This document shows, one piece after another, positions 1 to 64,000 of a DNA stretch of 64,000 nucleotides. Source of the stretch: a virus. How positions within the stretch are numbered: position 1 is the stretch's first letter; each line of letters begins with the position of its first letter. The notes beneath the pieces are model-generated. The model worked only from the letters and a program-made list of their open reading frames with translations, was not told the origin of the DNA and did no database searches. The stretch is from positions 186,001-250,000 of the IMG/VR virus record IMGVR_UViG_3300020122_000238. The stretch is one strand, 5' to 3'. The position numbers and the translations under genes are program-made.

Positions 1-70
1 TCTCGACCCTCTCGTGATAGCGAGACTCGCAGGTCGACGGCGCCTCATCCTCAAAATCCTCGAAATTCAT
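1..70 (-). CDS. Partial hypothetical protein, N-terminal 23 codons
   Basis: Only the start of this leftward gene is in the window. The ATG (68-70) overlaps the TGA of the preceding leftward gene in an ATGA arrangement, so the two are probably translationally coupled. The visible N-terminus is acidic (MNFEDFEDEAP), similar in flavour to the acidic terminal peptides seen on many other proteins here. Nothing more can be said without sequence to the left. Confidence 0.5.
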   Translation of the reverse strand, partial: MNFEDFEDEAPSTCESRYHERVE

Positions 71-435
71 GGCTTATCCTCCGGAATCACAGACAACACG
101 AGGGAGAGGGCGCCCAAGGCTTCGTTGGCTCTCTCTGCTTGCTTGACGGAATCCGCGAGGAGCTTCTCCTGGTGTTCCACCACCTTCTTCCGGAAGGCGG
201 GGAGAAGCGCTTGTGCCGCCTCATCGAGGGTCTTGCCCGTCCCCATGATGAAAAGGTTCGGCACGCTCTTGTCTCCGAAGGATTGGGATTGGGTGTCGAT
301 CATGTCGATGTGGACATTGCCCACATTCCCAGCGGGGACTTCCGTCAGGATCTTCACCCTGAACGTGAACAGGGATTGCGGCCGAAGAACCAACGCTTGA
401 GCAGCAAGAAGCCTGAAAATCTCTTCTAAAACCAT
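67..435 (-). CDS. Hypothetical protein, 122 aa
   Basis: Unrecognised soluble protein. The middle (residues about 25-65) looks like beta strands and the C-terminal half is a charged helical stretch. The start at 433-435 is favoured because a GGTGTA box lies just upstream on the minus strand, inside the first codons of the oppositely oriented HNH gene. The two divergent start codons overlap by 2 bp, so the promoters and translation starts are interleaved. Confidence 0.65.
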   Translation of the reverse strand: MVLEEIFRLLAAQALVLRPQSLFTFRVKILTEVPAGNVGNVHIDMIDTQSQSFGDKSVPNLFIMGTGKTLDEAAQALLPAFRKKVVEHQEKLLADSVKQAERANEALGALSLVLSVIPEDKP

Positions 436-823
436 GGCTGACCCTTACACCAATCGTCGCTGGGAACGCGCTCAGAGACGTAGAAAACTACGCGAAAAGG
501 CTGTCTCGTATCTTGGGGGTCGCTGTATGAATCCCAAATGTGGGTACGACCGCTGTATCACGGCGTTCGACTTCCATCACGTGGATGCCCGAGAGAAGGA
601 CTTCACCATCTCGGACCGGATGACCTCCTGGAAGGTGATCCGGTCCGAGCTAGATAGGTGCGTGCTTCTCTGCGCAAATTGCCATCGGGAAGTCCACGAT
701 GGACTTCTACCCGGCTTTCTTGCCGACGATGCTGACAGAGGATTCGATCTTGACGGGCCCGATTTTGATGATCCAACCCTCGGGGAGGACGATGTTCCGG
801 ATCTGCTTGAGGATAGCGCCTAA
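434..823 (+). CDS. HNH endonuclease, small
   Basis: A 129-aa HNH nuclease. A basic N-terminus (residues 8-22) is followed by a zinc knuckle CMNPKC (31-36), the catalytic DFHHVD (46-51) and a second Cys pair with the final His in CANCHREVH (80-88). This is the compact phage HNH layout and it probably nicks or cuts DNA; homing is possible but unproven. After residue 90 the tail is strongly acidic (DDPTLGEDDVPDLLEDSA). That part is read antisense to the 707-883 gene, so the acidic tail may be partly a by-product of antisense coding. Confidence 0.75.
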   Translation: MADPYTNRRWERAQRRRKLREKAVSYLGGRCMNPKCGYDRCITAFDFHHVDAREKDFTISDRMTSWKVIRSELDRCVLLCANCHREVHDGLLPGFLADDADRGFDLDGPDFDDPTLGEDDVPDLLEDSA

Positions 824-883
824 CTCGGTCGCGGGAGCATCCGGCGGGGCGACAATCTGAATCGTGGCGGTGAGCTTGGTCAT
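707..883 (-). CDS. Small hypothetical protein, 58 aa
   Basis: Begins MTKLTATIQIVAPPDAPATE and reads as an ordinary small alpha/beta protein. The ATG (881-883) lies 6 nt after a TATCCT box, which has TTGGCC 17 nt further upstream, matching the near-leaderless spacing seen elsewhere. Its 3' end overlaps the HNH gene antisense for 117 bp. Function unknown. Confidence 0.55.
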   Translation of the reverse strand: MTKLTATIQIVAPPDAPATELGAILKQIRNIVLPEGWIIKIGPVKIESSVSIVGKKAG

Positions 884-898
884 GCCGGTAGGATAGAA

Positions 899-918
899 GG
901 TTGGCCCCCCCAGGCCAA
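899..918. repeat. Short inverted repeat after 927-1565
   Basis: TTGGCC and GGCCAA arms flank a C-rich loop just downstream of the leftward 927-1565 gene. It could be a weak terminator, but it has no U-tract and also overlaps the probable -35 of the 707-883 gene. Confidence 0.35.
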
Positions 919-926
919 CTTTGCGG

Positions 927-1565
927 CTACGGCTTGTCGGAGGTCGGCGGGTAGAAGAAGGGCTCCACGGGCTTCGGAGTGGTTGCCGGTTCCGGAGTGG
1001 GCTCTTCTTTCTCCAGGATCGGGCGATCCTTCACGAGAAGGTCGAGTGCGGCCTCGGTCAGGGCTTCCTGGAAACCCTTCTCGTTCGAGGTCGGGTTGAA
1101 CATGCCGTCGAGGAGGTTCCGGATGCGTTGGGCCTCCTCGTCGATCAGGGTCATGACGCGGGCCGTTGCCGCGTAGAAGTTGTCCTCGGGGATGATTCGC
1201 ATGTATGAACATCCGCCCGGGATCTCGTCCACCGCATTCGGGGTGACCCCCGTCGTGTTGAGGCCCTGCTTGCCTTCGCCGTAGGAACGGCCCGCTCGCG
1301 GCATGCCCTTGTATTCGCTACCAGCGCTGGCGATCGTACCCGTGAAAACGATGGCCCCCAGCTCAGCGATCCAGAAGACCTTGAGCCCCAGAGCGAGAGG
1401 GGTCGACTCCAGGTAGCTGAACAGGGTCCCCATGCTGCGGGACTTCCTGGTCTCGGTGACAAGACCGAGCGGGAGAGCCACTTCTTGGAGGACCCTCGCC
1501 GTGAGCGTGATGGTCTCCGGAATCGTGTTGTTCTGACGGGAGATATTGAATATTTCTCGAAGCAT
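927..1565 (-). CDS. Hypothetical protein, 212 aa
   Basis: Unrecognised. An N-terminal helical and hydrophobic region (to about residue 80, with one fairly hydrophobic stretch around 62-80) is followed by a Gly-rich middle and a C-terminal low-complexity Pro/Glu/Thr tail (about 185-212). The start at 1563-1565 sits 17 nt from the end of the next leftward gene, so it is probably co-transcribed with 1584-2093. Confidence 0.65.
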   Translation of the reverse strand: MLREIFNISRQNNTIPETITLTARVLQEVALPLGLVTETRKSRSMGTLFSYLESTPLALGLKVFWIAELGAIVFTGTIASAGSEYKGMPRAGRSYGEGKQGLNTTGVTPNAVDEIPGGCSYMRIIPEDNFYAATARVMTLIDEEAQRIRNLLDGMFNPTSNEKGFQEALTEAALDLLVKDRPILEKEEPTPEPATTPKPVEPFFYPPTSDKP

Positions 1566-1583
1566 GGGGATGGTCTTTCGGGG

Positions 1584-2093
1584 CTACAGGACGAACTTTT
1601 TGCGAAATGTTCTATCGAACAGCGCGGACTCTTCCGCGGGGGAGCCGTACAGCAATGACATGTTCGAGATGCCAATGGCAGTCGTGGGGTTGATAGCGAG
1701 CTGCCCCACAACATCGGAGAAGCGGCCTTGAATGAAGGTGCATCCGTCGCGAAAGAAGCGAGGGGTTTCTTTCATGATGTCGATCCCCACGTAGTTGATA
1801 CGAGGGTCAAAGAGGACATGCTGCAAGGCCAGGCAACACCCCACGTCGTAGACCGTAAGTCGCTGCTTTTCCCAGCCCATTCTAGCTCCCATCTCTCTGA
1901 TATCGGCTTTCCTCACGAGAAGCTGTGCGAAATTCTCGTAATCCTCAATGAAGCCGAGGAAGCTCATGTCGATTCCGACTGAATCGTCTTCACACACGAG
2001 CTTCTCGACATACTCGATGAAATCTTCTCGGCGGTCGTCTGGGACTCGCCGGAGGAGAAGCTCCATCTGAGACAGCCCCTTTTCAGGAGACAT
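1584..2093 (-). CDS. Methyltransferase-like hypothetical protein
   Basis: A 169-aa protein. The segment LTVYDVGCCLALQHVLF followed about 12 residues later by YVGIDIM resembles motifs I and II of class I S-adenosylmethionine-dependent methyltransferases: a strand ending in D-x-G-x, then a second strand ending in an acidic residue that binds the ribose. No catalytic motif for a particular substrate is evident, so this is a fold-level guess. I start it at 2091-2093 (MSPEKGLSQ), overlapping the end of the SWIM gene by 11 bp, rather than at an upstream in-frame alternative. Confidence 0.6.
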   Translation of the reverse strand: MSPEKGLSQMELLLRRVPDDRREDFIEYVEKLVCEDDSVGIDMSFLGFIEDYENFAQLLVRKADIREMGARMGWEKQRLTVYDVGCCLALQHVLFDPRINYVGIDIMKETPRFFRDGCTFIQGRFSDVVGQLAINPTTAIGISNMSLLYGSPAEESALFDRTFRKKFVL

Positions 2094-2379
2094 GGGCGGA
2101 CTCGAAGAGGGCCGCCGCAAGACGATGTTTGCAGTGGGCGCCCCGAAGGGTCGAGTCCGGACAGTTGCAGGTCGAGGTGCGGGCGCGACGGTTCACCCGA
2201 ACGATGTAGTCATGGGTGGGCGCGGACTCGACGAAGTAGACGTGGTCACAGCGACCAGGCTTGACGTTGGCGACGAGCGCCTTGGCTCGCTCCATACGGG
2301 GACCAAGGTCGGGATGCTTCGCGCTCCAACGGGCGACGGTGTCGTTCACAGCGGCGGCGGTAGGGGCTTCACGTTTCAT
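2083..2379 (-). CDS. SWIM-type zinc finger protein
   Basis: A 98-aa protein with a C-terminal SWIM signature, C71-x-C73 then C83-x-H85 (TCNCPDS ... GAHCKHRLAAAL), in the family arrangement CxCx(n)CxH. SWIM domains bind zinc and are linked to nucleic-acid or protein interaction. The first 60 residues are helical. The start follows a TTGATC promoter whose -10 ends 6 nt before the ATG. Likely first gene of a leftward unit with 1584-2093 and 927-1565. Confidence 0.8.
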   Translation of the reverse strand: MKREAPTAAAVNDTVARWSAKHPDLGPRMERAKALVANVKPGRCDHVYFVESAPTHDYIVRVNRRARTSTCNCPDSTLRGAHCKHRLAAALFESAHVS

Positions 2380-2385
2380 GCTTCC

Positions 2386-2413
2386 TCTACAGGATGGGGC
2401 CCGTCTTGATCAA
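2386..2413 (-). promoter_or_regulatory. Class A promoter for 2083-2379
   Basis: TTGATC (complement of 2408-2413), 16-nt spacer, TGTAGA (complement of 2386-2391), 6 nt to the ATG. Confidence 0.75.
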
Positions 2414-2419
2414 CCAGGG

Positions 2420-2653
2420 TCACACGATTCGTTCGAGAGTCCCTGCTTCCAAATCCTGGAGAGCCCGGATGGTCATGTGCCGTACGAGATTGCTGAAGCC
2501 GTCCCCTTGGGAGGCGAACCCGGCGAACCTCAAGACTGCCAGCCATGCGTATTCAACCCTGAACGCGATCGTCTCCCGGACCCAATCGGGCAACCCAGGG
2601 TGATTTTCGTCCAGGAACTTGTTGGTGGCAAGGAGCCGGTCGATCTCAGGCAT
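2420..2653 (-). CDS. Hypothetical protein, 77 aa
   Basis: A small, probably all-helical protein with no recognised motif. It lies 4 bp after the stop of the upstream leftward gene 2658-2924, so it is likely the last member of the leftward unit 3166 to 2420. Confidence 0.6.
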   Translation of the reverse strand: MPEIDRLLATNKFLDENHPGLPDWVRETIAFRVEYAWLAVLRFAGFASQGDGFSNLVRHMTIRALQDLEAGTLERIV

Positions 2654-2657
2654 GGGG

Positions 2658-2924
2658 TCAGATCGTCCCGGGGCGCCACTTCTTCAGCCATATGTCGTAG
2701 AGCTGGTAGCCACCTCCGGCTTTTGGGTATGCCACCTCACACTCAGCGGCACACTGGGTCGCCAGCTTTTGCTCTTCGGGGGTTCCATCCCGCAAGATGT
2801 ACGGGCAGCTCCCACAGCGAGGGTTGAGGGAATGGCTACACCAGTAAGATTCCTTGCAGTTGTCGCGGATGACGATGCGCGCCTGGTTGGGATTGCTCGC
2901 CTTGTAGCCGGGGTACTTGATCAC
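2658..2924 (-). CDS. Cys-rich hypothetical protein, 88 aa
   Basis: Six cysteines (CKESYWC, CGSC, and CAAEC later) suggest a metal-binding or disulfide fold, but the spacing matches no zinc ribbon I recognise. The start overlaps the stop of 2921-3166 by 4 bp, so translation is probably coupled. Confidence 0.65.
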   Translation of the reverse strand: MIKYPGYKASNPNQARIVIRDNCKESYWCSHSLNPRCGSCPYILRDGTPEEQKLATQCAAECEVAYPKAGGGYQLYDIWLKKWRPGTI

Positions 2925-3166
2925 TCGATCACCCTGATCCCGTCGAGGAGCGCGTTGACCTCGGACATCAAGCAGTGCGGATCGGCCGTGCAGATGAGGG
3001 CGTGGGCGAGCAGCCTCGCCCGATGCTGGGCCGTGGCCAGGTTGGCGTTGACGCAGACGTACAGCTCGTAAGGCTTCCCCAGGCCGAGGAGCACGTTGTA
3101 GCCACCGCCGTTCGGAACGCGGGTAATCAGGACTTCGTCACGGGCTGCCTCCAGTTGGGTCGTCAT
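2921..3166 (-). CDS. Hypothetical protein, 81 aa
   Basis: A small alpha/beta protein without recognised motifs. It opens the leftward run 3166 to 2420 and follows a TTGATC-type promoter at near-leaderless distance (6 nt). Confidence 0.65.
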   Translation of the reverse strand: MTTQLEAARDEVLITRVPNGGGYNVLLGLGKPYELYVCVNANLATAQHRARLLAHALICTADPHCLMSEVNALLDGIRVIE

Positions 3167-3172
3167 GAGGGA

Positions 3173-3201
3173 CCTACAGAGGGACGGGGTGGGGTGATCA
3201 A
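3173..3201 (-). promoter_or_regulatory. Class A promoter for 2921-3166
   Basis: TTGATC (complement of 3196-3201), 17-nt spacer (one longer than the rest), TGTAGG (complement of 3173-3178), 6 nt to the ATG. Confidence 0.7.
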
Positions 3202-3632
3202 CCCTGATTCTCCTCTGTGATGAGACGGTGAACCCGGCGGAGCAGGATCCGCTTCCACTCGACCTTCTCTGGAGTCAGGTGCGACGGAAGCGGGCAGTCA
3301 GGCGAGAGGATGTTGGGGATCCTACCCTCGTGCTCCTTCATCGCGTCCTGGAGCCGCCGAGCGGTGGATTCCCAGTACGAGATCATGGTCTTGACCTTGT
3401 TCGCCTCCTTCTTCAGATCCTCCTTCCCTTCGGGGGTGGCCTTGGGGAACTGCGCCGAGAGCTTGTTCAGCTCCGCGCGAGCATCGTCGAGCTTCTGAAT
3501 GGGCTCCCGGAGCTGCAACCCCAGAACAGCGATCTGTTCCACAGCATTCGCCTCATCCGCTCCGAGCCGTCGGAGCATGAGGCACTCCATGATATCGAGG
3601 GGGTGATCAACGATAACGCGGCGAGGGAGCAT
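3198..3632 (-). CDS. Hypothetical coiled-coil protein, 144 aa
   Basis: The region from about residue 40 to 100 is a long charged helix with heptad-like spacing, probably a coiled coil. No enzymatic motif. It starts 1 bp after the stop of 3634-3861, with which it is likely co-transcribed. The end of the gene contains the TTGATC element of the next leftward promoter. Confidence 0.65.
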   Translation of the reverse strand: MLPRRVIVDHPLDIMECLMLRRLGADEANAVEQIAVLGLQLREPIQKLDDARAELNKLSAQFPKATPEGKEDLKKEANKVKTMISYWESTARRLQDAMKEHEGRIPNILSPDCPLPSHLTPEKVEWKRILLRRVHRLITEENQG

Positions 3633-3633
3633 T

Positions 3634-3861
3634 TCAGATTACCCTTGTGGTGACGGTGGGCGGGAGGAGCTGACAGACGACCTCGAATTCCTTCTCGCAG
3701 TCGTCGCACTCGGTCGTGAGCGTGAAAACCCCCCGAGAAGGCGTTTTCCCGGATTCGATGTCGAAGTCATCGAAGTAGAGGGAATTGGACGCGCCGCAGT
3801 ACGGGCAGTTCGCCTCTTCAGGCATGCCCAACATGTGAACGAGGTCGAGGTTCAGGCCCAT
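3634..3861 (-). CDS. Zinc-ribbon hypothetical protein, 75 aa
   Basis: Two Cys pairs, CPYC (19-22) and CDDC further on, form a classical four-Cys zinc ribbon; the intervening segment is beta-rich. Such proteins are usually nucleic-acid or protein adaptors. It starts 8 nt after a GGTGTACT box and is divergent from the 775-aa gene at 3962. Confidence 0.7.
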   Translation of the reverse strand: MGLNLDLVHMLGMPEEANCPYCGASNSLYFDDFDIESGKTPSRGVFTLTTECDDCEKEFEVVCQLLPPTVTTRVI

Positions 3862-3961
3862 GCTCCCTTAGTACACCGTTTTTAGGGTCCCAACCCCAAA
3901 AACGTCCCACGGCCTTGGAAATTCTGGTAATTTTGGCCGCTTTCGGTGTAGGGATCTGCCC

Positions 3962-6289
3962 ATGGTCGACTTCCAAATCTTCTCTCTGCAAGACGAAACC
4001 AACCAGGACCCGCGTTGGATCCTCCAGAAGCATGGCCGCCCCCTTCCTCCGGCCGGCACCAAGGTCCTGAAGTGCAAGGTCCAGATCCCGGTCACGAATG
4101 GCGTCGCCCCTCCGGAAGATGGGGATGAACTCACGGCGTACTGGGTCGAGCAAGAGGAGACCACGACAAGCGCTCTCTCCTTGAACGTCTATGCGTGGGG
4201 AGACTACGTGTTCGTCGGGGATCACCACTATACCGATATCAGCTACCAGATCGGTGGTGTCGAAGATGTCGATCCGTTCGTCGAGATGCAGGTCATCGGA
4301 GTGCCGGAGCATCGGCAAGTCCAAGTCACCGAGCAGTACGAAGCAACTTTCGGCTACAACTCGTACGGAAGCCGTTGGTCGTCAAGGACCGTCTCGCAAC
4401 TGGACACCTACAACGATCGCTACGACTACGAGCTGAAGCGCTACGTGCCCGGCGCCCCGTGGAACTTCTGCAAGATGAAGGTCACGGCGGGATCTGTAAC
4501 ACAGGAGATCAACCTCAAGATCCACCGCCCCGTGGGCGGCACCCTCACGTTGGACAATGGGGGGTTGCATACCAGGCTGGAGTTCAAGGCTTCCCTGAAC
4601 TTCTTCGGGCTGCCGCTGACGTGGACCGAGTCGCTGGTGCTCAACTCCGAGCGGTATGGGGGCGGTCGCGATCAGCAGTGGTCGAAGATGACCGAGCTTC
4701 TGCGTGGATACAAGATCACGGAGGGCGCGGATGCGCTCTGGGCTCGATTCCTCGACGACAATGCGAAGAACGGGGAAGATGTCGCGAAGATCAAGGGCAT
4801 CGAGGGGCGGAAGGGAGTCAAGGAAGTCCTCGCTCGGCTGCGTGCCGAGGAGCCGCTTCTCGCCAGGTTCTATGACTGGCTCCACGAGAGCAAGACCTCT
4901 GGAGGGACCAGCAACAACACCTTGCTGGCGGCCTTCCTGACGAAGCACGGGAAGAACTACGATGAGGTCGTCGCCGGCCTTCGTACGGCCATGGCAGCGG
5001 CCCCGGGGAAGGTGACCATCACCAAAAACTGGCGCGGTCGTCGGGGTGGTGCCCATTCCTACTCGTACGAGCAGCCGATGGGGCGGAGGGAAATCTGCCT
5101 CTCGCTCCCTGGTGCTTCCGAGAAGAACGAGGAGCAGCGCTCGAAGAAGGAATGGAACATGCGCAAGGGCGCACGGAACCAGGCCATCGGCTTGGGCGTG
5201 TCCCCCGAAGGGCATCCGACCCTCCTTGCGGCCATCGAGGGTCAGGAAATCCCGCTCAGCCTCTTCCACAAGCACGGAGACGCTCTGGCTCCCGTGAACA
5301 CCGAGTTCGACCTCTGGGAGATGGCCCTCGTTCAGCCGGGCTGGAGGCCGATCCTCTCCGAGATCGCCCACGATGCGAGCCGGCGGAACAAGTACGAGAA
5401 GGACATCACGCCCTACCTCGCCTTCCTGTTCCGGCTGCCCAACTACCTCGATCGGAACACGGAGCCGGGCGCGGGCTGGAAGACGATGCCCAAGTTCGTG
5501 AAGTCGGAGTACGAGCTGGAGATGAAGGACGAAGAGGCGTCAGAAGCGGGGACCACCAAGCGTCGTTCCGCCATGACCCCCGACGTCAACAACGCCAAGA
5601 GGACCGTCGTGGTTCCCTACGTCGCCATGGCGATCTCGGGCATTCAGACGACCTACTGCTACTCGCTCGACTACCAGGTCTTCGAGACGATGGACATCGA
5701 CCGTCAGTCGAGCACCCCGATCGTCCGTGAGCTGGAGAAGAAGCTCAACGGACGCGACGACTACGGGATGATGTACTTCACGCTGACGGGAACGGCGAGG
5801 AACACGGGTTACCCCGCCTTCCTGATCATCTTCGAACGACGGAAGACCCTCTCGAAAACGCACGTACACTTTCATCGGGTTCACCCGTGCCGTTCGAAGG
5901 ACGGTCGGGCCACGCCGGCATCCAAGCTTATCGAGGAGGGGTACAGGTACATGGCGGGCAACATCCGGGCGGAAGAGATCTTCGCACAGCAGGGCGACCT
6001 CATCTTCATCAAGACGGACCAGAAGATCGAGATCACCGATGCTGTGAAGCCGGTGAAGGAGTTCGAGTCCCATTGCTTCGTCCCGAAACAAGACAAGCCC
6101 GTCCTCCTGGCTCCGAACACGACGAAGATCAAGAACCGGCTGGGTCACCTCATCTGCGAGGGCATCTTCATGGTGAAGCACCCCGAGCACGAGAACATCA
6201 AGGCGATGCCGCCCGGGACGTACGAGGTCCGGCGCTGCAAGAGCTACGAGAACAACCCCACGGGCGTCTGGGTCCTCAACATCGACTGA
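3962..6289 (+). CDS. Large hypothetical protein, 775 aa
   Basis: The second longest gene of the window, and unrecognised. Residues 1-230 are beta-rich with aromatic patches; about 235-345 is helical; about 345-560 is mixed with a polybasic patch (WRGRRGG) and an acidic segment; 570-775 is an alpha/beta region containing HVHFHRVHPCRS, a His-rich cluster that could bind metal. No signal peptide or membrane helix. Length and composition would suit a structural or virion protein, but I see no homology to support one. It starts after a TTTCGGTGTAGG box. Confidence 0.75.
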   Translation: MVDFQIFSLQDETNQDPRWILQKHGRPLPPAGTKVLKCKVQIPVTNGVAPPEDGDELTAYWVEQEETTTSALSLNVYAWGDYVFVGDHHYTDISYQIGGVEDVDPFVEMQVIGVPEHRQVQVTEQYEATFGYNSYGSRWSSRTVSQLDTYNDRYDYELKRYVPGAPWNFCKMKVTAGSVTQEINLKIHRPVGGTLTLDNGGLHTRLEFKASLNFFGLPLTWTESLVLNSERYGGGRDQQWSKMTELLRGYKITEGADALWARFLDDNAKNGEDVAKIKGIEGRKGVKEVLARLRAEEPLLARFYDWLHESKTSGGTSNNTLLAAFLTKHGKNYDEVVAGLRTAMAAAPGKVTITKNWRGRRGGAHSYSYEQPMGRREICLSLPGASEKNEEQRSKKEWNMRKGARNQAIGLGVSPEGHPTLLAAIEGQEIPLSLFHKHGDALAPVNTEFDLWEMALVQPGWRPILSEIAHDASRRNKYEKDITPYLAFLFRLPNYLDRNTEPGAGWKTMPKFVKSEYELEMKDEEASEAGTTKRRSAMTPDVNNAKRTVVVPYVAMAISGIQTTYCYSLDYQVFETMDIDRQSSTPIVRELEKKLNGRDDYGMMYFTLTGTARNTGYPAFLIIFERRKTLSKTHVHFHRVHPCRSKDGRATPASKLIEEGYRYMAGNIRAEEIFAQQGDLIFIKTDQKIEITDAVKPVKEFESHCFVPKQDKPVLLAPNTTKIKNRLGHLICEGIFMVKHPEHENIKAMPPGTYEVRRCKSYENNPTGVWVLNID

Positions 6290-6294
6290 CGACC

Positions 6295-6468
6295 ATGAGC
6301 ATCGAGACGTTATCCGAAACACATGACTTAGGGTTTTGCGTCCGATGTCGAGGGGAAGGATATTTCCCCAAAACAGAGCGAATCTTTCGTTGCCCAGGCT
6401 GTCTCAGAGTTTCCAAGACAGCCTGGAATTACATCGACGCAACCCCTGACGAAGCACAGGACATCTGA
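6295..6468 (+). CDS. Zinc-knuckle small protein, 57 aa
   Basis: Begins MSIETLSETHDLGFCVRCRG. Two Cys pairs (CVRC and CPGC) 17 residues apart form a minimal zinc ribbon. It begins 5 nt after the 775-aa gene and its TGA overlaps the next ATG, so it is operonic. The lower-GC codons differ from its large neighbour. Confidence 0.65.
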   Translation: MSIETLSETHDLGFCVRCRGEGYFPKTERIFRCPGCLRVSKTAWNYIDATPDEAQDI

Positions 6469-6749
6469 TGCCTCCCCCCAAGCAGCCCTTCGTCATCGAC
6501 ATGCGCCACGACGAAACGGCGGACACGCACTACGGCGTCCGCCAAACCTGGGAAGAGGCGCTCCAGGTCGCCCGGAAGTACTGGGAGGGCTGCGACGGGG
6601 AATACGACGAGACGGCCAAGCAGCCGTTCAAGGCTGGGGAGGGGTACGACCAGCAGATATTCGTCAACATGCGCAAGGGCTCGTACCTGTTTCTCTCCGA
6701 TAGCGGAGGATCGGGCCCTTGCATTCGCATCGAACGTGCAACGAAGTGA
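6468..6749 (+). CDS. Hypothetical protein, 93 aa
   Basis: A small alpha/beta protein starting on the A of the preceding TGA (TGATG). No recognised motif. It is convergent with 6750-7001 with no spacer, so the 3' ends abut. Confidence 0.6.
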   Translation: MPPPKQPFVIDMRHDETADTHYGVRQTWEEALQVARKYWEGCDGEYDETAKQPFKAGEGYDQQIFVNMRKGSYLFLSDSGGSGPCIRIERATK

Positions 6750-7001
6750 TTACTTCGCGATAGCCTTCGCGAGGTGCTTCAGGTAGGGACGAACGGGGGC
6801 GTTCGCGAAGTCGATCTTGACGAGCATCGTCTTGATCCCCGCCAGCTCCGTCACGGGGGCCGTCTTCATGACGTCCACGAGGATCCCGATGGTCATGTAG
6901 TTGGTCCCGCTGGGCCCCTCCACTTCGAGGGGCTCTTCGAGAGAGATTTCCTTCTCGCTGAGGAAGGTCTTGAGCCACGTCAGGAAGGTCTTAGTAGTCA
7001 T
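6750..7001 (-). CDS. Hypothetical protein, 83 aa
   Basis: A helical, mildly acidic small protein, unrecognised. It follows a strong TTGATC-type promoter with 6 nt between the -10 and ATG, and is transcribed away from the GGTGTA promoter of 7083. Confidence 0.65.
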   Translation of the reverse strand: MTTKTFLTWLKTFLSEKEISLEEPLEVEGPSGTNYMTIGILVDVMKTAPVTELAGIKTMLVKIDFANAPVRPYLKHLAKAIAK

Positions 7002-7007
7002 GAAGTC

Positions 7008-7035
7008 CCTACAAATTTAGGGCCGCCCAGATCAA
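7008..7035 (-). promoter_or_regulatory. Class A promoter for 6750-7001
   Basis: TTGATC (complement of 7030-7035), 16-nt spacer, TGTAGG (complement of 7008-7013), 6 nt to the ATG. Confidence 0.75.
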
Positions 7036-7082
7036 CCATGAAGTTGGGGATGTGTAACCCCTAATTCGGTGTAAGAAGGGTC

Positions 7083-7280
7083 ATGCCCAAAAAAGCCGAG
7101 AAGTTCTTCGTCACGACCCTCCAGGTTCAGGGGTCGGGCGAGTACCCCTGGGATATGCTCCGGTACGACATGTGCGGACCGAAGACGGAGGGGGAGAACC
7201 TCCGGGCGCACAAGGGACTCGCCGTCGTGGTCGTGGATTACGGGGTCGTCAAGATCTTCCCGGCGGGGATGACCAAGTGA
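7083..7280 (+). CDS. Hypothetical protein, 65 aa
   Basis: A small beta-rich protein of unknown function. It starts 7 nt after a GGTGTAAG box. Its TGA overlaps the GTG of the next gene (GTGA). Confidence 0.6.
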   Translation: MPKKAEKFFVTTLQVQGSGEYPWDMLRYDMCGPKTEGENLRAHKGLAVVVVDYGVVKIFPAGMTK

Positions 7281-7558
7281 GTCGCGAAGCCAAGAAGGCT
7301 CCGGGAGATGCCAAACTCCAGCGGGAGAAGCACCTCAAACGCCAAGCAGCTCAAGACGCCATCAGCGCCCTCAAGCGAGGGGAGACGGTCACGGTTCAGG
7401 CTTCTCACGAGGGCTGCCCCGTAACAGTGACCGTCACGCCTATCCCTGAAGAAGGGGCCTGGGGTGTACACGTTCTCTGTCTCGTCGGACGGCGCCTCCA
7501 GGTGATGTCCGACGAGACAAGGAGGGGCGGAACGTCATGGATCGCTTCGGAAGCCTGA
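7277..7558 (+). CDS. Hypothetical protein, 93 aa, GTG start
   Basis: I choose the GTG at 7277, which overlaps the previous stop and gives a basic helical N-terminus (SREAKKAPGDAKLQREKHLK) and a beta-rich remainder. An earlier in-frame start would run antiparallel through the upstream gene and is unlikely. Function unknown. Confidence 0.55.
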   Translation: MSREAKKAPGDAKLQREKHLKRQAAQDAISALKRGETVTVQASHEGCPVTVTVTPIPEEGAWGVHVLCLVGRRLQVMSDETRRGGTSWIASEA

Positions 7559-7614
7559 CGATCCCCAACGAGCAAATCTACGGAATCGTCACCAAAAATC
7601 CCAACGACGCGTAA
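7537..7614 (+). CDS. Possible 25-aa peptide
   Basis: ATG at 7537 preceded by GGAGG about 11 nt upstream; encodes MDRFGSLTIPNEQIYGIVTK and five more residues. It overlaps the end of 7277-7558 in another frame. Kept as a candidate only because of the good ribosome site. Confidence 0.35.
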   Translation: MDRFGSLTIPNEQIYGIVTKNPNDA

Positions 7615-7637
7615 CGCCCGATTTTCGGAGCTACCCC

Positions 7638-7847
7638 ATGATCGTGAAGTTGCAACGCTCTCTCGTCACACGCGAAAACAAAGAGCAAATGTTCCTCTAC
7701 AACGAGGACCGATCCGTGTGCTACCAGGGGGCCCTCACGTCATCCGTGAGAAAACTGATGAACGGGAAAAACAAGGTACACGTCGAGGCCGACCTCAAGA
7801 ATGGGCTTTCGGTCCTCAACGACATCGTACCGAACCAAGAGTGGTGA
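7638..7847 (+). CDS. Hypothetical protein, 69 aa
   Basis: A small basic protein of unknown function, predicted mainly beta. It has a weak Shine-Dalgarno (GGAG, 7628-7631). Confidence 0.6.
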   Translation: MIVKLQRSLVTRENKEQMFLYNEDRSVCYQGALTSSVRKLMNGKNKVHVEADLKNGLSVLNDIVPNQEW

Positions 7848-7874
7848 AATGATCTCTCTTCGTGTGTGGGTTGG

Positions 7875-7902
7875 TTGATCGGGGGTAGGGTTAATCTGTA
7901 GA
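7875..7902 (+). promoter_or_regulatory. Class A promoter for 7909-8277
   Basis: TTGATC 7875-7880, 16-nt spacer, TGTAGA 7897-7902, 6 nt to ATG 7909. Confidence 0.75.
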
Positions 7903-7908
7903 GAAACC

Positions 7909-8277
7909 ATGTACCGAACCGCACCCCTCACCGATCGTACCTTCATGGAAACTCTCGCGTCCGAGATCGCGGAGGTCTTCTACAAGACTTCCCTCGAAAA
8001 CGGTACGCAGGACATCGTCATCACGGGCGTCTCCAGTCCGCGTGGGACGCACCTCCTCCGAGGCTACCCGCGGGACCAGTTCATCAACCTGGTGCTGGGC
8101 CCGAACCCGGACATGGAGAACGTTCCCGAGGAGCTGCGCAAGAGCGCCCTGGAGACGGCCCCGTGCGAGAGCGGCTGTGCCACCTGGATCCTCTTCCAGG
8201 AGGGAAGCCCGCGAGCCCCCATTCAGGTGTCGCTCATGCAGCTTCCGCCGCCCCCGCCCGCGTACTGTGACGCCTGA
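7909..8277 (+). CDS. Hypothetical protein, 122 aa
   Basis: An alpha/beta protein ending in a proline run (LPPPPPAYCDA). No known motif. It has its own class A promoter and is followed 11 nt later by 8289-8912, which has a conventional AAAGGA ribosome site, so the pair probably forms one transcript. Confidence 0.65.
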   Translation: MYRTAPLTDRTFMETLASEIAEVFYKTSLENGTQDIVITGVSSPRGTHLLRGYPRDQFINLVLGPNPDMENVPEELRKSALETAPCESGCATWILFQEGSPRAPIQVSLMQLPPPPPAYCDA

Positions 8278-8288
8278 AAGGAATTCCA

Positions 8289-8912
8289 ATGAAAGAGCTT
8301 GCTGCTACTGGAATCTTCGGCTGGGAAGGTGCTGAACGTCGGAGCAATCGCTATGGCGCGATTCACATGTGCTCTGAACCCTATGAGGGGCCGGCTCGCG
8401 CCCTTGCCACACACAGGGGTTGTCTCATGACCTTGCTCGGGAAACGGGTTCATCTGACCGTCAAGGTCATCGAATCCCGCAAGAGCACACATCTGGGGGA
8501 TCAGGGACTTCGCATCTTCCCAATACAACCCGAAACGGGGGAGACGGTCGATCTCGGGGTCGGGTATCTTGGTGTTGAGCCAGGATGGGACGGGACCAAC
8601 GATATCGTGCTGAGGCCCGAGGATGGGCGCACGGTCTTTTGGCTGGACCCCCATAAGATGTACCGTCTCCACGATCAAACCGTCGAGGTTTACATCGAAG
8701 AGACGACCGCCCCATGCTCGCCCGCACCTGAGATCGAGGCGAGCACGGAACAGGAAGCCTTTGACAACGGGGAAGGCAGCTTCCAGCTCAAGAATGTGGC
8801 TGCGGGGGAAGAGATCCGCATCCTCCCCCACGTCGAGGACCTTGGGGGAGGAATGTTCTCCTTCAGCCTTCAGCCCGGCAAGGGCGTCAAGATGAAGGTC
8901 ACGAAGCTCTAG
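8289..8912 (+). CDS. Hypothetical protein, 207 aa
   Basis: Beta-rich and unrecognised; the central region (about residues 50-135) and the C-terminal 40 residues look like small beta barrels. It starts with a canonical Shine-Dalgarno. The VWA gene follows after a GGTGTACT box at 8934-8939. Confidence 0.6.
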   Translation: MKELAATGIFGWEGAERRSNRYGAIHMCSEPYEGPARALATHRGCLMTLLGKRVHLTVKVIESRKSTHLGDQGLRIFPIQPETGETVDLGVGYLGVEPGWDGTNDIVLRPEDGRTVFWLDPHKMYRLHDQTVEVYIEETTAPCSPAPEIEASTEQEAFDNGEGSFQLKNVAAGEEIRILPHVEDLGGGMFSFSLQPGKGVKMKVTKL

Positions 8913-8943
8913 TTTTGGGGGTCTTCCGGTGTACTAGTTGCTC

Positions 8944-10074
8944 ATGGCAAGAGCACGCACCTCCAAGACCCCTGCAACTCCCACTCCCACGGAACCCGCC
9001 ACGGCTGCTCGCGAGCTTATTGTAAGCTTCGATACAACGGGATCGATGTTCCCCTGTCTCACCCAGGTGAGACGGAACGTTGGAGCCCTGATCGAGCGCA
9101 TGTTCCGCGAGGTCCCCGGCATCCGTATTGGGCTCATCGCCCACGGCGACTACTGCGACGGGCCCCGGATGATCAGCAAGCACGAGCTGTCCACCGACAT
9201 GCGCTCGCTCAGTCGCTTCGTCGAGACGACGGATTCGACGGGCGGCGGAGATGCGCCTGAGTGCTACGAAGCAGTTCTCCACGAAGCGAGGGGCTTCAAC
9301 TGGACGTCCGGCGAATCCAAGGCCCTTGTGATGATCGGGGATGAAGTTCCCCACGGCCCGGAAGAGCGGCAGAACCGGCACCACTACGACTGGCGCAACG
9401 AGGCCAACAGTCTTCGAGACATGGGCGTCAAAATCTACGGCGTCCAGTGCCTCAACCGCCGACACGCGACCAGCTTCTACTCGACGATCGCTCGCGTCAG
9501 CGGGGGCTACCACCTTCAGCTCGACCAGTTCGCGAACATCACAGAGCTGCTCCTCGCCGTCTCGTATCAGCAGGCGGGGGAGACCCAGCTCCAGAACTAC
9601 GAAGCCGAAGTCCAGGGCTCCGGCCGGATGACTCGGAACCTCGACGCGATCTTCGCTCGGCTGCGAGGGCGGACGGTGGCGGCCACCATGGGCACGACCG
9701 ATCTCCGGGCTGTCCCCTCGGGCCGGTTCCAGGTCCTCACGGTCGACCGCGAGATGGCCATCAAGGCGTTCTGCGAGGGGCAAGGCGTCACTTTCGGCAA
9801 GGGCAGGGGCTTCTACGAGCTGTCCAAGCCCGAGACGGTTCAGGGCACCAAGGAAATCGTTCTCATGGATCGTCGGACTGGGGACCTCTTCACGGGGCCG
9901 AAGGCTCGGGAGATGCTCTCGCTCCCGCTGCACGATGAAGACGTTCGCCTGCGTCCGGCTCACCTCGAAGAGTACGCCGTCTTCATTCAATCTACCTCTG
10001 TAAATAGAAAACTGGTGACTGGGACGCGCCTTCTGTACGAGATCCCGGACTGGGATGCCGCGGTGGCAGCCTGA
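8944..10074 (+). CDS. VWA-domain protein 1, 376 aa
   Basis: A von Willebrand factor A domain fills the first two thirds. The metal-ion-dependent adhesion site (MIDAS) is visible as D30-T-T-G-S34-M, with STGGGDAPE near residue 100 supplying the conserved Thr/Asp side. VWA domains bind a divalent cation and mediate protein-protein contacts. There is no signal peptide, so it is cytoplasmic or virion-associated. The first 22 residues are Thr/Pro-rich and disordered. The ATG at 8944 follows GGTGTACT by 8 nt, which decides the start over an in-frame TTG. Two further VWA genes are in the window (14883, 23896). Confidence 0.85.
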   Translation: MARARTSKTPATPTPTEPATAARELIVSFDTTGSMFPCLTQVRRNVGALIERMFREVPGIRIGLIAHGDYCDGPRMISKHELSTDMRSLSRFVETTDSTGGGDAPECYEAVLHEARGFNWTSGESKALVMIGDEVPHGPEERQNRHHYDWRNEANSLRDMGVKIYGVQCLNRRHATSFYSTIARVSGGYHLQLDQFANITELLLAVSYQQAGETQLQNYEAEVQGSGRMTRNLDAIFARLRGRTVAATMGTTDLRAVPSGRFQVLTVDREMAIKAFCEGQGVTFGKGRGFYELSKPETVQGTKEIVLMDRRTGDLFTGPKAREMLSLPLHDEDVRLRPAHLEEYAVFIQSTSVNRKLVTGTRLLYEIPDWDAAVAA

Positions 10075-10082
10075 CAAACACC

Positions 10083-10283
10083 ATGAGCAAGATCGTTTCC
10101 GCTTCTAGTACTCCGACAGGGGGTTTCAACCTCACCCTGTCGGATGGCTCAATCGTGGACGTGCTCACGATGCCCAAAGAGGCCCGAGACTTTGCCCGAG
10201 ACCTCCGAAATGCGGCCGATCGGCCACAACCCGGTTGTACAGATCCCTCCGATCACTTCGCTGGGCACTGCGGCTGCAAGTAG
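10083..10283 (+). CDS. Hypothetical protein, 66 aa
   Basis: A small protein whose C-terminus holds CTDPSDHFAGHCGCK, a Cys/His cluster that may bind zinc. It starts 8 nt after the VWA stop and is operonic with it. Confidence 0.6.
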   Translation: MSKIVSASSTPTGGFNLTLSDGSIVDVLTMPKEARDFARDLRNAADRPQPGCTDPSDHFAGHCGCK

Positions 10284-10290
10284 GGAACGT

Positions 10291-10470
10291 ATGAACTTTC
10301 ACGAACTTCGGAAAAATGACGAGGAGTTTCGCGGGGTGATTGTCGAGATCGAGCGGAAGGCAAAGGACCACGAGAACCTTCAGCTCTTCCGTCTCATCCT
10401 CGTGTTGATGGCCCTGGCGCTGTTCTTCGACCTGGGTATCGTGGGGCTTCTCCTCCTCTTTACTCGATGA
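10291..10470 (+). CDS. Small single-span membrane protein, 59 aa
   Basis: Starts MNFHELRKNDEE. About 30 charged residues are followed by a membrane segment (about 40-58) and a short tail, giving a cytoplasmic N-terminus. The size fits a phage membrane effector, holin-like protein or spanin partner, but nothing specific identifies it. Confidence 0.6.
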   Translation: MNFHELRKNDEEFRGVIVEIERKAKDHENLQLFRLILVLMALALFFDLGIVGLLLLFTR

Positions 10471-10474
10471 CACC

Positions 10475-10937
10475 ATGCCCACCCTCAGCATCCCTGACAT
10501 CTCGAATGTCGAGCTGGCAAAACGCGCGAAGACGATCCGCCCCGTAGGGATGAGAGACGGCAAGCTCTATTACTACGATGCCAAGAGCGACCACCGCAAC
10601 ACGTCGTTCTTGTGGTGTCCCCTCACGACCGAGGAGGCGAAGGGTCAAGCCTCACGGGTTGACCCTTCGCACCTTGCACGCCTTCATGTACGCCGGCTCC
10701 TTCAAGCCCACCGTTCGAGAAGTCATCTCGCAGATCCCCGCAGAGGTCCGCGATGAAGTCGTGGCTTTCCTCGTCGATGGAACGAACACAGTGGACGATA
10801 CCAACCGCGAGCGAGAAGCCCGTGATGCTGGCCTCCATGTGGCGAAGACGACCCTCTACATCGCGGGGAAGCCGCAGCACCAGAAGTCTGAGTTGACTCC
10901 TTTCGGCAAGGCTCTCCTCGACGACGAGATCGGCTGA
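10475..10937 (+). pseudogene. Frameshifted hypothetical gene (two frames)
   Basis: Reading begins at ATG 10475 (MPTLSIPDISNVELAKRAK) and is coherent to about 10635 (FLWCPLTTEEAKG). Coherent coding then continues one base on in another frame (GLTLRTLHAFMYAGSFKPT ...) to the stop at 10937. The intact product would be about 153 aa, with a charged C-terminal half ending ALLDDEIG. A single extra base near the GGG at 10640-10642, a real inactivating indel or a programmed +1 shift would all explain it. Neither frame alone has a credible start and end. Confidence 0.6.
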
Positions 10938-10940
10938 TGT

Positions 10941-11303
10941 ATGCCCAAAGAACGTGTCTGGTCTACTCCGCTTCTGAACATCGTGCGGATGCCTCAGGAA
11001 GGGCGAGATCGTCTCCTCCGAGAGGAGATGAAGCTTCGGGCTCTCCTTCGAGCAGAGCAAAAAGAGGAGCTGACACTTCTCGATCTCCTCAAGAAGAAGC
11101 TCGGTAGGCAGAACTACACCTTCGTCAAGGGCCCCGATTGCCGCCTTTGGGTGTGGGAGAATCCGGCTGAGGGTTGGCGGGTCTACGCCAACAACCAACA
11201 TGGCCTGTCCTTCGAGATCCTCGTTCCTGGAAAAGACCCCACCGAAGAAAAAGCGTGGGCTGCCTGGAACGCATATCGGAAGGCTCTCGGCCATCCGGTG
11301 TAG
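10941..11303 (+). CDS. Hypothetical protein, 120 aa
   Basis: The N-terminal 55 residues form a charged helix; the remainder is a small beta sheet with several Trp residues (LWVWENPAEGWRVYANN). Function unknown. Its last codons contain the GGTGTAG box of the next gene. Confidence 0.6.
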   Translation: MPKERVWSTPLLNIVRMPQEGRDRLLREEMKLRALLRAEQKEELTLLDLLKKKLGRQNYTFVKGPDCRLWVWENPAEGWRVYANNQHGLSFEILVPGKDPTEEKAWAAWNAYRKALGHPV

Positions 11304-11312
11304 TCCGCCCCC

Positions 11313-11810
11313 ATGGGCGTTGACTACTCAGCAAATCTGATCTTGGGTGTGGCCGTTTCTCGCGAGGAGCTATTCCCGAGAGACCCCGAATCGACGGTTC
11401 TCTGTAAAAAGGGCCACGTCCGGGAGAACTCCTTCGAGTTCTGCCCCCAAGACGGCACTCCTTTCAAGGAAAAGTACCTCCACAGGCCAACCCCTGCGGT
11501 CCTCGCGTATGCCGAATCGCTGAAGATGTCCCCTGAAGACCTCTTCAGCATCGGAAACTGGGAAAAGAACGTCGGAATCTACGACGGCCAACCCTTCCCC
11601 AGCAGCATGAGCGACAAGGAGATGACCCCCGTGCTCGGGATCGAACTCCTGACAACGGGCAGCCATCGTGGGGGCTCTACTCAAGATGCCATTTCGATGT
11701 CTATCTTGGAAGCGGCGGAAAAGGTGAACCTCATCCGGACCATCGCCCTCAAGATCGGGATCCCCGAGGATCGCCCCATCGAGCTGTACCTCACGCTGAG
11801 CGCGGGCTGA
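11313..11810 (+). CDS. Zinc-finger-like hypothetical protein, 165 aa
   Basis: A CKKGH ... FEFCPQDGTPF arrangement (residues about 31-52) resembles a treble-clef or ribbon finger. The rest is alpha/beta with no known motif. It starts 8 nt after a GGTGTAG box that overlaps the preceding stop codon. Confidence 0.6.
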   Translation: MGVDYSANLILGVAVSREELFPRDPESTVLCKKGHVRENSFEFCPQDGTPFKEKYLHRPTPAVLAYAESLKMSPEDLFSIGNWEKNVGIYDGQPFPSSMSDKEMTPVLGIELLTTGSHRGGSTQDAISMSILEAAEKVNLIRTIALKIGIPEDRPIELYLTLSAG

Positions 11811-11831
11811 TTTGGTGTACTAGCCGAGGGC

Positions 11832-13505
11832 ATGAAACGACGTCTTGCCCTCGGGCTTCTCTTCCTGGTCGCTCTGACCCTGTACTACTACGCCCCGGCG
11901 TTCGTTCGCTGGCGGGTGAGCGAGAAACTCGCAGAGCGCTACCCGGATGTGAAGGTGGACCTCATCGAACCCCAATGGGGGAAGACGGTCCTTCACACCG
12001 TGACGTTCGATCGAGATTGGGTCTGCGGGAAGCTCGACACCGTCACGATCACCTGGAAGGACGCCATCACAATCCAGGGGGGCACCGTTCGCGTGTACCC
12101 CGAAAAGCGGCCCGCATCGACTGGGGAGGGGTCTGGCAAAGACATCACCATCACGGACCTCGAAGGTACAGTGATATCCCCCGAAGGTGTCTTTAGCTTC
12201 GGAGGTCTCTCCCTGCATGGCCCCATGGTGACCATCGACAATGTCGGGGCGCACAGGTATGGCCGAAATGCCTACCTCAATGGGGTCAAGTTCAACAAGA
12301 ACCACCTGGACTTCGTTCACGTCGATTCGGCGTCGATGGTCATCCCGGAAGACGGCCCTGACCAGCTCGGGACGTTGACCGCCACAGCTATCGAGGTCTC
12401 CCGCAACCCCGAAAAGGAATGGCGGGCGTCCATCGAACATGCCGAGATCGCGGAGCTGAAAGCGAGCGCTTCGTCAATCCGTCTCGAAGAGTACACGGGC
12501 GAAGACAAGATCCACCGAATGGCCATCCTTCTGGGGGAAGCCACCATCGAGCACCCGAAGCTCTTCAGCAAGCCTCTGACCGTGCATCAGATGCGAATCC
12601 CGGTGGATGCCTACACGTTCGAGAGCGGAGAATTCACGGTCTGGCACAACTCGGCCTTCACCCCTGTGATCAAGGGGAACTTCAGGAAGAAGACCCTTGA
12701 GGGGAAGGGCTCCTGTTCTGATTGGCTTGAGACATTGCCAGACCAGCTCAGGAACGAGTCCGTCAAGCAATTGGACATGACGGGGAACATGTCGTTCGAT
12801 GTCTCGACGGATCCTCCGCACGCCTTCTTTCTCTACACGTGCAAGGTTTCGTGTGATGTCCCGCTGTTCAAGGCTCTCAAAGAGGTGTTCGTTTACCCTA
12901 TCCTTCAGGCGGATGGATCTCCTGGTCTCCGATCGTCGGGACCGAAGGGGAAAGACTGGACGCCACTCTCCCAGGTGAGCCCTGATGTGGTCACGGCTTT
13001 GACCACCATGGAAGACCCGGGCTTCTTCCAGCATCGAGGGCTCAGTGGGATGGCCATCGAGAACTCGTTCCAGATGAACCTCAAGGCGAACAAGTTCGTG
13101 CGCGGGGGATCGACCCTCACGATGCAGCTCGCGAAGAACCTCTGGCTCACTCAGGAGAAGACCCTCGGCCGCAAGGTTCAGGAGGCCTTCTTGACGATGG
13201 GCTTGGAAAGCTGCCTCTCGAAGGAAGAGATCCTCGCGCTCTACGTGAATGTGGTCGAGTTCGGCAAGGGGCTCTACGGGATCAGCCCGGCGGCCCGGAA
13301 GTACTTCAAGACCTCGGCCATGGGCTTGGCTCCCGAGGAGGCCTTCTACCTCGTGTCGATCCTCCCCCATCCTCGGACCGCCAATCCTCCGGATGCGGCC
13401 ACCTTGACCCGCGTGAAGAAGCTGATAGCCCGGTTCACCAAGGAAGGCCGGATCCCCGATATGGGGATCAACGACAGCCCGATCGACGACGCCGGCTGGG
13501 AGTAG
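11832..13505 (+). CDS. GT51 peptidoglycan glycosyltransferase with N-terminal membrane anchor
   Basis: A 557-aa protein with a signal anchor (residues about 5-25), a long beta-rich periplasmic region (30-370) reminiscent of AsmA-like sheets, and a C-terminal GT51 domain. GT51 motifs are clear: MEDPGFFQHRG (catalytic Glu, about 392-402), GGSTLTMQLAKN (about 425-436), and LSKEEILALYVNVVEFGKG with GISPAARKYF. GT51 enzymes polymerise lipid II into glycan strands outside the inner membrane. There is no transpeptidase domain, so it is MtgA-like in capacity. A cell-wall synthase is unusual in a phage-like context. It starts after TTTGGTGTACTAG. Confidence 0.85.
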   Translation: MKRRLALGLLFLVALTLYYYAPAFVRWRVSEKLAERYPDVKVDLIEPQWGKTVLHTVTFDRDWVCGKLDTVTITWKDAITIQGGTVRVYPEKRPASTGEGSGKDITITDLEGTVISPEGVFSFGGLSLHGPMVTIDNVGAHRYGRNAYLNGVKFNKNHLDFVHVDSASMVIPEDGPDQLGTLTATAIEVSRNPEKEWRASIEHAEIAELKASASSIRLEEYTGEDKIHRMAILLGEATIEHPKLFSKPLTVHQMRIPVDAYTFESGEFTVWHNSAFTPVIKGNFRKKTLEGKGSCSDWLETLPDQLRNESVKQLDMTGNMSFDVSTDPPHAFFLYTCKVSCDVPLFKALKEVFVYPILQADGSPGLRSSGPKGKDWTPLSQVSPDVVTALTTMEDPGFFQHRGLSGMAIENSFQMNLKANKFVRGGSTLTMQLAKNLWLTQEKTLGRKVQEAFLTMGLESCLSKEEILALYVNVVEFGKGLYGISPAARKYFKTSAMGLAPEEAFYLVSILPHPRTANPPDAATLTRVKKLIARFTKEGRIPDMGINDSPIDDAGWE

Positions 13506-13506
13506 G

Positions 13507-13534
13507 TTGATCCTGGGGTATCCCTGTATGTAAG
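13507..13534 (+). promoter_or_regulatory. Class A promoter for 13543-13791
   Basis: TTGATC 13507-13512, 16-nt spacer, TGTAAG 13529-13534, 8 nt to ATG 13543. Confidence 0.75.
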
Positions 13535-13542
13535 TATGGGAC

Positions 13543-13791
13543 ATGATCCATTACATCACGGCACATGTCTCTGAAGGTCAAGATCCTACCAACCCCCACC
13601 ATATCGGATACGACGACGAAACGGACGAAATCTGTTTTATTTACAGTAAATGGTACAGTGTGTACCCAGGTCGAAGGGCTCTTCGACCTACATTCGGCAT
13701 TTTTCATAAATGCCTCGCGTCGATCGCTCGGGACGCAATCTTGGCCAAGATTGCGTCGGGGGAGTTGATCCGGAAATTTCCCGTTCTGTAG
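13543..13791 (+). CDS. Hypothetical protein, 82 aa, built of inverted repeats
   Basis: A small protein of unknown function with AT-richer codons than its neighbours. The second half of the gene is almost entirely paired arms: 13668-13676 with 13681-13689, 13696-13702 with 13708-13714, and a 26-bp perfect palindrome at 13732-13757. The next class A promoter lies within its last codons. Confidence 0.6.
   Translation: MIHYITAHVSEGQDPTNPHHIGYDDETDEICFIYSKWYSVYPGRRALRPTFGIFHKCLASIARDAILAKIASGELIRKFPVL
13732..13757. repeat. 26-bp perfect palindrome inside 13543-13791
   Basis: Bases 13732-13744 are exactly complementary to 13745-13757 with no loop. It lies within coding sequence, 8 bp before a TTGATC -35. 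Confidence 0.9.
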
Positions 13792-13792
13792 G
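13765..13792 (+). promoter_or_regulatory. Class A promoter for 18-aa ORF at 13799
   Basis: TTGATC 13765-13770, 16-nt spacer, TGTAGG 13787-13792, 6 nt to ATG 13799; overlaps the stop codon of 13543-13791. Confidence 0.7.
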
Positions 13793-13798
13793 ACCTAC

Positions 13799-13855
13799 AT
13801 GGACGTCAAGATCATTAGGCGCAAAGGGTTGATCCCCGCGGGTCTGAACCTGTAG
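13799..13855 (+). CDS. Possible 18-aa leaderless peptide
   Basis: MDVKIIRRKGLIPAGLNL follows a perfect class A promoter at exactly the leaderless distance. The next promoter (TTGATC 13829) lies inside it. It may be a real micro-peptide or the stump of a lost gene. Confidence 0.35.
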   Translation: MDVKIIRRKGLIPAGLNL

Positions 13856-13856
13856 G
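13829..13856 (+). promoter_or_regulatory. Class A promoter for 13863-14072
   Basis: TTGATC 13829-13834, 16-nt spacer, TGTAGG 13851-13856, 6 nt to ATG 13863. Confidence 0.8.
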
Positions 13857-13862
13857 AGCTTT

Positions 13863-14072
13863 ATGGTAGACGACGAAGTGTCATCGCGTCCTGAGGACGC
13901 GATGACACCCGAAGAAGCTGAGGCCAAACGGAAAATCGCGCTTGCTGTATGGTGGCAAGCGTTCGCCATTAGCGGCGATTTGGCTGATTCCCCGGTCGGT
14001 CTTGCTTACTATGAGGCCGAAAGAGCCTGTCACCCTTACGGTTGGCTTGGTGGAAAAGTGATCAGAAGTTGA
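13863..14072 (+). CDS. Hypothetical protein, 69 aa
   Basis: An acidic N-terminus (MVDDEVSSRPEDAMTPEEAE) is followed by a helical domain rich in Trp and Tyr. A 14-bp inverted repeat (13878-13908) spans codons 6-15. It has its own near-leaderless promoter; a further class A promoter sits over its stop codon. Function unknown. Confidence 0.6.
   Translation: MVDDEVSSRPEDAMTPEEAEAKRKIALAVWWQAFAISGDLADSPVGLAYYEAERACHPYGWLGGKVIRS
13878..13908. repeat. 14-bp inverted repeat in 13863-14072
   Basis: Arms 13878-13891 and 13895-13908 match perfectly around a 3-nt loop, only 15 nt downstream of the start codon. Confidence 0.9.
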
Positions 14073-14096
14073 TCCCTGCGTTCTTCAGCCTGTAGG
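14069..14096 (+). promoter_or_regulatory. Class A promoter for 14106-14330
   Basis: TTGATC 14069-14074, 16-nt spacer, TGTAGG 14091-14096, 9 nt to ATG 14106. Confidence 0.8.
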
Positions 14097-14105
14097 AGCC
14101 TCACC

Positions 14106-14330
14106 ATGAAACCTGATCGATCTGTGCTCCCCTTGATATTTGGGACAAGTCACGAAATTCCCGCTCGGGACGTTCAAATTGGAGATGAGATTGCAATCAG
14201 AAATAGCTGTGGCGGACTAGAGAGTTGGGCCTGTGTAGTGGGTACACTCAAGTACAAAATCATTCAGACGAAGGTTTGCATGTATGACGTATGCCGTGAT
14301 GACGAGTTGGTAGAAGTCCGTGCAAAATGA
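14106..14330 (+). CDS. Hypothetical protein, 74 aa
   Basis: A small beta-rich protein; the phrase ARDVQIGDEIAIRN resembles the opening strands of Hint or SH3-like barrels, but the protein is too short for an intein. An 8-bp inverted repeat (14327-14334 with 14340-14347) straddles its stop codon. Unknown function. Confidence 0.6.
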   Translation: MKPDRSVLPLIFGTSHEIPARDVQIGDEIAIRNSCGGLESWACVVGTLKYKIIQTKVCMYDVCRDDELVEVRAK

Positions 14331-14357
14331 TTCCAACTAGGAATCATAGGGTAAGTC

Positions 14358-14810
14358 ATGCGAAGCATTCTGAGATCGATGATCTGTTCTACTTTTGAGA
14401 GCGTCTGCGGCAAATGGCAGTCCAGACAGCCCGTGCCGCAGGCCTTCAAGTTCACGTTCCGCCTTCAGACGAACCACGAGGTGGAAGAGGGCTACCGCTA
14501 CCTCGACGTCCTGATCTATGGCGAGTCGAACTACGTCCAGGTCTACTGCCGAGAACGGTCGAATGTCATCTCGCTGGACGACATGGAGGAATCGGACCCC
14601 GAGGACCAGACGGGCGAGATGGTCCCCAAAGAGGGGAAGGGCATCGTCAAGACCACGAAGCCGTGGGAAAAGGTCGCCGACCATGATTCGTGCTGGCGCG
14701 AGGGGATCGAGAAAATACTCCAAACCTACGAGCCTCGAATCAACATGCTGGACGCGCCGAACGAGGGATGGTGGTCGCTGGTCTCTCCCAAAAGCGAAGG
14801 GATCAGTTGA
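14358..14810 (+). CDS. Hypothetical protein, 150 aa
   Basis: A predicted beta-rich core (about residues 30-75) is followed by an acidic linker (DDMEESDPEDQTGE) and a helical C-terminus. No motif recognised. The TTGATC of the next promoter lies over its stop codon. Confidence 0.6.
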   Translation: MRSILRSMICSTFESVCGKWQSRQPVPQAFKFTFRLQTNHEVEEGYRYLDVLIYGESNYVQVYCRERSNVISLDDMEESDPEDQTGEMVPKEGKGIVKTTKPWEKVADHDSCWREGIEKILQTYEPRINMLDAPNEGWWSLVSPKSEGIS

Positions 14811-14858
14811 TCCTGATCCCCCAAAATCTGTACGGGAACCATCTAGTTTCGGTGTAGT
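14807..14858 (+). promoter_or_regulatory. Tandem class A plus GGTGTA promoters for 14883-17477
   Basis: TTGATC 14807-14812, 16-nt spacer, TGTACG 14829-14834; then a second GGTGTAGT with TGTAGT at 14853-14858. An AAGGAAAA ribosome site lies between the second box and ATG 14883. Confidence 0.7.
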
Positions 14859-14882
14859 ACCTACCCAAGGAAAACCAGAAAA

Positions 14883-17477
14883 ATGCCCTCACGATCTTTC
14901 GGAATCACCCCCAGTCTCTTCCTCGTCCTCGCCACCGTCAGCACGGCTACGGCGGCTACGGCGGGCCGTGTGCCCGTCAACAACTACGTCGCCATCGACG
15001 GGTCCGGCAGCATGTACGGGACCATCGACGACCTGCGAAACCAGGTCAAGATGAAGCTCCCGTCGATCATGGGGCCCGACGACACGCTCTCGATGGTCGT
15101 CTTCTCCAGCCGTGGCGAGGTCCACAAGGTCTGCGAGGGCGTCAAGACTTGGGATTTCAAGTCCGTCTACCCGCTCATCGATCGCCTGGTCCGCGCGACC
15201 AACATGACCGGCTTCATCGACCCCCTGAAGGAGATTGCCGCCATGCGCGATCGGGTCGGGGCGAAGCACCCGGGGGCCAACTCGTTCTGGTTCCTCTCCG
15301 ACGGCGACGAGAACCAGGGCAGCAGGGCTCAGGTCATCGAAGCCATGAAGCTCGCGTCCGCCAAGATGGACAGCGTGACGGTCGTCGAGTTCGGTCGGTA
15401 CGCCAACCGCGCGCTCCTGACCGACATGGCCACCACGGGCAACGGTCGCCGCATCTTCGCCCCCAACTTCGCGGCCTACGAGCCGGAGTTCGAGGCCACC
15501 ATGGGCCGCAAGCTCACGGGCGGCAAGCGTGTCGACGTCAAGCTCGACGGGGAGCCCGTCGCGGGCCTCGTGTACGGCTTCCAGGGCAACGATCTGCTCA
15601 CGTTCTCGGTCGCCAACGGACACGTCTCGGTTCCCAAGGACGTCTCGTTCATCTCGTACCTGTCGGCCAGCGCCGTAGGGGAAAACCAACACACCCTGGA
15701 GACCTTCGCGAAGGTCTCCGCCATGGGTGCAACTGCGAACCCCAGGGCCATTTCTCCCACAAGCGAGATGGCCCTCGGCGTCAACCATGCATACGCGGCT
15801 CTCAGCCTCTTCGCGGTGCGCCTCAAGGGCGAGGTCGTGATCCCGCTCCTCAAGTCCCTCGGCGATGTGAAGCTCATCGAGGCCTTCTCGACCTGCTTCG
15901 GCAAGGAGAAGTACTCCGACTTCGAGAAGCTCGCCCGTGAAGCGGCCTTCGGTCGCGGCCGGTTCGAGAAGGGCTACAACCCCGACGCCGTCCCTGCGGA
16001 CGACGCCTTCACGGTCTTCCGCCTCCTGGAGATCCTTACCAAGAACCAGGGCAACAAGCTCCGGATCGAGGAGTTCGAGAAGAGCTACGCGAAGATCGGC
16101 CGCGCGAAGATCGCTTCCGCCGAGAACCTCACGGTGGATGAAGCCGCGAAGGTCGAGGAGTACAACGCCGAGATCGACGTGCTCCGTGCGGACCTGAAGG
16201 GCAAGCGGTCGAGCATGGTCATCGAGCAGATCAAGGAGAAGATCGCCGCCGTCGAGGCGAAGATTCAGGTCATCCTGGACTCGAAGTCTCCGGCCCTCAA
16301 GTTCGAGGCGACCCCGGTCCCGGAAGGGATCCCGATGACGAACCTCATCTTCAACGAGGAGACCCCCAACGTCTCCGTGCAGACGACGCGTCAGGGCAAG
16401 GTGGCCCTCAAGGATCGGATCCAGGCGGAGATGGCTCGCCTCGTCGCGGACAGCAAGGCGAACCCCGCGAACGACAGCGAGAACGCAGACAAGCTCCTCC
16501 AGATCGCCAAGATCCCCGAGGTGATGGACACCTTCCGCTTCCGCAACTACGCGATCCTGAAGGATGGCTGGTGCAACGCCGACGAGCTTCCGGTGCGTCT
16601 GACGAAGGCGACCCTGGACGAGCTGGTCGCGGCGGGCTTCACGATGGCCATGCTCAAGGACCCGCCTGCCAGCTTCCCGACGGCGGGAAATGTCGACGTC
16701 ACGATCATCCTCAAGGGGATGCCGACAATGAACCGCCAGATGGTGAAGGAGACCAGCGCTCGCAAGCTCTTCGAGCTGGAGTACCGCCTCACCAAGCTCC
16801 GGGCGGAGCAGAAGGTCTACAAGGCCTTCAAGACCGAGACGGTGGGGGCGAAGAAGTCGGAAGGCTTCGTGGCCACCTACGGCGAGTACGCGGAGAAGTT
16901 CCTCAAGGAGCTGGGGCTCACGGAGTCCGGAGGCTTCGCTCCGAAGGTGACGACGGCCGACCCGATCGACTTCTACATGAGCCGGATCCTCACGGTCATG
17001 CTCTACGAGGAGGGCGCCAAGGACAAGATCGCGGCCGGCAAGGCAGCGACGGGCAAGCTCGACACGCTCCCCAGCATGGCGGAGCTGAACAAGAAGATCG
17101 CTGCGAACGGCAAGATGGCCGGCGGGGCGGCGCTCATGGCAGAGGTCGTCAAGGAGGTCGAGGCCTTCAAGAAGTCCGATGTCTACACGAAGGCGAAGGA
17201 CCCGGAGGCGCTCTTCGCGGCCTGGATCGAGGGACAGGCCGATCAGACGGTCAAGGAGACGCGTGCGGCGCTCCGTGAGAAGGCCCAGATGGTCTTCTCG
17301 ATCATCGTCGGGCAGGTCTGGTTCTCGGAGCCGGAGTACGCGACCCCGGTCGCCTTCACGATCCCGACGAAGAAGGACCCCAGGAACCTCCTCGGCACCC
17401 TGGCGACGATGACGACGGTCGACGGCTCCAAGGTCGACTTCATCGTCGGGCAGGAAGAGGAAAAGGTCCTCGTCTAG
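14883..17477 (+). CDS. VWA-domain protein 2 with signal-like N-terminus, 864 aa
   Basis: The largest gene here. Residues 1-28 look like a secretion signal or anchor (hydrophobic 10-22, small-residue end). A VWA domain follows with MIDAS D39-G-S-G-S43-M, then roughly 600 residues of mainly helical, Ala/Lys/Glu-rich sequence including probable coiled coil around 415-470. No catalytic motif. Likely an exported or membrane-associated scaffold that binds a partner through the VWA metal site. High-GC codons and absence of obvious inverted repeats set it apart from the surrounding small genes. Alternatives are an adhesin or a Mg-chelatase-like factor without the ATPase. Confidence 0.8.
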   Translation: MPSRSFGITPSLFLVLATVSTATAATAGRVPVNNYVAIDGSGSMYGTIDDLRNQVKMKLPSIMGPDDTLSMVVFSSRGEVHKVCEGVKTWDFKSVYPLIDRLVRATNMTGFIDPLKEIAAMRDRVGAKHPGANSFWFLSDGDENQGSRAQVIEAMKLASAKMDSVTVVEFGRYANRALLTDMATTGNGRRIFAPNFAAYEPEFEATMGRKLTGGKRVDVKLDGEPVAGLVYGFQGNDLLTFSVANGHVSVPKDVSFISYLSASAVGENQHTLETFAKVSAMGATANPRAISPTSEMALGVNHAYAALSLFAVRLKGEVVIPLLKSLGDVKLIEAFSTCFGKEKYSDFEKLAREAAFGRGRFEKGYNPDAVPADDAFTVFRLLEILTKNQGNKLRIEEFEKSYAKIGRAKIASAENLTVDEAAKVEEYNAEIDVLRADLKGKRSSMVIEQIKEKIAAVEAKIQVILDSKSPALKFEATPVPEGIPMTNLIFNEETPNVSVQTTRQGKVALKDRIQAEMARLVADSKANPANDSENADKLLQIAKIPEVMDTFRFRNYAILKDGWCNADELPVRLTKATLDELVAAGFTMAMLKDPPASFPTAGNVDVTIILKGMPTMNRQMVKETSARKLFELEYRLTKLRAEQKVYKAFKTETVGAKKSEGFVATYGEYAEKFLKELGLTESGGFAPKVTTADPIDFYMSRILTVMLYEEGAKDKIAAGKAATGKLDTLPSMAELNKKIAANGKMAGGAALMAEVVKEVEAFKKSDVYTKAKDPEALFAAWIEGQADQTVKETRAALREKAQMVFSIIVGQVWFSEPEYATPVAFTIPTKKDPRNLLGTLATMTTVDGSKVDFIVGQEEEKVLV

Positions 17478-17480
17478 GGG

Positions 17481-17508
17481 TTGATCCGAGACATGGTTCC
17501 TCTGTAGA
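17481..17508 (+). promoter_or_regulatory. Class A promoter for 17518-17775
   Basis: TTGATC 17481-17486, 16-nt spacer, TGTAGA 17503-17508, 9 nt (including GGGGG) to ATG 17518. Confidence 0.8.
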
Positions 17509-17517
17509 AGGGGGACC

Positions 17518-17775
17518 ATGTCTGACTCCTACTCCTCCCGCGTCGCGTTGACCCCCATTATCCGGTGGGTCACCCTCATCCTCCTCTTCGTGATGAAGCA
17601 TGGCGACCTGGTCCCCTCCCATGAGGGATCGGTCGACAGGTACGAGTCTCCCGAAGATTCGGATGAAGATTCGAATGACGAGGTCAATTTTCCTGGCAAC
17701 TCCGTTGACTTCACCCCCGTCGACTGTGTCGACGTAGACGACCTGGATTCAATCGAATCCTACGACATCGTCTGA
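17518..17775 (+). CDS. Small membrane protein with acidic tail, 85 aa
   Basis: One hydrophobic segment (about residues 11-25) is followed by a strongly acidic, Asp/Ser-rich tail. Probably inner-membrane with the tail exposed; role unknown. A phage membrane effector or anti-host factor is plausible from size and promoter, but there is no direct evidence. Confidence 0.6.
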   Translation: MSDSYSSRVALTPIIRWVTLILLFVMKHGDLVPSHEGSVDRYESPEDSDEDSNDEVNFPGNSVDFTPVDCVDVDDLDSIESYDIV

Positions 17776-17794
17776 TCCTGGTGTAACCCCCAGG

Positions 17795-17980
17795 ATGGCC
17801 ATGAAGCTCTTTCACGACGACGACTGCGGGGAACTCCTGGATCAGACCGGGATGTGCCCGAAGTGCAAGTTCTACCCGGACATGCAGAGCACCTCCTTCA
17901 AGGAAGTGTCGGATGCTGAGTATCGGTCCGGGAAGTCGCAAGGACAGACGTACCTCGGAAAGTATCGGACGCCGCTTTGA
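17795..17980 (+). CDS. Zinc-binding small protein, 61 aa
   Basis: FHDDDCGELLDQTGMCPKCKF suggests three or four metal ligands (C11, C21, C24 plus His). It starts 7 nt after GGTGTAAC. Its TGA overlaps the TTG start of the next gene. Confidence 0.6.
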   Translation: MAMKLFHDDDCGELLDQTGMCPKCKFYPDMQSTSFKEVSDAEYRSGKSQGQTYLGKYRTPL

Positions 17981-18135
17981 TTACCCATCCCTCGAACATC
18001 ACCCAGGATGAAGCTCGGAACATCGGTCTTGCTGTGCTGACAGCAGGACTTGTGGCTGTTGTTGACAGCGTCATACGGCTCGGCTTCTACGAGTTTCAAG
18101 TGTGGCGCGAAGCACGTCGGAAAAAGCCCGAGTAA
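17977..18135 (+). CDS. Small membrane protein, 52 aa, TTG start
   Basis: TTG 17977 overlaps the preceding TGA (TTGA). The product has about 16 polar residues, a hydrophobic segment (IGLAVLTAGLVAVV) and a basic C-terminus (REARRKKPE), consistent with a single-span inner-membrane protein with the tail inside. No ATG is available in this frame. Confidence 0.5.
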   Translation: MITHPSNITQDEARNIGLAVLTAGLVAVVDSVIRLGFYEFQVWREARRKKPE

Positions 18136-18164
18136 CAAGCTACACCCCGGTGTAGCCGGGTGGC

Positions 18165-18230
18165 ATGAAGCTACTCGGAATTTCTGGGCTTGTCGTTTTC
18201 TATTGCCCCACACAGACACCCAGGACATAA
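18165..18230 (+). pseudogene. 5' remnant of native dNMP kinase gene
   Basis: ATG 18165 lies 8 nt after a GGTGTAGC box and encodes MKLLGISGLVVFYCPTQT before a stop at 18230. MKLLGISG is what a dNMP kinase looks like just before its P-loop; the intact kinase that follows has VYGISGNKGHGKDT. I interpret this as the start of the original gene, cut off after the P-loop Gly by the incoming kinase-HNH segment. The stop overlaps the next start (TAATG), so it may now act as a coupling leader. Confidence 0.5.
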
Positions 18231-19558
18231 TGCGGGCTATGTCTTACCGCAAGATATCAACACGGCGTTTGGAAGTCTACGGCATCTCGGGCAACAAGGG
18301 ACATGGCAAGGACACCTTCGCCAACCTCATCACACAGGCAAACACATCTTACAAAGTTGTCCCTTTCGCAGGGGCACTGAAGCGTATGTCAGCCAGGATC
18401 TTTGGGCTGACATACGCTCAGATGAACGATCCCTCCCTCAAAGAGATACCCCTTCCTCATGCCCGGGACATGGATCTGTTCGTCCCAGCCATGAAAGCCG
18501 AGACTGGACTACACATACAACCGGCGGGCAAGATTGCCCATAGTCCTCGTGAGGTCATGCAGTTTTTCGGGACAGAATATGTCCGAAGGATTCAGGACGA
18601 CTACTGGATCCAAAAACTACTCGCTGAGGTGGGAAACTCTCGACAAGTGCTCATTCCCGACGTCCGCTTTCCGAACGAAGCGGCTGCACTACGTTCTTAT
18701 GGGGGCATCATAATCAAGGTGGAACGGATCGATGCTCCCGTTCCGAAGGATGGGCATCTCTCCGAGACAGAGATGGCCAAAATCATCCCGGATCTTCTAG
18801 TGGGCGCACGGACAGGGGATCTGTCCCTTCCGTCTCGGATCGCGCGTCTCATTGCGATGAACCGTTTCGATTCTGCTACCAGCTACGACTATCGTAAGTC
18901 TAAGGAAGCAATTGCTTCCTATACATCAGGGAAGAGCGCCGAGGAGAGTTCTCTTCTCCTCGGCCACAAGCACCCCTATGCGCTCTACAACACCCTAGAT
19001 TACTATGGGGTACAGCGCCGAAAGCAGGCCCCAAACCGTGTCCACCATAAAGTTGTTGATGGGGTGGTTGGTAAATTCTGCATTCGGTGTGTGTGGCAAC
19101 CTCTGATTGAGTTCAACATGAGCACGAAGGCATGGGACGGTAAACATAGCTTGTGCCGTGCTTGCGCTTCTTTGGATCACAAGGATCGATACCAGAAGTA
19201 CGGGAAGACGGACAGCCTGTCGAGGGTCTACGCGATTTCGAAGAAACAAGCGGCGCAGCGTGGCATTCCCTTCAACTTGAGGGCGAGTGACATCCAATTC
19301 CTTTGGAATGCACAGGGAGGTCGTTGTACTTACAGCGGGCTGGAGATGACGACCGAGCTGAGATCCCCCAACAAGGTCACGATTGACAGAATTGATTCAT
19401 CGAAGGGGTATGAGATCGACAATATCGTTCTCTGCGGCTACCGCGTCAACTTGATGAAACGAGAAATGTCCTTGAGCGAGTTCAAGGGAATGATCCGCAC
19501 GTTGTACGAAAATCTGGCGGGAAGCTCATTCGGGTCGTGCGGCCCGGGGCTGGGCTGA
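18230..19558 (+). CDS. dNMP kinase fused to a C-terminal HNH domain
   Basis: A 442-aa protein. Residues about 14-215 form a phage-type deoxynucleoside monophosphate kinase (T4 gene 1-like): P-loop GNKGHGKDT (21-29), IPDVRFPNEA, and HLSETEM in the lid region, ending near RIARLIA. From about 240 onward is a second module with two Cys pairs (CIRC, CRAC) and an HNH core, GRCTYSGLEM then TIDRIDSSKGYEIDN, typical of phage HNH nucleases. Codons are AT-richer than the flanks, indicating recent acquisition. It starts at 18230 (TAATG) or 18239. A duplicated C-terminal kinase segment follows in another frame (19513-19704). Confidence 0.8.
   Translation: MRAMSYRKISTRRLEVYGISGNKGHGKDTFANLITQANTSYKVVPFAGALKRMSARIFGLTYAQMNDPSLKEIPLPHARDMDLFVPAMKAETGLHIQPAGKIAHSPREVMQFFGTEYVRRIQDDYWIQKLLAEVGNSRQVLIPDVRFPNEAAALRSYGGIIIKVERIDAPVPKDGHLSETEMAKIIPDLLVGARTGDLSLPSRIARLIAMNRFDSATSYDYRKSKEAIASYTSGKSAEESSLLLGHKHPYALYNTLDYYGVQRRKQAPNRVHHKVVDGVVGKFCIRCVWQPLIEFNMSTKAWDGKHSLCRACASLDHKDRYQKYGKTDSLSRVYAISKKQAAQRGIPFNLRASDIQFLWNAQGGRCTYSGLEMTTELRSPNKVTIDRIDSSKGYEIDNIVLCGYRVNLMKREMSLSEFKGMIRTLYENLAGSSFGSCGPGLG
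18381..18418. repeat. 14-bp inverted repeat in kinase domain
   Basis: Arms 18381-18394 and 18405-18418, loop 10 nt, within coding sequence. Confidence 0.9.
18903..18964. repeat. Palindrome and 10-bp inverted repeat at kinase-HNH junction
   Basis: An 18-bp perfect palindrome (18903-18920) and a second hairpin (18938-18947 with 18955-18964) lie close to where the kinase part gives way to the HNH part. Confidence 0.85.
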
Positions 19559-19704
19559 AGGGGGCCACGGGGCTGCACGTGAGCGAGGTTGAGCAGATGT
19601 CGATCCCCAACGAGGACTTCCACGTTGTCATCGTCAACGACGGGACCCTCGATGACCTGGCAGTCTCCGCCCGGAAGGCAGCCGAGCATTTGCTCTTTGG
19701 TTGA
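19513..19704 (+). pseudogene. 3' remnant of native dNMP kinase gene
   Basis: In a frame different from the fusion gene, 19513-19704 encodes SGGKLIRVVRPGAGLKGATG, then LHVSEVEQMSIPNEDFHVVI, then VNDGTLDDLAVSARKAAEHL and three more residues. This is the natural C-terminal part of a dNMP kinase, parallel to YGGIIIKVERIDAP ... HLSETEMAKI in the intact copy. It has no start codon of its own and high-GC codons matching the wider genome. It appears to be the tail of the displaced original gene. Confidence 0.7.
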
Positions 19705-19741
19705 GGGCATTTTGGTGTAAGATCCCCCAGGAGGATCTTCC

Positions 19742-20047
19742 ATGGGCTGGGCTGCACACCACATCGCGAAGCTTCAAAAGGGTGAGGTCGTTCAATTTCG
19801 ACCTCACGGTCACTCGATGACGGGGAAGATCGAGAGCGGCCAGCTCGTGACAATCGAGCCCTTGCTGATGGCGACCACCCTGGAGCCAGGGGACATCGTT
19901 CTTTGCAAGGTGAAGGGCAACGAGTACGTTCACCTCATCTCCGCGGTGCGCGATCGGCAGTACCAGATATCCAACAATCGCGGACATGTCAACGGGTGGG
20001 TGACCCGAGGAGCTATCTTCGGGAAGTGCGTGCGGGTGGAGCCATGA
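19742..20047 (+). CDS. S24/signal-peptidase-like fold protein, 101 aa
   Basis: PHGHSMTGKIESGQLVTIEP followed by LEPGDIVLCKVKGNEYVH is the core of LexA/UmuD-type S24 peptidases, with Ser25 and Lys56 or Lys58 in place for the catalytic dyad. There is no DNA-binding domain, so it is a stand-alone domain, possibly a UmuD-like or protease relic. It has a strong GGAGG ribosome site 11 nt upstream and GGTGTAAG further up. Confidence 0.65.
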   Translation: MGWAAHHIAKLQKGEVVQFRPHGHSMTGKIESGQLVTIEPLLMATTLEPGDIVLCKVKGNEYVHLISAVRDRQYQISNNRGHVNGWVTRGAIFGKCVRVEP

Positions 20048-20253
20048 ATTACCGTGCGACCACACATCTGTCGTTCGGGCCTGGGAGAAACCTACTCCTC
20101 AGAGTAGGTGAGACCACTTCTTCAGAAGTGGTCAGAAAACACCCCGCACTTCAAGGAGCCATTCGCCAGGGGTGGTTGGTGGAAGTCCCTGAAGTCTCGC
20201 ATGAGATATACCCCACCTGGCAAGCCCATTTACTTGCGGACGAGACCATCTGA
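20044..20253 (+). CDS. Paralogue triplet member 1, 69 aa
   Basis: Begins MNYRATTHLSFGPG and has the shared core ALQGAIRQGWLVEVPE. It ends in the recurring terminal peptide YPTWQAHLLADETI. It overlaps the previous stop (ATGA). Two hairpins lie early in the gene (20090-20109 and 20112-20133). Function unknown; it resembles the next two genes. Confidence 0.65.
   Translation: MNYRATTHLSFGPGRNLLLRVGETTSSEVVRKHPALQGAIRQGWLVEVPEVSHEIYPTWQAHLLADETI
20090..20133. repeat. Two consecutive hairpins in 20044-20253
   Basis: Arms 20090-20097 with 20102-20109, and 20112-20120 with 20125-20133, both perfect with 4-nt loops. Confidence 0.85.
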
Positions 20254-20255
20254 GC

Positions 20256-20444
20256 ATGCCGTATAGGGCGACCCGAGAATTCTACTACTCGCTGATGCTC
20301 GGCGACATCACGGTATACAAAGACGACATCGTATCGGACTGGGAAGTGAAAGAGTACAATCTGGAGGACGCCATCAAGCAGGGTTGGCTCATCTCATCCG
20401 AGCCCCCTACTTGGCAAGAGCGCTTGCTCGCGGACGACATATGA
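20256..20444 (+). CDS. Paralogue triplet member 2, 62 aa
   Basis: MPYRATREFYYSLMLGDITV, then EDAIKQGWLIS, ending PTWQERLLADDI. Same plan as 20044-20253: a YRA opening, a central (D/G)AIxQGWL and a terminal TWxxxLLADD peptide. It is co-directional, and its TGA overlaps the ATG of member 3. Confidence 0.65.
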   Translation: MPYRATREFYYSLMLGDITVYKDDIVSDWEVKEYNLEDAIKQGWLISSEPPTWQERLLADDI

Positions 20445-20638
20445 AGTACCGCGCTTTGAGCCCGTTCATAATGGGTCCCTTCACAGACCCTTTATCGTTG
20501 AGCAAGGGGTCTGTGGTGAGCACAGAGGACTTCGCGAAGTACCCGTACCTGACGCATGCCCTGAAGCAGGGGTATCTGGAGGAAATCCCTGAGCCGAAGG
20601 TCTTGACATGGCACGACCACCTCATGGAAGACGACTGA
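20441..20638 (+). CDS. Paralogue triplet member 3, 65 aa
   Basis: MKYRALSPFIMGPFTDPLSL, then HALKQGYLEEIPEP, ending VLTWHDHLMEDD. Third copy of the tandem family. A 9-bp inverted repeat (20482-20490 with 20507-20515) lies within it. Function unknown. Confidence 0.65.
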   Translation: MKYRALSPFIMGPFTDPLSLSKGSVVSTEDFAKYPYLTHALKQGYLEEIPEPKVLTWHDHLMEDD

Positions 20639-20645
20639 GGGTGCC

Positions 20646-21017
20646 ATGGCTGAAATCGACGACATGTGGGACCTCTTGCATACACCATCCCCAGCCCCTC
20701 CTCGAACCTCGGGCAAGATCGAACACATACAGTGCTTTCGAGGGCTTCGTTTGGAGCCTAAACCCCATCTCGTGCTTGGCACAACGATAGAAGGTCTCCG
20801 GTTTGCCATTGAAAAGCTCTGGTGGGAAATCGATGCTTTTTCCTTGGAGAAGGAAATCACAGGTCCCCTCCCCTGTCTGATCTATCCTCAGAAGCACTGG
20901 CAAGAGATTCAGCAAGAATTAGCCTACATACAAGCCTCTTTGAGCCAGGCATTTATTGGGACAATGGACTGCTTTGTCATTGATTGTTTCTACTTCCACT
21001 CTGCGGAAGACGTCTGA
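20646..21017 (+). CDS. Hypothetical protein, 123 aa
   Basis: Starts MAEIDDMWDLLHTPSPAPP, an N-terminal version of the acidic-Trp peptide followed by a Pro/Ser linker. The rest is an alpha/beta domain with many aromatics and no known motif. It lies 7 nt after the triplet, so it is probably in the same transcript. Confidence 0.6.
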   Translation: MAEIDDMWDLLHTPSPAPPRTSGKIEHIQCFRGLRLEPKPHLVLGTTIEGLRFAIEKLWWEIDAFSLEKEITGPLPCLIYPQKHWQEIQQELAYIQASLSQAFIGTMDCFVIDCFYFHSAEDV

Positions 21018-21059
21018 AGCCGGGTCCTGTTTTGCGATCCCTCTGGGACCCTTTCCCGC

Positions 21060-21152
21060 ATGTCAGAAGACGACGCTGACGCCTTCTATAGATCCTACAA
21101 AACTGAAGTCCTGCACACATCTGAAATTCTTCGCACAAAAGGTCTCTGGTAG
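21060..21152 (+). CDS. Possible 30-aa peptide
   Basis: MSEDDADAFYRSYKTEVLHT and ten more residues, ending just before TTGATC 21153. It has no convincing ribosome site or promoter, but the acidic start resembles those of 52936 and 59224. Low support. Confidence 0.3.
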   Translation: MSEDDADAFYRSYKTEVLHTSEILRTKGLW

Positions 21153-21180
21153 TTGATCCGCGGACGAGTCGAGCTGTATT
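21153..21180 (+). promoter_or_regulatory. Class A promoter for 21191-21355
   Basis: TTGATC 21153-21158, 16-nt spacer, TGTATT 21175-21180, 10 nt to ATG 21191. Confidence 0.7.
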
Positions 21181-21190
21181 GCTCCCCGCC

Positions 21191-21355
21191 ATGACGATCG
21201 ACTACAACGACCTCTTCCACGCGAAACCCGCGGATGTCGTCAGGCTTGCCCGAGCTATCAAGATTCCGCTCGGGACGAAGTCCCACGATTCCCTGTGCAA
21301 GGCCGTCGCGCAGTGGATCCGCAAGAACCCCACCCCGAAGCTGAAAAACCGCTAG
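21191..21355 (+). CDS. Small hypothetical protein, 54 aa
   Basis: Begins MTIDYNDLFHAKPADVVRLA. It reads as a compact helical protein with a basic C-terminus (NPTPKLKNR); two helices with an intervening turn could be a DNA-binding helix-turn-helix, not assignable from sequence alone. It has its own class A promoter and lies just upstream of the NrtR-like gene. Confidence 0.6.
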   Translation: MTIDYNDLFHAKPADVVRLARAIKIPLGTKSHDSLCKAVAQWIRKNPTPKLKNR

Positions 21356-21400
21356 GGATTCCGAGGGTTTAGCAACAATCGTCCGCCAGCCTGTTGATTT

Positions 21401-21430
21401 GTGTGAAAAGCACACCATGGTTGGTGTAGA
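21401..21430 (+). promoter_or_regulatory. GGTGTA promoter with nested dyads before NrtR-like gene
   Basis: TGTAGA at 21425-21430 ends 9 nt before ATG 21440. Overlapping dyads GTGTG/CACAC (21401-21405, 21411-21415) and ACACC/GGTGT (21412-21416, 21423-21427) surround it, a plausible operator for autoregulation. Confidence 0.5.
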
Positions 21431-21439
21431 AGAAACACC

Positions 21440-22156
21440 ATGAGTCACACGTACGAATATCCCCGACCGTCTGTCACGGTCGACTGCGTTGTCTTCGGCG
21501 TCGCAGACCATCTCAAGGAGATGCACGTTCTCCTGGTCCGCCGTGGCTCCGCCCCCTTTCAGGGGTTGTGGGCTCTTCCGGGCGGGTTCGTCGAGACCTC
21601 GGATACCAGAGACCAGGGTGAGTCCCTGGACGAAGCGGCGCAACGTGAGCTGAGCGAGGAGACGGGAGCCCAAGTGGGTTTTCTGGAGCAGCTCGGCACG
21701 TATGGGACGCCCGGAAGGGATCCGCGAGGTCGAGTGATCTCGGTCGCCTACTACGCTCTGGTCCGCCTCGAAGACCATCCGGTCAAGGGTGGTGATGACG
21801 CGGCAGAGGCCAAGTGGTGGCCTCTGCCGAAAGCCCTCCGGCTATACAAGGCTTTCGACCACGACAAGATTCTCAAGGATGCTTGGGCGAGGCTACAGGC
21901 GAAGGTTCGGTATGCCCCCATCGGGTTCAACCTTCTTCCGCCGAAGTTCTCTCTGACGGAGCTGCAATCCCTCTACGAGCTGATCCTCAATCGGACGCTC
22001 GACAAGCGGAACTTCCGCAAGCGCATCCTGGCAATGGGCATCCTCAAAGAGGCGGGTGTCCAGGTTGGTGTCCCGCACCGACGAGCGTGCCTCTACAGAT
22101 TCGACAGCGTTGCTTACAAGCGAGCTGTTCGTGACGGTTTCAACTTCGAGATTTGA
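21440..22156 (+). CDS. nrtR: NrtR-type Nudix regulator / ADP-ribose pyrophosphatase
   Basis: A 238-aa protein with an N-terminal Nudix domain ([10 protein letters not shown] ... [17 protein letters not shown]) and a C-terminal winged helix (about 155-238). The C-terminal part contains [20 protein letters not shown], then [11 protein letters not shown] and RACLYRFD, all NrtR hallmarks. NrtR proteins repress NAD biosynthesis genes, with ADP-ribose or NAD as effector; some also hydrolyse ADP-ribose. The catalytic REL-SEE residues are intact, with a few extra residues after GGF. NAMPT follows after a 10-nt gap. A 12-bp inverted repeat (21801-21829) is in the coding region. A plain Nudix hydrolase is the alternative. 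Confidence 0.85.
21801..21829. repeat. 12-bp inverted repeat in NrtR-like gene
   Basis: Arms 21801-21812 and 21818-21829, 5-nt loop, within coding sequence. Confidence 0.9.
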
Positions 22157-22166
22157 TGGAGACCCC

Positions 22167-23552
22167 ATGACCACGTACGAAACGAACCCGATCCTCGACA
22201 CCGATAGCTACAAGCTCTCGCACCCCGAGCTGCAATACCCGGCGAACATGACGAGCATGTTCCACTACTTCGAGTCGCGCGGTGGCCGCTACGGCTCGAC
22301 CCTCTTCTTCGGCCTCAGCTATCTGTGCCAGGAGTACCTCAGCAAGGGCTTCACGCAGGACCACGTCAACGAGGCGGCCGACTTCGCCGCAGCCCACGGT
22401 GAGCCCTTCCCCAAGGCCGCCTGGGACCGTCTGGTGGCCAAGGGCGGCTACTACCCGGTGAAGATCAACGCGGTCCCGGAAGGCACGCTCGTCCCGACGC
22501 ACAACGTGCTCATGACGACGGAGTCGACGGACCCCGAGGCCCCGTGGGTCGGTTCGTGGATCGAGAACCAGCTCGTGCGCCTCTGGTATCCGATCACCGT
22601 CGCCACCCAGTCGTTCTTCATCAAGAAGATCATCTTCGAGGCCCTCGTGAAGTCCTCGGATGATCCGGTCGGCGAGATCGGATTCAAGCTCCACGACTTC
22701 GGCAGCCGTGGCGTCAGCTCGCGGGAATCGGCTGGCATCGGCGGCATGAGCCACCTGGTCAACTTCCTCGGTTCGGACACCATCGAGGGCATCCGCTACG
22801 CCAACCACTACTACACGGACAAGATGGCGGGCTTCTCGATCCCCGCGTCGGAGCACTCGACGATCACGAGCTGGGGCAAGTCGAACGAGATCGACGCCTA
22901 CCGCAACATGGTTCACCAGTTCGCGAAGCCGGGCAAGATGTTCGCCTGCGTCAGCGACTCCTACGATCTCTACAACACGGTCGAGAACATCTGGGGTGAC
23001 ATCCTCCGCGAGGAGATCAAGGAGTCGGGTGCGACCCTCGTGATCCGGCCGGACTCGGGCAATCCCTCGGAGGTCATCCTCAAGTGCCTCCAGATCTTGG
23101 AGCGCAAGGTCGGGATGACGACCAACACCAAGGGCTTCAAGGTCCTCCCGAAGTACATCCGCCTGATCCAGGGCGACGGCGTGAACGAAGAGTCGATTCG
23201 CGAGATCCTCAACGTGATGATGGCCAACGGCTACAGCGCCTCGAACATCGGATTCGGCATGGGTGGCGCTCTGCTCCAGGGTGTCAATCGCGACACCCAG
23301 CGCTTCGCCTACAAGTGCTCGGAGGTCCTGGTCGATGGTGAGACCCGCGAGGTCTTCAAGGACCCCGTCACCGACAAGGGCAAGCGCTCGAAAGCGGGCC
23401 GCGTCGACCTCATCCACGAGAACAGCGAGTTTAAGACCGTTCGGGGTACACGTCGGAACAGCGCTCTCATCTCGGTCTTTGAGAACGGCAAGATCCTGGT
23501 TCAGCCGACCCTCGCCGAGATCCGGAAAATCTCGGAACGTCACATCTTCTGA
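22167..23552 (+). CDS. nampt: Nicotinamide phosphoribosyltransferase (NAMPT)
   Basis: A 461-aa protein, full length for the family. It converts nicotinamide plus PRPP to NMN. Family landmarks: NPILDTDSYKLSH at the N-terminus, HDFGSRGVSSRESAGIGG with the substrate Asp, PASEHSTITSWG with the catalytic His, VSDSYDLYNTVENIWG, VIRPDSGNPSEV and IGFGMGGALLQGVNRDT in the phosphate-binding region. All catalytic positions I can place are present. It is operonic with the upstream NrtR-like gene (GGAG ribosome site, 10-nt gap). High-GC codons. The NMN can be adenylylated by the NMNAT domain encoded at 60296-61429. Confidence 0.95.
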   Translation: MTTYETNPILDTDSYKLSHPELQYPANMTSMFHYFESRGGRYGSTLFFGLSYLCQEYLSKGFTQDHVNEAADFAAAHGEPFPKAAWDRLVAKGGYYPVKINAVPEGTLVPTHNVLMTTESTDPEAPWVGSWIENQLVRLWYPITVATQSFFIKKIIFEALVKSSDDPVGEIGFKLHDFGSRGVSSRESAGIGGMSHLVNFLGSDTIEGIRYANHYYTDKMAGFSIPASEHSTITSWGKSNEIDAYRNMVHQFAKPGKMFACVSDSYDLYNTVENIWGDILREEIKESGATLVIRPDSGNPSEVILKCLQILERKVGMTTNTKGFKVLPKYIRLIQGDGVNEESIREILNVMMANGYSASNIGFGMGGALLQGVNRDTQRFAYKCSEVLVDGETREVFKDPVTDKGKRSKAGRVDLIHENSEFKTVRGTRRNSALISVFENGKILVQPTLAEIRKISERHIF

Positions 23553-23566
23553 CCCCAAGAAGAAAC

Positions 23567-23611
23567 CTTCGGTAGGTGAAGGGTATCTGGTGTACCTCTC
23601 ATCTACCGAAG
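23567..23611 (+). promoter_or_regulatory. Hairpin around GGTGTA upstream of 23641
   Basis: Arms 23567-23579 and 23599-23611 pair with one G-U wobble and hold a GGTGTA box (23589-23594) in the loop. The phrase CCCAAGAAGAAA occurs on both sides. This gives a 40-nt leader before ATG 23641. Confidence 0.5.
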
Positions 23612-23640
23612 CCTACCCCCAAGAAGAAAAGAGGCCCATC

Positions 23641-23820
23641 ATGGGTTCCAGCGTCTACAGCGAAGAGTTCAGCGACAAGGCCAAGCAGGCTGTGAGCGAG
23701 ACCGTCCCGGCGACCCCGGCGGTGGTGTCTCCGCCGGGAACGGAGACCAAGGAAGAGCCCTCCGTCCCGACCCCGGCTCCCACCACGACCCCGACCGGCG
23801 AGACCCCGGCGACCCCCTGA
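23641..23820 (+). CDS. Small Pro/Thr-rich protein sharing VWA3 N-terminus, 59 aa
   Basis: MGSSVYSEEFSDKAKQ closely resembles the start of the next protein (MGGSSYSEDFYHARAKE), after which it is low-complexity Pro/Thr/Glu. It may be a truncated paralogue, or the shared N-terminus may be a localisation or assembly tag. Ribosome site AAGAGG. Confidence 0.6.
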   Translation: MGSSVYSEEFSDKAKQAVSETVPATPAVVSPPGTETKEEPSVPTPAPTTTPTGETPATP

Positions 23821-23895
23821 AGCAATGTTGGGGTTGCTGCATAGTGCGAGTAGCCCCAACACCTGCTCACCTGAGACGAAGAAAGAGAGTCCACC

Positions 23896-24855
23896 ATGGG
23901 CGGATCCAGCTACAGCGAAGACTTCTACCATGCCCGAGCCAAAGAGCGCGAACGTACGAAGACCCCGACCTTCGCACACAGCGTGACGACGGCCACGAAG
24001 CCGGCCCACGAGCAGCGTACGCACGCACTGCTCGACCCCAAGAACAAGCTCATCCGCGAGTCGCGCGATTCGAAGGCTCATCCCGAGTCCCTCGCCGTCG
24101 CCGTGATGTTTGACGTGACGGGCTCGATGGCGGCGACTCCGACGGTCTTCCAGACCAAGCTTCCGCGGCTGATGAACCTCCTCACGGCGACCGGCGTCCA
24201 GCACCCGCAGCTCCTCTTCGGATGCGTCGGTGACGCGGTCTCCGACAAGGGCTCGATTCAGATCGGCGAGTTCGAGTCCGGCAACGAGATGGACGAGACC
24301 TTCAGCCACGTCTGGCTGGAAGGTCATGGTGGCGGCACGAACCAGGAGAGCTACCAGAACGCGCTCTACTTCTTCGCCCGGCACACGCAGATCGACTGCG
24401 TCGAGAAGCGCAACAAGAAGGGCTACCTCTTCTTGCTCGGTGACGAGGAGGCCTACCCCGTGGTGCGCCGACGGGAAGTCGAGGCGCTCTTCGGCGAGAC
24501 GATCCAGGAGGATATCTCGCTGGAGAACATCATTGCGGAAGCCCACGACAAGTACAACGTCTTCTTCGTCATCCCGGCCGAGACGCAGGGAGGGCGGAAC
24601 CCGGCGATCCGCAACTACTGGGTCGACCGCTTCGACGAAACCCACGTTCTCAACCTGACCTCCGCCGAGGGCGTGGCCGAAACGATCGCCCTCACCGTGG
24701 GGCTCTGCGAAGGGACGACCAACCTCGACGCGGCTCGCCAGGACCTCGTGACCGCGGGTGTCTCGACCAAGCTGATCAACGACACCATCGCCAGCCTGAC
24801 GCCCCTCGCTGAGAGCCTCGGCAAGGCCAGCACCAGCTCGACCATCCGGCTCTAG
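23896..24855 (+). CDS. VWA-domain protein 3, 319 aa
   Basis: A 60-residue N-terminal extension (MGGSSYSEDF ...) precedes a VWA domain with MIDAS D73-V-T-G-S77-M and GHGGGTNQES supplying the Thr region (about 135). FLLGDEEAYP (about 180) is the third MIDAS-side loop. Cytoplasmic, no membrane segment. VWA proteins usually work with an AAA ATPase or in assemblies; none is obvious nearby. Leader of about 75 nt after 23641-23820, with AAAGAGAG before the ATG. Confidence 0.85.
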   Translation: MGGSSYSEDFYHARAKERERTKTPTFAHSVTTATKPAHEQRTHALLDPKNKLIRESRDSKAHPESLAVAVMFDVTGSMAATPTVFQTKLPRLMNLLTATGVQHPQLLFGCVGDAVSDKGSIQIGEFESGNEMDETFSHVWLEGHGGGTNQESYQNALYFFARHTQIDCVEKRNKKGYLFLLGDEEAYPVVRRREVEALFGETIQEDISLENIIAEAHDKYNVFFVIPAETQGGRNPAIRNYWVDRFDETHVLNLTSAEGVAETIALTVGLCEGTTNLDAARQDLVTAGVSTKLINDTIASLTPLAESLGKASTSSTIRL

Positions 24856-24858
24856 GGG

Positions 24859-24886
24859 TTGATCAGACGGGCCGTTCTCTTGTACA
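24859..24886 (+). promoter_or_regulatory. Class A promoter for broken Nudix gene
   Basis: TTGATC 24859-24864, 16-nt spacer, TGTACA 24881-24886, 8 nt to TTG 24895. Confidence 0.7.
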
Positions 24887-24894
24887 GTCCGACA

Positions 24895-25310
24895 TTGCAA
24901 CCCAACACGTTCTGCGGCTTCTGCGGCTTCCGATTTTTCGAGGGAGCCGCATGGCCTCGGAAGTGTTCAAATTGTACACGAACAACCTACCGGAATCCAA
25001 TGCCGGTAGTCGTGGCCATCATTTTCGTTCGTGGATTCGACCCCGACGAAAGTACCACATGGAAGTCTCCGAAGAAGTAGGAATAGTCACCTCTTCTTTG
25101 GAGTACCGTCTCCTCAACATCAAGACATCAACCACAGGATCGAGCCTGCTCATCTTCTGTGCAGGTCCGATCGTCCGCTGGGACGAGGTCGAATGGGCAT
25201 TCAAACCCAACAGGGAGGTCTCCGAGGTTGCTGTTGCCACCTTCGAGACTGAGCTGGGCTTCTCGCTTCACACGGAAGCCCTTCGTCAATACGCCCTCAA
25301 CCCAGTATAA
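24895..25310 (+). pseudogene. Nudix hydrolase (NudC-like) with internal deletion
   Basis: Starting at TTG 24895, the frame gives QPNTFCGFCGFRFFEGAAWP, RKCSNC and YRNPMPVVVAIIFV, the zinc ribbon and first strand of a NudC-like Nudix hydrolase, then stops at 25080. A second frame (from 24951, meaningful from about 25060) gives EVSEEVGIVTSSLEYRLLNI, LLIFCAGPI and ELGFSLHTEALRQYALN, the end of the same family. The segment carrying PGG(F)xExGE, most of the Nudix box, is missing. The gene is therefore inactivated by deletion plus frameshift. Confidence 0.7.
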
Positions 25311-25318
25311 TTTTCCTC

Positions 25319-25365
25319 GCATGGGGATCTATACAAGGCTCCCCACCTTGTATAGATCCCCATGC
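25319..25365. repeat. 20-bp inverted repeat sequestering a start codon
   Basis: Arms 25319-25338 and 25346-25365 are perfectly complementary with a 7-nt loop. The right arm contains ATG 25362-25364 of the next gene, so in RNA the start codon would be paired. Confidence 0.9.
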
Positions 25366-25568
25366 CCATCGAACTCTCTCCCCAGCTCATGAACACCCTC
25401 GCCGGCTTGATCGGTGAAGGCGCTTCCATCGATGACCTGTTCGCCCGTCTGCGGGAGGAAGGGGACATCCCGGAACACGAGTTTCCGGGCATCCTCTGCA
25501 AGGTGCTGACGACCACCTTGGCGGAGAACACCAACAACTTCCGCAACCAGCTCGTGAAGTTCCTGTGA
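25362..25568 (+). CDS. Hypothetical protein, 68 aa
   Basis: A small helical protein (MPIELSPQLMNTLAGLIGEG). Its ATG lies in the right arm of a 20-bp hairpin, so translation may be controlled. The TGA overlaps the next GTG. Function unknown. Confidence 0.6.
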   Translation: MPIELSPQLMNTLAGLIGEGASIDDLFARLREEGDIPEHEFPGILCKVLTTTLAENTNNFRNQLVKFL

Positions 25569-25843
25569 ACCTCGAAATTCACGACAACACGACGGATGAG
25601 GGGGGCACCTTGATAGGAGTCGCCAGAAATCTGGACTACATGTACCAGGCGGAGCAGTGGGTGATCGACTCCAAGGACGAGAGGCGGGTCGCTCGCTTCG
25701 TCCTGTTCTCGGGCCCTATGACGCCGATTCGCGAATGGCGTATGGTCAACGGAGAGCCGAGCGACGTCCCCATCACGCCGGGGACGGTCGCCGATCCCCG
25801 AACGTTCGCCCGCGAGACAACGGACCGAACATGTAGAGGTTGA
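25565..25843 (+). CDS. Hypothetical protein, 92 aa, GTG start
   Basis: GTG 25565 overlaps the previous TGA. Beta-rich, unrecognised. It ends at 25843 with TTGATC of the next promoter starting within the stop region. An imperfect palindrome around 25725 resembles the other intragenic repeats. Confidence 0.55.
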   Translation: MNLEIHDNTTDEGGTLIGVARNLDYMYQAEQWVIDSKDERRVARFVLFSGPMTPIREWRMVNGEPSDVPITPGTVADPRTFARETTDRTCRG

Positions 25844-25867
25844 TCGGCAGCTCCCTCGGACTGTAGG
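25840..25867 (+). promoter_or_regulatory. Class A promoter for 25874-26107
   Basis: TTGATC 25840-25845, 16-nt spacer, TGTAGG 25862-25867, 6 nt to ATG 25874. Confidence 0.8.
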
Positions 25868-25873
25868 ACGGGC

Positions 25874-26107
25874 ATGAACACTGAAGAAATGGTGGACGCC
25901 CTATTCGCCAACAAGCCCGTGAAAGTCAGAGTGCCCGAAACGGGCCTGGCGTTCACGATCGCTCCGAAGAGGGGGTCTTTCGGGATCCTGTTCTTCGGGA
26001 TCATCCCCGAGGGAAAGAAGCGCGCTCTGAAAACTCATGGGTACATGCTCATGGGGCGGAATGAGATGTGGGCCTGGGTAAACAGTCTTGAGTCCGTGGA
26101 GAACTGA
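25874..26107 (+). CDS. Hypothetical protein, 77 aa
   Basis: A small alpha/beta protein with a central hydrophobic strand (FGILFFGIIPEG). Own near-leaderless promoter; one base separates its stop from the next ATG. Unknown function. Confidence 0.6.
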   Translation: MNTEEMVDALFANKPVKVRVPETGLAFTIAPKRGSFGILFFGIIPEGKKRALKTHGYMLMGRNEMWAWVNSLESVEN

Positions 26108-26108
26108 C

Positions 26109-26468
26109 ATGTTGAGCACCATTGAACGAGCCATTGCTCTCAGAACGCACTACCGGGAAATCCTGGTCGCTCGCAACGGACACTGGGGTACTTGCTCTGG
26201 GTGCCCTCGCGACGAAGATGGTGTCCCACACCCTGGACGCTGTTCGGAGTATTCGCGATCCGATCATCACATTCCGGCCAGCGAAACGCATCGTGGTGAA
26301 GGCGTAAACACGACCGAAGCCATCGCTGCATTGGCTCGGGTTCTTTACGAGCGCGCTCCGAAGCCTGTGAAGACTGGCCACGCGGAAGCCGACGCGAAAG
26401 CGGAATGGCTGGCTGCGTGGGGCTGTGTGGAAGAAGCCGAGAAGAAATTTTATCCTCCTCGTGGTTGA
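26109..26468 (+). CDS. Cys/His hypothetical protein, 119 aa
   Basis: CSGCPRDEDGVPHPGRCSEY (residues about 29-48) could bind one zinc; the C-terminal half is helical. No known family. Co-transcribed with 25874-26107. The next promoter lies across its stop. Confidence 0.6.
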   Translation: MLSTIERAIALRTHYREILVARNGHWGTCSGCPRDEDGVPHPGRCSEYSRSDHHIPASETHRGEGVNTTEAIAALARVLYERAPKPVKTGHAEADAKAEWLAAWGCVEEAEKKFYPPRG

Positions 26469-26492
26469 TCGACAGCCACCCCCGACTGTAGG
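26465..26492 (+). promoter_or_regulatory. Class A promoter for 26499-26861
   Basis: TTGATC 26465-26470, 16-nt spacer, TGTAGG 26487-26492, 6 nt to ATG 26499. Confidence 0.8.
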
Positions 26493-26498
26493 ACTCCC

Positions 26499-26861
26499 AT
26501 GACGACCACCAAGTACGACTTCACCAAGCTCACCGCGGACCTCAAGGCTGGCCTCCTCGTGGCCAAGCAGGTTGCGGCGGCCACCCACGACGGCGGCACC
26601 TGTAACTTCGACGCCCCCAAGTTCCACTTCGATCGTTCACCGTCCCCCAAGGTGCGGGCGGAGTTCGAGAAGGCCGCAACGGAAGCGGGGGTTCCCGGCT
26701 ACTGGACGGGGGACACGTTCGGCCGTCACCAAAACCGTCGCTTCGTCTTCGGTCCCGGGTGCGGCGGGCAGGGCCACTCGCGCACGAAGGCCGCGGAAGC
26801 TCTCAAGGATCACCTCGTCGCTGCGGGCTGGGACGTCAGCATGTACTACCAGGCGGACTGA
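26499..26861 (+). CDS. Hypothetical protein, 120 aa
   Basis: An alpha/beta protein with a Gly-rich turn (GPGCGGQGHS) near residue 85. I do not recognise a family. Its near-leaderless promoter is typical of this set. Confidence 0.6.
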   Translation: MTTTKYDFTKLTADLKAGLLVAKQVAAATHDGGTCNFDAPKFHFDRSPSPKVRAEFEKAATEAGVPGYWTGDTFGRHQNRRFVFGPGCGGQGHSRTKAAEALKDHLVAAGWDVSMYYQAD

Positions 26862-26863
26862 TC

Positions 26864-27110
26864 ATGGGACGCCTGGTAGTTACCGTGAGGGGAGAATGCG
26901 AGCACCACAAGCGACGCGGACATCTACTGTGATGTCCGCGTCGCTTGTGGTGCAACGATCCTCCGCGTCGAGATGATAGGGGACTACCCCTCCACGGGCG
27001 CCCACATCTACGTGAAGTGCCAAAAATCTCCCGCCGAGCTGTCCGCGGCTATCGACGCTGCGGACGAGATCCCGCAATATTCAATCAGGACGGAAGTAGA
27101 GCGAAAATGA
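26864..27110 (+). pseudogene. Frameshifted small gene over a 23-bp inverted repeat
   Basis: ATG 26864 gives MGRLVVTVRGE and then leaves frame. One base on, coding resumes as SDADIYCDVRVACGATILRV, then HIYVKCQKSPAELSAAIDAA, to the stop at 27108-27110. One indel near the G-run at 26889-26892 would restore a protein of about 81 aa. The region right after the shift is a 23-bp perfect inverted repeat (26902-26953), which may have caused the mutation. The stop overlaps the ATG of the synthetase gene. Confidence 0.55.
26902..26953. repeat. 23-bp perfect inverted repeat
   Basis: Arms 26902-26924 and 26931-26953 with a 6-nt loop, inside the frameshifted gene. Confidence 0.95.
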
Positions 27111-28423
27111 GTAACGTAATCCTGATCGCGGGCCTCAACTACGGAGATGAGGGCAAGGGGACGACCGTCGACTACCTCGCTCGGAAGCACGAAGCGCACA
27201 CGGTCGTCCGCTACAACGGCGGAGCCCAAGCAGGCCATTCGGTGGTCCTGGAGGATGATCGGCACCACACCTTCGCCCAGTTCGGGAGCGCCACCTTCGT
27301 CCCTGGGGTGAAGACGCACCTCAGCCGGCACATGCTCATCAACCCGATCTTCATGATGTCTGAGGAGAAGCACCTCCGCACTGTCGGCGTCGAGGATGCC
27401 TTCGAACGGATGACCATCGAACGGGATGCGCTGATCACGACTCCCTACCATGTCGCCGCGAATCGCATCCGGGAGATGGCTCGCTCAAACCGCCACGGAT
27501 CTTGTGGGATGGGAATCGGCGAGACGGTGAGCAGTCACCTGTTCCACCCTCAAGAGGATCTCCGGATTGGGGATCTGGAAGGGCCAATCACCGCGCGATT
27601 GGAGCAGATCCGAGCGCGGTATTTGTGGGAGCTGGCTACTCTGCACATTCCCGAGTGCAAGTTCCGCGACTACGATTGCATCTGCCCGTTCAAGCATGAA
27701 TGGGGCATGCTCTTGAACAAGAGCCTTCTCCCCTTGATTGTGGGGTTGCTCACGGGATTTCTCAAGCTCCCGCTCAAGGTTGTCGATGAGACCTACCTCC
27801 CGCTCATCATGGGGGAAGGGACCACGATCTTCGAGGGTGCTCAGGGTGTCCTCCTTGATCAGGACTACGGGTTCCACCCCTACACGACCTGGTCCGACAC
27901 GACCTTCAGCAACGCCCTCAACCTGATCGAAGGCTTCTCTGGAGACGTAAGGAAGATCGGGATCGTTCGATCCTACATGACCCGGCACGGGGCGGGCCCA
28001 TTCGTCACGGAAGATGTCACCCTCCAGCTCCCCTCCACGAAGGTTGAGCACAACTCGCTCAATCCCTGGCAATCGAATTTCCGGGTGGGGCATTTCGACG
28101 CCTTCGCGACCAATTACGCCCTCAAGGTGATTGGGGGTGTCGACGAGATCGCCATGACACACTGCGATGTGCCAAGTAGTGGTAAAATTTGTGTTGGATA
28201 CAGGGGAGAGTTTACCCCCGAAGTGCTTCAGGATATGCCGCATGTGAAGCATATTCGTGAAGACCTCGACGTTCGTACGGGTATCACAAATGCTCTTTTC
28301 AATGTCTTTCCGGTGTACTTGACCGATGTGGCAGAGAAGGATTTCATCCCCAAAATTGAAGATTTCGTGGGGACTCCCATCACCATCAAGTCGTACGGCC
28401 CCACGGCCAAGGACAAGCGATAA
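27107..28423 (+). CDS. Divergent adenylosuccinate synthetase-like enzyme
   Basis: A 438-aa protein. PurA joins IMP and aspartate using GTP. The P-loop-like start GLNYGDEGKG keeps the catalytic Asp, and QAGHS keeps the catalytic His (Asn of NAGH is Gln). FEGAQGVLLD and TRHGAGPF are conserved. However, the IMP-site TTGRGIGP is SCGMGIGE and the aspartate loop TTGRxRRxGWxD is replaced by PWQSNFRVGHFDAF, so at least one aspartate-binding Arg is lost. The substrate may differ from IMP or aspartate. Unlike PurZ of diaminopurine phages the catalytic Asp is not Ser. ATG overlaps the previous stop and TAATG links to the kinase-like gene. Confidence 0.8.
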   Translation: MSNVILIAGLNYGDEGKGTTVDYLARKHEAHTVVRYNGGAQAGHSVVLEDDRHHTFAQFGSATFVPGVKTHLSRHMLINPIFMMSEEKHLRTVGVEDAFERMTIERDALITTPYHVAANRIREMARSNRHGSCGMGIGETVSSHLFHPQEDLRIGDLEGPITARLEQIRARYLWELATLHIPECKFRDYDCICPFKHEWGMLLNKSLLPLIVGLLTGFLKLPLKVVDETYLPLIMGEGTTIFEGAQGVLLDQDYGFHPYTTWSDTTFSNALNLIEGFSGDVRKIGIVRSYMTRHGAGPFVTEDVTLQLPSTKVEHNSLNPWQSNFRVGHFDAFATNYALKVIGGVDEIAMTHCDVPSSGKICVGYRGEFTPEVLQDMPHVKHIREDLDVRTGITNALFNVFPVYLTDVAEKDFIPKIEDFVGTPITIKSYGPTAKDKR

Positions 28424-29337
28424 TGGACCCCATCAAGATCATCCTCCCGCCCACCAGGCCCAAGCACGCGACGAACGCGTGGGAAGCCCTCATGGCGGAT
28501 GATGATGGTATCCTTGAGGGTGATACCGCGACCTTCACCTTCGACACGAAGGTTGCGGAAGGGGACCTCTGCGACATCTACCGAGGCACCTACAACGGCC
28601 GCCCGGCGGCTTTGAAGGTGTCCCATGGGGTCGACGTCAACGACCTCGTCGAGCATGAGGCGGACGTCATCCGGCACCTCTTCCCCGCAGAAGAGGCGAA
28701 CGTCGGGTTCCTCCGCTACCTCTCCAAGCTCAGCTACTCCTTCCATGACGAACGGGAGGGAAAGCGGATCAACGTCTTCCCCTGGCTCGGAGAACATGTC
28801 TCCGTCGCCGACATCCTGAAGGCGTATCCAGGCGGCATCGAGTACCAAAACATGGTCTGGATGTTCAAGCGTGGACTGGAAGGCCTCGGATACGTTCACG
28901 AAAAGAACGTCATTCACGGTGCGGTCCTCCCCCCGCATCTGCTGATCCATCCGGCCGACCACGGGGCCAAGCTGATCGACTGGTCCTACGCCGTCCTCAA
29001 CGCGGACGCACGACGGAACAAGGTCCGGGCCATGTCCGCACCCTGGAGGTCCTTCTATGCCCCCGAGATTCCCGGGAAAGGGATCCCGACGGCGGCGACG
29101 GATATCTACATGCTGGCCAAGTGCATGGTCGCTCTGCAAGGCGGGGACGTCACCACGGACGCGATGCCGGATACGACCCCAGAGCCCATTCAGAGGTTCT
29201 TGAGGGAGTGCCTGTCTCCCATGCAGCACCTTCGGCCGAACAGCGCATGGGATCTCGTCGAGGAGTTCAACGCGCTTCTTCGCTCCGTGATCGGCCCGCC
29301 GAAATACTTCAAGTTCGAGATGTCCCCCAAGGTGTAA
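28423..29337 (+). CDS. Atypical serine/threonine kinase-like protein, 304 aa
   Basis: A kinase fold is visible: AALKVS with the ATP Lys (65), a helix-C acidic stretch, VIHGAVLPPHLLIHP in place of HRDLKPxN, and KLIDWSYAVL in place of DFG. The catalytic Asp of HRD is absent (HGA), so it is either a pseudokinase or an alternative mechanism. The N-terminus carries NAWEALMADDDG, the same acidic-Trp peptide seen at other termini. It starts on the stop of the PurA-like gene (TAATG), so the two are coupled. Confidence 0.7.
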   Translation: MDPIKIILPPTRPKHATNAWEALMADDDGILEGDTATFTFDTKVAEGDLCDIYRGTYNGRPAALKVSHGVDVNDLVEHEADVIRHLFPAEEANVGFLRYLSKLSYSFHDEREGKRINVFPWLGEHVSVADILKAYPGGIEYQNMVWMFKRGLEGLGYVHEKNVIHGAVLPPHLLIHPADHGAKLIDWSYAVLNADARRNKVRAMSAPWRSFYAPEIPGKGIPTAATDIYMLAKCMVALQGGDVTTDAMPDTTPEPIQRFLRECLSPMQHLRPNSAWDLVEEFNALLRSVIGPPKYFKFEMSPKV

Positions 29338-29339
29338 TC

Positions 29340-29501
29340 ATGCTGAGTATGCAAAATATCCCGCCCGTCTGTGGGATCGTCATCGTGGTGGTTCTCATCC
29401 TCTCCGCTCTGGGGGTGGAAAATCGCTACTTGGGATACTTCATTATCGGAGCGGCGTTGGCCATGATTCTCGATGTGATCATCATGTGGGCACGTAAATA
29501 A
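29340..29501 (+). CDS. Two-span small membrane protein, 53 aa
   Basis: MLSMQNIPPVCGIVIVVVLI starts the first membrane helix; a short loop (VENRYLG) and a second helix follow, ending in a basic ARK. It starts 2 nt after the kinase stop. The size would fit a holin or small effector, but it is unassigned. Confidence 0.6.
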   Translation: MLSMQNIPPVCGIVIVVVLILSALGVENRYLGYFIIGAALAMILDVIIMWARK

Positions 29502-29532
29502 CGTTCTCCCACTCTGGCCGTAGAGGAGTTCC

Positions 29533-29841
29533 ATGTTCAAATTCAACGGAGGCCGGGGCGCAACGATATGTGACTTCTGCCGGACCATGTTGACCAGCGG
29601 GTCCCGCCAGATTCGACCTTTTCTCACGGTCAAGATGATGGAAGGGTCCGAAGAGCATCTCGCTTTGGTCCACCTGTGTGACGCACAGTGCTTGGCCAAG
29701 AAGATCGACCGCGTGGTCGATCAGACCGAAGCGGGCTGGGGTGACGACCACGACTTCGGAGCTGAGAACCTGCAACTCCTGATCGCCGCCCTCAAAGAGC
29801 AAGGCGTCAGGGAGGCTCGCCGTATCACGCAGCCTCGATAA
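29533..29841 (+). CDS. Zinc-binding hypothetical protein, 102 aa
   Basis: CDFCRTML (13-16) and later HLCDAQC supply zinc ligands of a treble-clef-like finger; helical C-terminus. A perfect 8-bp hairpin (29703-29722) lies in the coding region. GGAG ribosome site. Confidence 0.65.
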   Translation: MFKFNGGRGATICDFCRTMLTSGSRQIRPFLTVKMMEGSEEHLALVHLCDAQCLAKKIDRVVDQTEAGWGDDHDFGAENLQLLIAALKEQGVREARRITQPR

Positions 29842-29897
29842 ACACAGCACACACCTAAAGTATTGACCTACCTCACGTCATACGTCAATATGTACGT

Positions 29898-30599
29898 ATG
29901 GGACGTCCTGCCACAGACCTGACGGATTTCAGGTCTGGTAAACTAACAGCCACACATCGAGAAGGGAGCACTGCTCAAGGAGCTGCTCTCTGGTTCTGCC
30001 GTTGCGATTGCGGGGAATTCGTACTCGTTCGAGGCACCAAGCTCAAATCAGGACAGATACAATCCTGTGGGTGCGGGATGCGTGAGTACCAAAACAGCCC
30101 AAAAGACTGGGAGATTCACGGTCAGGCGGGCACCCCAAAACGCAAGCCCACATCACTTTACAACACCTGGACCCTGATGCGATCCAGGTGTTGTAAAGTG
30201 AGAAACCCTGACTATCCGTCATATGGCGGGCGGGGGGTACAAGTGTGTGAAAGATGGCTAAATAGCTTCACGGCTTTCCAAGAAGATATGGGGCCGAAGC
30301 CGGGAGCCTCATACACAATCGATCGTATCGATGTCAACGGGAACTACACCCCCGAAAATTGTAGGTGGGCCACACGTAAAGAACAGGCGAGAAACCGCCG
30401 AGATAATGTCTTTGTGTCTTACGAAGGTGAGACGCTGTGCCTCACAAACTGGTCCGAACGTTTCGGGGTTGCAGCTAGAGACATCAAACGAAGGCTGTAC
30501 TTGGGCTGGTCTATTGAGCGAGCCCTGAGAGAACCTTCTCGTATGCTACCCAAGAGGCGACATGGTGACTCCGAAAGAAGTGGGCTGGGGATCGTATAA
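29898..30599 (+). CDS. HNH homing-type endonuclease, 233 aa
   Basis: The N-terminal module (FCRCDCGEFVLVRGTKLKSG then QSCGCG) is the zinc region common to phage HNH proteins. The middle has YGGRGVQVCERW and TIDRIDVNGNYTPENCRWA, the nuclease core. The C-terminus (TLCLTNWSERFGVAARDI) is a helix-turn-helix-like DNA reader. Codons are AT-rich against neighbours, indicating transfer. It overlaps the following endolysin gene by 38 bp in another frame. The same family occurs at 53605-54240. Confidence 0.85.
   Translation: MGRPATDLTDFRSGKLTATHREGSTAQGAALWFCRCDCGEFVLVRGTKLKSGQIQSCGCGMREYQNSPKDWEIHGQAGTPKRKPTSLYNTWTLMRSRCCKVRNPDYPSYGGRGVQVCERWLNSFTAFQEDMGPKPGASYTIDRIDVNGNYTPENCRWATRKEQARNRRDNVFVSYEGETLCLTNWSERFGVAARDIKRRLYLGWSIERALREPSRMLPKRRHGDSERSGLGIV
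30154..30200. repeat. 18-bp inverted repeat in HNH gene
   Basis: Arms 30154-30171 and 30183-30200, loop 11 nt, within coding sequence. Confidence 0.9.
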
Positions 30600-31689
30600 A
30601 TCCTATGAAGGACCGATTTGGCTCGGTCGCGATACCCCCTACAAGATGCCCGACGCCCCTACAAGTGCGGAGAAAGTGATGACTGTCATCACAAGTACGG
30701 AAGGGGGGTCCTTCTCAGCGATCAACATGTACGACCGCATGGTTATTTCATGCGGCATTTTGCAGTGGGGCGAGGCAGGCCAGTACAGCGTCTCCGATAT
30801 GATCGGGGCCATCGTTGACCAGGCAGGGGGCTTCCCGAAGCCTTTCCAAACCCAGCTCTCCAACGTCGACATCAACTTCGAGAAGAACGCCAAGGGGCGC
30901 TGGAGGTTCTTCTTCCGGGACTTCCGAGGTGAGGTCGACCGTCTCGGAGAGCAGAAGCAGCTCTTCTTGCTCCGCTCGAATGGCCTGAAGGGGACATGGG
31001 ACGAGGGCTCCAAGGAGTACGCCAAGAGCTGGGCAGCGGCTATCGCGAGCACCCTGGCACTCCCCGAGGCGCAGAAGGTCCAGGTTGCCTTCACGGTCCC
31101 GAAACTCTTGAGCTTCATCACGCCCGAGGCCCATGCGATCCTTTGGGAAGGGTCTCTCACGACGGACGCATCCGCCATGTCTTCTGGCTGGATCGGGGCT
31201 CTCCGTTCGGCCTACCTTTCCTTCGCCGCCAATCTCCCCATGGTCGCAAGCAACCAGCTCAAGATCGCGGTCGCGAAGTCAAAGGCTCCGAAGTGGTCCT
31301 CGGACTGGTGCATCGACATCTTGAAGCAGCTCACCTTTGGGCCGCAGATCACGATCTACCCGGTCCGCTACAACGGGATCCGGCCGGTCATTGAGCGGAT
31401 CTACGGTGTGGACCTACCTGACTTCGCTGCGGATCTCCAGGCATGGAGCGCGAAGCTGGGGATCGACCCGACGGATTCGATGCCTCCTTTCCTGACCCCG
31501 AAAGAGATTCAGATGGAGCTGATCGCAGAGGGTTATGACCTCGGGCCGGCGGGAGCTGATGGGCGGATTGGGGTCAAGACCACGGATGCCTTGTTTGCAT
31601 TCCAGGCAATACACGGGCTCAAGGTCGACGGAATCATCGGACCCATGACCCGCAAGGCTCTTCTGGCCGAGTGGCAGCGGCGGAACTAG
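30562..31689 (+). CDS. Putative endolysin with C-terminal peptidoglycan-binding domain
   Basis: A 375-aa protein. Residues about 305-372 (FLTPKEIQMELIAEGYDLGP ... GRIGVKTTDALFAFQ ... VDGIIGPMTRKAL) are a peptidoglycan-binding type 1 domain. The N-terminal part (TSTEGGSFSAINMYDRMVIS, GILQW) looks like the active region of a lysozyme-like muramidase with Glu in EGG. There is no signal peptide, as for holin-dependent endolysins. A lytic transglycosylase gene follows on the opposite strand. Confidence 0.75.
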   Translation: MVTPKEVGWGSYKSYEGPIWLGRDTPYKMPDAPTSAEKVMTVITSTEGGSFSAINMYDRMVISCGILQWGEAGQYSVSDMIGAIVDQAGGFPKPFQTQLSNVDINFEKNAKGRWRFFFRDFRGEVDRLGEQKQLFLLRSNGLKGTWDEGSKEYAKSWAAAIASTLALPEAQKVQVAFTVPKLLSFITPEAHAILWEGSLTTDASAMSSGWIGALRSAYLSFAANLPMVASNQLKIAVAKSKAPKWSSDWCIDILKQLTFGPQITIYPVRYNGIRPVIERIYGVDLPDFAADLQAWSAKLGIDPTDSMPPFLTPKEIQMELIAEGYDLGPAGADGRIGVKTTDALFAFQAIHGLKVDGIIGPMTRKALLAEWQRRN

Positions 31690-31749
31690 AGGAGGCGCCA
31701 AGTCGGAAGATGTAGGAGCTTGGGCGCATCCCACATCTTCACACCGACA

Positions 31750-32439
31750 TCAGATCGTCGGGATGGTCATCGACTCGACCGGCTCATCGACGGCCTCCGG
31801 CTTCAAGATGTCCGCGGTCGTGAAGCTCGGGATGTGCGTGCCGAACCAGCGAACAGCAACCCCCATGCGGAGCTGGCTCTCCTTGGAGCCGCCCTCGCAT
31901 GTGCCGCTCGCATAGGCCCGGAGACCCTCCAGCGTGCCAAGACGTGAGCACGAAGCCACCGACGACTTCATCAAGTGATGCGCCGCTCGAAAGCACTTCT
32001 TCCGATCCGCTAGCAGCTCGTCAGCCGTCCACCCAATCTGGACATCGGCTGCATCATCGTAGGGAGAAGCCCAGCGACTCAGGGTCTTGTTCCAGTCCCT
32101 CGTTCGCCCCTTACCCACGTTGATCTGCATCAAGCAGACGCTCTTCCCACCGTCGCCTCGAAGGAGGCCATTGTCCACCTTCGAGGCGAAACGACCCGAC
32201 TCAAAGTAGGCCCCTCCGAGCATTGCCGCAGCCGTGCGAACAAGCCCATGGTCTGGACCTTTTGCCGGGGTGCTGTAGAAAGAAGGCTCGCTCATGACCA
32301 CTTCAGCAAGGTCTTGGGCAGTCTGCTCATACCGTGCCTGGGTTTGCTCGGGAGTTTCGAGACCTCCCCCATATTGGGTGTGACCCGGCGGAGACTTAGT
32401 CACCAAGAACGTCAGGATCCAAGAAACAAGCAACTTCAC
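31750..32439 (-). CDS. Secreted lytic transglycosylase (SLT-like)
   Basis: A 229-aa protein. GTG 32437-32439 has a strong AGGAGG site 6 nt upstream and gives a signal peptide (MKLLVSWILTFLVTK). The catalytic core GGAYFESGRFASKVDNG (Glu of FESG) and SVCLMQINVG are the two best SLT motifs. Such enzymes cleave peptidoglycan glycan strands to 1,6-anhydro products. Upstream in-frame TTG codons are less likely starts. Convergent with the endolysin gene. Confidence 0.75.
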   Translation of the reverse strand: MKLLVSWILTFLVTKSPPGHTQYGGGLETPEQTQARYEQTAQDLAEVVMSEPSFYSTPAKGPDHGLVRTAAAMLGGAYFESGRFASKVDNGLLRGDGGKSVCLMQINVGKGRTRDWNKTLSRWASPYDDAADVQIGWTADELLADRKKCFRAAHHLMKSSVASCSRLGTLEGLRAYASGTCEGGSKESQLRMGVAVRWFGTHIPSFTTADILKPEAVDEPVESMTIPTI

Positions 32440-32523
32440 AATCAACCTCCTGAAAGCCTGACCCAAAAAGGGTAGGGCTGGCCTTTCTACACCAGATAAA
32501 GTCTAAATCAAGAGAAATCGACG

Positions 32524-32569
32524 TAATTATGAGCCTTTTGGGGATCCACACCCCCAAAAGGCTCATAAT
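32524..32569. repeat. 19-bp inverted repeat between divergent genes
   Basis: Arms 32524-32542 and 32551-32569, 8-nt loop, located between the leftward transglycosylase and the rightward 32606 gene, 36 nt before the latter. It is too far upstream of either gene's end to be an ordinary terminator; it may be a regulator-binding site. Confidence 0.85.
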
Positions 32570-32605
32570 TTCTAGAACGCCTACACTTCTGGTGTAGACG
32601 CCCTT

Positions 32606-33121
32606 GTGACCATCGACGCAAAGAAGCTCCGGGCGATTCACGAGATGTTCCTGTGCAAGTCTCCGGACTCGACTCAAGAACTCCTCTACACAGCATACCC
32701 CAAAGCACGAGGTTTCTCCCACAATGAACGGAATCTAGCGGTTCTCGACGCGACCATCATTTTGGGGCTAGCTCAGACGTGGCCGGAAAACGAAGAGGAA
32801 CCGAACCAGGTGTTTTTCTTGGTCCGGTCCGCAGACGAGCTGGTCTGGTGTCTGAAAAGGCTCAAGGAGATCGCCAGAGGCTTCTTCGAGCGCCTCAAGC
32901 AGATGCCCAGTCAGAAGGAGGCCAAGGTGCAAGCGGCAAAGCTCATTGCCTCTTTCTTCAACAACCTTCGTATCGGGATCTCCACTCAGTTTGACGAGCC
33001 CCCGGCAAACTGGGTGTCCTTTAGCTACCTCGCATCCGACCCGGTCCCGACCTGGATGCGAGACAAGCTTATCCCTGTGCCTGTGCAACAGGACATGTTC
33101 GCCGGAGTCGAGGAGCAGTGA
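32606..33121 (+). CDS. Hypothetical protein, 171 aa, GTG start
   Basis: An all-helical protein with a basic, Gln/Lys-rich centre. GTG 32606 lies 7 nt after a GGTGTAGA box, which decides the start. Unknown function. Confidence 0.6.
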   Translation: MTIDAKKLRAIHEMFLCKSPDSTQELLYTAYPKARGFSHNERNLAVLDATIILGLAQTWPENEEEPNQVFFLVRSADELVWCLKRLKEIARGFFERLKQMPSQKEAKVQAAKLIASFFNNLRIGISTQFDEPPANWVSFSYLASDPVPTWMRDKLIPVPVQQDMFAGVEEQ

Positions 33122-33152
33122 GTATGTCCAGAGAGTAGACTTTCACGTTTTC

Positions 33153-33182
33153 CGTCTAGTACGTGATCCAACATACTAGACG
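33153..33182. repeat. 9-bp inverted repeat in intergenic region
   Basis: Arms 33153-33161 and 33174-33182 between 32606-33121 and the 33214 promoter; a possible terminator without U-tract. Confidence 0.6.
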
Positions 33183-33213
33183 ATACCCGTCGAAGTCGGT
33201 GTAACCTCTCCCC

Positions 33214-34029
33214 ATGTATGACGATGCCTCGCTGGACGATTACTGGGCCATGTTGCGGCCCCCCGAGCCCATGCCGTCCCCTGTGATCTCCCTTGAGACC
33301 GCTACCGAATGGCTGAAAACCATTGGGGCTCCGAGACATTCTCCCCTCTTGGTAGTCCCTGGTACATCTGTGGAGCGTTGCAGCGTTTTTCGGGCTCTGG
33401 GGAAAGTCGTGGACAGCACCTACTTCGAGTGCGACCTGGAAAACGCCTCCTGGTTAGAGGTGGGTCTCGACACGACCATCGCAGCTCTCGTCTCCTGTCA
33501 GGACCTCGATCTGGAGGGCACCATTCGAACGATGGCTGACACGTCCCATTACCTGGAGCATGACGTGTACCGGATTCTCTGGGAAATTCGGTTCTTGCGT
33601 CGTGAAGATCGGCATCAAGCGGACGAGCTGTTCGATATCTTCCGGCGATTGGTCCGTGACACACAACTTCGAGAACATGAGGTTCGGAGGCTCCGGGACC
33701 TTGGCATCTCGAAGTTCATCTTCTCTTTCCGGGAGAAAGTGGAAGTGCTGTGCTTCCTCCGCACCCTCGCCTCTCAGAACGAAATCCCGAGTCGCCTGGT
33801 TCTTTCTTTCGACGGGTTGGACCAGGCCATACAAGCTGAGAACAAGGGGGTTCTTCGCCAGCTCGTGATGCTCATCTCTGAAGTCCGACGTTGGACGCTA
33901 ATCACCAGTTGCCCGATTGGCATCCTCCTGGGTTTTTCAGCGGCCCGAAGTAATACCGCAAAACTCCGCAAGCTCAATCAGAATCTCACCGCCGAAATGG
34001 AGGCCGGGCTCGCCTGGACCAAGTCATGA
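33214..34029 (+). CDS. Hypothetical protein with degenerate NTPase look, 271 aa
   Basis: The start MYDDASLDDYWAMLRPPEPMP is one of the N-terminal acidic-YW peptides. SPLLVVPGTSVERCSVFRAL occupies a P-loop position but lacks GxGK(S/T); LVLSFDGLDQAIQ looks like a Walker B strand and LITSCPIGILLG like a sensor strand. It may be a STAND- or AAA-like ATPase that has lost nucleotide binding, or only a look-alike. Starts after GGTGTAAC. Confidence 0.5.
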   Translation: MYDDASLDDYWAMLRPPEPMPSPVISLETATEWLKTIGAPRHSPLLVVPGTSVERCSVFRALGKVVDSTYFECDLENASWLEVGLDTTIAALVSCQDLDLEGTIRTMADTSHYLEHDVYRILWEIRFLRREDRHQADELFDIFRRLVRDTQLREHEVRRLRDLGISKFIFSFREKVEVLCFLRTLASQNEIPSRLVLSFDGLDQAIQAENKGVLRQLVMLISEVRRWTLITSCPIGILLGFSAARSNTAKLRKLNQNLTAEMEAGLAWTKS

Positions 34030-34535
34030 TCCGGATCAATTTCACTTGCGATGTTGTCGAACTCGAACCGCTCAACACTGACGAGTACGACGGCCTGCTC
34101 ATGGTGATCTCCACAGCCACCACCCCGATTGGAGGGAATGACCAGGTGAAACATCAGGATACGGCGACGGGGGAATGGGACGACATCCCTGTTTCTGCGG
34201 GGGCCCGCTCAACAGGGGGGTTGGTCTTCCGGGAGCGGCAAGTCACTCTGCCGGGGAAGTACCTGATCCGCTCCGCGATCCGCAATGGGAAAGAGCCCTT
34301 CAGGACTTTCGACCTCTTCCTCGAACATCTGGGAGACCGAAATGCCCGCCTCACGGTCGAGCCTGGAAGCACCCTTGCGTTCTGGATCATGGGCAACTTC
34401 GACCCGATCTTGATCGGTGCAGAGCGTACGATCATTCACATCGAGAATGGGCAAATCACGTTGATCGACACAGGGAAGCCGAGCGATCAGCGCCGTCCGA
34501 CCGCCTGGGAGAAAATGGACGACGACGACATCTAG
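34026..34535 (+). CDS. Hypothetical protein, 169 aa
   Basis: A predicted beta-sandwich-like protein ending in RRPTAWEKMDDDDI, a form of the recurring terminal peptide. The ATG overlaps the previous TGA, so expression is coupled to 33214-34029. Unknown role. Confidence 0.6.
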   Translation: MIRINFTCDVVELEPLNTDEYDGLLMVISTATTPIGGNDQVKHQDTATGEWDDIPVSAGARSTGGLVFRERQVTLPGKYLIRSAIRNGKEPFRTFDLFLEHLGDRNARLTVEPGSTLAFWIMGNFDPILIGAERTIIHIENGQITLIDTGKPSDQRRPTAWEKMDDDDI

Positions 34536-34556
34536 CTCTTGGTGTCCATAGAAGGG

Positions 34557-35159
34557 ATGCCCCCTCGTCACCATCAACTAGACCCCCAAAGTGGAATGGG
34601 TATGAGCCCTCCGCACTGCCTCGTCTGTCGGGCCAGCTTCAACCCCAACGAGCCGCTCACCTCATGCGACCATATCTCGATCGACGACCTGAAGATCCAG
34701 ACAGTCTACGACATCGACATGGACGAGAAGCCCATCGGCATGGGGCTCTCGGGGGAGTGCTTCAACCTGAAGTGCCCCGACTGCAAGCAGACCTTCATGC
34801 AGCTCCGCAAGTCCATGCACGGGCTCTTCTATGGGTGCCCTTCCTACCCCGCGTGCAAGGGCACTCACGGGGCCAATGCGGACGGCGCTCCGAAGGGCAT
34901 CCCTGGAGACTTCGCGACCCGTCAGGCCCGTATAGCGGTTCACCTGGTCTTCGATCGTATATGGAATCAACCTGGCTCCAACCTGACCCGAATCCAGGCC
35001 TATACCTGGATGGCTTGGGAAATGAGGCTGGGAATCATGGAAGCCCATATCGCACGCTTCGACATTGAAATGTGCGAGAAGCTCGTCTCCCTGGTGAAAA
35101 AACACTTCGGGGTCACGAACGCGTGGGAAGCCATCCTCGACGACTCCATCTGGGATTGA
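34557..35159 (+). CDS. Topoisomerase-type zinc-ribbon protein, 200 aa
   Basis: Contains CLVCRASF, then KCPDCKQTF, then GLFYGCPSYPACKGTH, the zinc ribbon found at the C-terminus of bacterial topoisomerase I. The rest is helical and ends TNAWEAILDDSIWD (terminal peptide). ATG 34557 is chosen for its distance from a GGTGTCCA box. Likely a DNA- or RNA-binding adaptor. The next gene has a related ribbon. Confidence 0.65.
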   Translation: MPPRHHQLDPQSGMGMSPPHCLVCRASFNPNEPLTSCDHISIDDLKIQTVYDIDMDEKPIGMGLSGECFNLKCPDCKQTFMQLRKSMHGLFYGCPSYPACKGTHGANADGAPKGIPGDFATRQARIAVHLVFDRIWNQPGSNLTRIQAYTWMAWEMRLGIMEAHIARFDIEMCEKLVSLVKKHFGVTNAWEAILDDSIWD

Positions 35160-35183
35160 CGTCGTAAGACGCTACCCCGAAGG

Positions 35184-35408
35184 ATGGGTCCCCCAACAGC
35201 GTTTGCCGGGGGTTCATTTTGCGCCCGCGGACCCATGCGTCTTATCGACGGACCCTACGGCCGGTTCTACGGCTGCAAGCACTGGCCTGACTGTGTGTCT
35301 CGAATTCCGGCCGAGTATGACGGTACGCCGAAGTACCCGAAAAAGAAGCTGCCCCGAAGTCATTCGCGGGGCAGCTTCTTTCGGACGACTTCGACTAGTC
35401 GTTGGTGA
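35184..35408 (+). CDS. Small topoisomerase-type zinc-ribbon protein, 74 aa
   Basis: FCARGPMRLIDGPYGRFYGC followed by KHWPDC matches the GPM...GxYGxFxGCxxxPxC part of the topoisomerase C4 ribbon, with the first Cys pair reduced to one Cys. The C-terminal 20 residues are encoded by the bidirectional terminator stem and may be non-functional. It overlaps the end of the leftward kinase gene by 14 bp. Confidence 0.6.
   Translation: MGPPTAFAGGSFCARGPMRLIDGPYGRFYGCKHWPDCVSRIPAEYDGTPKYPKKKLPRSHSRGSFFRTTSTSRW
35342..35381. terminator. Bidirectional intrinsic terminator
   Basis: A 15-bp perfect stem (35342-35356 with 35367-35381), A/T at both outer ends, lies between the convergent genes 35184 (+) and 35395 (-). 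Confidence 0.8.
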
Positions 35409-35841
35409 CGGTCTCGACCGTCCAGTAAGGCGGGAGGGGCTCGGCGATCCGAGCGGCCATGGCCTGGACGACGTCCAGGGGAGTTCCGTGCAGGTTCCGA
35501 GCTGCCGCCTTCTCGACAGAGCACTCGATGCGCAGGATGGCCGCCTCGTACCCGAAGGCCGAAGCCGCGAGCATGTAAGGCGCGATCTCGGCAACCGACG
35601 TGTTCGTGTTGTCGACGACGATGAGACTCCAGTCGGCCTCCAACGCAATGAGGAATCTCTTGAAGCACCTTCCGTGCGCTTCCCCGATCTTGGTGGGATC
35701 GAACTCATACTCCCCCGCCTCGTTGACCATGAATTGGTCGGTGGAGACGATGACCGCCTGGTTGACACCCTCGACCAGCTTTTTTGCAATCGTGGACTTC
35801 CCCGATCCCGACAGACCTTGCAAAACGATAACCTTCGGCAT
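35395..35841 (-). CDS. Polynucleotide kinase-like P-loop kinase, 148 aa
   Basis: GLSGSGKST (9-17) is a perfect P-loop. STDQFM, then FDPTKIGEAHGRCFKRF and VVDNTNTSVAEIAPY are typical of the AAA_33 / T4 Pnk 5'-kinase group, with the phosphate-acceptor Asp and lid Arg. There is no phosphatase domain. It could phosphorylate 5'-OH nucleic acid ends (RNA repair) or a small molecule. Own class A promoter, divergent from the PEP-swivel gene. Confidence 0.75.
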   Translation of the reverse strand: MPKVIVLQGLSGSGKSTIAKKLVEGVNQAVIVSTDQFMVNEAGEYEFDPTKIGEAHGRCFKRFLIALEADWSLIVVDNTNTSVAEIAPYMLAASAFGYEAAILRIECSVEKAAARNLHGTPLDVVQAMAARIAEPLPPYWTVETVTND

Positions 35842-35848
35842 GTGTACA

Positions 35849-35876
35849 TCTACACAGGAAGAGGGAGGGGGATCAA
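35849..35876 (-). promoter_or_regulatory. Class A promoter for 35395-35841
   Basis: TTGATC (complement of 35871-35876), 16-nt spacer, TGTAGA (complement of 35849-35854), 7 nt to the ATG. Confidence 0.8.
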
Positions 35877-35891
35877 CCATATTTTCCCTGG

Positions 35892-35919
35892 TTGATCCCC
35901 CTCCCGGTGTTTTTGTAAG
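35892..35919 (+). promoter_or_regulatory. Class A promoter for 35928-37253, divergent pair
   Basis: TTGATC 35892-35897, 16-nt spacer, TGTAAG 35914-35919, 8 nt to ATG 35928. It is back to back with the leftward class A promoter, the two -35s facing each other across 15 nt with mirrored GGTTGATCCCCCTCCC. Confidence 0.8.
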
Positions 35920-35927
35920 ACGACCAC

Positions 35928-37253
35928 ATGACGGCCACCCAAATGCACTTTCGGATCGATGGGGACGACTTCACTCGCATCGCCAGGGATTTCTTTCTGG
36001 AGGAGCGCCCTGATGCTGCGTGGCGCTTCATCACGGAAGGCCTGATGGGTGGTGAGCCAGGACAAGCCGAGCACTACGCCAAGCTCATCCTCAACGGAAA
36101 GACCAAGCTCATCGGCAACGAGACCGTGGGGCTGGAGCCGGTCGACGATGACGCGGCTGACTTTCAAAAGCAGGCCCGGTACATCTACGCCGGGCGCATC
36201 CGTAAAGAGGGCCGATGGTGGCGGCCGAGAGCCAAGGTCACGAACTTCGGCCCCGAGGATTGGCCGAAGGGAGCTGTGGCAGGTGATCAAGCCACCACGG
36301 CAGGCAAGGCGCATCTCCACGAGATCGGACGTCAGCGCGTCGCCCACTACGAGCTCAAGGACGAGCGCGTCTTCGATGTCGAAGGGGATTCCCTCATCTT
36401 CGAGCCGTGTGGAGAGCCACCGCATTGGTGGCCGGTTAACCGCACGACCGATGCCGCCCTCAAGGATTTCTTGGCCGCCGGGCGCAAGCTGGAGCTGGAT
36501 GGCTGGTCGCGTCGCTACCAGGTCCGTACCAAGAAGATCACCCCGCCGCCCCTCACGGACGACGAAAAGAGGGCCATTGCTGCCAAGCGGGCCAAGGAAG
36601 ACGAGGAAGATCGGAAGAAGATTGCAGCCTTCTCGATGAAGTGCACCATCATCGGGGCTCAGGTGGTGCTCCAAGCCGGCGAGGACACGTTCGACATGCC
36701 CTTGGAGGACGGGACGACGATCAAGGTCCCGCGGGCTCCGTTCGAAAACTGGGCCCTCCGGAACACGTCGCTGAGCCACCTCGCCCCGGCGTGGCAACCA
36801 ATATCCACGCCGGGGATGAAGATGCCGGGGGACGATGTCTTCCACACGGACTGGGTTCTCGGGGCCCAGCAGACGCTCAAGTCGGCCTATGAGGGCCCGG
36901 TCAAGGATGCCTCCTGGACTGCACGGTTCGATCTGCAACGGAAGCTGGGCAACTGGGAGTGTGGTGTCGTCGTCTCGGGGGAAGATGTGACGGGTGTGGT
37001 CGGCAAGGGCATCCTTGTGCTGTCCGACCTCGACCCCAAGAACCTCGAAGCCGTGATGAAGTCGAAAGCCGTCATCACGCAAGCGGGAGGGAGGCTCGCG
37101 CACCTGGCTCTGGTGGCCATGGAGCACTGCGTCCCGATCCTGCTTGTCCCCGACGCTCTGACCCGATACCCCAAGGGGGCGAAGTTGACCCTCTCGCCGA
37201 AAGACGGGAAGATCCACACGAGGGAGATCGGGGCCATCTACGACTGCGGTTGA
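35928..37253 (+). CDS. Protein with C-terminal PEP-utilising (phosphohistidine swivel) domain
   Basis: A 441-aa protein. Residues about 350-435 contain VTGVVGKGILVLSDLDP then AVITQAGGRLAHLALVAMEH and VPILLVPDA, the mobile phosphohistidine domain of PEP synthase, PPDK and rifampin phosphotransferase, with the His in GGRLAH. The N-terminal 330 residues lack the ATP-grasp and PEP-binding domains of those enzymes and match nothing I know; a Lys/Glu-rich helix (about 200-230) separates the parts. Possibly a phosphotransfer or targeting module. No membrane segment. Confidence 0.65.
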   Translation: MTATQMHFRIDGDDFTRIARDFFLEERPDAAWRFITEGLMGGEPGQAEHYAKLILNGKTKLIGNETVGLEPVDDDAADFQKQARYIYAGRIRKEGRWWRPRAKVTNFGPEDWPKGAVAGDQATTAGKAHLHEIGRQRVAHYELKDERVFDVEGDSLIFEPCGEPPHWWPVNRTTDAALKDFLAAGRKLELDGWSRRYQVRTKKITPPPLTDDEKRAIAAKRAKEDEEDRKKIAAFSMKCTIIGAQVVLQAGEDTFDMPLEDGTTIKVPRAPFENWALRNTSLSHLAPAWQPISTPGMKMPGDDVFHTDWVLGAQQTLKSAYEGPVKDASWTARFDLQRKLGNWECGVVVSGEDVTGVVGKGILVLSDLDPKNLEAVMKSKAVITQAGGRLAHLALVAMEHCVPILLVPDALTRYPKGAKLTLSPKDGKIHTREIGAIYDCG

Positions 37254-37277
37254 TCCCGGTCGCCCACTTGCTGTAGG
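37250..37277 (+). promoter_or_regulatory. Class A promoter for 37284-37523
   Basis: TTGATC 37250-37255, 16-nt spacer, TGTAGG 37272-37277, 6 nt to ATG 37284. Confidence 0.8.
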
Positions 37278-37283
37278 TGAAAC

Positions 37284-37523
37284 ATGGACCGTCGAACCAA
37301 CTACGAAGATCGCACCATCCGTCGTCTGACCCGCATCATGTACCCCAAGTACGTGGAGGTCATGAAGAAGGGGGTGGCGCAGGGTGACATCTGGACCCTG
37401 AACGTCTCTGGGAAGAATGTCCTCGCCATCATCGGCGACGGAAACATCACCGTGATGGCGGATGGCGGGGGCTTCCGCCAGGTGGGCACCCCCAAGCGCA
37501 GCAAGTACACCCCCATCTTCTGA
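37284..37523 (+). CDS. Hypothetical protein, 79 aa
   Basis: A small basic protein; the second half is beta-rich (GDIWTLNVSGKNVLAIIGDG). Unknown. Leads a run of four co-directional genes to 38958. Confidence 0.6.
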   Translation: MDRRTNYEDRTIRRLTRIMYPKYVEVMKKGVAQGDIWTLNVSGKNVLAIIGDGNITVMADGGGFRQVGTPKRSKYTPIF

Positions 37524-37527
37524 CCCC

Positions 37528-37743
37528 ATGTCGACCCCTCAGCACCCTTCCCTGGAAGAACGCCTCAGTCTCTCTTGGGCCTCGTGGCTGCACTCGCATG
37601 AGGACGCAACACAGAAGTGCCCGGTGGTCCACTGCGAGCATAACCGCCCGCTTGGGACTATGCCGGGCTCCTCGTGTTGTTGCTCGTGGTGTCAAGGCCC
37701 GCCTTGGCCGATAAAAGAGCCGAATCCTAGTCCGAAGGTGTAA
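37528..37743 (+). CDS. Cys-rich small protein, 71 aa
   Basis: CPVVHCEHN and SSCCCSWCQG give seven Cys plus several His in the centre, probably a metal-binding knuckle. It ends in ...KV with the stop overlapping a GGTGTAA box that precedes 37747. Function unknown. Confidence 0.55.
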   Translation: MSTPQHPSLEERLSLSWASWLHSHEDATQKCPVVHCEHNRPLGTMPGSSCCCSWCQGPPWPIKEPNPSPKV

Positions 37744-37746
37744 TCT

Positions 37747-38211
37747 ATGGCGATGAACCCCGACGCCGTAGCCGTGTGGCAAGACTTGAAGACATGGGCG
37801 ATCCCTATCTTCGAGTGGTGCAAGGTGCATCCCTGGGGTGTTCTTACGTTCAACTTGTTCTTCGTCCTCGGGTGTTTCGACTCCTACCGCAGAGGGGCTC
37901 GCAAATACCGGCGTCTGGCAGAAGCTCAACAACTTCGAGACAGCAAACTGATCCGGGGCCTGGAGCAAAATGTGGAAAGTCGCATCCGGCGCCTGGACCA
38001 AGTGCAGCAAGCGCTTGCGGATCTTCGAGCGCAAGTCGCGTTGATTCGACCTGGGGGTGAGACAACGCCTGAACTCTTCCCCGAGATCCCGTCGCCACCC
38101 AAGAAGGCTCCGCGAAAGTCTCGGGCAAAGAAGGTCCCGCCGGAGCCGACCACATGGCACTCAAAGCTCCTCGACGACGGGGATGACATTGGGACGGCCG
38201 AGAAGAAGTAG
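37747..38211 (+). CDS. Membrane-anchored coiled-coil protein, 154 aa
   Basis: A hydrophobic segment (about residues 26-45, PWGVLTFNLFFVLGCF) is followed by a coiled coil (50-100), a basic Pro/Lys linker (KKAPRKSRAKK) and the near-terminal peptide PTTWHSKLLDDGDD. This protein plan (anchor, coil, linker, peptide) is shared with 49668-50033. Role unknown. Confidence 0.6.
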   Translation: MAMNPDAVAVWQDLKTWAIPIFEWCKVHPWGVLTFNLFFVLGCFDSYRRGARKYRRLAEAQQLRDSKLIRGLEQNVESRIRRLDQVQQALADLRAQVALIRPGGETTPELFPEIPSPPKKAPRKSRAKKVPPEPTTWHSKLLDDGDDIGTAEKK

Positions 38212-38214
38212 ACG

Positions 38215-38958
38215 ATGCCTACCCCTGACGACGACATCCTCAAAGAGTACTGGGAAGACCTACAGGTTGGGCCGGTCCCGGACCCCACCCTCCCGAGCTT
38301 CTACGGGAAGCATCCTGGAGACCTGGTCATCGGGACATCCAAGGATCGGATCCTTGTTCGGATCCACCCCGACGGCACTCTGACCTATGGCCCGGACTAC
38401 ACGCCGGATGAAGCTGCGGTCGAGTTCTGGACGCAAATGTGCGTTCGTCGTATGGAGTCTGAAGAGCGGGTGATGCACCTCGGAGTCGTCGAGTCGATGC
38501 TCATTCGCATGGGGAACGCCGACCTCAACTACGAGGGCCGACAGAGGCAAGCTCAAGCCGAGGGCGCGACAGACCACGATCGCTTCCAAGCGGAGATGGC
38601 CCGACGCAACCTCGAAGCCATCGTTCACCAGACGATCGAATTCGGACGTGGCCTGGTCGCTCGTCCGGATGCTCCGGCTCCCATCGTGCCTGAACCTGCC
38701 CCCTCGGACGTGGACGGTCCTCCGGTCGATTACGAGCAGTATTCGTCCCCCATCGCGGATCCCCCTCCGACTCCGCGACCCTCGGCGAACCTTCAAGATG
38801 CGTGGAACATGATGAGCAACAGGCTCGAAGAGGCCGCAGCTCGTCGCCCCGTGGAGCACAGGCGAGCCCCTGGGTTTGGCAATGGCGTCGGGCCTTGTGT
38901 GTGTGGCGCTGCCTGGGATTTCAGGCAGCGTCGATGTTCGACCAGGAATTCTGGTTGA
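38215..38958 (+). CDS. Hypothetical protein with N-terminal acidic-YW peptide, 247 aa
   Basis: Starts MPTPDDDILKEYWEDLQVGP. A beta-rich region (30-75), a long helix (80-160) and a Pro-rich disordered segment follow; the end has CVCGAAWDFRQRRC, a possible zinc knuckle. A 9-bp inverted repeat encodes part of it (38907-38930). No recognised domain. Confidence 0.6.
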   Translation: MPTPDDDILKEYWEDLQVGPVPDPTLPSFYGKHPGDLVIGTSKDRILVRIHPDGTLTYGPDYTPDEAAVEFWTQMCVRRMESEERVMHLGVVESMLIRMGNADLNYEGRQRQAQAEGATDHDRFQAEMARRNLEAIVHQTIEFGRGLVARPDAPAPIVPEPAPSDVDGPPVDYEQYSSPIADPPPTPRPSANLQDAWNMMSNRLEEAAARRPVEHRRAPGFGNGVGPCVCGAAWDFRQRRCSTRNSG

Positions 38959-38981
38959 GCGGATCAATCGAGTCGAAGATC

Positions 38982-39179
38982 ATGGAATTCGCGAGCATCG
39001 TCACTGAGTACCTCGAACTCGTTGGCTCGTATGCACTGGTCGACGAGTTCGAGGTAAGCCTAGTCACGGTCGAACGTTGGGCGACCGGCATTGCGACCCC
39101 ACACCCGAAGATCCAGGAGCTTGTCACGGCTTGGGTCCTCAAGCAGAAGCCGCTTGCAATTCTCGCTGTCTTGCTGTAG
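38982..39179 (+). CDS. Small helix-turn-helix protein, 65 aa
   Basis: VDEFEVSLVTVERWATGIAT then PHPKIQELV reads as a compact Cro/MerR-like helix-turn-helix with the recognition helix around SLVTVERWATG. Probably a DNA-binding regulator. A 14-bp inverted repeat (39009-39056) lies in the coding region. A T-rich terminator follows 40 nt downstream. Confidence 0.65.
   Translation: MEFASIVTEYLELVGSYALVDEFEVSLVTVERWATGIATPHPKIQELVTAWVLKQKPLAILAVLL
39009..39056. repeat. 14-bp inverted repeat in HTH gene
   Basis: Arms 39009-39022 and 39043-39056, 20-nt loop, within coding sequence. Confidence 0.85.
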
Positions 39180-39218
39180 GCTGGTTTCTCTGGATCGGTC
39201 GTGGTGAGTGGGCATGGA

Positions 39219-39251
39219 AGCCCGGGAAGTTTTGACTTCCCGGGCTTTTTT
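39219..39251. terminator. Intrinsic terminator between convergent genes
   Basis: A 12-bp GC-rich stem (39219-39230 with 39235-39246) followed by six T (39246-39251) in the rightward direction; it ends at the stop of the leftward 39251 gene. Confidence 0.85.
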
Positions 39252-39994
39252 CATTGGCCAACGCCAGGCAGACGCACAAGTTTCAGGGCCCCGTTGTGGC
39301 TAACGAGAGGCGCCAGCTCGGGACTCCGGAACACGTCGAACAGGTGCATATCCTGACCGTCGACCGTGCAGCCCAACGAGACAAGGGTGACCGTCTGGCT
39401 GTAGTCCGTGTGCGCCATGTTGTGTCGCCACCCACAACCCTGAATGACGCGGACGAAGCGCCCCTTGGAGTCCTTCGAAAGAGAGACATTGGCTTCCCCT
39501 CGGATGCCCTTGTACCCCACGCCCTCGAAGTGCCAGCCGTAGTTCTCGACGAAGCCCGGGTGCGAGAGAATGGCGTTGTCGAGGACCCAGTGCTTGCCGA
39601 CGTTGCACACGAGGCCCTCAGGGTTCCCTTGCGCAGCGAGAGCCGTGTCAATCCGGCCGCTATGGGCGAGCATTGCAGCCGTTGAAGAATTGAACGGCTG
39701 AATCGAAGGCCCGAGAGTAACAACTTTCTGCGTCCAGATGAGATCCGCCAGCTTCGGGGTGAGTAGAGAACAGCCAAGAAGATCCGCGAGGTGCTGCTCC
39801 GTTTCGGCGGAAGCGTTGATCCGCACGCCCTCGATTTTGAGCGCATCCGAGAAGACCTGGAACTCGGCGTGGTGATCGCCATGGTCGGAGGTGACCGTGG
39901 ACCACAAGATAGGGTCAAAGGTCCCTTCTGCGACGAGTGCTCGGATTGCTTGTTCGCGAGCAGGGCCAGCGGACGGGGGAAGGTTCAGGCTCAT
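39251..39994 (-). CDS. Hypothetical protein, 247 aa
   Basis: Unrecognised by name, but contains recognisable-looking blocks: GKHWVLDNAILSH, NYGWHFEGVGYKG and GWRHNMAHTDYSQ. The repeated Trp-His/His-x-x-Tyr features suggest a secreted or cell-wall-active hydrolase (M15-like possibilities come to mind), but metal ligands cannot be aligned with confidence. No signal peptide. Starts close to, and divergent from, the 2H phosphoesterase gene. Confidence 0.6.
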   Translation of the reverse strand: MSLNLPPSAGPAREQAIRALVAEGTFDPILWSTVTSDHGDHHAEFQVFSDALKIEGVRINASAETEQHLADLLGCSLLTPKLADLIWTQKVVTLGPSIQPFNSSTAAMLAHSGRIDTALAAQGNPEGLVCNVGKHWVLDNAILSHPGFVENYGWHFEGVGYKGIRGEANVSLSKDSKGRFVRVIQGCGWRHNMAHTDYSQTVTLVSLGCTVDGQDMHLFDVFRSPELAPLVSHNGALKLVRLPGVGQ

Positions 39995-40027
39995 ACTGAG
40001 GATCTTCCTAAAAAAACCCTATACACG

Positions 40028-41065
40028 ATGGCCATGATCGGACTCCGGGTGCCTCCCGAAACTGCTCAACTCCTGAAGCAGATCGACCTCAAGGGATTTG
40101 GGGTCCCCGAGCCTATGGATCAAGCGCACATCACGCTGCTCCATTTGGGGGATGATGTTCCGATTGAGTCTCTGACCGAGGCAATTCGGGTGTTGTACAC
40201 AGTGGCCTCGAAGACCAGACCATTTGCTGTGCAGACGAGCCGAGCGACAACCTTCCCGCCCCAAGATGGGAAGAAGACTCCCATGATTGCTCAGGTGGAC
40301 TCCAATGCCCTCCACGACTTCCACCGAGCCCTACAAGAAGCCTTCGAGGCTGCCGGGATCGACTTCTCGAAGAAGTGGCCCGAGTTCAAGCCTCATGTGA
40401 CTTTGGGGTATTCTAAAGACCCTTTGGTCGATGCAGACCACGTATTCGATGAGACTTTCCCTACGGTCGAGTGGGGCGCCCATGAAGCTGTGCTTTTTGG
40501 GGGTGACAAAGGAAAACAGACCATGATGGTAACAACCCCCTTCTCTCTGAGCCCCTTTCGCCAGGCTGTCCGACAGGCCATGTTCCGAGCTGCCAACCGG
40601 CCCTACGAACACGACCAGGAGGCTCAAAGCGAGAAGAAGGAGCTTCTTAAGAAGCTCGAATTGCTTTCCCAAGCAGCCTATGCTTCGGGAGACAACGCAA
40701 TGGCGTCCTTCGCAGAAAGTCTGGGGATGCAACTCGAACGAGCGGACACAGCCTGGAACTTCAGTCTCCCCCAAGAACGGAAACTCCGGGAAGGCCTACA
40801 ACAGTACCATCACCTGATGTCTCACCCGGCTGAGCTTGATCGACTGTTTGAAGAGAAGAACCGAGCCCCTCAAGTCAGCCCCGCGGAGCAGACGAGAAAC
40901 CTTCGGATCCGAATCAACCAGCTCCTCGATGCCGCGAAGCAAGATGGGGACAACTGGGTGATCAGTTTCGCAACCAATATCGGGAACATGGTGCGAAACA
41001 ACCGACAGCTATCTCCCGCTCAAAGCAACGCGCTGGAGAAAGCATTCAAGAAGTACCGTCTTTGA
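40028..41065 (+). CDS. 2H phosphoesterase (2'-5' RNA ligase-like) with helical extension
   Basis: A 345-aa protein. Two HxT motifs, AHITLLHLG (H34) and PHVTLGYS (about residue 122), about 90 apart, define the 2H superfamily, which opens cyclic phosphates or hydrolyses 2'-5' and 3'-5' bonds. Phage members include Acb1, which destroys CBASS cyclic-oligonucleotide signals. The C-terminal 150 residues are helical with two related segments (ELLKKLELLSQAAYASGDNA and RINQLLDAAKQDGDNWVISF), an internal repeat. ATG 40028 or 40034. Confidence 0.8.
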   Translation: MAMIGLRVPPETAQLLKQIDLKGFGVPEPMDQAHITLLHLGDDVPIESLTEAIRVLYTVASKTRPFAVQTSRATTFPPQDGKKTPMIAQVDSNALHDFHRALQEAFEAAGIDFSKKWPEFKPHVTLGYSKDPLVDADHVFDETFPTVEWGAHEAVLFGGDKGKQTMMVTTPFSLSPFRQAVRQAMFRAANRPYEHDQEAQSEKKELLKKLELLSQAAYASGDNAMASFAESLGMQLERADTAWNFSLPQERKLREGLQQYHHLMSHPAELDRLFEEKNRAPQVSPAEQTRNLRIRINQLLDAAKQDGDNWVISFATNIGNMVRNNRQLSPAQSNALEKAFKKYRL

Positions 41066-41435
41066 GATTCGAGCCCCAGTAAATGACGTCATTCTGAGAG
41101 TACGACCTCGCGTGCCCCATTTCTTCGAGCCACGCGAGACCGTGCCGTAGAAGGGCAGAGGAGACCCCCGACGTCTTCCGCCACGCTTCGAGTTGGGGCC
41201 ACGTCCGAGGCTCCGACAAGTACTTGGAGATGGGGGCAGTCCACCCCACCCAACAGGGGTCCGTGAGAGTTGGAGCCCGCACATCCGAGAGCCGATGGTC
41301 GAACTTGTTCCTGGGAACCCCAGGAACAAGTTCGGGTTTTTTGGTGCGGGAGGGTCTCTTCACAGACGGGACTTTTGCTGCGGGGGCCACGTTGGAAACA
41401 GGGAACCCCAAGTCGTCTTCTGTCTCTTGCCACAT
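41046..41435 (-). CDS. Winged-helix-like protein, 129 aa
   Basis: The C-terminal half (SKYLSEPRTWPQLEAWRKTS then LLRHGLAWLEEMGHARSYSQ) reads like a winged-helix domain; the N-terminal half is basic and disordered. It starts 7 nt after GGTGTAGG on the minus strand, which supports this strand over the open frames opposite. The 3' end overlaps the 2H gene by 20 bp. A 16-bp inverted repeat falls in its linker. Confidence 0.6.
   Translation of the reverse strand: MWQETEDDLGFPVSNVAPAAKVPSVKRPSRTKKPELVPGVPRNKFDHRLSDVRAPTLTDPCWVGWTAPISKYLSEPRTWPQLEAWRKTSGVSSALLRHGLAWLEEMGHARSYSQNDVIYWGSNLKDGTS
41300..41334. repeat. 16-bp inverted repeat with T-run
   Basis: Arms 41300-41315 and 41319-41334, 3-nt loop, then GGG and six T on the plus strand. 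It could terminate rightward read-through from 40028-41065 although it lies inside the leftward gene. Confidence 0.85.
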
Positions 41436-41498
41436 CCCCGTCCCTACACCGACATTTTTATCGTTGCAGGATTACCCAAAGAATCGTAGGAAATAGGT

Positions 41499-42308
41499 AT
41501 GGCCACCGTAATCGCCCAATGCAAGAGCTGTCATCAGATGATCTATTGGGAGGACCACATCGCCGGAGCGTGTTCCTGCCCTGAAGGCTCCTTGCGTCAG
41601 CTTCTCGCGCAGAAGCAACGTCGGCCGGCAACAATGGCTCGAACCGCGAGCCAAGCTCCAGTTCGTCAACAACTTCCGGACCTTACCCCCGAGATGCTCC
41701 TATCGAGCAGTGCCCTCCGAGAAATGCGAGCGGCCGAGGGCCACACGCATCGGATGCCTGCTCCTCGGCCTCCCCGAAATGAGGACAGGAACGCCTATCG
41801 GCGTGAGTATGCCGCCTCCTTCGACTCCGAGGATGAGCCCGCTGAAGACCCGGCGGCGTCCCTGGGGAGCCTGGAGGACATCTGGGGAGGGGCTGTGGCG
41901 AGGGATACCGGACGGCGAGGGAGCCTCGACATCGACTTCTCGACCGGGGAGCTGGATTACGAACCGCCTGTGCAGCAAGCACGGCCTTCGGGCATGGGAG
42001 CCGCCAGCCTTCCTCGCTTCAATGTCACCCGTCCTCCGGTGGATCAGACCGCGTTCCGCCGAGAGCTGGTCGGGGCCAACATGCGTGAGATCGGCCGGAC
42101 CCGAAACGGGCAGGTGATCTTCTCCGATCGGAGCACCCGCTCGGTTGATGAGCCCGCGCCTCGCCCCAGCTTCATCGAGCACACCTCCAGGACGGTGCCT
42201 GCCTCGCAAGCAAACGCCAGAACGGCCGCGATTCGAGCCGCGGAGCATGCGAAGCTCCCGACGGCGTTCGAGGTTCTACAGAGGCCCTTCCTCGAAGACG
42301 ACGACTGA
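41499..42308 (+). CDS. Disordered protein with N-terminal zinc knuckle, 269 aa
   Basis: CKSCHQMIYWEDHIAGACSC gives four Cys plus His, a small zinc finger (residues 8-27). The remainder is Arg/Pro/Glu-rich and probably disordered, ending PTAFEVLQRPFLEDDD, a variant of the terminal peptide. No enzymatic motif. Confidence 0.6.
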   Translation: MATVIAQCKSCHQMIYWEDHIAGACSCPEGSLRQLLAQKQRRPATMARTASQAPVRQQLPDLTPEMLLSSSALREMRAAEGHTHRMPAPRPPRNEDRNAYRREYAASFDSEDEPAEDPAASLGSLEDIWGGAVARDTGRRGSLDIDFSTGELDYEPPVQQARPSGMGAASLPRFNVTRPPVDQTAFRRELVGANMREIGRTRNGQVIFSDRSTRSVDEPAPRPSFIEHTSRTVPASQANARTAAIRAAEHAKLPTAFEVLQRPFLEDDD

Positions 42309-42349
42309 TTTGGGGTCGTCTTGGGAGTCCCTTGGTGTACTCTCAAGGA

Positions 42350-42382
42350 ATGGACCTCGAAGCATTCTCAAGCCCGCAATGA
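42350..42382 (+). CDS. Possible 10-aa leader peptide
   Basis: ATG 42350 lies exactly 8 nt after GGTGTACT and encodes MDLEAFSSPQ then TGA, 16 nt before the start of the next gene. A leaderless upstream ORF that could couple translation; otherwise coincidental. Confidence 0.35.
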   Translation: MDLEAFSSPQ

Positions 42383-42398
42383 GGACGAGCGCCTGGAA

Positions 42399-42740
42399 AT
42401 GCAAGTCATCCTCGTGGGGCAAAAGGGGTCTGTCCCCGAGACGGTCAAAGACATCATTCAGGTTGTCCCGGACTTGTTCGAGATGACCATCGAACAAGTC
42501 CGTGATCATCTGGCTCATGTCCAGCCTCAGATCCCCACGTTCATCATCTTGCCCGAAGTGGCAGAGGAGCTGCTGGGGTTGAATCTGACGCAGATATACG
42601 CCTGTGTGACACAGGCGGTTCTGGACCTCAAGCTCACCCCGAACGAGCCCAACGAGCCCAACGAGCTGGTCCGTGGCGTCAGGGACATGTCCGCGGAGCT
42701 GGTCCGCCTGCATCGCAATCGTCTCTTCCCGGCCAAATAG
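42399..42740 (+). CDS. Hypothetical protein, 113 aa
   Basis: A helical/alpha-beta protein with a NEP-NEP-NEP tripeptide repeat (42639-42665). ATG 42399 is the first in frame after the leader ORF; an earlier in-frame TTG would include the promoter box. Unknown function. Confidence 0.55.
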   Translation: MQVILVGQKGSVPETVKDIIQVVPDLFEMTIEQVRDHLAHVQPQIPTFIILPEVAEELLGLNLTQIYACVTQAVLDLKLTPNEPNEPNELVRGVRDMSAELVRLHRNRLFPAK

Positions 42741-42777
42741 GCTCAGGACAGCCATGGGGCGGTGTAGTCCCGCCTCC

Positions 42778-43215
42778 ATGCTAGACATTTCTTCTCCCGA
42801 GTCCTTCATCAAGGGTCTCGAAGTCCTCAACACCCTCCGAGACCTCGTCGTCGACAATTCCACGAAGAAGGGCTTTCGAGCCCAGCTCATGTTGGGCTTG
42901 ACGGCAGCTCAGATCGCGGGCCCGATCGGCACCCTCATCCGAGCTGCCGTGATGACGATGAACGAAGTCGGCGAGCTGGCCGAGTTCTGGGAGTCGTTCC
43001 GGGATGGAACTCTCTTCTCGGAATGCGATAAGGCCGAGAAGATGCGCTTGATGGGGCTACCCGTTCTCACGAGTGCCGAAGAAGAAGTCGCGGACTCCTT
43101 CATTCGGAATCTCGATCGGGCAGAAGCCTTCAACGTTGATGTGGCGAAGGCGGTCGCCGTGAAGATGCTGATGAACGCAGGGCGCGCGCATCTTCACGGC
43201 GGAAAATTGGCATAG
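42778..43215 (+). CDS. Hypothetical protein, 145 aa
   Basis: An all-helical protein with a Gly/Ala-rich hydrophobic stretch (GLTAAQIAGPIGTLI, about residues 42-56) that could be a buried hairpin. It starts 9 nt after GGTGTAGT. No recognised family. Confidence 0.6.
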   Translation: MLDISSPESFIKGLEVLNTLRDLVVDNSTKKGFRAQLMLGLTAAQIAGPIGTLIRAAVMTMNEVGELAEFWESFRDGTLFSECDKAEKMRLMGLPVLTSAEEEVADSFIRNLDRAEAFNVDVAKAVAVKMLMNAGRAHLHGGKLA

Positions 43216-43246
43216 TTGGAGGAAGTGCTTGTAAAGCGTCTCAGGT

Positions 43247-43865
43247 ATGACACTGAGCGACGAAGCACGACAACAAAAAATTAGAGCCAAAGCTGAAGGA
43301 CGAGCTTGGAGGGAAGCCAACCCCAAGCTCGTCCTTCAGGGTATCCGGCGGTGTGCCCGATGTGGTTATATCGGGCAGCAAGAAACAGATTTCATTGCTG
43401 ATGCTCGGTGTCAAGGGGGCTACCGAAATGTGCCGAAAGTGTATTCGGGAATCTTCAGTCAAGTATCGTGAGACAAATCACGACGAGCTTCGCGAACGAT
43501 TCAAGAAGTGGCACCAAGCGAACATGGAAACATACCGAGCTAGCAAAAGAGCGTCTAACAAGAAACATGCGGTAAAGATCGCAGTGCAGAAGCGATCCGC
43601 TCGTCTCAAGCGGAATTATGGCCTCACGCTTGAGGATTACGAACACATGCTAGCGGAACAGGGGGGTGCATGTGCGATCTGTCACGACACTCCAAACGGG
43701 CGTTGGACGAAATTGAATATCGACCATTGCCACATAACCGGAAAAGTCCGGGGCCTTCTTTGCGTCAACTGTAACCGGGCTCTGGGGTATCTCAAGGATG
43801 ACCCCTCTAGGGCGATCCGTTGTGCAGAGTATCTTCAAATTAGCAAAGAAGGGAAGCTTCCCTGA
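43247..43865 (+). pseudogene. Endonuclease VII-like HNH gene with frameshift
   Basis: Coding starts at ATG 43247 (MTLSDEARQQKIRAKAE ... CARCGYIGQQETDF) and must shift one base at a five-G run near 43412-43416 to continue as EMCRKCIRESSVKY, then RNYGLTLEDYEHMLAEQGG, CAICHDTP, NIDHCHITGKVRGLLC and NRALG. The second part is the recombination endonuclease VII family (T4 gp49 type), which cleaves branched DNA. The Cys pairs on both sides of the shift belong together, so this is one gene. A 17-bp inverted repeat (43293-43339) lies in the first part. The indel could be real or a sequencing error. Confidence 0.7.
43293..43339. repeat. 17-bp inverted repeat in endonuclease VII-like gene
   Basis: Arms 43293-43309 and 43323-43339, 13-nt loop, within coding sequence. 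Confidence 0.95.
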
Positions 43866-43878
43866 TGGACACTATTCC

Positions 43879-43934
43879 CCCGCGGATCCCGATCCCAAGC
43901 CGTACTAGTACGGCTTGGGATCGGGATCCGCGGG
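43879..43934. repeat. 56-bp perfect palindrome between convergent genes
   Basis: Bases 43879-43906 are exactly complementary to 43907-43934, with no loop. It lies between the endonuclease VII-like gene and the leftward lipoprotein, where a bidirectional terminator is expected, but there is no U-tract. It may extrude as a cruciform. Confidence 0.95.
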
Positions 43935-43942
43935 AAGCGGGC

Positions 43943-44503
43943 CTAGAAGCAGGTCCCCTCGCTGAACCATCCGCCGGCTTTGTTCTGGGCCGTGCAGATG
44001 CTTCCGTGCTTGCAGTAGCCGAGATCCGCCGGGTTACCCGAGCAGAGAAGCTTCCTCATCGGGTCATCCCACTTCCCCTGGAAGAGATTGTACCCGTTGG
44101 GAGAAGTATTCCCCGACCCGTCGCACCCAAGCACCGTGATGTACCCACCCTCAGGAGCCGGCACAGCACAGACGACAGGGACATGGGGCAAGCAGACTCC
44201 ATCGAGACAGACTCCGTCGGGGCACAGATCCCCATCTGTCGCACAGAACCCGCCCCCCGAAGACGAAGACGAAGACGAAGACGCCGAAACGGATGTTGAC
44301 GAGCTGGTCTCGCCCGTCCCTCCGGCCGTACCCATCTCACCCCCAGCTCCGCCGAGTCCAGGCATCCCCCCCATGCCGCCCATGCCGCCCGTACCCGAAG
44401 AGCCGGCGTTCGTTGCGGTCGTGCTGCCGCCAGATCCCGAAGGGTCAGGGGTGGAAGCACAGCCAGTCAAAACCAAGATTCCCAAGAGAACGATGTTCTT
44501 CAT
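43943..44503 (-). CDS. Secreted lipoprotein A, 186 aa
   Basis: MKNIVLLGILVLTGC is a lipoprotein signal with lipobox LTGC (Cys15). A long Gly/Ser/Thr linker (17-90) leads to a Cys-rich domain (CATDGDLCPDGVCLDGVCLP, then six more Cys) likely disulfide-bonded outside the inner membrane. The linker style is typical of Myxococcota secreted proteins. It starts 8 nt after GGTGTACC. Similar in plan to 44564-45109. Phage lipoproteins of this kind often block receptors (superinfection exclusion), an inference here. Confidence 0.75.
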   Translation of the reverse strand: MKNIVLLGILVLTGCASTPDPSGSGGSTTATNAGSSGTGGMGGMGGMPGLGGAGGEMGTAGGTGETSSSTSVSASSSSSSSSGGGFCATDGDLCPDGVCLDGVCLPHVPVVCAVPAPEGGYITVLGCDGSGNTSPNGYNLFQGKWDDPMRKLLCSGNPADLGYCKHGSICTAQNKAGGWFSEGTCF

Positions 44504-44563
44504 GTTTTTGGGGTACACCGAAGCCAGGGTCTTACTTCCCTGGTTTCGATGTACGGGGGATCC

Positions 44564-45109
44564 TTAGTTCGTCGAGTTGGCGAGGTAACAGGTCCCGCGC
44601 ATCATGAAGAACGGCCCCCCATTGGGGTACACGACCGTCACCGCGCAGGAGTCGCCGTTGTCGCAGAACCCGATCTCCTCGACCTTGCCCGTGCAGAGCT
44701 GAAGAGCCGCCGCCCAGTCCTCGTTGGTGGGCACATCGGGCAGCGGACCATCCGTCTTGTAGATGGTGACCCCGTGCGGGGGAAAGCCGACTGCGTCGAT
44801 CCCATCCTTGCCGTCGCAGCCCTTCACGAAGAGGGAGGGCTTGGCCGGGTCCTTGTCCACGATCTGACAGGTGACCGGGATGCGCTCGACGCACTCACCC
44901 TGGAAGCAGATGCCCGTGGTGGGTCCGCCGCCTTCCAAGGGGCAGACGGTTCCGTTTTCCCCACAGAGGTTCGGTTTGCCGCCCGTACCGGAGCTGGATG
45001 AAGTCGTCGTCGTCGAGCTGGATGCGTCGGACCACGGAGCAGTATCGTCCGTGCCGCAGCCGCAGCCGAAGATGAAACCAGAGAAAATGATCAAAATGGT
45101 GTGCTTCAT
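44564..45109 (-). CDS. Secreted lipoprotein B, 181 aa
   Basis: MKHTILIIFSGFIFGCGCG gives signal and lipobox (FGC, Cys16). A Ser/Thr linker is followed by CGENGTVCPLEGG, GICFQGECVERIPVTC and further Cys, paralogous to lipoprotein A (shared pattern C..NG..C...G.C..G.C...PV.C). It is driven by the class A promoter with the best -10 (TATAGA). Likely the same role as lipoprotein A. Confidence 0.75.
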   Translation of the reverse strand: MKHTILIIFSGFIFGCGCGTDDTAPWSDASSSTTTTSSSSGTGGKPNLCGENGTVCPLEGGGPTTGICFQGECVERIPVTCQIVDKDPAKPSLFVKGCDGKDGIDAVGFPPHGVTIYKTDGPLPDVPTNEDWAAALQLCTGKVEEIGFCDNGDSCAVTVVYPNGGPFFMMRGTCYLANSTN

Positions 45110-45115
45110 GTCGCC

Positions 45116-45143
45116 TCTATAGTCCGACCTGGATTCGGATCAA
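45116..45143 (-). promoter_or_regulatory. Class A promoter for lipoprotein B
   Basis: TTGATC (complement of 45138-45143), 16-nt spacer, TATAGA (complement of 45116-45121), 6 nt to the ATG. The -10 is closest to the sigma-70 consensus and supports reading TGTAGA as the -10 elsewhere. Confidence 0.85.
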
Positions 45144-45164
45144 CTGGTGTAAGTAAAAAAAGAT

Positions 45165-45647
45165 ATGCCTAAGCTCGACAAGAAACTCCGCCTGGAAGTC
45201 GCACAGACCGTGCTCGATGGGGGGTCCGTCCTCTTCCTCACTCCGAACTCAGAAATGAATGACCGGGTTGCGGACCTCTTCAGGAAGGCATTCGTGGAGA
45301 ACGCCATGGATGTCACAGGCTGCGCGGAACTCACCGCCCGCAAGCTCATGAAGCCCGAAGGCGCAAATCCGAGCTATGTCCAGCTCGCGAAAGGCCCCGG
45401 GCATGCCTTCTTCCACCCGAACCAGGACATGACCGCCGACGAAGAGATCGGGAACCCCACCTTCGTCTACTGGCCGACCGAGGGCGGGGACTACCAGAAG
45501 GTGCCCTATAACACATGGAAGCGAGAGCGTCGGGCTCACCTCTGGCGGCCGGTTCACCTGAAGGGACAGCTCCTTTGGGAAGACACGCCGGCTGTGATTG
45601 CGGGCCCGTCGAATGCGTGGGCCAAGATCCTGGAGGATGACCTGTGA
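45165..45647 (+). CDS. Hypothetical protein, 160 aa
   Basis: An alpha/beta protein ending SNAWAKILEDDL (terminal peptide). No motif recognised; YWPTEGGDYQKVPYN is a conspicuous aromatic loop. Starts 11 nt after GGTGTAAG, and its stop overlaps the next GTG. Confidence 0.6.
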   Translation: MPKLDKKLRLEVAQTVLDGGSVLFLTPNSEMNDRVADLFRKAFVENAMDVTGCAELTARKLMKPEGANPSYVQLAKGPGHAFFHPNQDMTADEEIGNPTFVYWPTEGGDYQKVPYNTWKRERRAHLWRPVHLKGQLLWEDTPAVIAGPSNAWAKILEDDL

Positions 45648-45880
45648 CCCCAAGCGAGATGAAGCTGGCGGGCATTCTCCTGGAGATGGCGGCCGACGAG
45701 TTCGGCAATCACAGCTGCAACGACTTCAAGTTGCCACCGATGCCGGAGACAGCCGTGCTCACCCTCCTCACGGAGTACTACGCCCCGGATCCGATCCCTG
45801 AGCTTCAGAGCCCCATCCTCAACGACGCCATCCTCATGTCGATGATGGCCAAGAAGCTCCTGGTGGATGCCGGGCCATGA
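45644..45880 (+). CDS. Hypothetical protein, 78 aa, GTG start
   Basis: A helical small protein with GTG overlapping the previous TGA and TGA overlapping the next ATG, so the middle of a three-gene unit. Unknown. Confidence 0.6.
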   Translation: MTPSEMKLAGILLEMAADEFGNHSCNDFKLPPMPETAVLTLLTEYYAPDPIPELQSPILNDAILMSMMAKKLLVDAGP

Positions 45881-46302
45881 GCACGACGGCATGGGACCTG
45901 ATCCTGAACGATTTCGATGAAATCGAAGACCGGATCACGGCGGCCTGCCTCGCCTGCAAAGCCCGAGGGATTGTTGTCCAGTCTGGCGACTGGGGCGTCA
46001 CCTATGACGAAGACACCCACAAGTGGGTCCAGGGTACACCTTGGCGGGAGAGCACCTCTCTCCCTGTGAATCTCCTCGGCGCCTTGTTGCTCATCGAGAA
46101 CCCTTTCCCCGAGATGTACGTGTACGAGAACCGCACATGTTACGCGCCCACCGACACGGTGAGTAGACTTTTGGGCGTTGGGATCGCCTGGACTCTCTCA
46201 TTCTTCGCGGGGTGGGATGCAGCTCGGTTCCCCTCTTCGGGAGTCAGGACCGCCTATGACTTCGGGCAGCGGTTGGCAACAGAGATTTCATGTCCTCTGT
46301 GA
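45877..46302 (+). CDS. Hypothetical protein with N-terminal AW-peptide, 141 aa
   Basis: Starts MSTTAWDLILNDFDEIEDRI: here the AWxxxLxDxD peptide, usually C-terminal, is at the N-terminus. The rest is alpha/beta with no known motif. An 11-bp inverted repeat (46280-46310) spans its stop codon. Confidence 0.6.
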   Translation: MSTTAWDLILNDFDEIEDRITAACLACKARGIVVQSGDWGVTYDEDTHKWVQGTPWRESTSLPVNLLGALLLIENPFPEMYVYENRTCYAPTDTVSRLLGVGIAWTLSFFAGWDAARFPSSGVRTAYDFGQRLATEISCPL

Positions 46303-46345
46303 AATCTCTGAATGTCCGGGATAATTTCTGGTGTACTACGAGAAT

Positions 46346-46669
46346 ATGACCGACCCCACTTCGATTCCGACCGCAACCGCAACTGCAACTGCAACCCCGA
46401 AGCGCATCAAGCGCCCGACCAAGAAGACCTCGGCGAAGAAAACCGCCAAGAAGGTGGCCAAGAAGACCGTGGACACCACCATCAACGCCGTGGCTGCGTG
46501 GGCGACCACCAAGGCCAAGGCCAAGAAGGGTGACCGTGCCATGTTCGAGGCTGCCGCTGGCTTCCTCAACCAGCTCGCCAGCGCTCAGGCGGCGCTCCTC
46601 GCGAACCTCAGCCCCAGCGTGCTGAAGGCCGTCAAGGATCGCCTCGCTGCACTCCCGTACGGAAAGTGA
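46346..46669 (+). CDS. Histone H1-like basic protein, 107 aa
   Basis: The start ATG 46346 lies 8 nt after GGTGTACT. Residues 1-50 contain an Ala/Thr repeat (TATATATATP) and a Lys/Ala-rich run (KKTSAKKTAKKVAKKTV) like bacterial H1/Hc1 tails and phage-internal DNA-binding proteins. The C-terminal 60 residues are a helical pair. Likely binds DNA non-specifically. Confidence 0.7.
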   Translation: MTDPTSIPTATATATATPKRIKRPTKKTSAKKTAKKVAKKTVDTTINAVAAWATTKAKAKKGDRAMFEAAAGFLNQLASAQAALLANLSPSVLKAVKDRLAALPYGK

Positions 46670-46673
46670 ACGC

Positions 46674-46715
46674 AAAAAAGCCCCCGGAGCAGCACGCTGC
46701 TCCGGGGGCTTTTTT
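46674..46715. terminator. Bidirectional intrinsic terminator
   Basis: Arms 46674-46693 and 46696-46715: a GC-rich 14-bp stem with six A on the left and six T on the right, between convergent genes. The clearest terminator in the window. Confidence 0.95.
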
Positions 46716-46719
46716 CATT

Positions 46720-47583
46720 TCAGCCCGCCTTCTTCCAGCCGTCTTCCGTCAACGTGACCCTGAACGTCCCCTTCGGGTTGTCCTTCGAGGTCCCGTTGTC
46801 ACGCTCGTTCAGCCAGAACCGGATGCCCAGCCCCGGCTTCTGGTGAAGAAGCCACACGAAGCAGACCCCGCCGCCATTCTCCAGCTCGCGAGAGACGACC
46901 ATCGGACGACCGTCGCGGTGGACCAGGATGCGCTCATCCGCGTCCTTGATGCGACGGAGGTTGTTGACCGTGCAGTTCGAGTTACGCGTGCAACCCGCCC
47001 GCTTCGCCGAGTGAATGACCGCCGTGCCGACGATCGTGTAGTACTTGCCAGCGATCTGGCAGGGAACCGTCTCGATGAAGGGGTGCTTCAACCCCTTCGA
47101 GAAACGATCCGCCGCCTCCTCCAGAGCCACCTGAAGGCCATCCTTCGGGGGAGCCGGAGCAGGCTCGTTCAGGTCCTCCAGAAGGAGGTCCATGTCCGCC
47201 GGATCGAGCGCGAGATTCACACCCGGGTTCGAGGGAGGAGTCTTGTCCTCCTCCTTCTTCCCCTGGAGGAAGTTCTGGAGAGCCTCTTCCGTCTTGGACT
47301 GGACAGGACGGAAGAGATTCCGGAGTGCCTCTTCCATCTTGTCCACGACAGGAGGAAGCTGCATCGCCATCGGAGGCTGCGGGAAGAGCCTGGATAGAAT
47401 CGTCCAGGCGTGGCGGTTCGTCTCCGCCGGGTACTGCTTGCCCATCGGCTCCAACATCAGCAGCTCCAGGAACTTGGTCCGCACAGCGTCCGCCTTGTCG
47501 GGCCGGAGAGCACCCTCCGAGACGAGAACCGTCGTGAGGGTCTGGAGTAGAAACGAGTTCGAGCCTTCCTTGATCTTCGCCAT
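46720..47583 (-). CDS. Hypothetical protein, 287 aa
   Basis: Helical to about residue 140, with an acidic/Pro linker; the C-terminal half is alpha/beta with CQIAGKYYTIVGTAVIHSAK and CTRNSNCTVNN. Unrecognised. About 100 nt of leader separates its ATG from the GGTGTAGA box at about 47680, unusually long here. Confidence 0.6.
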   Translation of the reverse strand: MAKIKEGSNSFLLQTLTTVLVSEGALRPDKADAVRTKFLELLMLEPMGKQYPAETNRHAWTILSRLFPQPPMAMQLPPVVDKMEEALRNLFRPVQSKTEEALQNFLQGKKEEDKTPPSNPGVNLALDPADMDLLLEDLNEPAPAPPKDGLQVALEEAADRFSKGLKHPFIETVPCQIAGKYYTIVGTAVIHSAKRAGCTRNSNCTVNNLRRIKDADERILVHRDGRPMVVSRELENGGGVCFVWLLHQKPGLGIRFWLNERDNGTSKDNPKGTFRVTLTEDGWKKAG

Positions 47584-47709
47584 GACACACCTCTGTGTGA
47601 GTGTTTCGACCCTCGATCCCCCACTGAGGACTTCGAGGGAGGCCGAGACTCCTCTGAGCCCCGGTCGTATACCCACTCTACACCAGAGATATCGTGTCTC
47701 AGACGGAAA

Positions 47710-48009
47710 TCAGAAGTCTTCGTCTTCTTTTAGCAACCGCTCATGCCACGTCCGAATTTTTTGAGCCCGAAGTCTGGCGAGGGGGCTAGGAAACAGAACA
47801 TCATACCCACGCAACTCACTCCGGAATGGCCCTCTGTAGCCTTCTTTGAAGATGACACGAATTCTAAATGAGTCCCTCGTAAAAATGGACTCCAACACGG
47901 CTTCAACCATCGAATCAGAACGGAAAAGAGAGACAATATGACGGAAACGAGTTTTCTCCTCAATCGTGAAGGTAGGGAACTCCAAGTCCCAAACGACTTG
48001 ATTAGACAT
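47710..48009 (-). CDS. Hypothetical protein, 99 aa
   Basis: A small alpha/beta protein ending RTWHERLLKEDEDF (terminal peptide). It starts 1 bp after the stop of 48011-48406, so co-transcribed and probably coupled. AT-rich codons. Unknown role. Confidence 0.6.
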   Translation of the reverse strand: MSNQVVWDLEFPTFTIEEKTRFRHIVSLFRSDSMVEAVLESIFTRDSFRIRVIFKEGYRGPFRSELRGYDVLFPSPLARLRAQKIRTWHERLLKEDEDF

Positions 48010-48010
48010 A

Positions 48011-48406
48011 TCAGTCCTCCAGGATGGCATCCCAAACCGTGGGACCCTTCAAAGAATGAAACTGGTTGATAAAGTTTACCCATGAAGTAATTCGGAATTG
48101 TCTTGAATCATCGTGACTATAAGACAGCCAGCCATTTTTGATGGTCATAACGGAGACCATGTTTTTAAAATGTGTGGGATCCTTGTCTACAAAAACGGCG
48201 TCATGGTGTACCCAATGAGGAACGGGGGTGCCTTCATATTTCGGATGGAAAGGCGACCAAAAACGCTCAACTCTCTCAAGAGAAGTACATCCTGGTCGAC
48301 TCTCCCCCACGGCCAAAAGCCAGAGCCCATTGTCCGAGAAAGCCACGACCTCCGCCCAATACCCGGGCCCCTCAAGTTCCAACCAATCCCCAATTTCGTA
48401 GGCCAT
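48011..48406 (-). CDS. SH3-like hypothetical protein, 131 aa
   Basis: MAYEIGDWLELEGPGYWAEV, then LWLLAVGESRPGCTSLERVE resembles a small beta barrel (KOW/SH3-like). Ends SLKGPTVWDAILED (terminal peptide). It starts 7 nt after a GGTGTAAT box shared, in mirror image, with the 48422 gene. Confidence 0.6.
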   Translation of the reverse strand: MAYEIGDWLELEGPGYWAEVVAFSDNGLWLLAVGESRPGCTSLERVERFWSPFHPKYEGTPVPHWVHHDAVFVDKDPTHFKNMVSVMTIKNGWLSYSHDDSRQFRITSWVNFINQFHSLKGPTVWDAILED

Positions 48407-48421
48407 ACAAGAGATTACACC

Positions 48422-48748
48422 ATGAAGTGGAACGTCGACAAAGCCCTGACCGACTTGGCGAAGTGGGCGAGCGATCGGGACACCTTGGCGGGCATCTCGC
48501 AGGTCTACGTGGACGCTTCGAGGGCGACAGAGGTTGGGGTGCATCCGACCCCGCCCGAGACGAAGAAGGGGGTCGTCTACGTCTGGAAGGTGTACCTGCT
48601 CGCCGGGATGAACATCCACAGTTTCTACGGCCGGACGATTCAGGAGGCCTACCACAAGGCTCGCCGGATGCTTCGGCCCCCGGTCGGCAAGTCGACCAAG
48701 AAGAAGGTTGATCGGTTCAAACGTCGGCGTGTAGGACACGAGCAATGA
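48422..48748 (+). CDS. Hypothetical protein, 108 aa
   Basis: An alpha/beta protein with a basic C-terminus (KSTKKKVDRFKRRRVGHEQ) suited to nucleic acid binding. It is divergent from 48406 across only 15 nt. The next class A promoter lies inside its last 14 codons. Confidence 0.6.
   Translation: MKWNVDKALTDLAKWASDRDTLAGISQVYVDASRATEVGVHPTPPETKKGVVYVWKVYLLAGMNIHSFYGRTIQEAYHKARRMLRPPVGKSTKKKVDRFKRRRVGHEQ
48708..48735 (+). promoter_or_regulatory. Class A promoter for 48745-48990
   Basis: TTGATC 48708-48713, 16-nt spacer, TGTAGG 48730-48735, 9 nt to ATG 48745; located within the coding end of 48422-48748. Confidence 0.75.
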
Positions 48749-48990
48749 GCACAGTAGAATCCAAAGAGCCTGCCTGCTTCGCCATTTCGTTGGCAGTCAG
48801 TTCCTACATCGTTACCACGGCGGTCCGATCAGGAGGGACCGTGGTGTATGTCACAAAAAGTGTGGGAACTCACGCTCATCACAAGTACATCGGGACCTTC
48901 GGAGCTGAGGATGAAACTCCGGAGATGGAGCATCTCCGAGGCTACCGAGATTTACTGCTCGACACTGTCAAGAGGATGTTCGTGAAATGA
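48745..48990 (+). CDS. Hypothetical protein, 81 aa
   Basis: A small alpha/beta protein, unrecognised, beginning with polar residues then strands (CFAISLAVSSYIVTTAVRSG). The stop overlaps the next ATG. Confidence 0.6.
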   Translation: MSTVESKEPACFAISLAVSSYIVTTAVRSGGTVVYVTKSVGTHAHHKYIGTFGAEDETPEMEHLRGYRDLLLDTVKRMFVK

Positions 48991-49265
48991 AAGAAAAAAA
49001 GCCCCCCATCTCTCTGAAGGCTGTCCGCAAGGTGTGCAGCTTGCCGGGGAACAAGGCAAGCGTCGCCTGGTGGGATGACACGCTTCACGTCTGGTGGTAC
49101 AAGCCTTTGAGCATCGAAGCCGCACAGGGGCGCCTGAACAAGCTTCTGGACGACAAGGATGTGCATGACGGGCGTTGCCCCTACGCCCTGAGCCCCAAGC
49201 CGGGGGCTCGTCCCGCCCTCACGGTCGACGACGTGTACACGCCTCCGAAGCACATCCTGGAGTAA
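48987..49265 (+). CDS. Hypothetical protein, 92 aa
   Basis: A Trp-rich strand region (VAWWDDTLHVWWYKPLS) and a helical segment with LNKLLDDKDVHDG. No family recognised. Coupled to the preceding gene. Confidence 0.6.
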   Translation: MKEKKPPISLKAVRKVCSLPGNKASVAWWDDTLHVWWYKPLSIEAAQGRLNKLLDDKDVHDGRCPYALSPKPGARPALTVDDVYTPPKHILE

Positions 49266-49348
49266 GAATTTTGGGTACGCGAGCCTGAATCCCTATATGG
49301 TCAAGACTCGCGTACGTCGTCCGGTGGACCTTCCCAGTAATGGGTGAG

Positions 49349-49684
49349 CTACGATGCTCTTGAGCCATTCGACCGCGGAATCAACAGCGGGCAAACCCGG
49401 CGGGCGTGGTGGAAAGCCACGCCATTTTCTCTAGAACTCCTCGTCGAGCCTCTCCCACCCCGTGAGATACGGGAGTTTCGGTGGGGTGAGTGGCGGGGTT
49501 CAGGATTGGAGCAAGGCTCCACAAGAATCGAACCTACCCCGATTGGGAAGTAGGTTGCTATCTCCTTCGAACAACGCGTGCAGATGTAGAAGTGCTTTGC
49601 CCAAAGCCCAATCGCACCGGACTCAACCTGAGTCCGGTGCGATTGGGGGCAAAAGAGGTGCCCAGCGTTATACGTCGTCGCCAT
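49349..49684 (-). CDS. Zinc-ribbon hypothetical protein, 111 aa (uncertain strand)
   Basis: ATG 49682-49684 overlaps the end of 49668-50033. The first 60 residues contain GHLFCPQSH and HFYICTRCSKEI, a plausible zinc ribbon. The last 50 are Arg/Ser-rich and may be non-functional. An overlapping frame on the plus strand (GTG 49344 to 49553, 69 aa) is the alternative. A strong hairpin (49607-49647) falls in the region, which suits a terminator if neither frame is real. Confidence 0.4.
   Translation of the reverse strand: MATTYNAGHLFCPQSHRTQVESGAIGLWAKHFYICTRCSKEIATYFPIGVGSILVEPCSNPEPRHSPHRNSRISRGGRGSTRSSRENGVAFHHARRVCPLLIPRSNGSRAS
49607..49647. repeat. 19-bp perfect inverted repeat
   Basis: Arms 49607-49625 and 49629-49647 with a 3-nt loop, flanked by TTTGC and GCAAAA. 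A possible bidirectional terminator between 49265 (+) and 49668 (-). Confidence 0.9.
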
Positions 49685-50033
49685 CAAGATGCTCCCAAAC
49701 CGTGGGGTTGGTCTCTGGCAGCTTCGGTTGAGCTTGCGCCATCGGGGGCAGAGTTGTTCTCAGAACGAGGCTCAGAAGCTCTGAATCACCCCGCGGTCGA
49801 GCTTGTGCCTGAAGCTGGGCTCGTAGCTCCCTGCGTTCTCGGATGATCCTCTCCAGGACCTCGACGGAGTTCTCGTCGCTGTCTTCCGCGTACCTTTGCA
49901 GACGTTCCGTGAGCTGCTTGAGGAGGACTGCATCTTCAGACTCCGTGTGAACGTAGGCAAGGAGCTTGCCTACGCCAATTGCTATCGCAATGAGCAGCAC
50001 CGCGAGACCAAGGGTAACAATGAAAGCGATCAT
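49668..50033 (-). CDS. Membrane-anchored coiled-coil protein, 121 aa
   Basis: MIAFIVTLGLAVLLIAIAIG is a membrane helix; a coiled coil (35-80) and disordered linker follow; the end is NPTVWEHLDGDDV (terminal peptide). Same plan as 37747-38211. The ATG overlaps the stop of 50030-50422. Confidence 0.65.
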   Translation of the reverse strand: MIAFIVTLGLAVLLIAIAIGVGKLLAYVHTESEDAVLLKQLTERLQRYAEDSDENSVEVLERIIRERRELRAQLQAQARPRGDSELLSLVLRTTLPPMAQAQPKLPETNPTVWEHLDGDDV

Positions 50034-50422
50034 CCGATCTCCTCTTCATCCGAGAGCAAGGCCGCAGCTCCCGCCGGTTGCGGGGGAGGAGTAGGTTCTT
50101 CAAACACATCTCCTCCCGCCCAGACCACTTCACCCCCACGAGTACAAATATAGCCAAAGCAAGAGGCCTTAAGCCCCCTCACGATTTCCCGAGTGTCATC
50201 GAGAACCTGACTGTGAGGTGGCGTCTCGTTGCCATCCTTGAAGGTTGTCCCTGTCCCCCCCACAGTCAGAGACAGGAGAGCAGAGTACTTGGTGTTCTGC
50301 GAGAGCTTCTTGGTTGATGCGAGGGCGCCCACTGTATACCCTTTGGCCACCAATCCCGCAATAATGCGAGGGATGTGCATCTCGGATATGAGGGTCACCC
50401 AAAGTCGACACGTAGCTTCCAT
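50030..50422 (-). CDS. Hypothetical protein, 130 aa
   Basis: A helical start followed by a beta-rich region (YSALLSLTVGGTGTTFKDGN) and a Pro-rich acidic tail (ALLSDEEEIG). GGAG precedes the ATG, after a terminator-like hairpin and T-run in the leader. Function unknown. Confidence 0.6.
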   Translation of the reverse strand: MEATCRLWVTLISEMHIPRIIAGLVAKGYTVGALASTKKLSQNTKYSALLSLTVGGTGTTFKDGNETPPHSQVLDDTREIVRGLKASCFGYICTRGGEVVWAGGDVFEEPTPPPQPAGAAALLSDEEEIG

Positions 50423-50436
50423 GACGTCTCCAAAAA

Positions 50437-50474
50437 AAGGAAGGTCTGTCCCGCTTTCGGGACAGACCTTCCTT
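50437..50474 (-). terminator. Intrinsic terminator downstream of TPM-like gene
   Basis: Arms 50437-50453 and 50458-50474 (17 bp, 4-nt loop) followed on the minus strand by seven U. A GGTGTAAG box for the next leftward gene overlaps its upstream arm. Confidence 0.85.
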
Positions 50475-50498
50475 ACACCTCAACCAGAGCGAACCTGC

Positions 50499-51665
50499 TT
50501 ACCAGTCGGAGCCGCCGCCGCTGGAGTCCGAGCTGGACGATGAGTCCGAGCTGGACGATGAGTCCGAGCTGCTTCCTCCGCGGTCCGAGGGCGGAGAAGT
50601 CGAGGAGACCCAGTTCGAGGACCCGCCACCCGCATCGTAGCTCGAAGAACCTCCCGAGCTGGGCTCGTAGCTCGGCGTGGGCGTGTAGCTGTGACGTTGG
50701 ATCGGAACCTCACGCTCGATGTACACGTCCCGCTCGACGACGCGACCCCGATCCCGATGCAAGGCATCTCCGATGAGCATGCCCGTGAGCAGGTCGTTGC
50801 CATTCGAGCCGTAGTGGCCACCGTACCCGCCGTTGTTGTTGATGACCGTCGTGGAACTCGATGCAGCGGCAGCCGCGGGAGCCGGCTGGATGTAGGTGGG
50901 AGCCGCGACCCGGCGAGGAATGGGGGTGCTCGCCACGTTGTAGTCACCTCGGCCGATGCCACCCGTCCTCGCCCTGGCGGCCCCTGCTGAGGCGCTGGCT
51001 GTCGCCGTGGACTTCCGGATACCCTCGGCCCACGCACCTTCCTCGATGTTCCGCGAGCGCATTTCCTGAGCTTCCTCGCGGGTTTCGTTCAACACGGCCT
51101 GGTAGCGGGCCTGATCCGCCTGCGACTTGCGGTACAGGTAGATGGCGAACCAGACGAGCGAGCCGACACCGAGGAGGATGAGAGCCCAGCCACCGACACC
51201 GAGGCCTTCATGCACGACGATCGGGGGCGGGGGAGCGAGAGTCCCGCTGGTCGTCCTGGTCGACACATCGGCACGGGCTCCGATGGCCGTGAGTCCGCCC
51301 ACCCAGTTCTTCTCGCGAAAGGCCGGATTGCCCGCGGCGAAGATGGAGTCCTGATCGAGGGCCTTCACCGGGACGCCGACCCCGAACCGAACGATCGTCG
51401 AGTGATGGTCCGGATCGAGCGCGATGACGATGACGTTGGGCGAGTCCACCCAGGCTTTGGCCGCGCTGACGAGCGCTTCCTTGGCGGGCGAAACCCGGAT
51501 GAGGACATGGGTCTCGAAGGACCAGCTCGACCCTCTGGCCTGGAGGTTCGCGACATCAGCCGACGAAAGCAGATGCGCCTCATCGTTGACGACGACATGT
51601 CCAGCCATGGCGGACAAGGTCCAGAAGAAGACGGCGAATGCGAGGGAAATGCTGTGTTTTTTCAT
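50499..51665 (-). CDS. TPM-domain-like secreted/membrane protein, 388 aa
   Basis: Signal peptide (MKKHSISLAFAVFFWTLSAM), then a TPM-like domain (VVNDEAHLLSSADVANLQAR ... HVLIRVSPAKEALVSAAKAW ... IVIALDPDHHSTIVRFGVGV), a membrane helix (about 155-175), a coiled region, and a Ser/Gly-rich tail ending SSGGGSDW. This is the YgcG/TPM plan: extracytoplasmic domain, one helix, Gly/Ser tail. Members are linked to membrane-protein quality control. Unusual in a phage; probably acquired from a host. Confidence 0.75.
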   Translation of the reverse strand: MKKHSISLAFAVFFWTLSAMAGHVVVNDEAHLLSSADVANLQARGSSWSFETHVLIRVSPAKEALVSAAKAWVDSPNVIVIALDPDHHSTIVRFGVGVPVKALDQDSIFAAGNPAFREKNWVGGLTAIGARADVSTRTTSGTLAPPPPIVVHEGLGVGGWALILLGVGSLVWFAIYLYRKSQADQARYQAVLNETREEAQEMRSRNIEEGAWAEGIRKSTATASASAGAARARTGGIGRGDYNVASTPIPRRVAAPTYIQPAPAAAAASSSTTVINNNGGYGGHYGSNGNDLLTGMLIGDALHRDRGRVVERDVYIEREVPIQRHSYTPTPSYEPSSGGSSSYDAGGGSSNWVSSTSPPSDRGGSSSDSSSSSDSSSSSDSSGGGSDW

Positions 51666-51679
51666 GTCTTCTCTTCAAT

Positions 51680-52786
51680 CTACACCAGCTTGAGATCAAC
51701 CGAAGCGCGTTCAAGAGAGTCGAACGATGCCCTCAAATCCCCGACACCACCACGGTAGGCGAGAGCGTAAGGGGTAGGGTTGTCCCCAGCGGCATCCGTC
51801 AGTTTTTTGGAAACGGCGTGCCCGATCAGACCTTCCAAGATGATCATGGCACCCACACCCCCATTTCGGATCTTATGCGCGAGGTTGGATGATATCTTGT
51901 GCCCGCCGTTGTCGGTGGGATACCATTCGGCCTCGATGTTGAAGCGCTCCCGAATCGTCCGGAGCTTCTCGTCTTTGACGATGCCCCCGATGATGACGAG
52001 CGGCTTGTTTTGAAGCCGGGCCCTGAGCGTGGGCCATTCCCCAGGGGTGACTGTCTTCGCGAGGATCACATCTTCTTCCCCCTCGAAGGCGGCGAGCTTC
52101 TCCCTGGATTCGCGGGCGATCCTATCCCAGTCGTCGTTATGATCCTTCGCGAGTCCTCGTACGTAGTTGTGGGGGCAGTTGTCCCCACGGACCTTGGAGA
52201 GCAGGGGGATCGAGCGTTCGACCTGCCAGAACAGGTGATGGGTTGAGGGCAGCCGCGTCAACATCTGGCGCACCTCAGCCGTGAGAGCCTGCACGTAGGT
52301 TTGGATCTGAGCAGGGGGTTTCTTCCGAAGATCTGACGTGGCGAAATCCTCGATCTCATCGAGGATCCTCTGTGCACTATGTGCGAGAGGATCTTCCTCG
52401 ACTGCCGGGTCTTCGTGCGGGGGTGCCTGGGGTGGGAGGACCACCTTGACAGGAGGCACCTCTACCACCTTGACAGGGACAGGCGAGGCTTTCAGCTCTT
52501 GCGGGGGAGCTTGAAACGGAACCGCACCGATCAACTCCAGAAGGCTTGTCAACGCATCGCATAGTTTGAGACGCTCTGCATCGATGATTGAAGGCGCTGG
52601 AGTGGACGCTTCCTGTTTGATGGCCGCGAGCATGGCGGCGATCGTTCGTTGTTCCGCATCCTCTCTGTGCGCGACCTCGAAGGAGGTGAGTCGTTCGCGG
52701 AGACATGCGACCATGTCAGATATCGGCCGCACCTCGGCTTCGACGCTGAGAGCACAGGCATTGTATAGTAAATTGGGCAGTTCCAT
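51680..52786 (-). CDS. Hypothetical protein with DUF2325-like C-terminus, 368 aa
   Basis: Residues 1-90 are helical; about 100-150 is a Pro/Val linker; 150-260 helical; about 265-360 contains PLVIIGGIVKDEKLRTIRER, then EWYPTDNGGHKISSNLAHKI and GAMIILEGLIGHAVSKKL. The last part resembles DUF2325 (a Rossmann-like fold with GG near the start and HDGG-like and SH-like loops). Biochemical role unknown. ATG 52784-52786 is chosen over an upstream in-frame ATG that would run through the divergent intergenic region. Confidence 0.6.
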   Translation of the reverse strand: MELPNLLYNACALSVEAEVRPISDMVACLRERLTSFEVAHREDAEQRTIAAMLAAIKQEASTPAPSIIDAERLKLCDALTSLLELIGAVPFQAPPQELKASPVPVKVVEVPPVKVVLPPQAPPHEDPAVEEDPLAHSAQRILDEIEDFATSDLRKKPPAQIQTYVQALTAEVRQMLTRLPSTHHLFWQVERSIPLLSKVRGDNCPHNYVRGLAKDHNDDWDRIARESREKLAAFEGEEDVILAKTVTPGEWPTLRARLQNKPLVIIGGIVKDEKLRTIRERFNIEAEWYPTDNGGHKISSNLAHKIRNGGVGAMIILEGLIGHAVSKKLTDAAGDNPTPYALAYRGGVGDLRASFDSLERASVDLKLV

Positions 52787-52862
52787 TGTTTCCCGAGTTA
52801 CCTTTGAAAGGTGTACAATGTAGGCAAAAATGGCCTCGTTGAGGTTCTCCCTTCTATACACC

Positions 52863-52893
52863 GGGGAGCCCTGGGGGTAAAACAGGGCTCCCC
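52863..52893. repeat. 11-bp hairpin in divergent intergenic region
   Basis: Arms 52863-52873 and 52883-52893, 10-nt loop, 43 nt upstream of ATG 52936. It lies between two promoters, so it may be an operator or a terminator for short upstream RNAs. Confidence 0.75.
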
Positions 52894-52935
52894 GCACGTC
52901 GACCTAGAATACAAATTGCCGGTGTATAGGCCAAC

Positions 52936-53325
52936 ATGTCCGACGACGACTTGGAAGAATACTGGGAGGTCAGTGTCCTCCCTCCCCGCCCTCCTGGTCT
53001 TCTCCAACCTTTGGGCCCTCCGGAAGGATCTGGAGGGCCTCTCTATATTTTTGGAAAGGCCTCTGTGCTCTATTTGGAGGTAGGGGCCGCAAATTGCGAG
53101 CGCTTTGGAGACCGGCAACCCATTACGATGACCCCCGTATCTGACACAGGGGGCACGCAATGGCGACTCAGCCCGGAATTCCGATTTACACGATCAGCAC
53201 TCATCTCAAGGTTCGATCTTTGGGATAATCCAAGCGGCGGGCGCAAGCTATACACCTCTGACTTCGAGCCTCTCAACGTTGGCCCTGAGTATACATTCAC
53301 CTTCCACCTGAATATTAAAATTTGA
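52936..53325 (+). CDS. Tail-fibre-like paralogue 1, 129 aa
   Basis: N-terminal peptide MSDDDLEEYWEVSVLPPRPP, a Pro/Gly linker, then a beta-rich domain ending FDLWDNPSGGRKLYTSDFEP. It resembles 59224-59649 both in the N-terminal peptide and in the LWD-P-GG-LY region. That C-terminal type occurs in phage tail/fibre accessory proteins. Starts 7 nt after GGTGTATA. Confidence 0.6.
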   Translation: MSDDDLEEYWEVSVLPPRPPGLLQPLGPPEGSGGPLYIFGKASVLYLEVGAANCERFGDRQPITMTPVSDTGGTQWRLSPEFRFTRSALISRFDLWDNPSGGRKLYTSDFEPLNVGPEYTFTFHLNIKI

Positions 53326-53326
53326 C

Positions 53327-53608
53327 ATGCCTACCGATCGCCAAACCCTCGTCGCTGTTCTATCGCTCCCTCCGGGCAAGCTATCCCCGCGAGAGAAGAC
53401 CATCTTCACGCAGTGGCTCGATACTCTCGACGCTGGAGTCATCGCCCTGACCAAGGGGCAGCGAAAGTGGGTGGATGATGTCTTCGTGAAAAATGAGCTA
53501 GACAAGGGGGAGCGGCCTCCCCCCAAGCCGCTGAAGGGGCGCATCAAGAATGAGCAGCCCCTCGACAAGATGCCCCGACCTCTGCGTCCCCCGGGGCGAT
53601 CGAAATGA
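53327..53608 (+). CDS. Hypothetical basic protein, 93 aa
   Basis: A helical core with a basic Pro-rich tail (PPPKPLKGRIKNEQPLDKMP). The stop overlaps the HNH start. Possibly nucleic-acid binding; no family recognised. Confidence 0.6.
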   Translation: MPTDRQTLVAVLSLPPGKLSPREKTIFTQWLDTLDAGVIALTKGQRKWVDDVFVKNELDKGERPPPKPLKGRIKNEQPLDKMPRPLRPPGRSK

Positions 53609-54240
53609 GCGGTACCCATGAAAATCTCATGGGGCAGGTCTTCGGTCGCCTCACGGTAATCGCGGGCCCGACCCATAAACGTGGGCGCACAGCCTGGATG
53701 TGTCTGTGCTCATGCAGCAAACGAAACTCTTTTATCGTTTGCTCGAAAGAGTTGAAGATGGGGCAGTCCACCTCATGCGGTTGCATCAAGGATGAGCTTC
53801 ATCGCGTCCGCCTCGCAACACATGGGATGTCCGAAACCCCTGAATACCGTGCCTGGCAGCTCATCAAGAACAGATGTGGAAACCCCAAGGCAAGAGAGTA
53901 CCTCTACTACGGGGGACGGGGAATCAAGCTATACGACGCCTGGCAGACCTCCTTTGTGCTATTCCACACACATCTTGGGCCAAGACCCTCACCCCTACAT
54001 TCTGTGGATCGGCATCCCGACATGAATGGGGACTATGCACCTGGTAACGTTCGATGGGCAACCTCCAAAGAGCAGAACAGAAATCGTAGAAACAACGTAC
54101 TAATCGTAGTTGGCGGGCGCACAATAACGTTGGCACAGGCTGCCGAAGAAGCTGGCCTCCCTTACGGTCTGGTGTATCGAAGATTCGTCAGAGATAAATT
54201 TACACCTGAATTGACTCTCAAACCTCCTGGACGAAAATGA
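53605..54240 (+). CDS. HNH homing-type endonuclease, 211 aa
   Basis: Same family as 29898-30599: zinc module (CLCSCSKRNSFIVC, TSCGC), core YGGRGIKLYDAWQ and VDRHPDMNGDYAPGNVRWA, then helix-turn-helix-like RTITLAQAAEEAGLP. AT-richer codons suggest transfer. The ATG overlaps the preceding stop and its TGA overlaps the next ATG, so it sits neatly in an operon. A 9-bp inverted repeat (53716-53743) lies inside. Confidence 0.85.
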   Translation: MSGTHENLMGQVFGRLTVIAGPTHKRGRTAWMCLCSCSKRNSFIVCSKELKMGQSTSCGCIKDELHRVRLATHGMSETPEYRAWQLIKNRCGNPKAREYLYYGGRGIKLYDAWQTSFVLFHTHLGPRPSPLHSVDRHPDMNGDYAPGNVRWATSKEQNRNRRNNVLIVVGGRTITLAQAAEEAGLPYGLVYRRFVRDKFTPELTLKPPGRK

Positions 54241-54797
54241 AACGCTGGGATCCTGACATCGAGGATTACATCGACGAGACGAATGGCGAGGAGCCGGATA
54301 TCGAAGACGATATCCGCTTCAAGCTCGATATGGTCGAGATGATCCGTACCGAGTTGGGAGACAAGAAAGCAGCTTTGGCTCAAACCACGCTGAAGATCCC
54401 CGAGCTGGACTATTCTATGTCCTTCCACGTCGGGATGTGGCTGCGCCATGCTGAAGACGAAGTAACCAGAGTTCGTCTCGAAATATTGGAGGTTCGAGAC
54501 GAAACCTGTCTCGTCTACTGCGTCGGGTGGGAGGAGCCGACTGAGAAAACAAAGAAGATACTCTGTTGGTATAGAATATCTGAACCCCCCTCGACGGCTC
54601 TGCCATCTTGGGTGAAGCCGGGTGCGTACTTCGGCAGCAATTCTCGCAACAGATGGTGCATTCTTACCATCAAAGAGGGCATGTTCACAGCGAAGCGTAC
54701 ACGCGATCAGTACTTCGCCACCTGGACATCAGAGGACCTGTTCGACGAGTGCCGTCCCATCCTCACGGCATGGGAACAGCTCGACGACTTGGGATAG
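54237..54797 (+). CDS. Hypothetical protein, 186 aa
   Basis: An acidic N-terminus (DPDIEDYIDETNGEEPDIED) with a helix, then a beta-rich domain with several Trp. It ends LTAWEQLDDLG (terminal peptide). An 11-bp inverted repeat (54472-54503) lies in the coding region. Unknown. Confidence 0.6.
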   Translation: MKRWDPDIEDYIDETNGEEPDIEDDIRFKLDMVEMIRTELGDKKAALAQTTLKIPELDYSMSFHVGMWLRHAEDEVTRVRLEILEVRDETCLVYCVGWEEPTEKTKKILCWYRISEPPSTALPSWVKPGAYFGSNSRNRWCILTIKEGMFTAKRTRDQYFATWTSEDLFDECRPILTAWEQLDDLG

Positions 54798-54799
54798 CT

Positions 54800-55105
54800 A
54801 TGGCTCGTTTCTGTACACACTTTTCCGATATCGACTGCTGTGATGTCCCTTGTTCAAGGCAAGGCTGTGGACACGAATGCTCGTACCACGAAGAGAAGTT
54901 GTGCATTGGCGTGGGTTGTACCTGCACAGCCTTCGACAACACCCCCGTTGTCCGAGATCACCATGCTGAGGACCTCAGCTTCATCCTGGAGCTGAGGACT
55001 GCGACCCCCGAGAAGCTCCGCGAGCTTGAGATCAACCTGCACTTTGGGGGTCCACAGTGGCAGCGCATCGCAGTTGAACGAGAAGTCTCAAAAAGATCGG
55101 TGTAG
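54800..55105 (+). CDS. Cys-rich hypothetical protein, 101 aa
   Basis: CCDVPCSRQGCGHECSYHEE and CIGVGCTC give nine or more Cys in the first 45 residues, probably a two-zinc fold. Helical C-terminus. Starts 2 nt after the previous stop. Confidence 0.6.
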   Translation: MARFCTHFSDIDCCDVPCSRQGCGHECSYHEEKLCIGVGCTCTAFDNTPVVRDHHAEDLSFILELRTATPEKLRELEINLHFGGPQWQRIAVEREVSKRSV

Positions 55106-55114
55106 TCGCTCGGG

Positions 55115-55687
55115 ATGTTGACGAAGAAGATCCTGACGGCGACGAAGCATTACCTGAGCAAGACCCCCGAAGAGAACCGCGCCTATGGCCTGGTTACGGA
55201 TGGGAAGATCAACCCCGGCACCTTCCGCTTCATGCCGGTGCTGGCGTGGCTTCGCAAGAAGCCCGAGAGGAGCAGGATTGTCCTCTCGGGCTTCTTGCTG
55301 CGCATGACGGAAGGTGCTTTCGTGGGAGGCCTCGACTGGTCCATCCCGCTGAACCCGGAAACCGAGAACGACGCCGCGAACCTTCTCTCGTCCTTCGGGT
55401 GGGACAATCGAGTGTGGCCTTCAGACCCGGGCTGGCCCGACGATCTGCCGGATGAGGAACACACGCTGCACGGGATGCTCAAGAAGAAGGGCATCTTGGA
55501 GACGCTCACGTTCCCGCCGAAGGAATCGGGCAACAGGGTGATGACGCTTCATGTGCTGAAGGTGTCGAACCCCTTCCCGCTGCCGATCCTGGTTGCTGAT
55601 GAAGACCGTCAGGAGGTGGCCCCCGAGATGCTCTCGAAACTTCGAGAGCTGGTCGCCGACCCGAGCTGCTTCTCGCTGTCCTCCTAG
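55115..55687 (+). CDS. Hypothetical protein, 190 aa
   Basis: An alpha/beta protein of unknown function. It starts 8 nt after GGTGTAGT, which overlaps the previous stop. An 18-bp inverted repeat (55254-55298) encodes part of the first helix and strand. Convergent with 55684-56277; 3' ends overlap by 4 bp. Confidence 0.6.
   Translation: MLTKKILTATKHYLSKTPEENRAYGLVTDGKINPGTFRFMPVLAWLRKKPERSRIVLSGFLLRMTEGAFVGGLDWSIPLNPETENDAANLLSSFGWDNRVWPSDPGWPDDLPDEEHTLHGMLKKKGILETLTFPPKESGNRVMTLHVLKVSNPFPLPILVADEDRQEVAPEMLSKLRELVADPSCFSLSS
55254..55298. repeat. 18-bp inverted repeat in 55115-55687
   Basis: Arms 55254-55271 and 55281-55298, 9-nt loop, within coding sequence. Confidence 0.95.
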
Positions 55688-56277
55688 TCGTCCGCGAGAA
55701 GGTGCCCCCACGCGTTGTCAGGTCTACCTTTGGGCCCTCTCGTCCGAAGCAACCTGACAATGGGGAGATCGGCTGCCGCAGCCAGGGAATCATCCAGCTC
55801 CCTGGTTGCGATGGAGCACTGGTCGATGTGGTGCGCGGGATTTGAGATGTCCCGCACCGTGATGAGCCACACCCCCTTCTTCTTCTGAATGTAGACCCCA
55901 GCCCGCCAGGTGTTCATGACCTTCGTGTTGGGGTCTTGGGCTCCCGTGGCGACATCGAATGGCTCTGGGATCAAAGCCATCGTGTTCTCCGTCTCACGGT
56001 AGAGATGTTTCCCGAAGGGCCGTCGCGTGTACTCCGTGCTGATCTGGTTCAGCGGAATTTGAGTCTCATGGCAGACAGTATCCCACCGCGTAAGAATTCC
56101 CCCAGGCACGAGAGTGGTGATTGGCCCTGTAGTTCTTGACCCGTGGGGGGTCGTCAGGTCAGGCCGCCAGGTCACGATCCCATCAACCTCGGAGGTCTTC
56201 AGCGATCGAATCACAACATGACCGGGGCACATGTCCCCCAAAATCATGACAGGCTTCTGCATCAGGACAAGGATCAT
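55684..56277 (-). CDS. Hypothetical protein, 197 aa
   Basis: A beta-rich protein ending PDNAWGHLLADD (terminal peptide). It starts 8 nt after GGTGTAGA on the minus strand. The promoter is back to back with that of 56312 through a CTACACCGCGGTGTA dyad. Unknown role. Confidence 0.6.
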   Translation of the reverse strand: MILVLMQKPVMILGDMCPGHVVIRSLKTSEVDGIVTWRPDLTTPHGSRTTGPITTLVPGGILTRWDTVCHETQIPLNQISTEYTRRPFGKHLYRETENTMALIPEPFDVATGAQDPNTKVMNTWRAGVYIQKKKGVWLITVRDISNPAHHIDQCSIATRELDDSLAAAADLPIVRLLRTRGPKGRPDNAWGHLLADD

Positions 56278-56285
56278 CTTGAGGA

Positions 56286-56303
56286 TCTACACCGCGGTGT
56301 ACT
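56286..56303. promoter_or_regulatory. Back-to-back GGTGTA promoters, divergent dyad
   Basis: A CTACACCGCGGTGTA dyad provides TGTAGA leftward (8 nt to ATG 56277) and TGTACT rightward (8 nt to ATG 56312). The dyad itself could be a regulator site. Confidence 0.65.
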
Positions 56304-56311
56304 CTAGCGAC

Positions 56312-57031
56312 ATGGGATCGACCCCCAAAAAGACCCCTGTGAAGTACCACTCCTGGTGGACCGAGAAAGCCGTACCTCATCGGAACATGTTGATGGTGAG
56401 GTACGACTACGGGCACTCCAGGGTCGATAGATCCTTGTACGGATGTCTGGTCGTCGGAGACGACCAGACGCTCCTCTGGCTCAGCAGTGAGGAGATCCGG
56501 GAAAAGTGGAAGCCCTTCCGCGTACCCTTCTCGGCAGTTATTCCTCTGGGGGTGTGGCCCCAGTGGGTGACTCGACGAGATGTCCAATGGCACACAGCGC
56601 CAGACCATCCTCGGCGAATGACCATCGTCTCGTACAAGCCCAAGAGCTTCTGGCTTGCAACCACCACCGTGGTCGAGCCCTTCGAGGGCCCAAGATTCCA
56701 AGTCTACAGAGCAACGCAGAGTTTCAAGGTTGATCACGAGATGGTGCAATACGGGGACCATCTCACCCTCGATAGAGACTACAACGTGTGGACCGTGCGT
56801 AAGAAGAGCATCGCTCGGTTCTGCAACCGGGAGATCACAGCCTTCCTTGCTATGCAATACCTCATCCCCGTGATTCAACCGAGCGGGATGCCCTTCGATT
56901 GGAGCATTCAGAAGTTCACCACACGCTTCTGGAGTCTCCACACTTTCGCTCAGAACCATCGGCCTCTGATGCCCTCAAAACCGACCGCTTGGGACGTTGT
57001 GATGGCCGACGAATTCGAGGAAATGGTGTAG
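56312..57031 (+). CDS. Hypothetical protein, 239 aa
   Basis: A basic, aromatic-rich alpha/beta protein ending SKPTAWDVVMADEFEEMV (terminal peptide). Hairpins at 56371-56405 and 56445-56469 lie in the coding region. The stop overlaps the GGTGTAGG of the next gene. Unknown. Confidence 0.6.
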   Translation: MGSTPKKTPVKYHSWWTEKAVPHRNMLMVRYDYGHSRVDRSLYGCLVVGDDQTLLWLSSEEIREKWKPFRVPFSAVIPLGVWPQWVTRRDVQWHTAPDHPRRMTIVSYKPKSFWLATTTVVEPFEGPRFQVYRATQSFKVDHEMVQYGDHLTLDRDYNVWTVRKKSIARFCNREITAFLAMQYLIPVIQPSGMPFDWSIQKFTTRFWSLHTFAQNHRPLMPSKPTAWDVVMADEFEEMV

Positions 57032-57040
57032 GTATAGCCC

Positions 57041-57586
57041 ATGGGAATCCTCGATCGTGTTGTGCGTCGCGTCTGTGAAAAAGTCTCCAAGTGGGCCCCT
57101 TCGTGGCGCATGATCACCCGAGGTGACAACGAGCCCTACCTGAAGAGGTACTACTTCTTCAGGCGTGAATGGGTTCTGGAATGGTTCGAGACTCAGGGTT
57201 GGGAGACCCCGAGGTTCGTGGCCAAGATCCCCTCGCTCTACCTTCACCATTTCGTGGCGGGGGATGATGAGGTCGAGCTGCACAACCATCCCTTCAAGAA
57301 GAGCCTCGCCCTCGTTCTGACGGGCGGGTATCACGAGGAACGTAAGGTGGGGAACGAGGTCCACAGCCGGATCGTCCCGCCCTGGTCCTTCAACCTCATC
57401 GACGCCAATACCTTCCACAAGGTGGAACTCCTCGACAAGGAGAAGGGCGCCTGGACCATCTTCCTTTCGGGAGAGCGTACCCAGCGCTGGGGTTTTTGGC
57501 ATCCGGAGACGTTCGAGTACGTCGACTGGGAAAACCATGTGGACGCCCGCCCCAACCCCGAGGCAAGGCTTCACCATGCCCCCTAG
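57041..57586 (+). CDS. Cupin-fold protein, 181 aa
   Basis: LHHFVAGDDEVELHNHPFKK then ALVLTGGYHEER and FNLIDANTFHKVEL are the two cupin motifs, with His ligands in H-x-H and a later His (NTFHKV), fitting a metal-binding beta barrel. FLSGERTQRWGFW at the end is typical of small dioxygenase-like cupins. Substrate unknown. Starts 8 nt after GGTGTAGG. Confidence 0.75.
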   Translation: MGILDRVVRRVCEKVSKWAPSWRMITRGDNEPYLKRYYFFRREWVLEWFETQGWETPRFVAKIPSLYLHHFVAGDDEVELHNHPFKKSLALVLTGGYHEERKVGNEVHSRIVPPWSFNLIDANTFHKVELLDKEKGAWTIFLSGERTQRWGFWHPETFEYVDWENHVDARPNPEARLHHAP

Positions 57587-57908
57587 AATGTGGGCTGGGG
57601 GGCCCCTCTACCCTGACTGGTTGGTCATCAACCAACTCGTTGAGACGACGGCAAGACACCCAGGGATACGACAACAATCAGTCATTACCAGGATCACTGA
57701 CGGGTTGGTGTACGTCCGATCAAATACCGGCATCGGAGATATTTGGTATCGAGCAGAGCACTTCGTGGACGAATGGCGGGTGCTTCATACCCCCCTGAAG
57801 AACGATCTCGCTCCCGAGGACTACAGGTGGGAGCCCAAGCCTGTCGAGCCCCCCAAGCCCGCTCCGACGTGGCATGAGCTCCTCATTGACGATGACTTCG
57901 ACATCTAG
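57576..57908 (+). CDS. Hypothetical protein ending in terminal peptide, 110 aa
   Basis: An alpha/beta protein; the tail PKPVEPPKPAPTWHELLIDDDFDI is a Pro linker plus the most canonical form of the terminal peptide (given here in pieces: PAPTWHELLIDDDFDI). ATG 57576 overlaps the cupin gene end. The peptide is encoded within a 26-bp hairpin shared with the convergent gene. Confidence 0.6.
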   Translation: MPPRMWAGGPLYPDWLVINQLVETTARHPGIRQQSVITRITDGLVYVRSNTGIGDIWYRAEHFVDEWRVLHTPLKNDLAPEDYRWEPKPVEPPKPAPTWHELLIDDDFDI

Positions 57909-57933
57909 TCGAAGTCATCGTCAATGAGGAGCT
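57877..57933. repeat. 26-bp hairpin encoding two C-terminal peptides
   Basis: Arms 57877-57902 and 57908-57933 match perfectly around a 5-nt loop. Both convergent genes (57576 + and 57905 -) terminate in the loop and both read LLIDDDFD in the arms. Confidence 0.95.
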
Positions 57934-58621
57934 GCTCCCAGGCAGTGGGCCAGAAGATGTGGACCCTGGGGGTGGCCGGAGGGGGAGGGGGCTGCGTCGG
58001 CACCCCGGGAAGGTACCTCCCCATCAGAGAGGGGGTCTCGGTCGGATCGAACTCCGGGACTTCAACTCGACGTCGCATGTTTTCCAAAGCCCGCGTGTTG
58101 AAGACCATGTCCCCAACGTGTTCGTGAGCCGTTAACCCCTCGCCGGAAATCCGATCCATGGCGTCGAAGACCCGCTGGTCCTCTTCCTCTCGAAGACGCT
58201 CTTGCGCGAACATCTCTCGTGTCCTCACAACATCCTGCCACACAGTATTAGGGGCAACCTGCACGAAGGAGGGCGTAAACTCCTCTCGGAAAACCGAGTA
58301 CCTGGGGTCAGGAGAGGGTTCTCCAATCCCGTAGACGTTGCGGAACGTTTCTTGGGAGACGCACAGATCCACGTGGACCATACGCTCCATGATCTCCATT
58401 TCCTCCGATAGGTTGAGGGATGAGGGCAGCAAAGGAAGCAACTGTATGGGGGGTGCCGGTAGGATGGGGAGCGCCGGTAGGACCGGTAGGATGGGGAGCG
58501 CCGGTAGGACCGGTAGGAGCCCCATCCTCCTGATCACTTCATTCGCACGCTCACGTATGTCTTGGAGCACCAGATGCTCCAGAACTCGCCGGATGAGAGG
58601 GACACCATCACGAGGGGGCAT
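57905..58621 (-). CDS. Hypothetical protein with LPxLP repeats, 238 aa
   Basis: Residues about 35-70 are a Leu/Pro repeat (VLPALPILP twice), encoded by a 27-bp tandem repeat. The middle is helical and charged; a Pro run (TQPPPPPATPRV) leads to the terminal peptide WPTAWEQLLIDDDFD. It starts 7 nt after GGTGTAGG, divergent from 58663. Confidence 0.6.
   Translation of the reverse strand: MPPRDGVPLIRRVLEHLVLQDIRERANEVIRRMGLLPVLPALPILPVLPALPILPAPPIQLLPLLPSSLNLSEEMEIMERMVHVDLCVSQETFRNVYGIGEPSPDPRYSVFREEFTPSFVQVAPNTVWQDVVRTREMFAQERLREEEDQRVFDAMDRISGEGLTAHEHVGDMVFNTRALENMRRRVEVPEFDPTETPSLMGRYLPGVPTQPPPPPATPRVHIFWPTAWEQLLIDDDFD
58457..58518. repeat. 27-bp tandem repeat
   Basis: Two identical 27-bp units (58457-58483, 58484-58510) and a partial third encode the LPxLP repeat of 57905-58621. 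Copy number may vary. Confidence 0.9.
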
Positions 58622-58626
58622 GGAGA

Positions 58627-58654
58627 GCCCTACACCACCTTTCCGCGGTGTAGG
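58627..58654. promoter_or_regulatory. Divergent GGTGTA promoter pair
   Basis: CTACACC on the left and GGTGTAG on the right give TGTAGG leftward (7 nt to ATG 58621) and TGTAGG rightward (8 nt to ATG 58663). Confidence 0.65.
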
Positions 58655-58662
58655 GCAGGAAG

Positions 58663-59136
58663 ATGGCTGACGAAGATCCGGATGATTTGAGCGCGGACTG
58701 GAAACTGATCGGAGGACCTCCGCCTCCTCCCGAAGAACCCCCTCCGATCAGTGCAACCGAAGCCATCGAGCGCATGGTGATGGCTTCGGTTCAGTACTTG
58801 GCCATCCTATCGGCAAGGGTGGAAAAGTCCCCATCCATCACCATACAGGTGCATCACAAGAAGGACGCAGAGGGGCAAATCGTCACGACCTGGTCTGCCC
58901 AATACCGCTCCGAGTCGAACCCAGCCATCAGCCTGGTCCCCAGTACGCAGTTCCCCACCATCGACGAAGCCGTTGAGAGCTTGCATAGCAACATGGCTAC
59001 CATGCTCTCGAATCAGTTGAGAGCATGGCAAAAAGAGGCGGCCTCGCACCAACAGCAGATGGAGGAGAAGTTCAAGATCGCTTCCTCCATCGCTACGATC
59101 TTGGGGAATTTAGGGGTTCCGCAGACGAAAGTCTAG
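58663..59136 (+). CDS. Hypothetical protein with N-terminal acidic-W peptide, 157 aa
   Basis: MADEDPDDLSADWKLIGG then a Pro/Glu linker, a beta-rich middle and a long C-terminal helix. Two hairpins (58704-58752 and 58755-58791) lie in the first third. Unknown function; possibly a virion-associated or scaffolding protein given its similar N-terminal style to 59224. Confidence 0.6.
   Translation: MADEDPDDLSADWKLIGGPPPPPEEPPPISATEAIERMVMASVQYLAILSARVEKSPSITIQVHHKKDAEGQIVTTWSAQYRSESNPAISLVPSTQFPTIDEAVESLHSNMATMLSNQLRAWQKEAASHQQQMEEKFKIASSIATILGNLGVPQTKV
58704..58791. repeat. Two adjacent intragenic hairpins
   Basis: 12-bp arms 58704-58715 with 58741-58752 and 13-bp arms 58755-58767 with 58779-58791, 3 bp apart, within 58663-59136. 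Confidence 0.9.
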
Positions 59137-59223
59137 CCTTACAGGCTACGTCTGTGTTACCCTCGCCTCGAAACCCTGCCAGATCAGCGCGATCTAGGGC
59201 AAAGCCGGTGTATAGGAGTACTC

Positions 59224-59649
59224 ATGAGCGAAGACCTGTATGATTTGGACAGCTATTGGGAGTTGAGGGTTCTACCTCCTCGGCCTCCCGAACCTGAGAT
59301 CGAAGCAGCGCCAGAACCCATTCAAGAACTCACTTTCACTCCGAGGGGAGTGTACTTGGGCCTATTCACAGCCCTACCCCAAGACACCAATGAGGGTGTG
59401 GAGCTTACCGATACCAGATACGCTCGCGCATCTGTGAATCCCAGATTCACATCAAACAGTAGGGGGGAATCGGTAGCTGAGATCACACACCGATTCCCCC
59501 CTATGAGCACTCCCGTGGTTGTGATGGGTGGGGGTCTTTGGGATGCCCCTGTGGGGGGCAATCTCCTCTACTTTTCAAGCCTAGCCGTGAATCTCCGCGT
59601 CGACCTCGGAATGAACGCGGAGATTCACCTCACCGTCTCTGCTGACTAG
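59224..59649 (+). CDS. Tail-fibre-like paralogue 2, 141 aa
   Basis: N-terminal peptide MSEDLYDLDSYWELRVLPPR, then GVYLGLFTALPQDTNEGVEL, RYARASV and GLWDAPVGGNLLYFSS, the pattern of a widespread phage tail/fibre accessory domain (LYTALxxxxP...G.E....YAR ... G..DA..GGNLLY). It is paralogous to 52936-53325. Three hairpins (59433-59451, 59460-59503, 59587-59628) cover much of the gene. Starts 9 nt after GGTGTATA. Confidence 0.7.
   Translation: MSEDLYDLDSYWELRVLPPRPPEPEIEAAPEPIQELTFTPRGVYLGLFTALPQDTNEGVELTDTRYARASVNPRFTSNSRGESVAEITHRFPPMSTPVVVMGGGLWDAPVGGNLLYFSSLAVNLRVDLGMNAEIHLTVSAD
59460..59503. repeat. 15-bp inverted repeat in 59224-59649
   Basis: Arms 59460-59474 and 59489-59503, 14-nt loop. 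Confidence 0.9.
59587..59628. repeat. 14-bp inverted repeat in 59224-59649
   Basis: Arms 59587-59600 and 59615-59628, 14-nt loop. Confidence 0.9.
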
Positions 59650-60035
59650 AGCTGTACCTTCACCTGAGCGTAAGCGAGCGCATCGGCCCAGCCCTCTTCG
59701 GAGGCGGGAAAGCGAGCGGAAGGACCCGGGGCCTCCGTGGCGTCACGAGAAGCCTTCTTAGGGTCTCGGAAGTGCGGGTCGATGGTCCGCCAGCGCATCG
59801 CATTCAGAGACGAGACGCCCAGATAGACGAGGACCTTCACCCCCTCGTAACTGCATGTCTTGCAGTTGGGGTAGGACACCTTGATGACGAGGTGCCGTCC
59901 AACCGCAACTGCGTCCACGATTGTGTAGTTCTTGGCGTCGGGTGTCTTGGGCACGGAGGAGTAGCTTTCGTAGGGGTCTCTGTAGTCCTTGTGGCTGCTA
60001 CAGCTCGGGTCATTGGCGCTGTGTCGACAGGTCAT
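59646..60035 (-). CDS. Hypothetical protein, 129 aa
   Basis: Contains PNCKTCSYEGVKVLVYLGVS and MRWRTIDPHFRDP, with ARFPASEEGWADALAY at the end; I believe these occur together in an uncharacterised family, but I cannot name it. CKTC could bind metal. Convergent with 59224 (4-bp overlap). Confidence 0.6.
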   Translation of the reverse strand: MTCRHSANDPSCSSHKDYRDPYESYSSVPKTPDAKNYTIVDAVAVGRHLVIKVSYPNCKTCSYEGVKVLVYLGVSSLNAMRWRTIDPHFRDPKKASRDATEAPGPSARFPASEEGWADALAYAQVKVQL

Positions 60036-60059
60036 GGGCTCTCTTCAAGGGTAAGACGT

Positions 60060-60293
60060 TTAGACGTAACGTGGATCCCGCAAGTACGGAAACAGCTCTT
60101 GCATCGAACCAGGCTTGGCCGGAGGGAACCCTTCACCATCCGGCACCCCCAGCATCTTGCTGAAGTTCGGCTCGCCCGTTTCAGCCGCCATATCATTCAG
60201 GGTATCGGCGAAAGACGCTGCCAGATCCTCCGGAAGATCGGGGTTGGCGTCGATGGCCTTTTGTTCTGCGGGCGTCCAGTTCGTCGTCTTCAT
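60060..60293 (-). CDS. Hypothetical protein, 77 aa
   Basis: A small acidic helical protein (MKTTNWTPAEQKAIDANPDL). It starts 2 nt after the stop of the PncC-NMNAT gene, so probably in one transcript and possibly a partner. Nothing else is recognisable. Confidence 0.6.
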   Translation of the reverse strand: MKTTNWTPAEQKAIDANPDLPEDLAASFADTLNDMAAETGEPNFSKMLGVPDGEGFPPAKPGSMQELFPYLRDPRYV

Positions 60294-60295
60294 CG

Positions 60296-61429
60296 TCACT
60301 TCGCCGTGTTGCGCAGCTCGGTCGAGCTGATGTCCCAGCGGCCCGGGACGTCCTTGAACAGAAAGACAAGGATGTCGACGACATCCTTGTGGGCGTAGAT
60401 GATGTCACTGCCCGTCTTGTACTCACCCTTGACGAGCCGACCGAGCACGTAAAAGCGCGTGCAGTGGGCCGAGAACTCCTCCAGCAAGGGCGCGACTTCG
60501 ATGCCCCACTTGGGGTCGAGCATCGTCGCCAGGGTGTCCGCCCCGAGCACGAAGGCAGCACCCGGGAAGGCCTTCGCCTTGTCGAGGAAGAGCGGGTCGT
60601 TCTCCGACAAGAGGTAGTTACGCCCTCGCATCCCAGCCACCCGTTGCAACAGCTCCGGGACCGTGACAGGCGTCTTGTGGACCGGGTTGATGGTGGTCAT
60701 GTGGACCAACGTCTGGTAGAACCTGTAGGCGAGAAGATGCGCTTCCCGGCCCCCCTTCTCGTGCCCATCATGGAAGGGATTGAAGCTCCCCGGGTAGATA
60801 AGGGTCGTCAGGGGGTTGATGTCCGCAGCCGTTCCGCGCGTCCCATCCGCCTTGAAGTAGGGGTGAGCGAAGAGACGAGCCCGCGCTTTGTCCATGGCCT
60901 CGATGGGCTCGAACTTCACCCCGAGGATGTCGGGGTCGACCGGGAGGCCCATCGCTCGCGAGAGGATGTTCAACCCCATCGAATCGGCGATCATCCCGTC
61001 CACCGTGCGCTGCTCCCAGCCCACTCCTTTGGGGATGACAGCGGAGGCGATGTAGCAGCCCCCATCACCGAAGGCCGCGACGAAGATCCGGTGATCTCCC
61101 CGGTGCTCCCGAGTCGAAGCGACCGAAGCAGCGAGGCCAATCCCGATTGCCTTCGAGCCAGGCTTCACGGCCCGGAGGTACGCGGTCATGGCGAGGTCGA
61201 GCGCGATGTTCTCGTCGCAGTACTTCTCGGGGATGAATCCGAGATGGCGCGCGGTGGCCTCGGGCTCGTACGGGAAGCACGCTTCGATGAAGAAGTTAGA
61301 AATGCCCGGAGGAGCCCAGAGGCGGGACTGGACCCCTGCTCCGGCCCCCGTGGCGATGACGACGACCCGTGGAGCGTCAGCCCCAAGGTCGCGGAGGATT
61401 TCGATGTTGCGTGTGGTGTTGGTGCTCAT
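60296..61429 (-). CDS. PncC/CinA-like domain fused to NMN adenylyltransferase
   Basis: A 377-aa protein. Residues 20-165 resemble the CinA C-terminal / PncC family (VIATGAGAGVQSRLWAPPGI, FPYEPEATARHLGF, GIGLAASVAST), which deamidates NMN. Residues 208-377 are a nucleotidylyltransferase: YPGSFNPFHDGHEKG (212-226) is the (G)SFNPxHxGH ATP motif and ISSTELR (367-373) the C-terminal motif of NMN/NaMN adenylyltransferases. It would make NAD from NMN (from the NAMPT at 22167) or NaAD if the first domain deamidates NMN; whether that domain is active is unknown. Class A promoter. Confidence 0.85.
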   Translation of the reverse strand: MSTNTTRNIEILRDLGADAPRVVVIATGAGAGVQSRLWAPPGISNFFIEACFPYEPEATARHLGFIPEKYCDENIALDLAMTAYLRAVKPGSKAIGIGLAASVASTREHRGDHRIFVAAFGDGGCYIASAVIPKGVGWEQRTVDGMIADSMGLNILSRAMGLPVDPDILGVKFEPIEAMDKARARLFAHPYFKADGTRGTAADINPLTTLIYPGSFNPFHDGHEKGGREAHLLAYRFYQTLVHMTTINPVHKTPVTVPELLQRVAGMRGRNYLLSENDPLFLDKAKAFPGAAFVLGADTLATMLDPKWGIEVAPLLEEFSAHCTRFYVLGRLVKGEYKTGSDIIYAHKDVVDILVFLFKDVPGRWDISSTELRNTAK

Positions 61430-61438
61430 GTTGTCGGC

Positions 61439-61466
61439 TCTACAAGACGAGAAAGCCACGGATCAA
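61439..61466 (-). promoter_or_regulatory. Class A promoter for PncC-NMNAT gene
   Basis: TTGATC (complement of 61461-61466), 16-nt spacer, TGTAGA (complement of 61439-61444), 9 nt to the ATG. Confidence 0.8.
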
Positions 61467-61583
61467 CCAGGATTCTCTTCGGGGTTGTGGGTCCCCACAG
61501 AGATCGGACCAGTGGCGTCGATGTAGCATAGCCTAACCTTCCAGGGCTTCCTTCTCCCGAAGGACATGGTGCTTTGGGGCACC

Positions 61584-61862
61584 TTAAAAATCGTCGTCTT
61601 CCAAGAGGAAGGCCACATGTGGGGGAGGCAGAAGCCGTAACCGACTCACGAGCACGCCTGCATGTGTCGTCTCCCCATACTGAAGATCCAGGGGGCATAC
61701 AGTGACCCACCCCTTCTGGAAATGATACCCGGGAGTGGAGTTGTCGCGCACTCCCGAAATCAATCGAACTTTTCTCCCCTGCCAACTATAACCCAAGCGA
61801 CCTTCGACGATGTATATCTCGGGAGAAAAGTTGGCACGTGGTTGAGGACAGTCTTCGCTCAT
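61584..61862 (-). CDS. Hypothetical protein ending in terminal peptide, 92 aa
   Basis: A beta-rich small protein ending PPPHVAFLLEDDDF; the Trp of the peptide is replaced by F/V context, so it is a weaker match. ATG 61860-61862 overlaps the previous TGA. Unknown role. Confidence 0.6.
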   Translation of the reverse strand: MSEDCPQPRANFSPEIYIVEGRLGYSWQGRKVRLISGVRDNSTPGYHFQKGWVTVCPLDLQYGETTHAGVLVSRLRLLPPPHVAFLLEDDDF

Positions 61863-62083
61863 TTGCGGTGGAAGACCTTGATCTCCCCCTCGGTCTCTTC
61901 GACGGAAGCCAGCATTTGCAGGGCTTCTTGGGCGGTTCGGACCTTCTCCCGAGTGCTGTAGGTGAAGGCCCAAGATCGTACGTCAACCCATCCGTCGGTA
62001 TCCCCCGCCCACCAATACCTCCGAGCCCAGCGATTGGCGGCAGAGGTATCAACACGCACATCTCGACGGATGATGTAGAGCAT
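61859..62083 (-). CDS. Hypothetical protein, 74 aa
   Basis: Basic and Trp-rich at the start (MLYIIRRDVRVDTSAANRWA), helical later. Co-transcribed with the DUF4419 gene (3-bp gap). Function unknown. Confidence 0.6.
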   Translation of the reverse strand: MLYIIRRDVRVDTSAANRWARRYWWAGDTDGWVDVRSWAFTYSTREKVRTAQEALQMLASVEETEGEIKVFHRK

Positions 62084-62086
62084 GGA

Positions 62087-63178
62087 CTACTTCGCAGCCG
62101 GCTCGTCGCGCACAGCCCAGCCGATGGCCGGACGCACGATGAGGCTCTCCTCGTTCTGTGATACGCCAACGAAGCCCCCGAGGAACTCCATCTCGAACTT
62201 CGCGTCGTAGTAGAGCCAGGTGAACGGGACCTTCGAGAGACCGAGCGAGAAATCGGAGGGGTTGGGCCCTCCGCACATGTCCCCGATGCCCCGGGACCAC
62301 TTGTCGAGCGCGCGGTTCTTCCCGCGCGTGAGGTACGGGAAGAGCACGTTGATCCAACCCGTCACGTACGGCCCGCCGCTACCCCCGCCCTCATGGTAGA
62401 AGCTCTCCCAGAACTTGGGGTCGGCCTTACCTTCGGCCGACTCGATGACCTTGTCCAACACGGGGAGCAGCGCGTCAATCCACCACCCAAGGTCGTACTC
62501 CGCGAGGACCGCTGCCCGCGCCTTGACCCGACGCCAGTCTTCCACGGTGCCGAGCAGGGTGATCTCCGGGATGCCGCATGCCGTCCGCATGCCGTATGTG
62601 AAGTAGGCGCTCATGGCGTCCATGAGGACAATCTCGGAGGCCGCCTTCTCGATCAGGCCGGTCGTCGAGAAGTCCGCAACGATGAGGTCACGGGTCTTGC
62701 CGATGTGCTGGGCGAGCTGGTCAGAGAACTCACCGAAGGCTCCCGGCCAATCATTATCGGCGGAGCCCTTCACGAAGAAGTCCCGCACGACCTCGATGTG
62801 CTCCTTCCCCTCGTGCTTGACGAAGCGGCTCCGGAGCTTCTCCGCATTCTCATTGACATGGGCCGCGAAGCCCTGCGCGATGCAGAGCCAGAAGTCGTCC
62901 GGGCTCAGGGCGAACGGGTAGTGGTGATCGAAGGCGATGTGGACAGCCGAGATGAAGGGGTTGATGCTGACGGTGTCCCCTTTTCTCTCCGACTTGCGGG
63001 TTCCGATGAGGGTCTCCGAGCTGGAGGCCGCTGCTTCGGGGGGAGCACCCCCAACGAGCCGGTGAATGGCTTCACCAACGGCAATACCGGCATCATAGGG
63101 CCGGTATTTGTTTTTGATCTGGGTGTACGGAGCTTCCGCGAGGGCGATCTTTTTGATCGTGGCTTTGAAGGTCTGCAT
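62087..63178 (-). CDS. DUF4419 family protein, 363 aa
   Basis: NPFISAVHIAFDHHYPFALS, then PDDFWLCIAQGFAAHVNENA and LRSRFVKHEGK are the characteristic opening blocks of DUF4419; LLGTVEDWRRVKARA and FWESFYHEGG ... GGPYVTGWINVLFPY are later blocks. The family is widespread in fungi and bacteria with no known activity. Starts 8 nt after GGTGTAAG. Confidence 0.85.
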   Translation of the reverse strand: MQTFKATIKKIALAEAPYTQIKNKYRPYDAGIAVGEAIHRLVGGAPPEAAASSSETLIGTRKSERKGDTVSINPFISAVHIAFDHHYPFALSPDDFWLCIAQGFAAHVNENAEKLRSRFVKHEGKEHIEVVRDFFVKGSADNDWPGAFGEFSDQLAQHIGKTRDLIVADFSTTGLIEKAASEIVLMDAMSAYFTYGMRTACGIPEITLLGTVEDWRRVKARAAVLAEYDLGWWIDALLPVLDKVIESAEGKADPKFWESFYHEGGGSGGPYVTGWINVLFPYLTRGKNRALDKWSRGIGDMCGGPNPSDFSLGLSKVPFTWLYYDAKFEMEFLGGFVGVSQNEESLIVRPAIGWAVRDEPAAK

Positions 63179-63204
63179 GAGGACCTCTTACACCAAGACG
63201 ACCC

Positions 63205-63534
63205 TCAAGAGAGGAAGAAAAAGTCCACCCTTTTGCCCTCGAACTCCCAAACCTCGACGATCTTCTCATCCTGAGACCCCAAGCTCCGCCACCTCGCCTG
63301 GACGATGTCCTTGTCGTAGAGCTTCTTCAGCCCAGCGCCTCGAAGGATCTGTTCCACCCAGAGCTTGTCCTGATCAGCGGACGACGCCGGGTAGACGATC
63401 AGATCCATGTCTTTGGTGCTCGACCCCTTGATCAAAACACTCCCCGTCAAGCCGAGATAGTACCTCGGCTTGAGAAGCTCGGAAAGCGTGAGAATGAAGG
63501 TCAGGCCGGAATCTCGATCCCAGGTGATAGGCAT
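63205..63534 (-). CDS. Minimal nucleotidyltransferase-like protein, 109 aa
   Basis: GLTGSVLIKGSSTKDMDLIV has the GS...D-x-D core of the polymerase-beta-type minimal nucleotidyltransferases (MNT/MenA-like antitoxin or toxin family), with VDFFF as the third strand. No partner HEPN gene is adjacent. It might modify RNA or protein, or be an antitoxin-type domain. Starts 8 nt after GGTGTAGC. Confidence 0.65.
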   Translation of the reverse strand: MPITWDRDSGLTFILTLSELLKPRYYLGLTGSVLIKGSSTKDMDLIVYPASSADQDKLWVEQILRGAGLKKLYDKDIVQARWRSLGSQDEKIVEVWEFEGKRVDFFFLS

Positions 63535-63557
63535 CCCCAGGGGCTACACCAACCAGG

Positions 63558-63989
63558 TCAGAGCGATTCCGTCTCAAGCCACCAAAAATGAGGCAAGTAC
63601 TCTGCGGGTACGAATGGAGATTGACGTCCAGCCACTCGCATAGGTTGGAAATTCACCAGAAGGCGAAGCAAGGTTTCGAACTCCCAAGGTTCTGGTGTTT
63701 TGGGGTCCTTGAGCCATTCTTCAATGAAACCGCGCTGCTCGTATCGAAATCTGGACAGAAAAACTCTTGTCTCAAGAAGTTTGTGCGCCGCGACCATCTG
63801 ATCATAGGCAAGAGCATCCAGTCGAGCCTGCATCTCTACAGAGATGCAGGCTTCCGGCACTCGAAGTCGGAAGCGTTCGGGAACAACAGTTTGAGGGTTC
63901 CAGTCTTCAAGACCCAAGGATGCTCGAAGTTCATTGATATAGGACAGCAGAGAAGAAGACAGACGAAACAATTCTCGTGTCCCCTCCAC
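63558..63989 (-). CDS. Hypothetical helical protein, 143 aa (possibly 5'-incomplete)
   Basis: A helical protein, unrecognised. GTG at 63987-63989 is the first start in frame, but the frame is open to the window edge, so the true start may be outside. A 13-bp hairpin with 2-nt loop (63826-63853) lies inside. Confidence 0.55.
   Translation of the reverse strand: MEGTRELFRLSSSLLSYINELRASLGLEDWNPQTVVPERFRLRVPEACISVEMQARLDALAYDQMVAAHKLLETRVFLSRFRYEQRGFIEEWLKDPKTPEPWEFETLLRLLVNFQPMRVAGRQSPFVPAEYLPHFWWLETESL
63826..63853. repeat. 13-bp inverted repeat in 63558-63989
   Basis: Arms 63826-63838 and 63841-63853, 2-nt loop, within coding sequence. Confidence 0.9.
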
Positions 63990-64000
63990 ATAGATCCAGT

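Follow-up and report, generated by a model that had tools for sequence, protein, structure and literature searches.

Organization of the kinase locus

The window analysed here, a stretch of 64,000 nucleotides, lies in a virus record of 275,300 bp. It holds a locus in which two remnants of a resident dNMP kinase gene enclose a larger open reading frame (ORF), all on the plus strand. The locus begins with a promoter-like GGTGTA motif at 18149–18154, recognized from hexamer statistics and retained from the resident gene; the motif is also found upstream of the intact gene of the related contig L021. The left remnant (18165–18192) consists of resident codons 1–9, MKLLGISGL, and runs on into foreign codons as a 21-codon mini-ORF, MKLLGISGLVVFYCPTQTPRT (18165–18230). 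The foreign segment, delimited by blastn and by alignment with a second related contig, L022, covers 1,323 bp (18193–19515) and replaces 503 bp of resident DNA.

A fusion ORF of 442 amino acids (18230–19558) occupies most of this segment. Family profiles, alignments and an AlphaFold model assign about residues 12–213 (18263–18868) to a divergent, full-length dNMP kinase domain. This is followed by a linker with a possible helix-turn-helix (about residues 214–280; 18869–19069), suggested by short helices in structure models whose confidence is low to moderate, and by a likely four-cysteine zinc motif (CIRC...CRAC; 19070–19165). The final domain (19190–19515), which carries the motif DRIDSSKGYEIDN, is predicted by profiles to be a PacI-type HNH (beta-beta-alpha metal) nuclease. 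According to the junction alignment, the last 13 codons of the fusion and its stop codon (AGSSFGSCGPGLG; 19516–19558, stop at 19556–19558) are resident kinase DNA read out of frame. The same DNA opens the right remnant (19516–19704), the last ~62 codons of the resident kinase, with the original frame intact. An earlier note on this DNA had described the mini-ORF beginning MKLLGISG, the 442-residue ORF and a kinase tail in another frame, and all three are present in the ORF list and the sequence.

Base composition separates the parts. The insert has a GC content of 52%, the tail one of 64.5% and the whole window one of 58.7%; the contrast between an AT-richer middle and GC-rich remnants also held at third codon positions (GC3 62% in the insert vs 84% in the tail). 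The tail alone matches phrog_139, the phage dNMP-kinase family, at model positions 210–260 (E 4.8e-6), and the fusion covers positions 85–236 of the same model. Positions 210–236 thus occur twice, once in the fusion and once in the tail, in agreement with the duplicated C-terminal kinase region reported previously.

The intact allele in a sister phage

When IMG/VR was scanned with the tail, two contigs were recovered, L021 (128 kb) and L022 (350 kb), both 86% identical to it at the protein level; they appear to belong to one sister phage. Both encode an intact dNMP kinase of 239 amino acids at the same locus, which starts with MKLLGISGLAGSGKDT, continues through GGKLIRVVRPGAGLKG and ends with GGKLIRVVRPG...VNDGTLDDLARCAREAAESLAFG. 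The promoter-like sequence ahead of the intact kinase is the same as that of the window. Window DNA from about 9.9 to 25.9 kb is collinear with that of the sister phage, mostly at 82–92% identity. On the left, 18148–18192 aligns over 45 bp with 5456–5500 of L022 (93%, blastn, E 3e-12). On the right, 19516–19728 aligns with L022 6004–6216 (86%, blastn, E 4e-68), and the right remnant itself is 86–87% identical to the end of the sister kinase.

This alignment with an insertion-free relative, the check proposed in the earlier note, places both remnants in the intact L022 kinase gene, and the intact allele of L021/L022 identifies them as the two ends of one resident dNMP kinase. The note had envisaged a simple insertion into that gene. 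Because 503 bp of the resident gene are missing relative to the sister allele, the event was a replacement instead. The nuclease gene is absent from the kinase locus of the sister phage. The structure of the event is hardly in doubt: the resident kinase has been replaced in place by a xenologous kinase-HNH gene.

Had the kinase been interrupted by an intron or intein whose homing endonuclease is the HNH protein, remnants on both sides with an HNH domain between them would likewise be expected. This alternative, which the note had named as its own refutation, is extremely unlikely. Fusion and tail do not share a reading frame, and kinase positions 210–236 are present twice. No Rfam intron was matched at the gathering or a relaxed threshold; no group I ribozyme core was found, and the nuclease does not lie inside a self-splicing element. 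Splicing could not restore the resident kinase in any case, because about 168 of its 239 codons are gone.

Immediately upstream of the kinase, window positions 17920–18147 differ wholly from the sister phage, which points to general mosaicism. The 45-bp homology island, containing the promoter and nine codons, is left between two replaced stretches. Several weak HNH relatives are encoded by the sister phage, at about 21.6 kb, 253–267 kb and 329 kb of G001 (the record of L022), one of them adjoining an adenylosuccinate synthetase gene. No counterparts of these were found in the record of the window phage.

The kinase domain

Residues 16–185 of the fusion match phrog_139 at model positions 85–236 with an E-value of 1.8e-37. 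The Pfam family DNMK (PF21448) is also matched, with E 1.7e-11 and 44.6 bits against a cutoff of 27.1. The domain contains the P-loop GNKGHGKDT, the PDVRFPNE motif (DxRFxNE), HxSE and the C-terminal strand and helix. All invariant columns of the phage kinase alignment (P-loop, R/Q/G/R/W/DxRFxNE/HxSE) are present. An AlphaFold model of the kinase half has a pLDDT of 76, and its best match in the PDB is the T4 dNMP kinase (gp1, 1dek; E 3.7e-8). The two share the fold, the P-loop and the conserved motifs; the fusion differs from the T4 enzyme by its C-terminal nuclease extension, and identity in the fold alignment is 18%.

The fusion kinase shares 28% identity with the resident kinase and 37% with a Caulobacter phage kinase. 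In the tree it groups with Caulobacter phage kinases (support 83/85, long branches) and the resident kinase groups with that of L023 (96/90), so that the resident and fusion kinases are not sisters. Low identity to the resident and this separate placement mark the fusion kinase as a xenologue. By sequence and predicted fold, the middle segment encodes a foreign, complete and divergent dNMP kinase. The earlier proposal of a foreign kinase with a C-terminal nuclease domain is thus upheld by phrog_139, the fold, the tree and the PacI profile described below.

Kinase activity of the fusion is likely but not certain, since the conserved NDG reads GAR; the C-terminal NDGTLDDL loop is represented by GARTGDLSL, which aligns with one extra residue. 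The possibility that the fusion kinase is truncated and relies on the resident tail for its completion was rejected: phage kinases can be aligned with the domain up to its very end, and the last strand and helix appear in the model. No further kinase of this kind was found in the 275-kb record besides the fusion and the tail.

The nuclease domain

Residues 283–430 of the fusion match several HNH/endonuclease VII families among the PHROGs. The match to phrog_1035, an endonuclease VII family, covers residues 283–429 and spans the four-cysteine motif. The HNH domain matches phrog_3322 (E 1.9e-22) and phrog_3118 (E 2.6e-20). A profile of the nuclease family in turn matches PacI (3ldy, E 0.0015) with the active-site motif aligned, DRIDSSKGY of the fusion standing opposite DRSDSFEGYSPQN of PacI. 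Judging by the structure of PacI, the tyrosine of the DRIDSSKGY-type motif is presumably the general-base tyrosine of that enzyme. The DR....GY pattern is retained in 21/21 distinct ORFs of the fetched set and, together with the motif alignment, places the domain with PacI-type nucleases. Common to both is a DR-x-D-x3-G-Y-x3-N motif in which Tyr replaces the usual His as the likely base. PacI differs in being a stand-alone restriction enzyme, whereas in the window the domain forms the C-terminal portion of a fusion with a kinase.

In Endo VII-like enzymes the catalytic His (H41 of Endo VII) is conserved and required (PMC6083498). This residue, catalytic in classical HNH enzymes as well, is Arg in the fusion and in all relatives, which at first sight speaks against activity; the domain therefore lacks the first catalytic His of Endo VII-like (DHHRN) homing endonucleases. 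Since the Arg is also found in PacI, the case for nuclease activity is made by comparison with PacI, which uses a tyrosine as general base (PMC4081073). On this comparison the PacI-type domain is plausibly active. The structure model of the nuclease half is poor (pLDDT 44) and was used only as a hint for a possible helix-turn-helix DNA-binding region between the kinase and the putative zinc motif.

The HNH relatives of the fusion nuclease are separate ORFs. Here, the nuclease is in one open frame with the kinase, with no stop between them, and so does not form a gene of its own as in free-standing homing endonucleases. A dead locus or an assembly chimera, in which the fusion is not a working gene, is a very improbable explanation. 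It would fit a metagenomic record without fusion-bearing relatives and the accidental nature of the 13 C-terminal residues. Set against this, 442 codons are open over two domains whose motifs are intact, and a chimera would need two matched joins because collinear conserved DNA flanks both sides.

Promoter-like motif and proposed translation

The hexamer GGTGTA occurs in 57 copies in the 64,000-nt window, compared with 10.7 expected. A start codon lies 6–16 nt downstream in 32 of the 57; permuted hexamers average 3.4 such cases. The excess and the spacing indicate a promoter-like signal of the phage itself. The copy at 18149 is the only one on the plus strand near the start of the fusion. The TAA of the mini-ORF overlaps the ATG of the fusion as TAATG. 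We infer that the surviving resident GGTGTA motif drives transcription of the fusion, whose translation would be coupled to that of the mini-ORF through TAATG. In general, GGTGTA often lies 9–11 nt before a start codon (e.g. at 18149, 19714 and 21423), and such a signal would give very short or absent 5′ leaders.

Age of the replacement

In its old frame the tail is free of stops and frameshifts, and its differences from the sister phage are mostly silent. Over 61 codons, a length of limited power, the comparison gave dN 0.088, dS 0.37 and a ratio of 0.24; the dN/dS of three neighbouring genes is 0.09–0.29. As the tail carries no disabling change and has a ratio like that of live neighbours, the replacement is probably young compared with the divergence of the two phages. 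The same ratio raised the idea of the tail as a separate gene under selection, which was rejected because the start codon and the kinase core are gone.

Mechanism of the replacement

The left junction falls directly after resident codon 9. The right junction is no more than about one codon away from the C-terminal end of the HNH relatives, and it is through this junction at the natural end of the nuclease that the fusion reads 13 out-of-frame resident codons. Donor and resident are not joined at a common kinase motif on either side. For this reason a plain crossover, in which two kinase genes recombine at motifs they share, was rejected.

The best explanation is a replacement driven by the nuclease, and the full account is given about an even chance. 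The nuclease would target the resident-type kinase gene or nearby DNA, and repair of the break would copy in the kinase-nuclease segment. The incoming kinase would supply the lost activity and be too divergent to be cut, the element thereby carrying its own rescue. A right junction at the C-terminus of the HNH domain is expected if the nuclease bounds the transferred unit, and random insertion would be unlikely to exchange one dNMP kinase for another at the same site. Free-standing phage homing endonucleases are known to cut alleles that lack them, repair copying the nuclease gene and its flanks (PMC2988022). Their targets are frequently genes of nucleotide metabolism, inside which several of them reside, and they give rise to marker exclusion (PMC2988022). 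Divergence of the kinase DNA is too great to allow ordinary homologous repair within the gene, so the junctions look illegitimate, unlike those of clean homing. Against a nuclease-driven replacement stand the upstream mosaicism (17920–18147), GAR in place of NDG and Arg in place of the catalytic His.

Ordinary mosaic recombination, illegitimate or through short homology, may have swapped the kinase gene with the nuclease as a passenger. This is possible but rather unlikely. The flanks are mosaic with respect to the sister phage, with other non-matching stretches, and the failure of either junction to pair the same kinase motif also suits it. It would leave the in-place exchange of genes of the same function, and a junction exactly at the nuclease end, as coincidences. 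A two-step history is improbable, in which a xenologous kinase displaced most of the resident gene and a free-standing HNH gene later invaded the 3′ end of the newcomer, removing the stop and creating both the fusion and the right junction. The kinase is complete to about residue 213 before the nuclease module follows, and the HNH genes of the family are otherwise separate ORFs, with several weak relatives elsewhere in the sister phage. Such a history requires two independent events at one gene, and its intermediate was not found.

Searches of IMG/VR, INPHARED and GTDB genome contigs found neither a donor nor a second kinase-HNH fusion; the scans were pattern-based and would miss distant cases. 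None of the 1,151 matching records of INPHARED covers 80% of the fusion query, the best-ranked covering at most 52%, and the fetched IMG/VR loci and GTDB genome contigs contained no such fusion. At the DNA level no match to known phages was obtained, and a terminase family search used to place the phage gave no match.

Other metabolic genes are present in the window. An adenylosuccinate synthetase homologue (27017–28423) has as its best PHROG phrog_1211 (‘2-aminooxy adenylosuccinate synthetase’, E 9.8e-78); it keeps the PurA-type GDEGKG, scores below every NCBIfam cutoff and may serve ordinary purine synthesis or a base-modified genome. At 21440–23552, an NrtR-like Nudix protein directly precedes a nicotinamide phosphoribosyltransferase-like gene, a possible NAD-salvage pair.

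Comparison with known systems

The locus resembles the intronless homing of the free-standing T4 seg/mob genes in that a phage gene of nucleotide metabolism contains a nuclease of the HNH family that the sister allele lacks, with break repair and co-conversion as the expected route. It differs in that the nuclease forms one protein with a kinase taking the place of the interrupted gene, in that its cleavage is a prediction, and in having no known donor with homologous flanks. In the Aeromonas phage Aeh1, mobE splits nrdA and the enzyme still works (PMC2988022). There too an HNH gene lies inside a nucleotide-metabolism gene whose activity is kept, as shown for Aeh1 and likely here. Both halves of nrdA are kept and reassemble, whereas here most of the gene is lost and a foreign enzyme would take over. 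Synthetic home-and-rescue gene drives (PMC7968924) share the principle of transmitting a nuclease together with a functional version of its target that resists cutting. Those are engineered Cas9 systems in insects, unlike the natural phage arrangement proposed here.

Phage homing nucleases normally lie beside or inside their target gene and spare it by splicing or by reassembly of its halves. What is new here is that a homing-type nuclease in a phage nucleotide gene is fused to a replacement enzyme; the target gene has been discarded and a foreign enzyme is covalently tied to the nuclease instead. It is a tentative and somewhat doubtful reading that the fusion is a natural home-and-rescue element uniting, in one polypeptide, a homing nuclease of the PacI-type HNH class with a divergent, cut-resistant working copy of its target. 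If true, invasion would at once destroy the resident dNMP kinase and restore its function. Because the sister phage retains an intact allele, the nuclease-driven claim can be tested directly. If the nuclease cuts the old allele, the locus would be a natural counterpart of the engineered home-and-rescue drives and would offer a direct route to the non-orthologous replacement of phage metabolic genes.

Follow-up and report, generated by a model that had tools for sequence, protein, structure and literature searches.

Introduction

In phage T4, a 10-residue N-terminal capsid-targeting sequence (CTS) is sufficient for packaging (PMC9026906). In the same account, the CTS is common to the internal proteins IPI-IPIII, the mature parts of which are divergent, it is removed by the prohead protease, and it is suggested as the route by which T4-like phages put various proteins into the head (PMC9026906). 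Cargo targeting peptides of encapsulins are short, mostly C-terminal and occasionally N-terminal, and bring diverse cargo into a shell of the HK97 fold (PMC8346489). The peptide tag described below may work in an analogous way to either of them. It consists of 10 residues, (P)T-A-W-E-x-L-L-x-D-D or TWxxxLLxDD, and sits at the end or at the beginning of 19 proteins encoded within the window, that is, the whole 64,000-nucleotide stretch of DNA analysed (G000:C1:186001-250000, part of a virus record of 275,300 bases).

Relatives of the virus used for comparison include G005 (208 kb), G006 (512 kb) and G007 (10.8 kb). G001 and G004, which come from one shared sample, are apparently pieces of the same phage as G002, so that the independent lineages carrying the TAWE version of the tag are three, namely G000, G001/G002/G004 and G003.

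Results

A triplet of small tagged genes

The locus contains three adjacent genes:
Gene A, 20044-20253, plus strand: 69 aa, tag TWQAHLLADETI at 20215-20250
Gene B, 20256-20444, plus strand: 62 aa, tag TWQERLLADDI at 20409-20441
Gene C, 20441-20638, plus strand: 65 aa, tag TWHDHLMEDD at 20606-20635; body apparently swapped in a related phage

Junctions are of the ATGA type, gene A overlapping its upstream neighbour and gene C overlapping gene B. Our own gene caller overlooked gene A and called gene C short. The upstream neighbour (19742-20047) encodes an S24-peptidase-like protein of 101 aa, whose Pfam match (E 6.8e-5) falls slightly short of the cut-off; it extends into the start of gene A, and its G002 counterpart is almost identical.

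The three genes had been singled out by the sequence-only reading, and the shared features it listed are all found at these positions: xYRA near the start, a central AI[RK]QGWL or ALKQGYL, and the terminal peptides given above. Their similarity is not confined to the tag. Local alignments of the tagless proteins, set against 2000 shuffles, gave Z values of 18.2 (A-C), 8.2 (A-B) and 8.9 (B-C); upon removal of the first five residues as well, values were 13.9, 6.7 and 5.3, respectively. A, B and C are tandem paralogues, homologous beyond the tag. The terminal peptide had been regarded as a feature of the triplet, a view that has to be abandoned, as the same peptide recurs on other proteins across the window and the genome.

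The same reading saw in the triplet a tandem diversification that adapts the proteins to a variable target. Duplication with divergence behind a fixed tag is supported. In the comparison of the window with G002 the body of C is 31% identical (17/55) and that of A 51%, and both tags are identical at 10 of 10 residues. DNA flanking the C body is conserved on both sides in the related phage, and the body looks swapped; near-identical tag DNA borders it, and the C tag exhibits synonymous changes and zero amino-acid changes. Support for adaptation is missing, since body dN/dS values of 0.51 (A), 0.11 (B) and 0.68 (C) give no signal of positive selection, and B is nearly frozen. The hairpins reported in two of the genes are present as single-strand folds, that of A with z -3.4 and that of C with z -2.2. 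The corresponding DNA of the related phage shows no unusual folding (z -1.0 and -0.1), and hairpins were therefore rejected as a conserved element.

A profile of the YRA body detects three copies each in G000, G001 and G002, and none in G003, G004 or six named phages; in G003 the tag portion alone is matched. The predicted fold of the body is b-b-b-b-a-a-b, with pLDDT values of about 76-89 per ten-residue block up to residue 50, and the tag is modelled as a low-confidence helix. Searches of the PDB with this fold returned nothing significant (best E 1.1). In BFVD the best E was 0.014, and a DUF7210 protein is found among the top matches (E 0.099), a possible likeness to a small phage domain to be weighed against the lack of any match at E<=0.001. 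Genes A and C have no Pfam or PHROG match at E<=1, and gene B matches in Pfam DUF7638 only (E 0.0074, 16.8 bits, cut-off 27). That the YRA body is a piece of the head protein was discarded, as it does not match the head-protein profile used for this purpose, trained partly on head-protein fragments. A YRA-like stretch within 56231-57031 was discarded too, as it fails to match the YRA profile.

Tagged proteins in the window

Tags were searched for with a C-terminal regular expression ([WF], two or three residues, two hydrophobic residues, two acidic residues) among the 558 window ORFs of at least 45 aa. Twelve ORFs match, against about 0.5 expected from interior rates. Elsewhere in G000, four of five other 20-kb stretches have zero matches, and the single match in the fifth looks spurious; two G002 stretches corresponding to the window region have 5/170 and 5/151. 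Some carriers were first found with a looser expression than this one. A position-weight scan added N-terminal and divergent versions of the tag, and its score in the window is circular since the matrix was built from the tags of the window itself. Features detected outside the triplet are the following:

10656-10937, plus strand: tagged ORFan, C-terminal TPFGKALLDDEIG; start uncertain
28423-29337, plus strand: Ser/Thr protein kinase (phrog_3043), N-terminal motif NAWEALMADD at 28474-28503
34026-34535, plus strand: tagged protein, C-terminal PTAWEKMDDDDI
34539-35159, plus strand: DUF3268 / Top1-type zinc-ribbon protein, C-terminal TNAWEAILDDSIWD; start uncertain
35184-35408, plus strand: zinc-ribbon-like ORF, tag SFAGQLLSDDFD out of frame in the window, in frame in the G002 orthologue
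37747-38211, plus strand: apparent membrane-anchored coiled-coil protein, TTWHSKLLDDG 9 aa before the end, after a Pro-rich linker
41754-42308, plus strand: tagged protein, C-terminal TAFEVLQRPFLEDDD, a divergent version
45165-45647, plus strand: tagged protein, C-terminal SNAWAKILEDDL
45877-46302, plus strand: protein with N-terminal motif MSTTAWDLILNDFDE
47710-48030, minus strand: tagged protein, C-terminal RTWHERLLKEDEDF
48011-48469, minus strand: tagged protein, C-terminal PTVWDAILED; start uncertain
49668-50033, minus strand: apparent membrane protein, C-terminal PTVWEHLDGDDV
54237-54797, plus strand: tagged protein, C-terminal LTAWEQLDDLG
55684-56277, minus strand: tagged protein, C-terminal DNAWGHLLADD
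56231-57031, plus strand: tagged protein, C-terminal PTAWDVVMADEFEEMV
57537-57908, plus strand: tagged protein, C-terminal PTWHELLIDDDFDI; G001 orthologue frameshifted before the tag
57905-58621, minus strand: tagged protein, C-terminal PTAWEQLLIDDDFD; G001 orthologue weakly resembles a segment of the major head protein (E 0.015)

Among the carriers are a Ser/Thr kinase, a zinc-finger protein and two proteins that look membrane-bound. When tags are removed and the remaining bodies are grouped, the 19 tagged proteins fall into 18 families. Placement is mostly C-terminal, being N-terminal in 2/19, and the fraction of Pro ahead of the tag is 0.18, against 0.055 overall.

A few neighbouring sequences deserve mention. 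The match at 35321-35398 had been taken for a chance match inside a terminator-like repeat, an idea dropped because the G002 orthologue (L027 13717-14085) has the tag in frame. Frameshifts located directly before tags, here and in the G001 orthologue of 57537-57908, could be either assembly errors or a means of switching the tag on and off. Window 17801-17980 is a shortened, untagged counterpart of a tagged G002 protein (L005 3193-3666) ending with STPFSKALLDDDIG. Acidic starts containing DW or YW and followed by a Pro-rich segment occur at window positions 58663, 38215 and 33214, and at 9439 and 12620 of L024; they are possibly an N-terminal version of the tag.

Conservation of tags and bodies

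Window proteins were compared with G001/G002 orthologues, and 17 pairs could be scored out of the 19 tagged proteins. The kinase was omitted, its orthologue being split over two stretches, and so was 57537-57908, because of the frameshift directly before the tag in G001. Tag identity exceeds body identity in 17/17 pairs (163/173 versus 1696/2396 residues, Wilcoxon p 7.6e-6). Among 50 untagged controls, from which genes shorter than 60 aa, orthologues differing in length by more than 40 aa and bodies of 98% identity or higher were excluded, the last 10 residues are better conserved than the body in 25/50 (p 0.69). Tagged bodies are in turn less conserved than untagged window proteins (mean 0.69 versus 0.82, p 0.004). 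Codons used for the tag peptide differ among carriers within one phage. By these comparisons the tag is under selection at the protein level.

Versions of the tag in different lineages

A TAWE profile built on 22 tags, only one of which comes from G003, has 18 matches in G000 (15 within the window), 18 in G002, 11 in G003 and 8 in G004, and none in G005, G006, G007 and six named large phages. In G003, 8/11 matches lie within 3 residues of the stop; of the others, one is in the kinase, one belongs to a protein that seems to have a membrane segment, and one is probably a chance match. Two degenerate DNA scans of IMG/VR yielded 18 stretches. C-terminal matches in ORFs longer than 60 aa number three, and all reside in jumbo contigs (G003, G004 and G001); two near-identical 44-aa reading frames also terminate in the pattern.

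The 512-kb G006 has a tag version of its own, PTRFERILxDD. In 187 kb of this genome, 38/283 called genes match the TRFER-type pattern, 31 of the matches lying at the C-end, 4 close to the N-end and 5 inside the protein; shuffles gave 4.41 anywhere and 0.35 at the C-end. Bodies of the 31 C-terminal carriers group into 27 families. A TRFE profile has 66 matches in G006, 3 in G007 and one each in G000, G002, G003 and LucasX (E 0.06-0.2), and none in G005 and four other named phages. G005 makes a weak case for a tagged lineage: 60 kb contain only three C-termini of the tag kind, and a de novo terminal-motif test on 140 kb found no enrichment, while the same test recovers both G000 (p 1.6e-8) and G006 (p 2e-27). 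The tag is uniform within a lineage and differs between lineages, and is in this sense a lineage-specific code.

The head proteins closest to that of G000 are those of LR745208 (82%), Tunturiibacter phage Tunturi_5 (48%) and Bacillus phage G (39%). The TAWE profile has zero matches over the whole records of these phages, and the TRFE profile one weak match (Tunturi_5, E 0.12). De novo tests on sampled LR745208 and Tunturi_5 sequences gave nothing comparable to G000 or G006. As phages with related heads lack the tag, the latter is not general to this head type. Phage G did give a strong de novo signal, yet it was rejected as a third tagged lineage. The signal corresponds to a tandem array (NC_023719, 352560-369261) made up of 16 or more paralogues, each about 180-220 aa long, all of one family and with a conserved YWKENDRYLAKIL end. 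Such an array mimics a terminal-motif signal, and grouping of the bodies into families is therefore needed.

The kinase and its surroundings

Relatives of the kinase are found in viral contigs including G003, G005, G006 and G007. The motif is N-terminal in G000 and G002 (NAWEALMADD). The kinases of G003 (PTAWARLMDEDD) and G005 (SLYDLLDADD) have it in an insert following a DWS motif, and those of G006 and G007 (TRFDHILEDDD) in an insert of the N-lobe. Three different locations in orthologous kinases show that the motif is position-independent. The window kinase is 92% identical to the split orthologue and has the same tag core; the match of the kinase in mycobacteriophages begins at residue 64, past the motif. 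A structure model of the kinase was set aside for its mean pLDDT of 43.9.

The gene order Nudix, NAMPT, von-Willebrand-like protein, PurA, kinase, deduced from translations, is common to G000 (window 21440-29337), G005 and G006, the block spanning 283-6183 in L103 and 9244-16705 in L105. Neither G003 nor six named phages yielded the von-Willebrand-like protein, which was discarded as a candidate reader of the tag because it is absent from the tag-bearing G003. At window 18230-19704, a deoxynucleotide monophosphate kinase gene is apparently broken by an HNH endonuclease stretch; the G002 copy (L005 3689-4408) is one open frame. The HNH stretch is possibly an intron-borne or inserted homing endonuclease.

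Carriers and the major head protein

Scanning 34 tagged G006 proteins, only five PHROG families were matched, the kinase and the major head protein among them; most carriers lack a functional assignment. The DUF3268/Top1 zinc-ribbon carrier is found in both G000 and G003, and one G002 carrier combines an ArdC N-domain and an M78 peptidase. Apparent membrane-anchored carriers, recognized by eye, are two in the window and one in G003.

Pieces of the head protein are the most telling of the carriers. A head-protein profile derived solely from three true head proteins revealed segments of the major head protein in four tagged proteins of three lineages, represented by G002, G003 and G006 (E 4e-17 to 5.5e-13). 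These are L128 in G003 (E 4e-17), L102:2711-3751 in G006, with two segments in swapped order (E 3e-16), L102:830-1594 in G006 (E 3.5e-15) and L130 in G002 (E 5.5e-13). Weaker matches (E 0.008 to 0.07) come from three more tagged proteins. As for the true head protein L124:3571-4440, it is not tagged. Loci L131 and L134 (G000 and G002) encode an untagged 316-aa protein in which a segment of the major head protein (profile about 158-254) occurs twice.

T4-type sliding-clamp peptides are a further known kind of motif. This possibility was weakly tested, and discarded: the one DNA polymerase inspected (family A, L022:84-1415) has no terminal tag, and no replication protein is found among the carriers examined.

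Discussion

Very probably the tag serves for docking or sorting, and all its carriers share one partner. It would act as a linear docking motif of about 10 residues, usually terminal and placed behind a Pro-rich linker, taking many unrelated, fast-evolving accessory proteins to the shared partner. The triplet A-B-C would represent one small family that has been duplicated and diversified behind the label. A label constant within a phage and different between lineages is expected if carriers co-evolve with one receptor, and we infer one receptor per lineage.

What the partner is can be stated with less assurance. The chances that it is part of head assembly are, in our estimate, slightly below even. 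In the mechanism we prefer for the docking motif, tagged proteins would be loaded into the growing head and ejected together with the DNA. The explanation taken as a whole is held at even confidence. Head loading agrees with the head-protein pieces, with the anti-restriction protein and with what T4 does. Anti-restriction proteins are injected by P1 and T4, and those of the ArdC type would be most useful when entering with the DNA. Apparent membrane-anchored carriers are odd as head cargo, and count against this mechanism. So do the N-terminal and internal placements of the motif, which T4 does not show, and the absence of the tag from LR745208, Tunturi_5 and phage G, whose head proteins are related.

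The membrane-anchored carriers would be at ease in a different scheme, the main rival, doubtful on the whole though worth consideration, in which docking takes place inside the cell. Variable bodies would seize different host or defence targets, and the constant tag would link all of them to a single effector machine of phage or host, much as poxvirus ankyrin proteins use their constant C-terminal end; membrane-anchored carriers would then recruit a cytoplasmic partner. The lower conservation of tagged bodies, the exchange of the gene C body behind an unchanged tag, the presence of the tag on a kinase and on an ArdC-like protein and, within the kinase, its placement wherever exposed, would all be in line with an intracellular hub. 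Defence systems that sense the phage head protein are known, and head-protein pieces would be decoys for them, an idea which rests on four proteins. Against the scheme, no hub protein was found, and the candidate reader of von-Willebrand type is missing in G003, which is tagged.

A role as degron, or as adaptor-binding site setting the lifetime of accessory proteins, is improbable. The tag is indeed short, terminal and common to many small proteins, but is found also at the N-terminus and inside a kinase loop, and its acidic DD ends do not resemble the known hydrophobic C-terminal degrons. Still less probable is that the tag is the footprint of recombination or of a mobile element, spread by DNA homology and not selected as protein. 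Paralogous tags could seed recombination, and near-identical tag DNA next to the swapped C body is what this explanation would predict. Yet changes in the C tag are confined to synonymous sites, the codons for the peptide vary between carriers of one phage, and N-terminal and internal placements are in frame. Ordinary tandem paralogy combined with chance likeness of acidic C-termini, which does account for the strongest C-terminal signal of phage G (16 proteins, one family), can hardly be entertained for the window and G006 sets, which split into 18 and 27 families, and for the excess over shuffles of C-terminal matches in G006.

The docking label, taken together with the lineage distribution, leads to a broader proposal, that a clade of giant phages uses a sorting code by which dozens of unrelated, rapidly exchanged proteins are sent by a lineage-specific peptide to one co-evolving phage receptor. 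Arguments for and against this appear to us evenly balanced. Kinase, anti-restriction and zinc-finger proteins, head-protein pieces, membrane anchors and tandem paralogues would all be passengers of the code, and new bodies would be plugged in by gaining the label, a reading to which we give neither more nor less credit. A limited literature search, by title and abstract, turned up no account of such a tag. If true, the code would be a modular delivery or adaptor platform with no described counterpart in phages. The majority of giant-phage genes are without a known function, and the label groups dozens of them into one functional class without recourse to homology. Membership of the class would be predictable from the last ten residues in a new giant phage, and the label itself offers a direct handle on the common partner. 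Should it load the head, it would also mark the proteins that reach the host along with the DNA, and in laboratory phages it could bring in proteins of choice, a use to which the T4 CTS is already put.

Comparison with known systems

Poxvirus ankyrin-repeat proteins have variable bodies and a constant C-terminal F-box/PRANC that docks on the host ubiquitin ligase. The arrangement is analogous, many variable bodies being joined to one constant C-terminal docking element. The poxvirus element, however, is a folded domain acting on a host ligase, whereas the phage tag is a 10-residue peptide with a putative partner.

The T4 CTS is similar to the tag in measuring about 10 residues and in being common to otherwise dissimilar proteins, the carriers of the tag falling into 18 families in the window and 27 in G006. 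The CTS is N-terminal and removed by the prohead protease, whereas the tag, known from sequence alone, is mostly C-terminal and is found on about 19 proteins in one window. Lacking the N-terminal position, the tag falls outside the T4 CTS family in its present definition. Inspection by eye reveals no similarity between the encapsulin consensus SDGSLGIGSLKRS (PMC8346489) and the acidic TAWExLLxDD/TRFERILxDD found here. Encapsulin peptides and the tag are nonetheless alike in other features, both being short, mostly C-terminal, sometimes N-terminal, and borne by diverse carriers.
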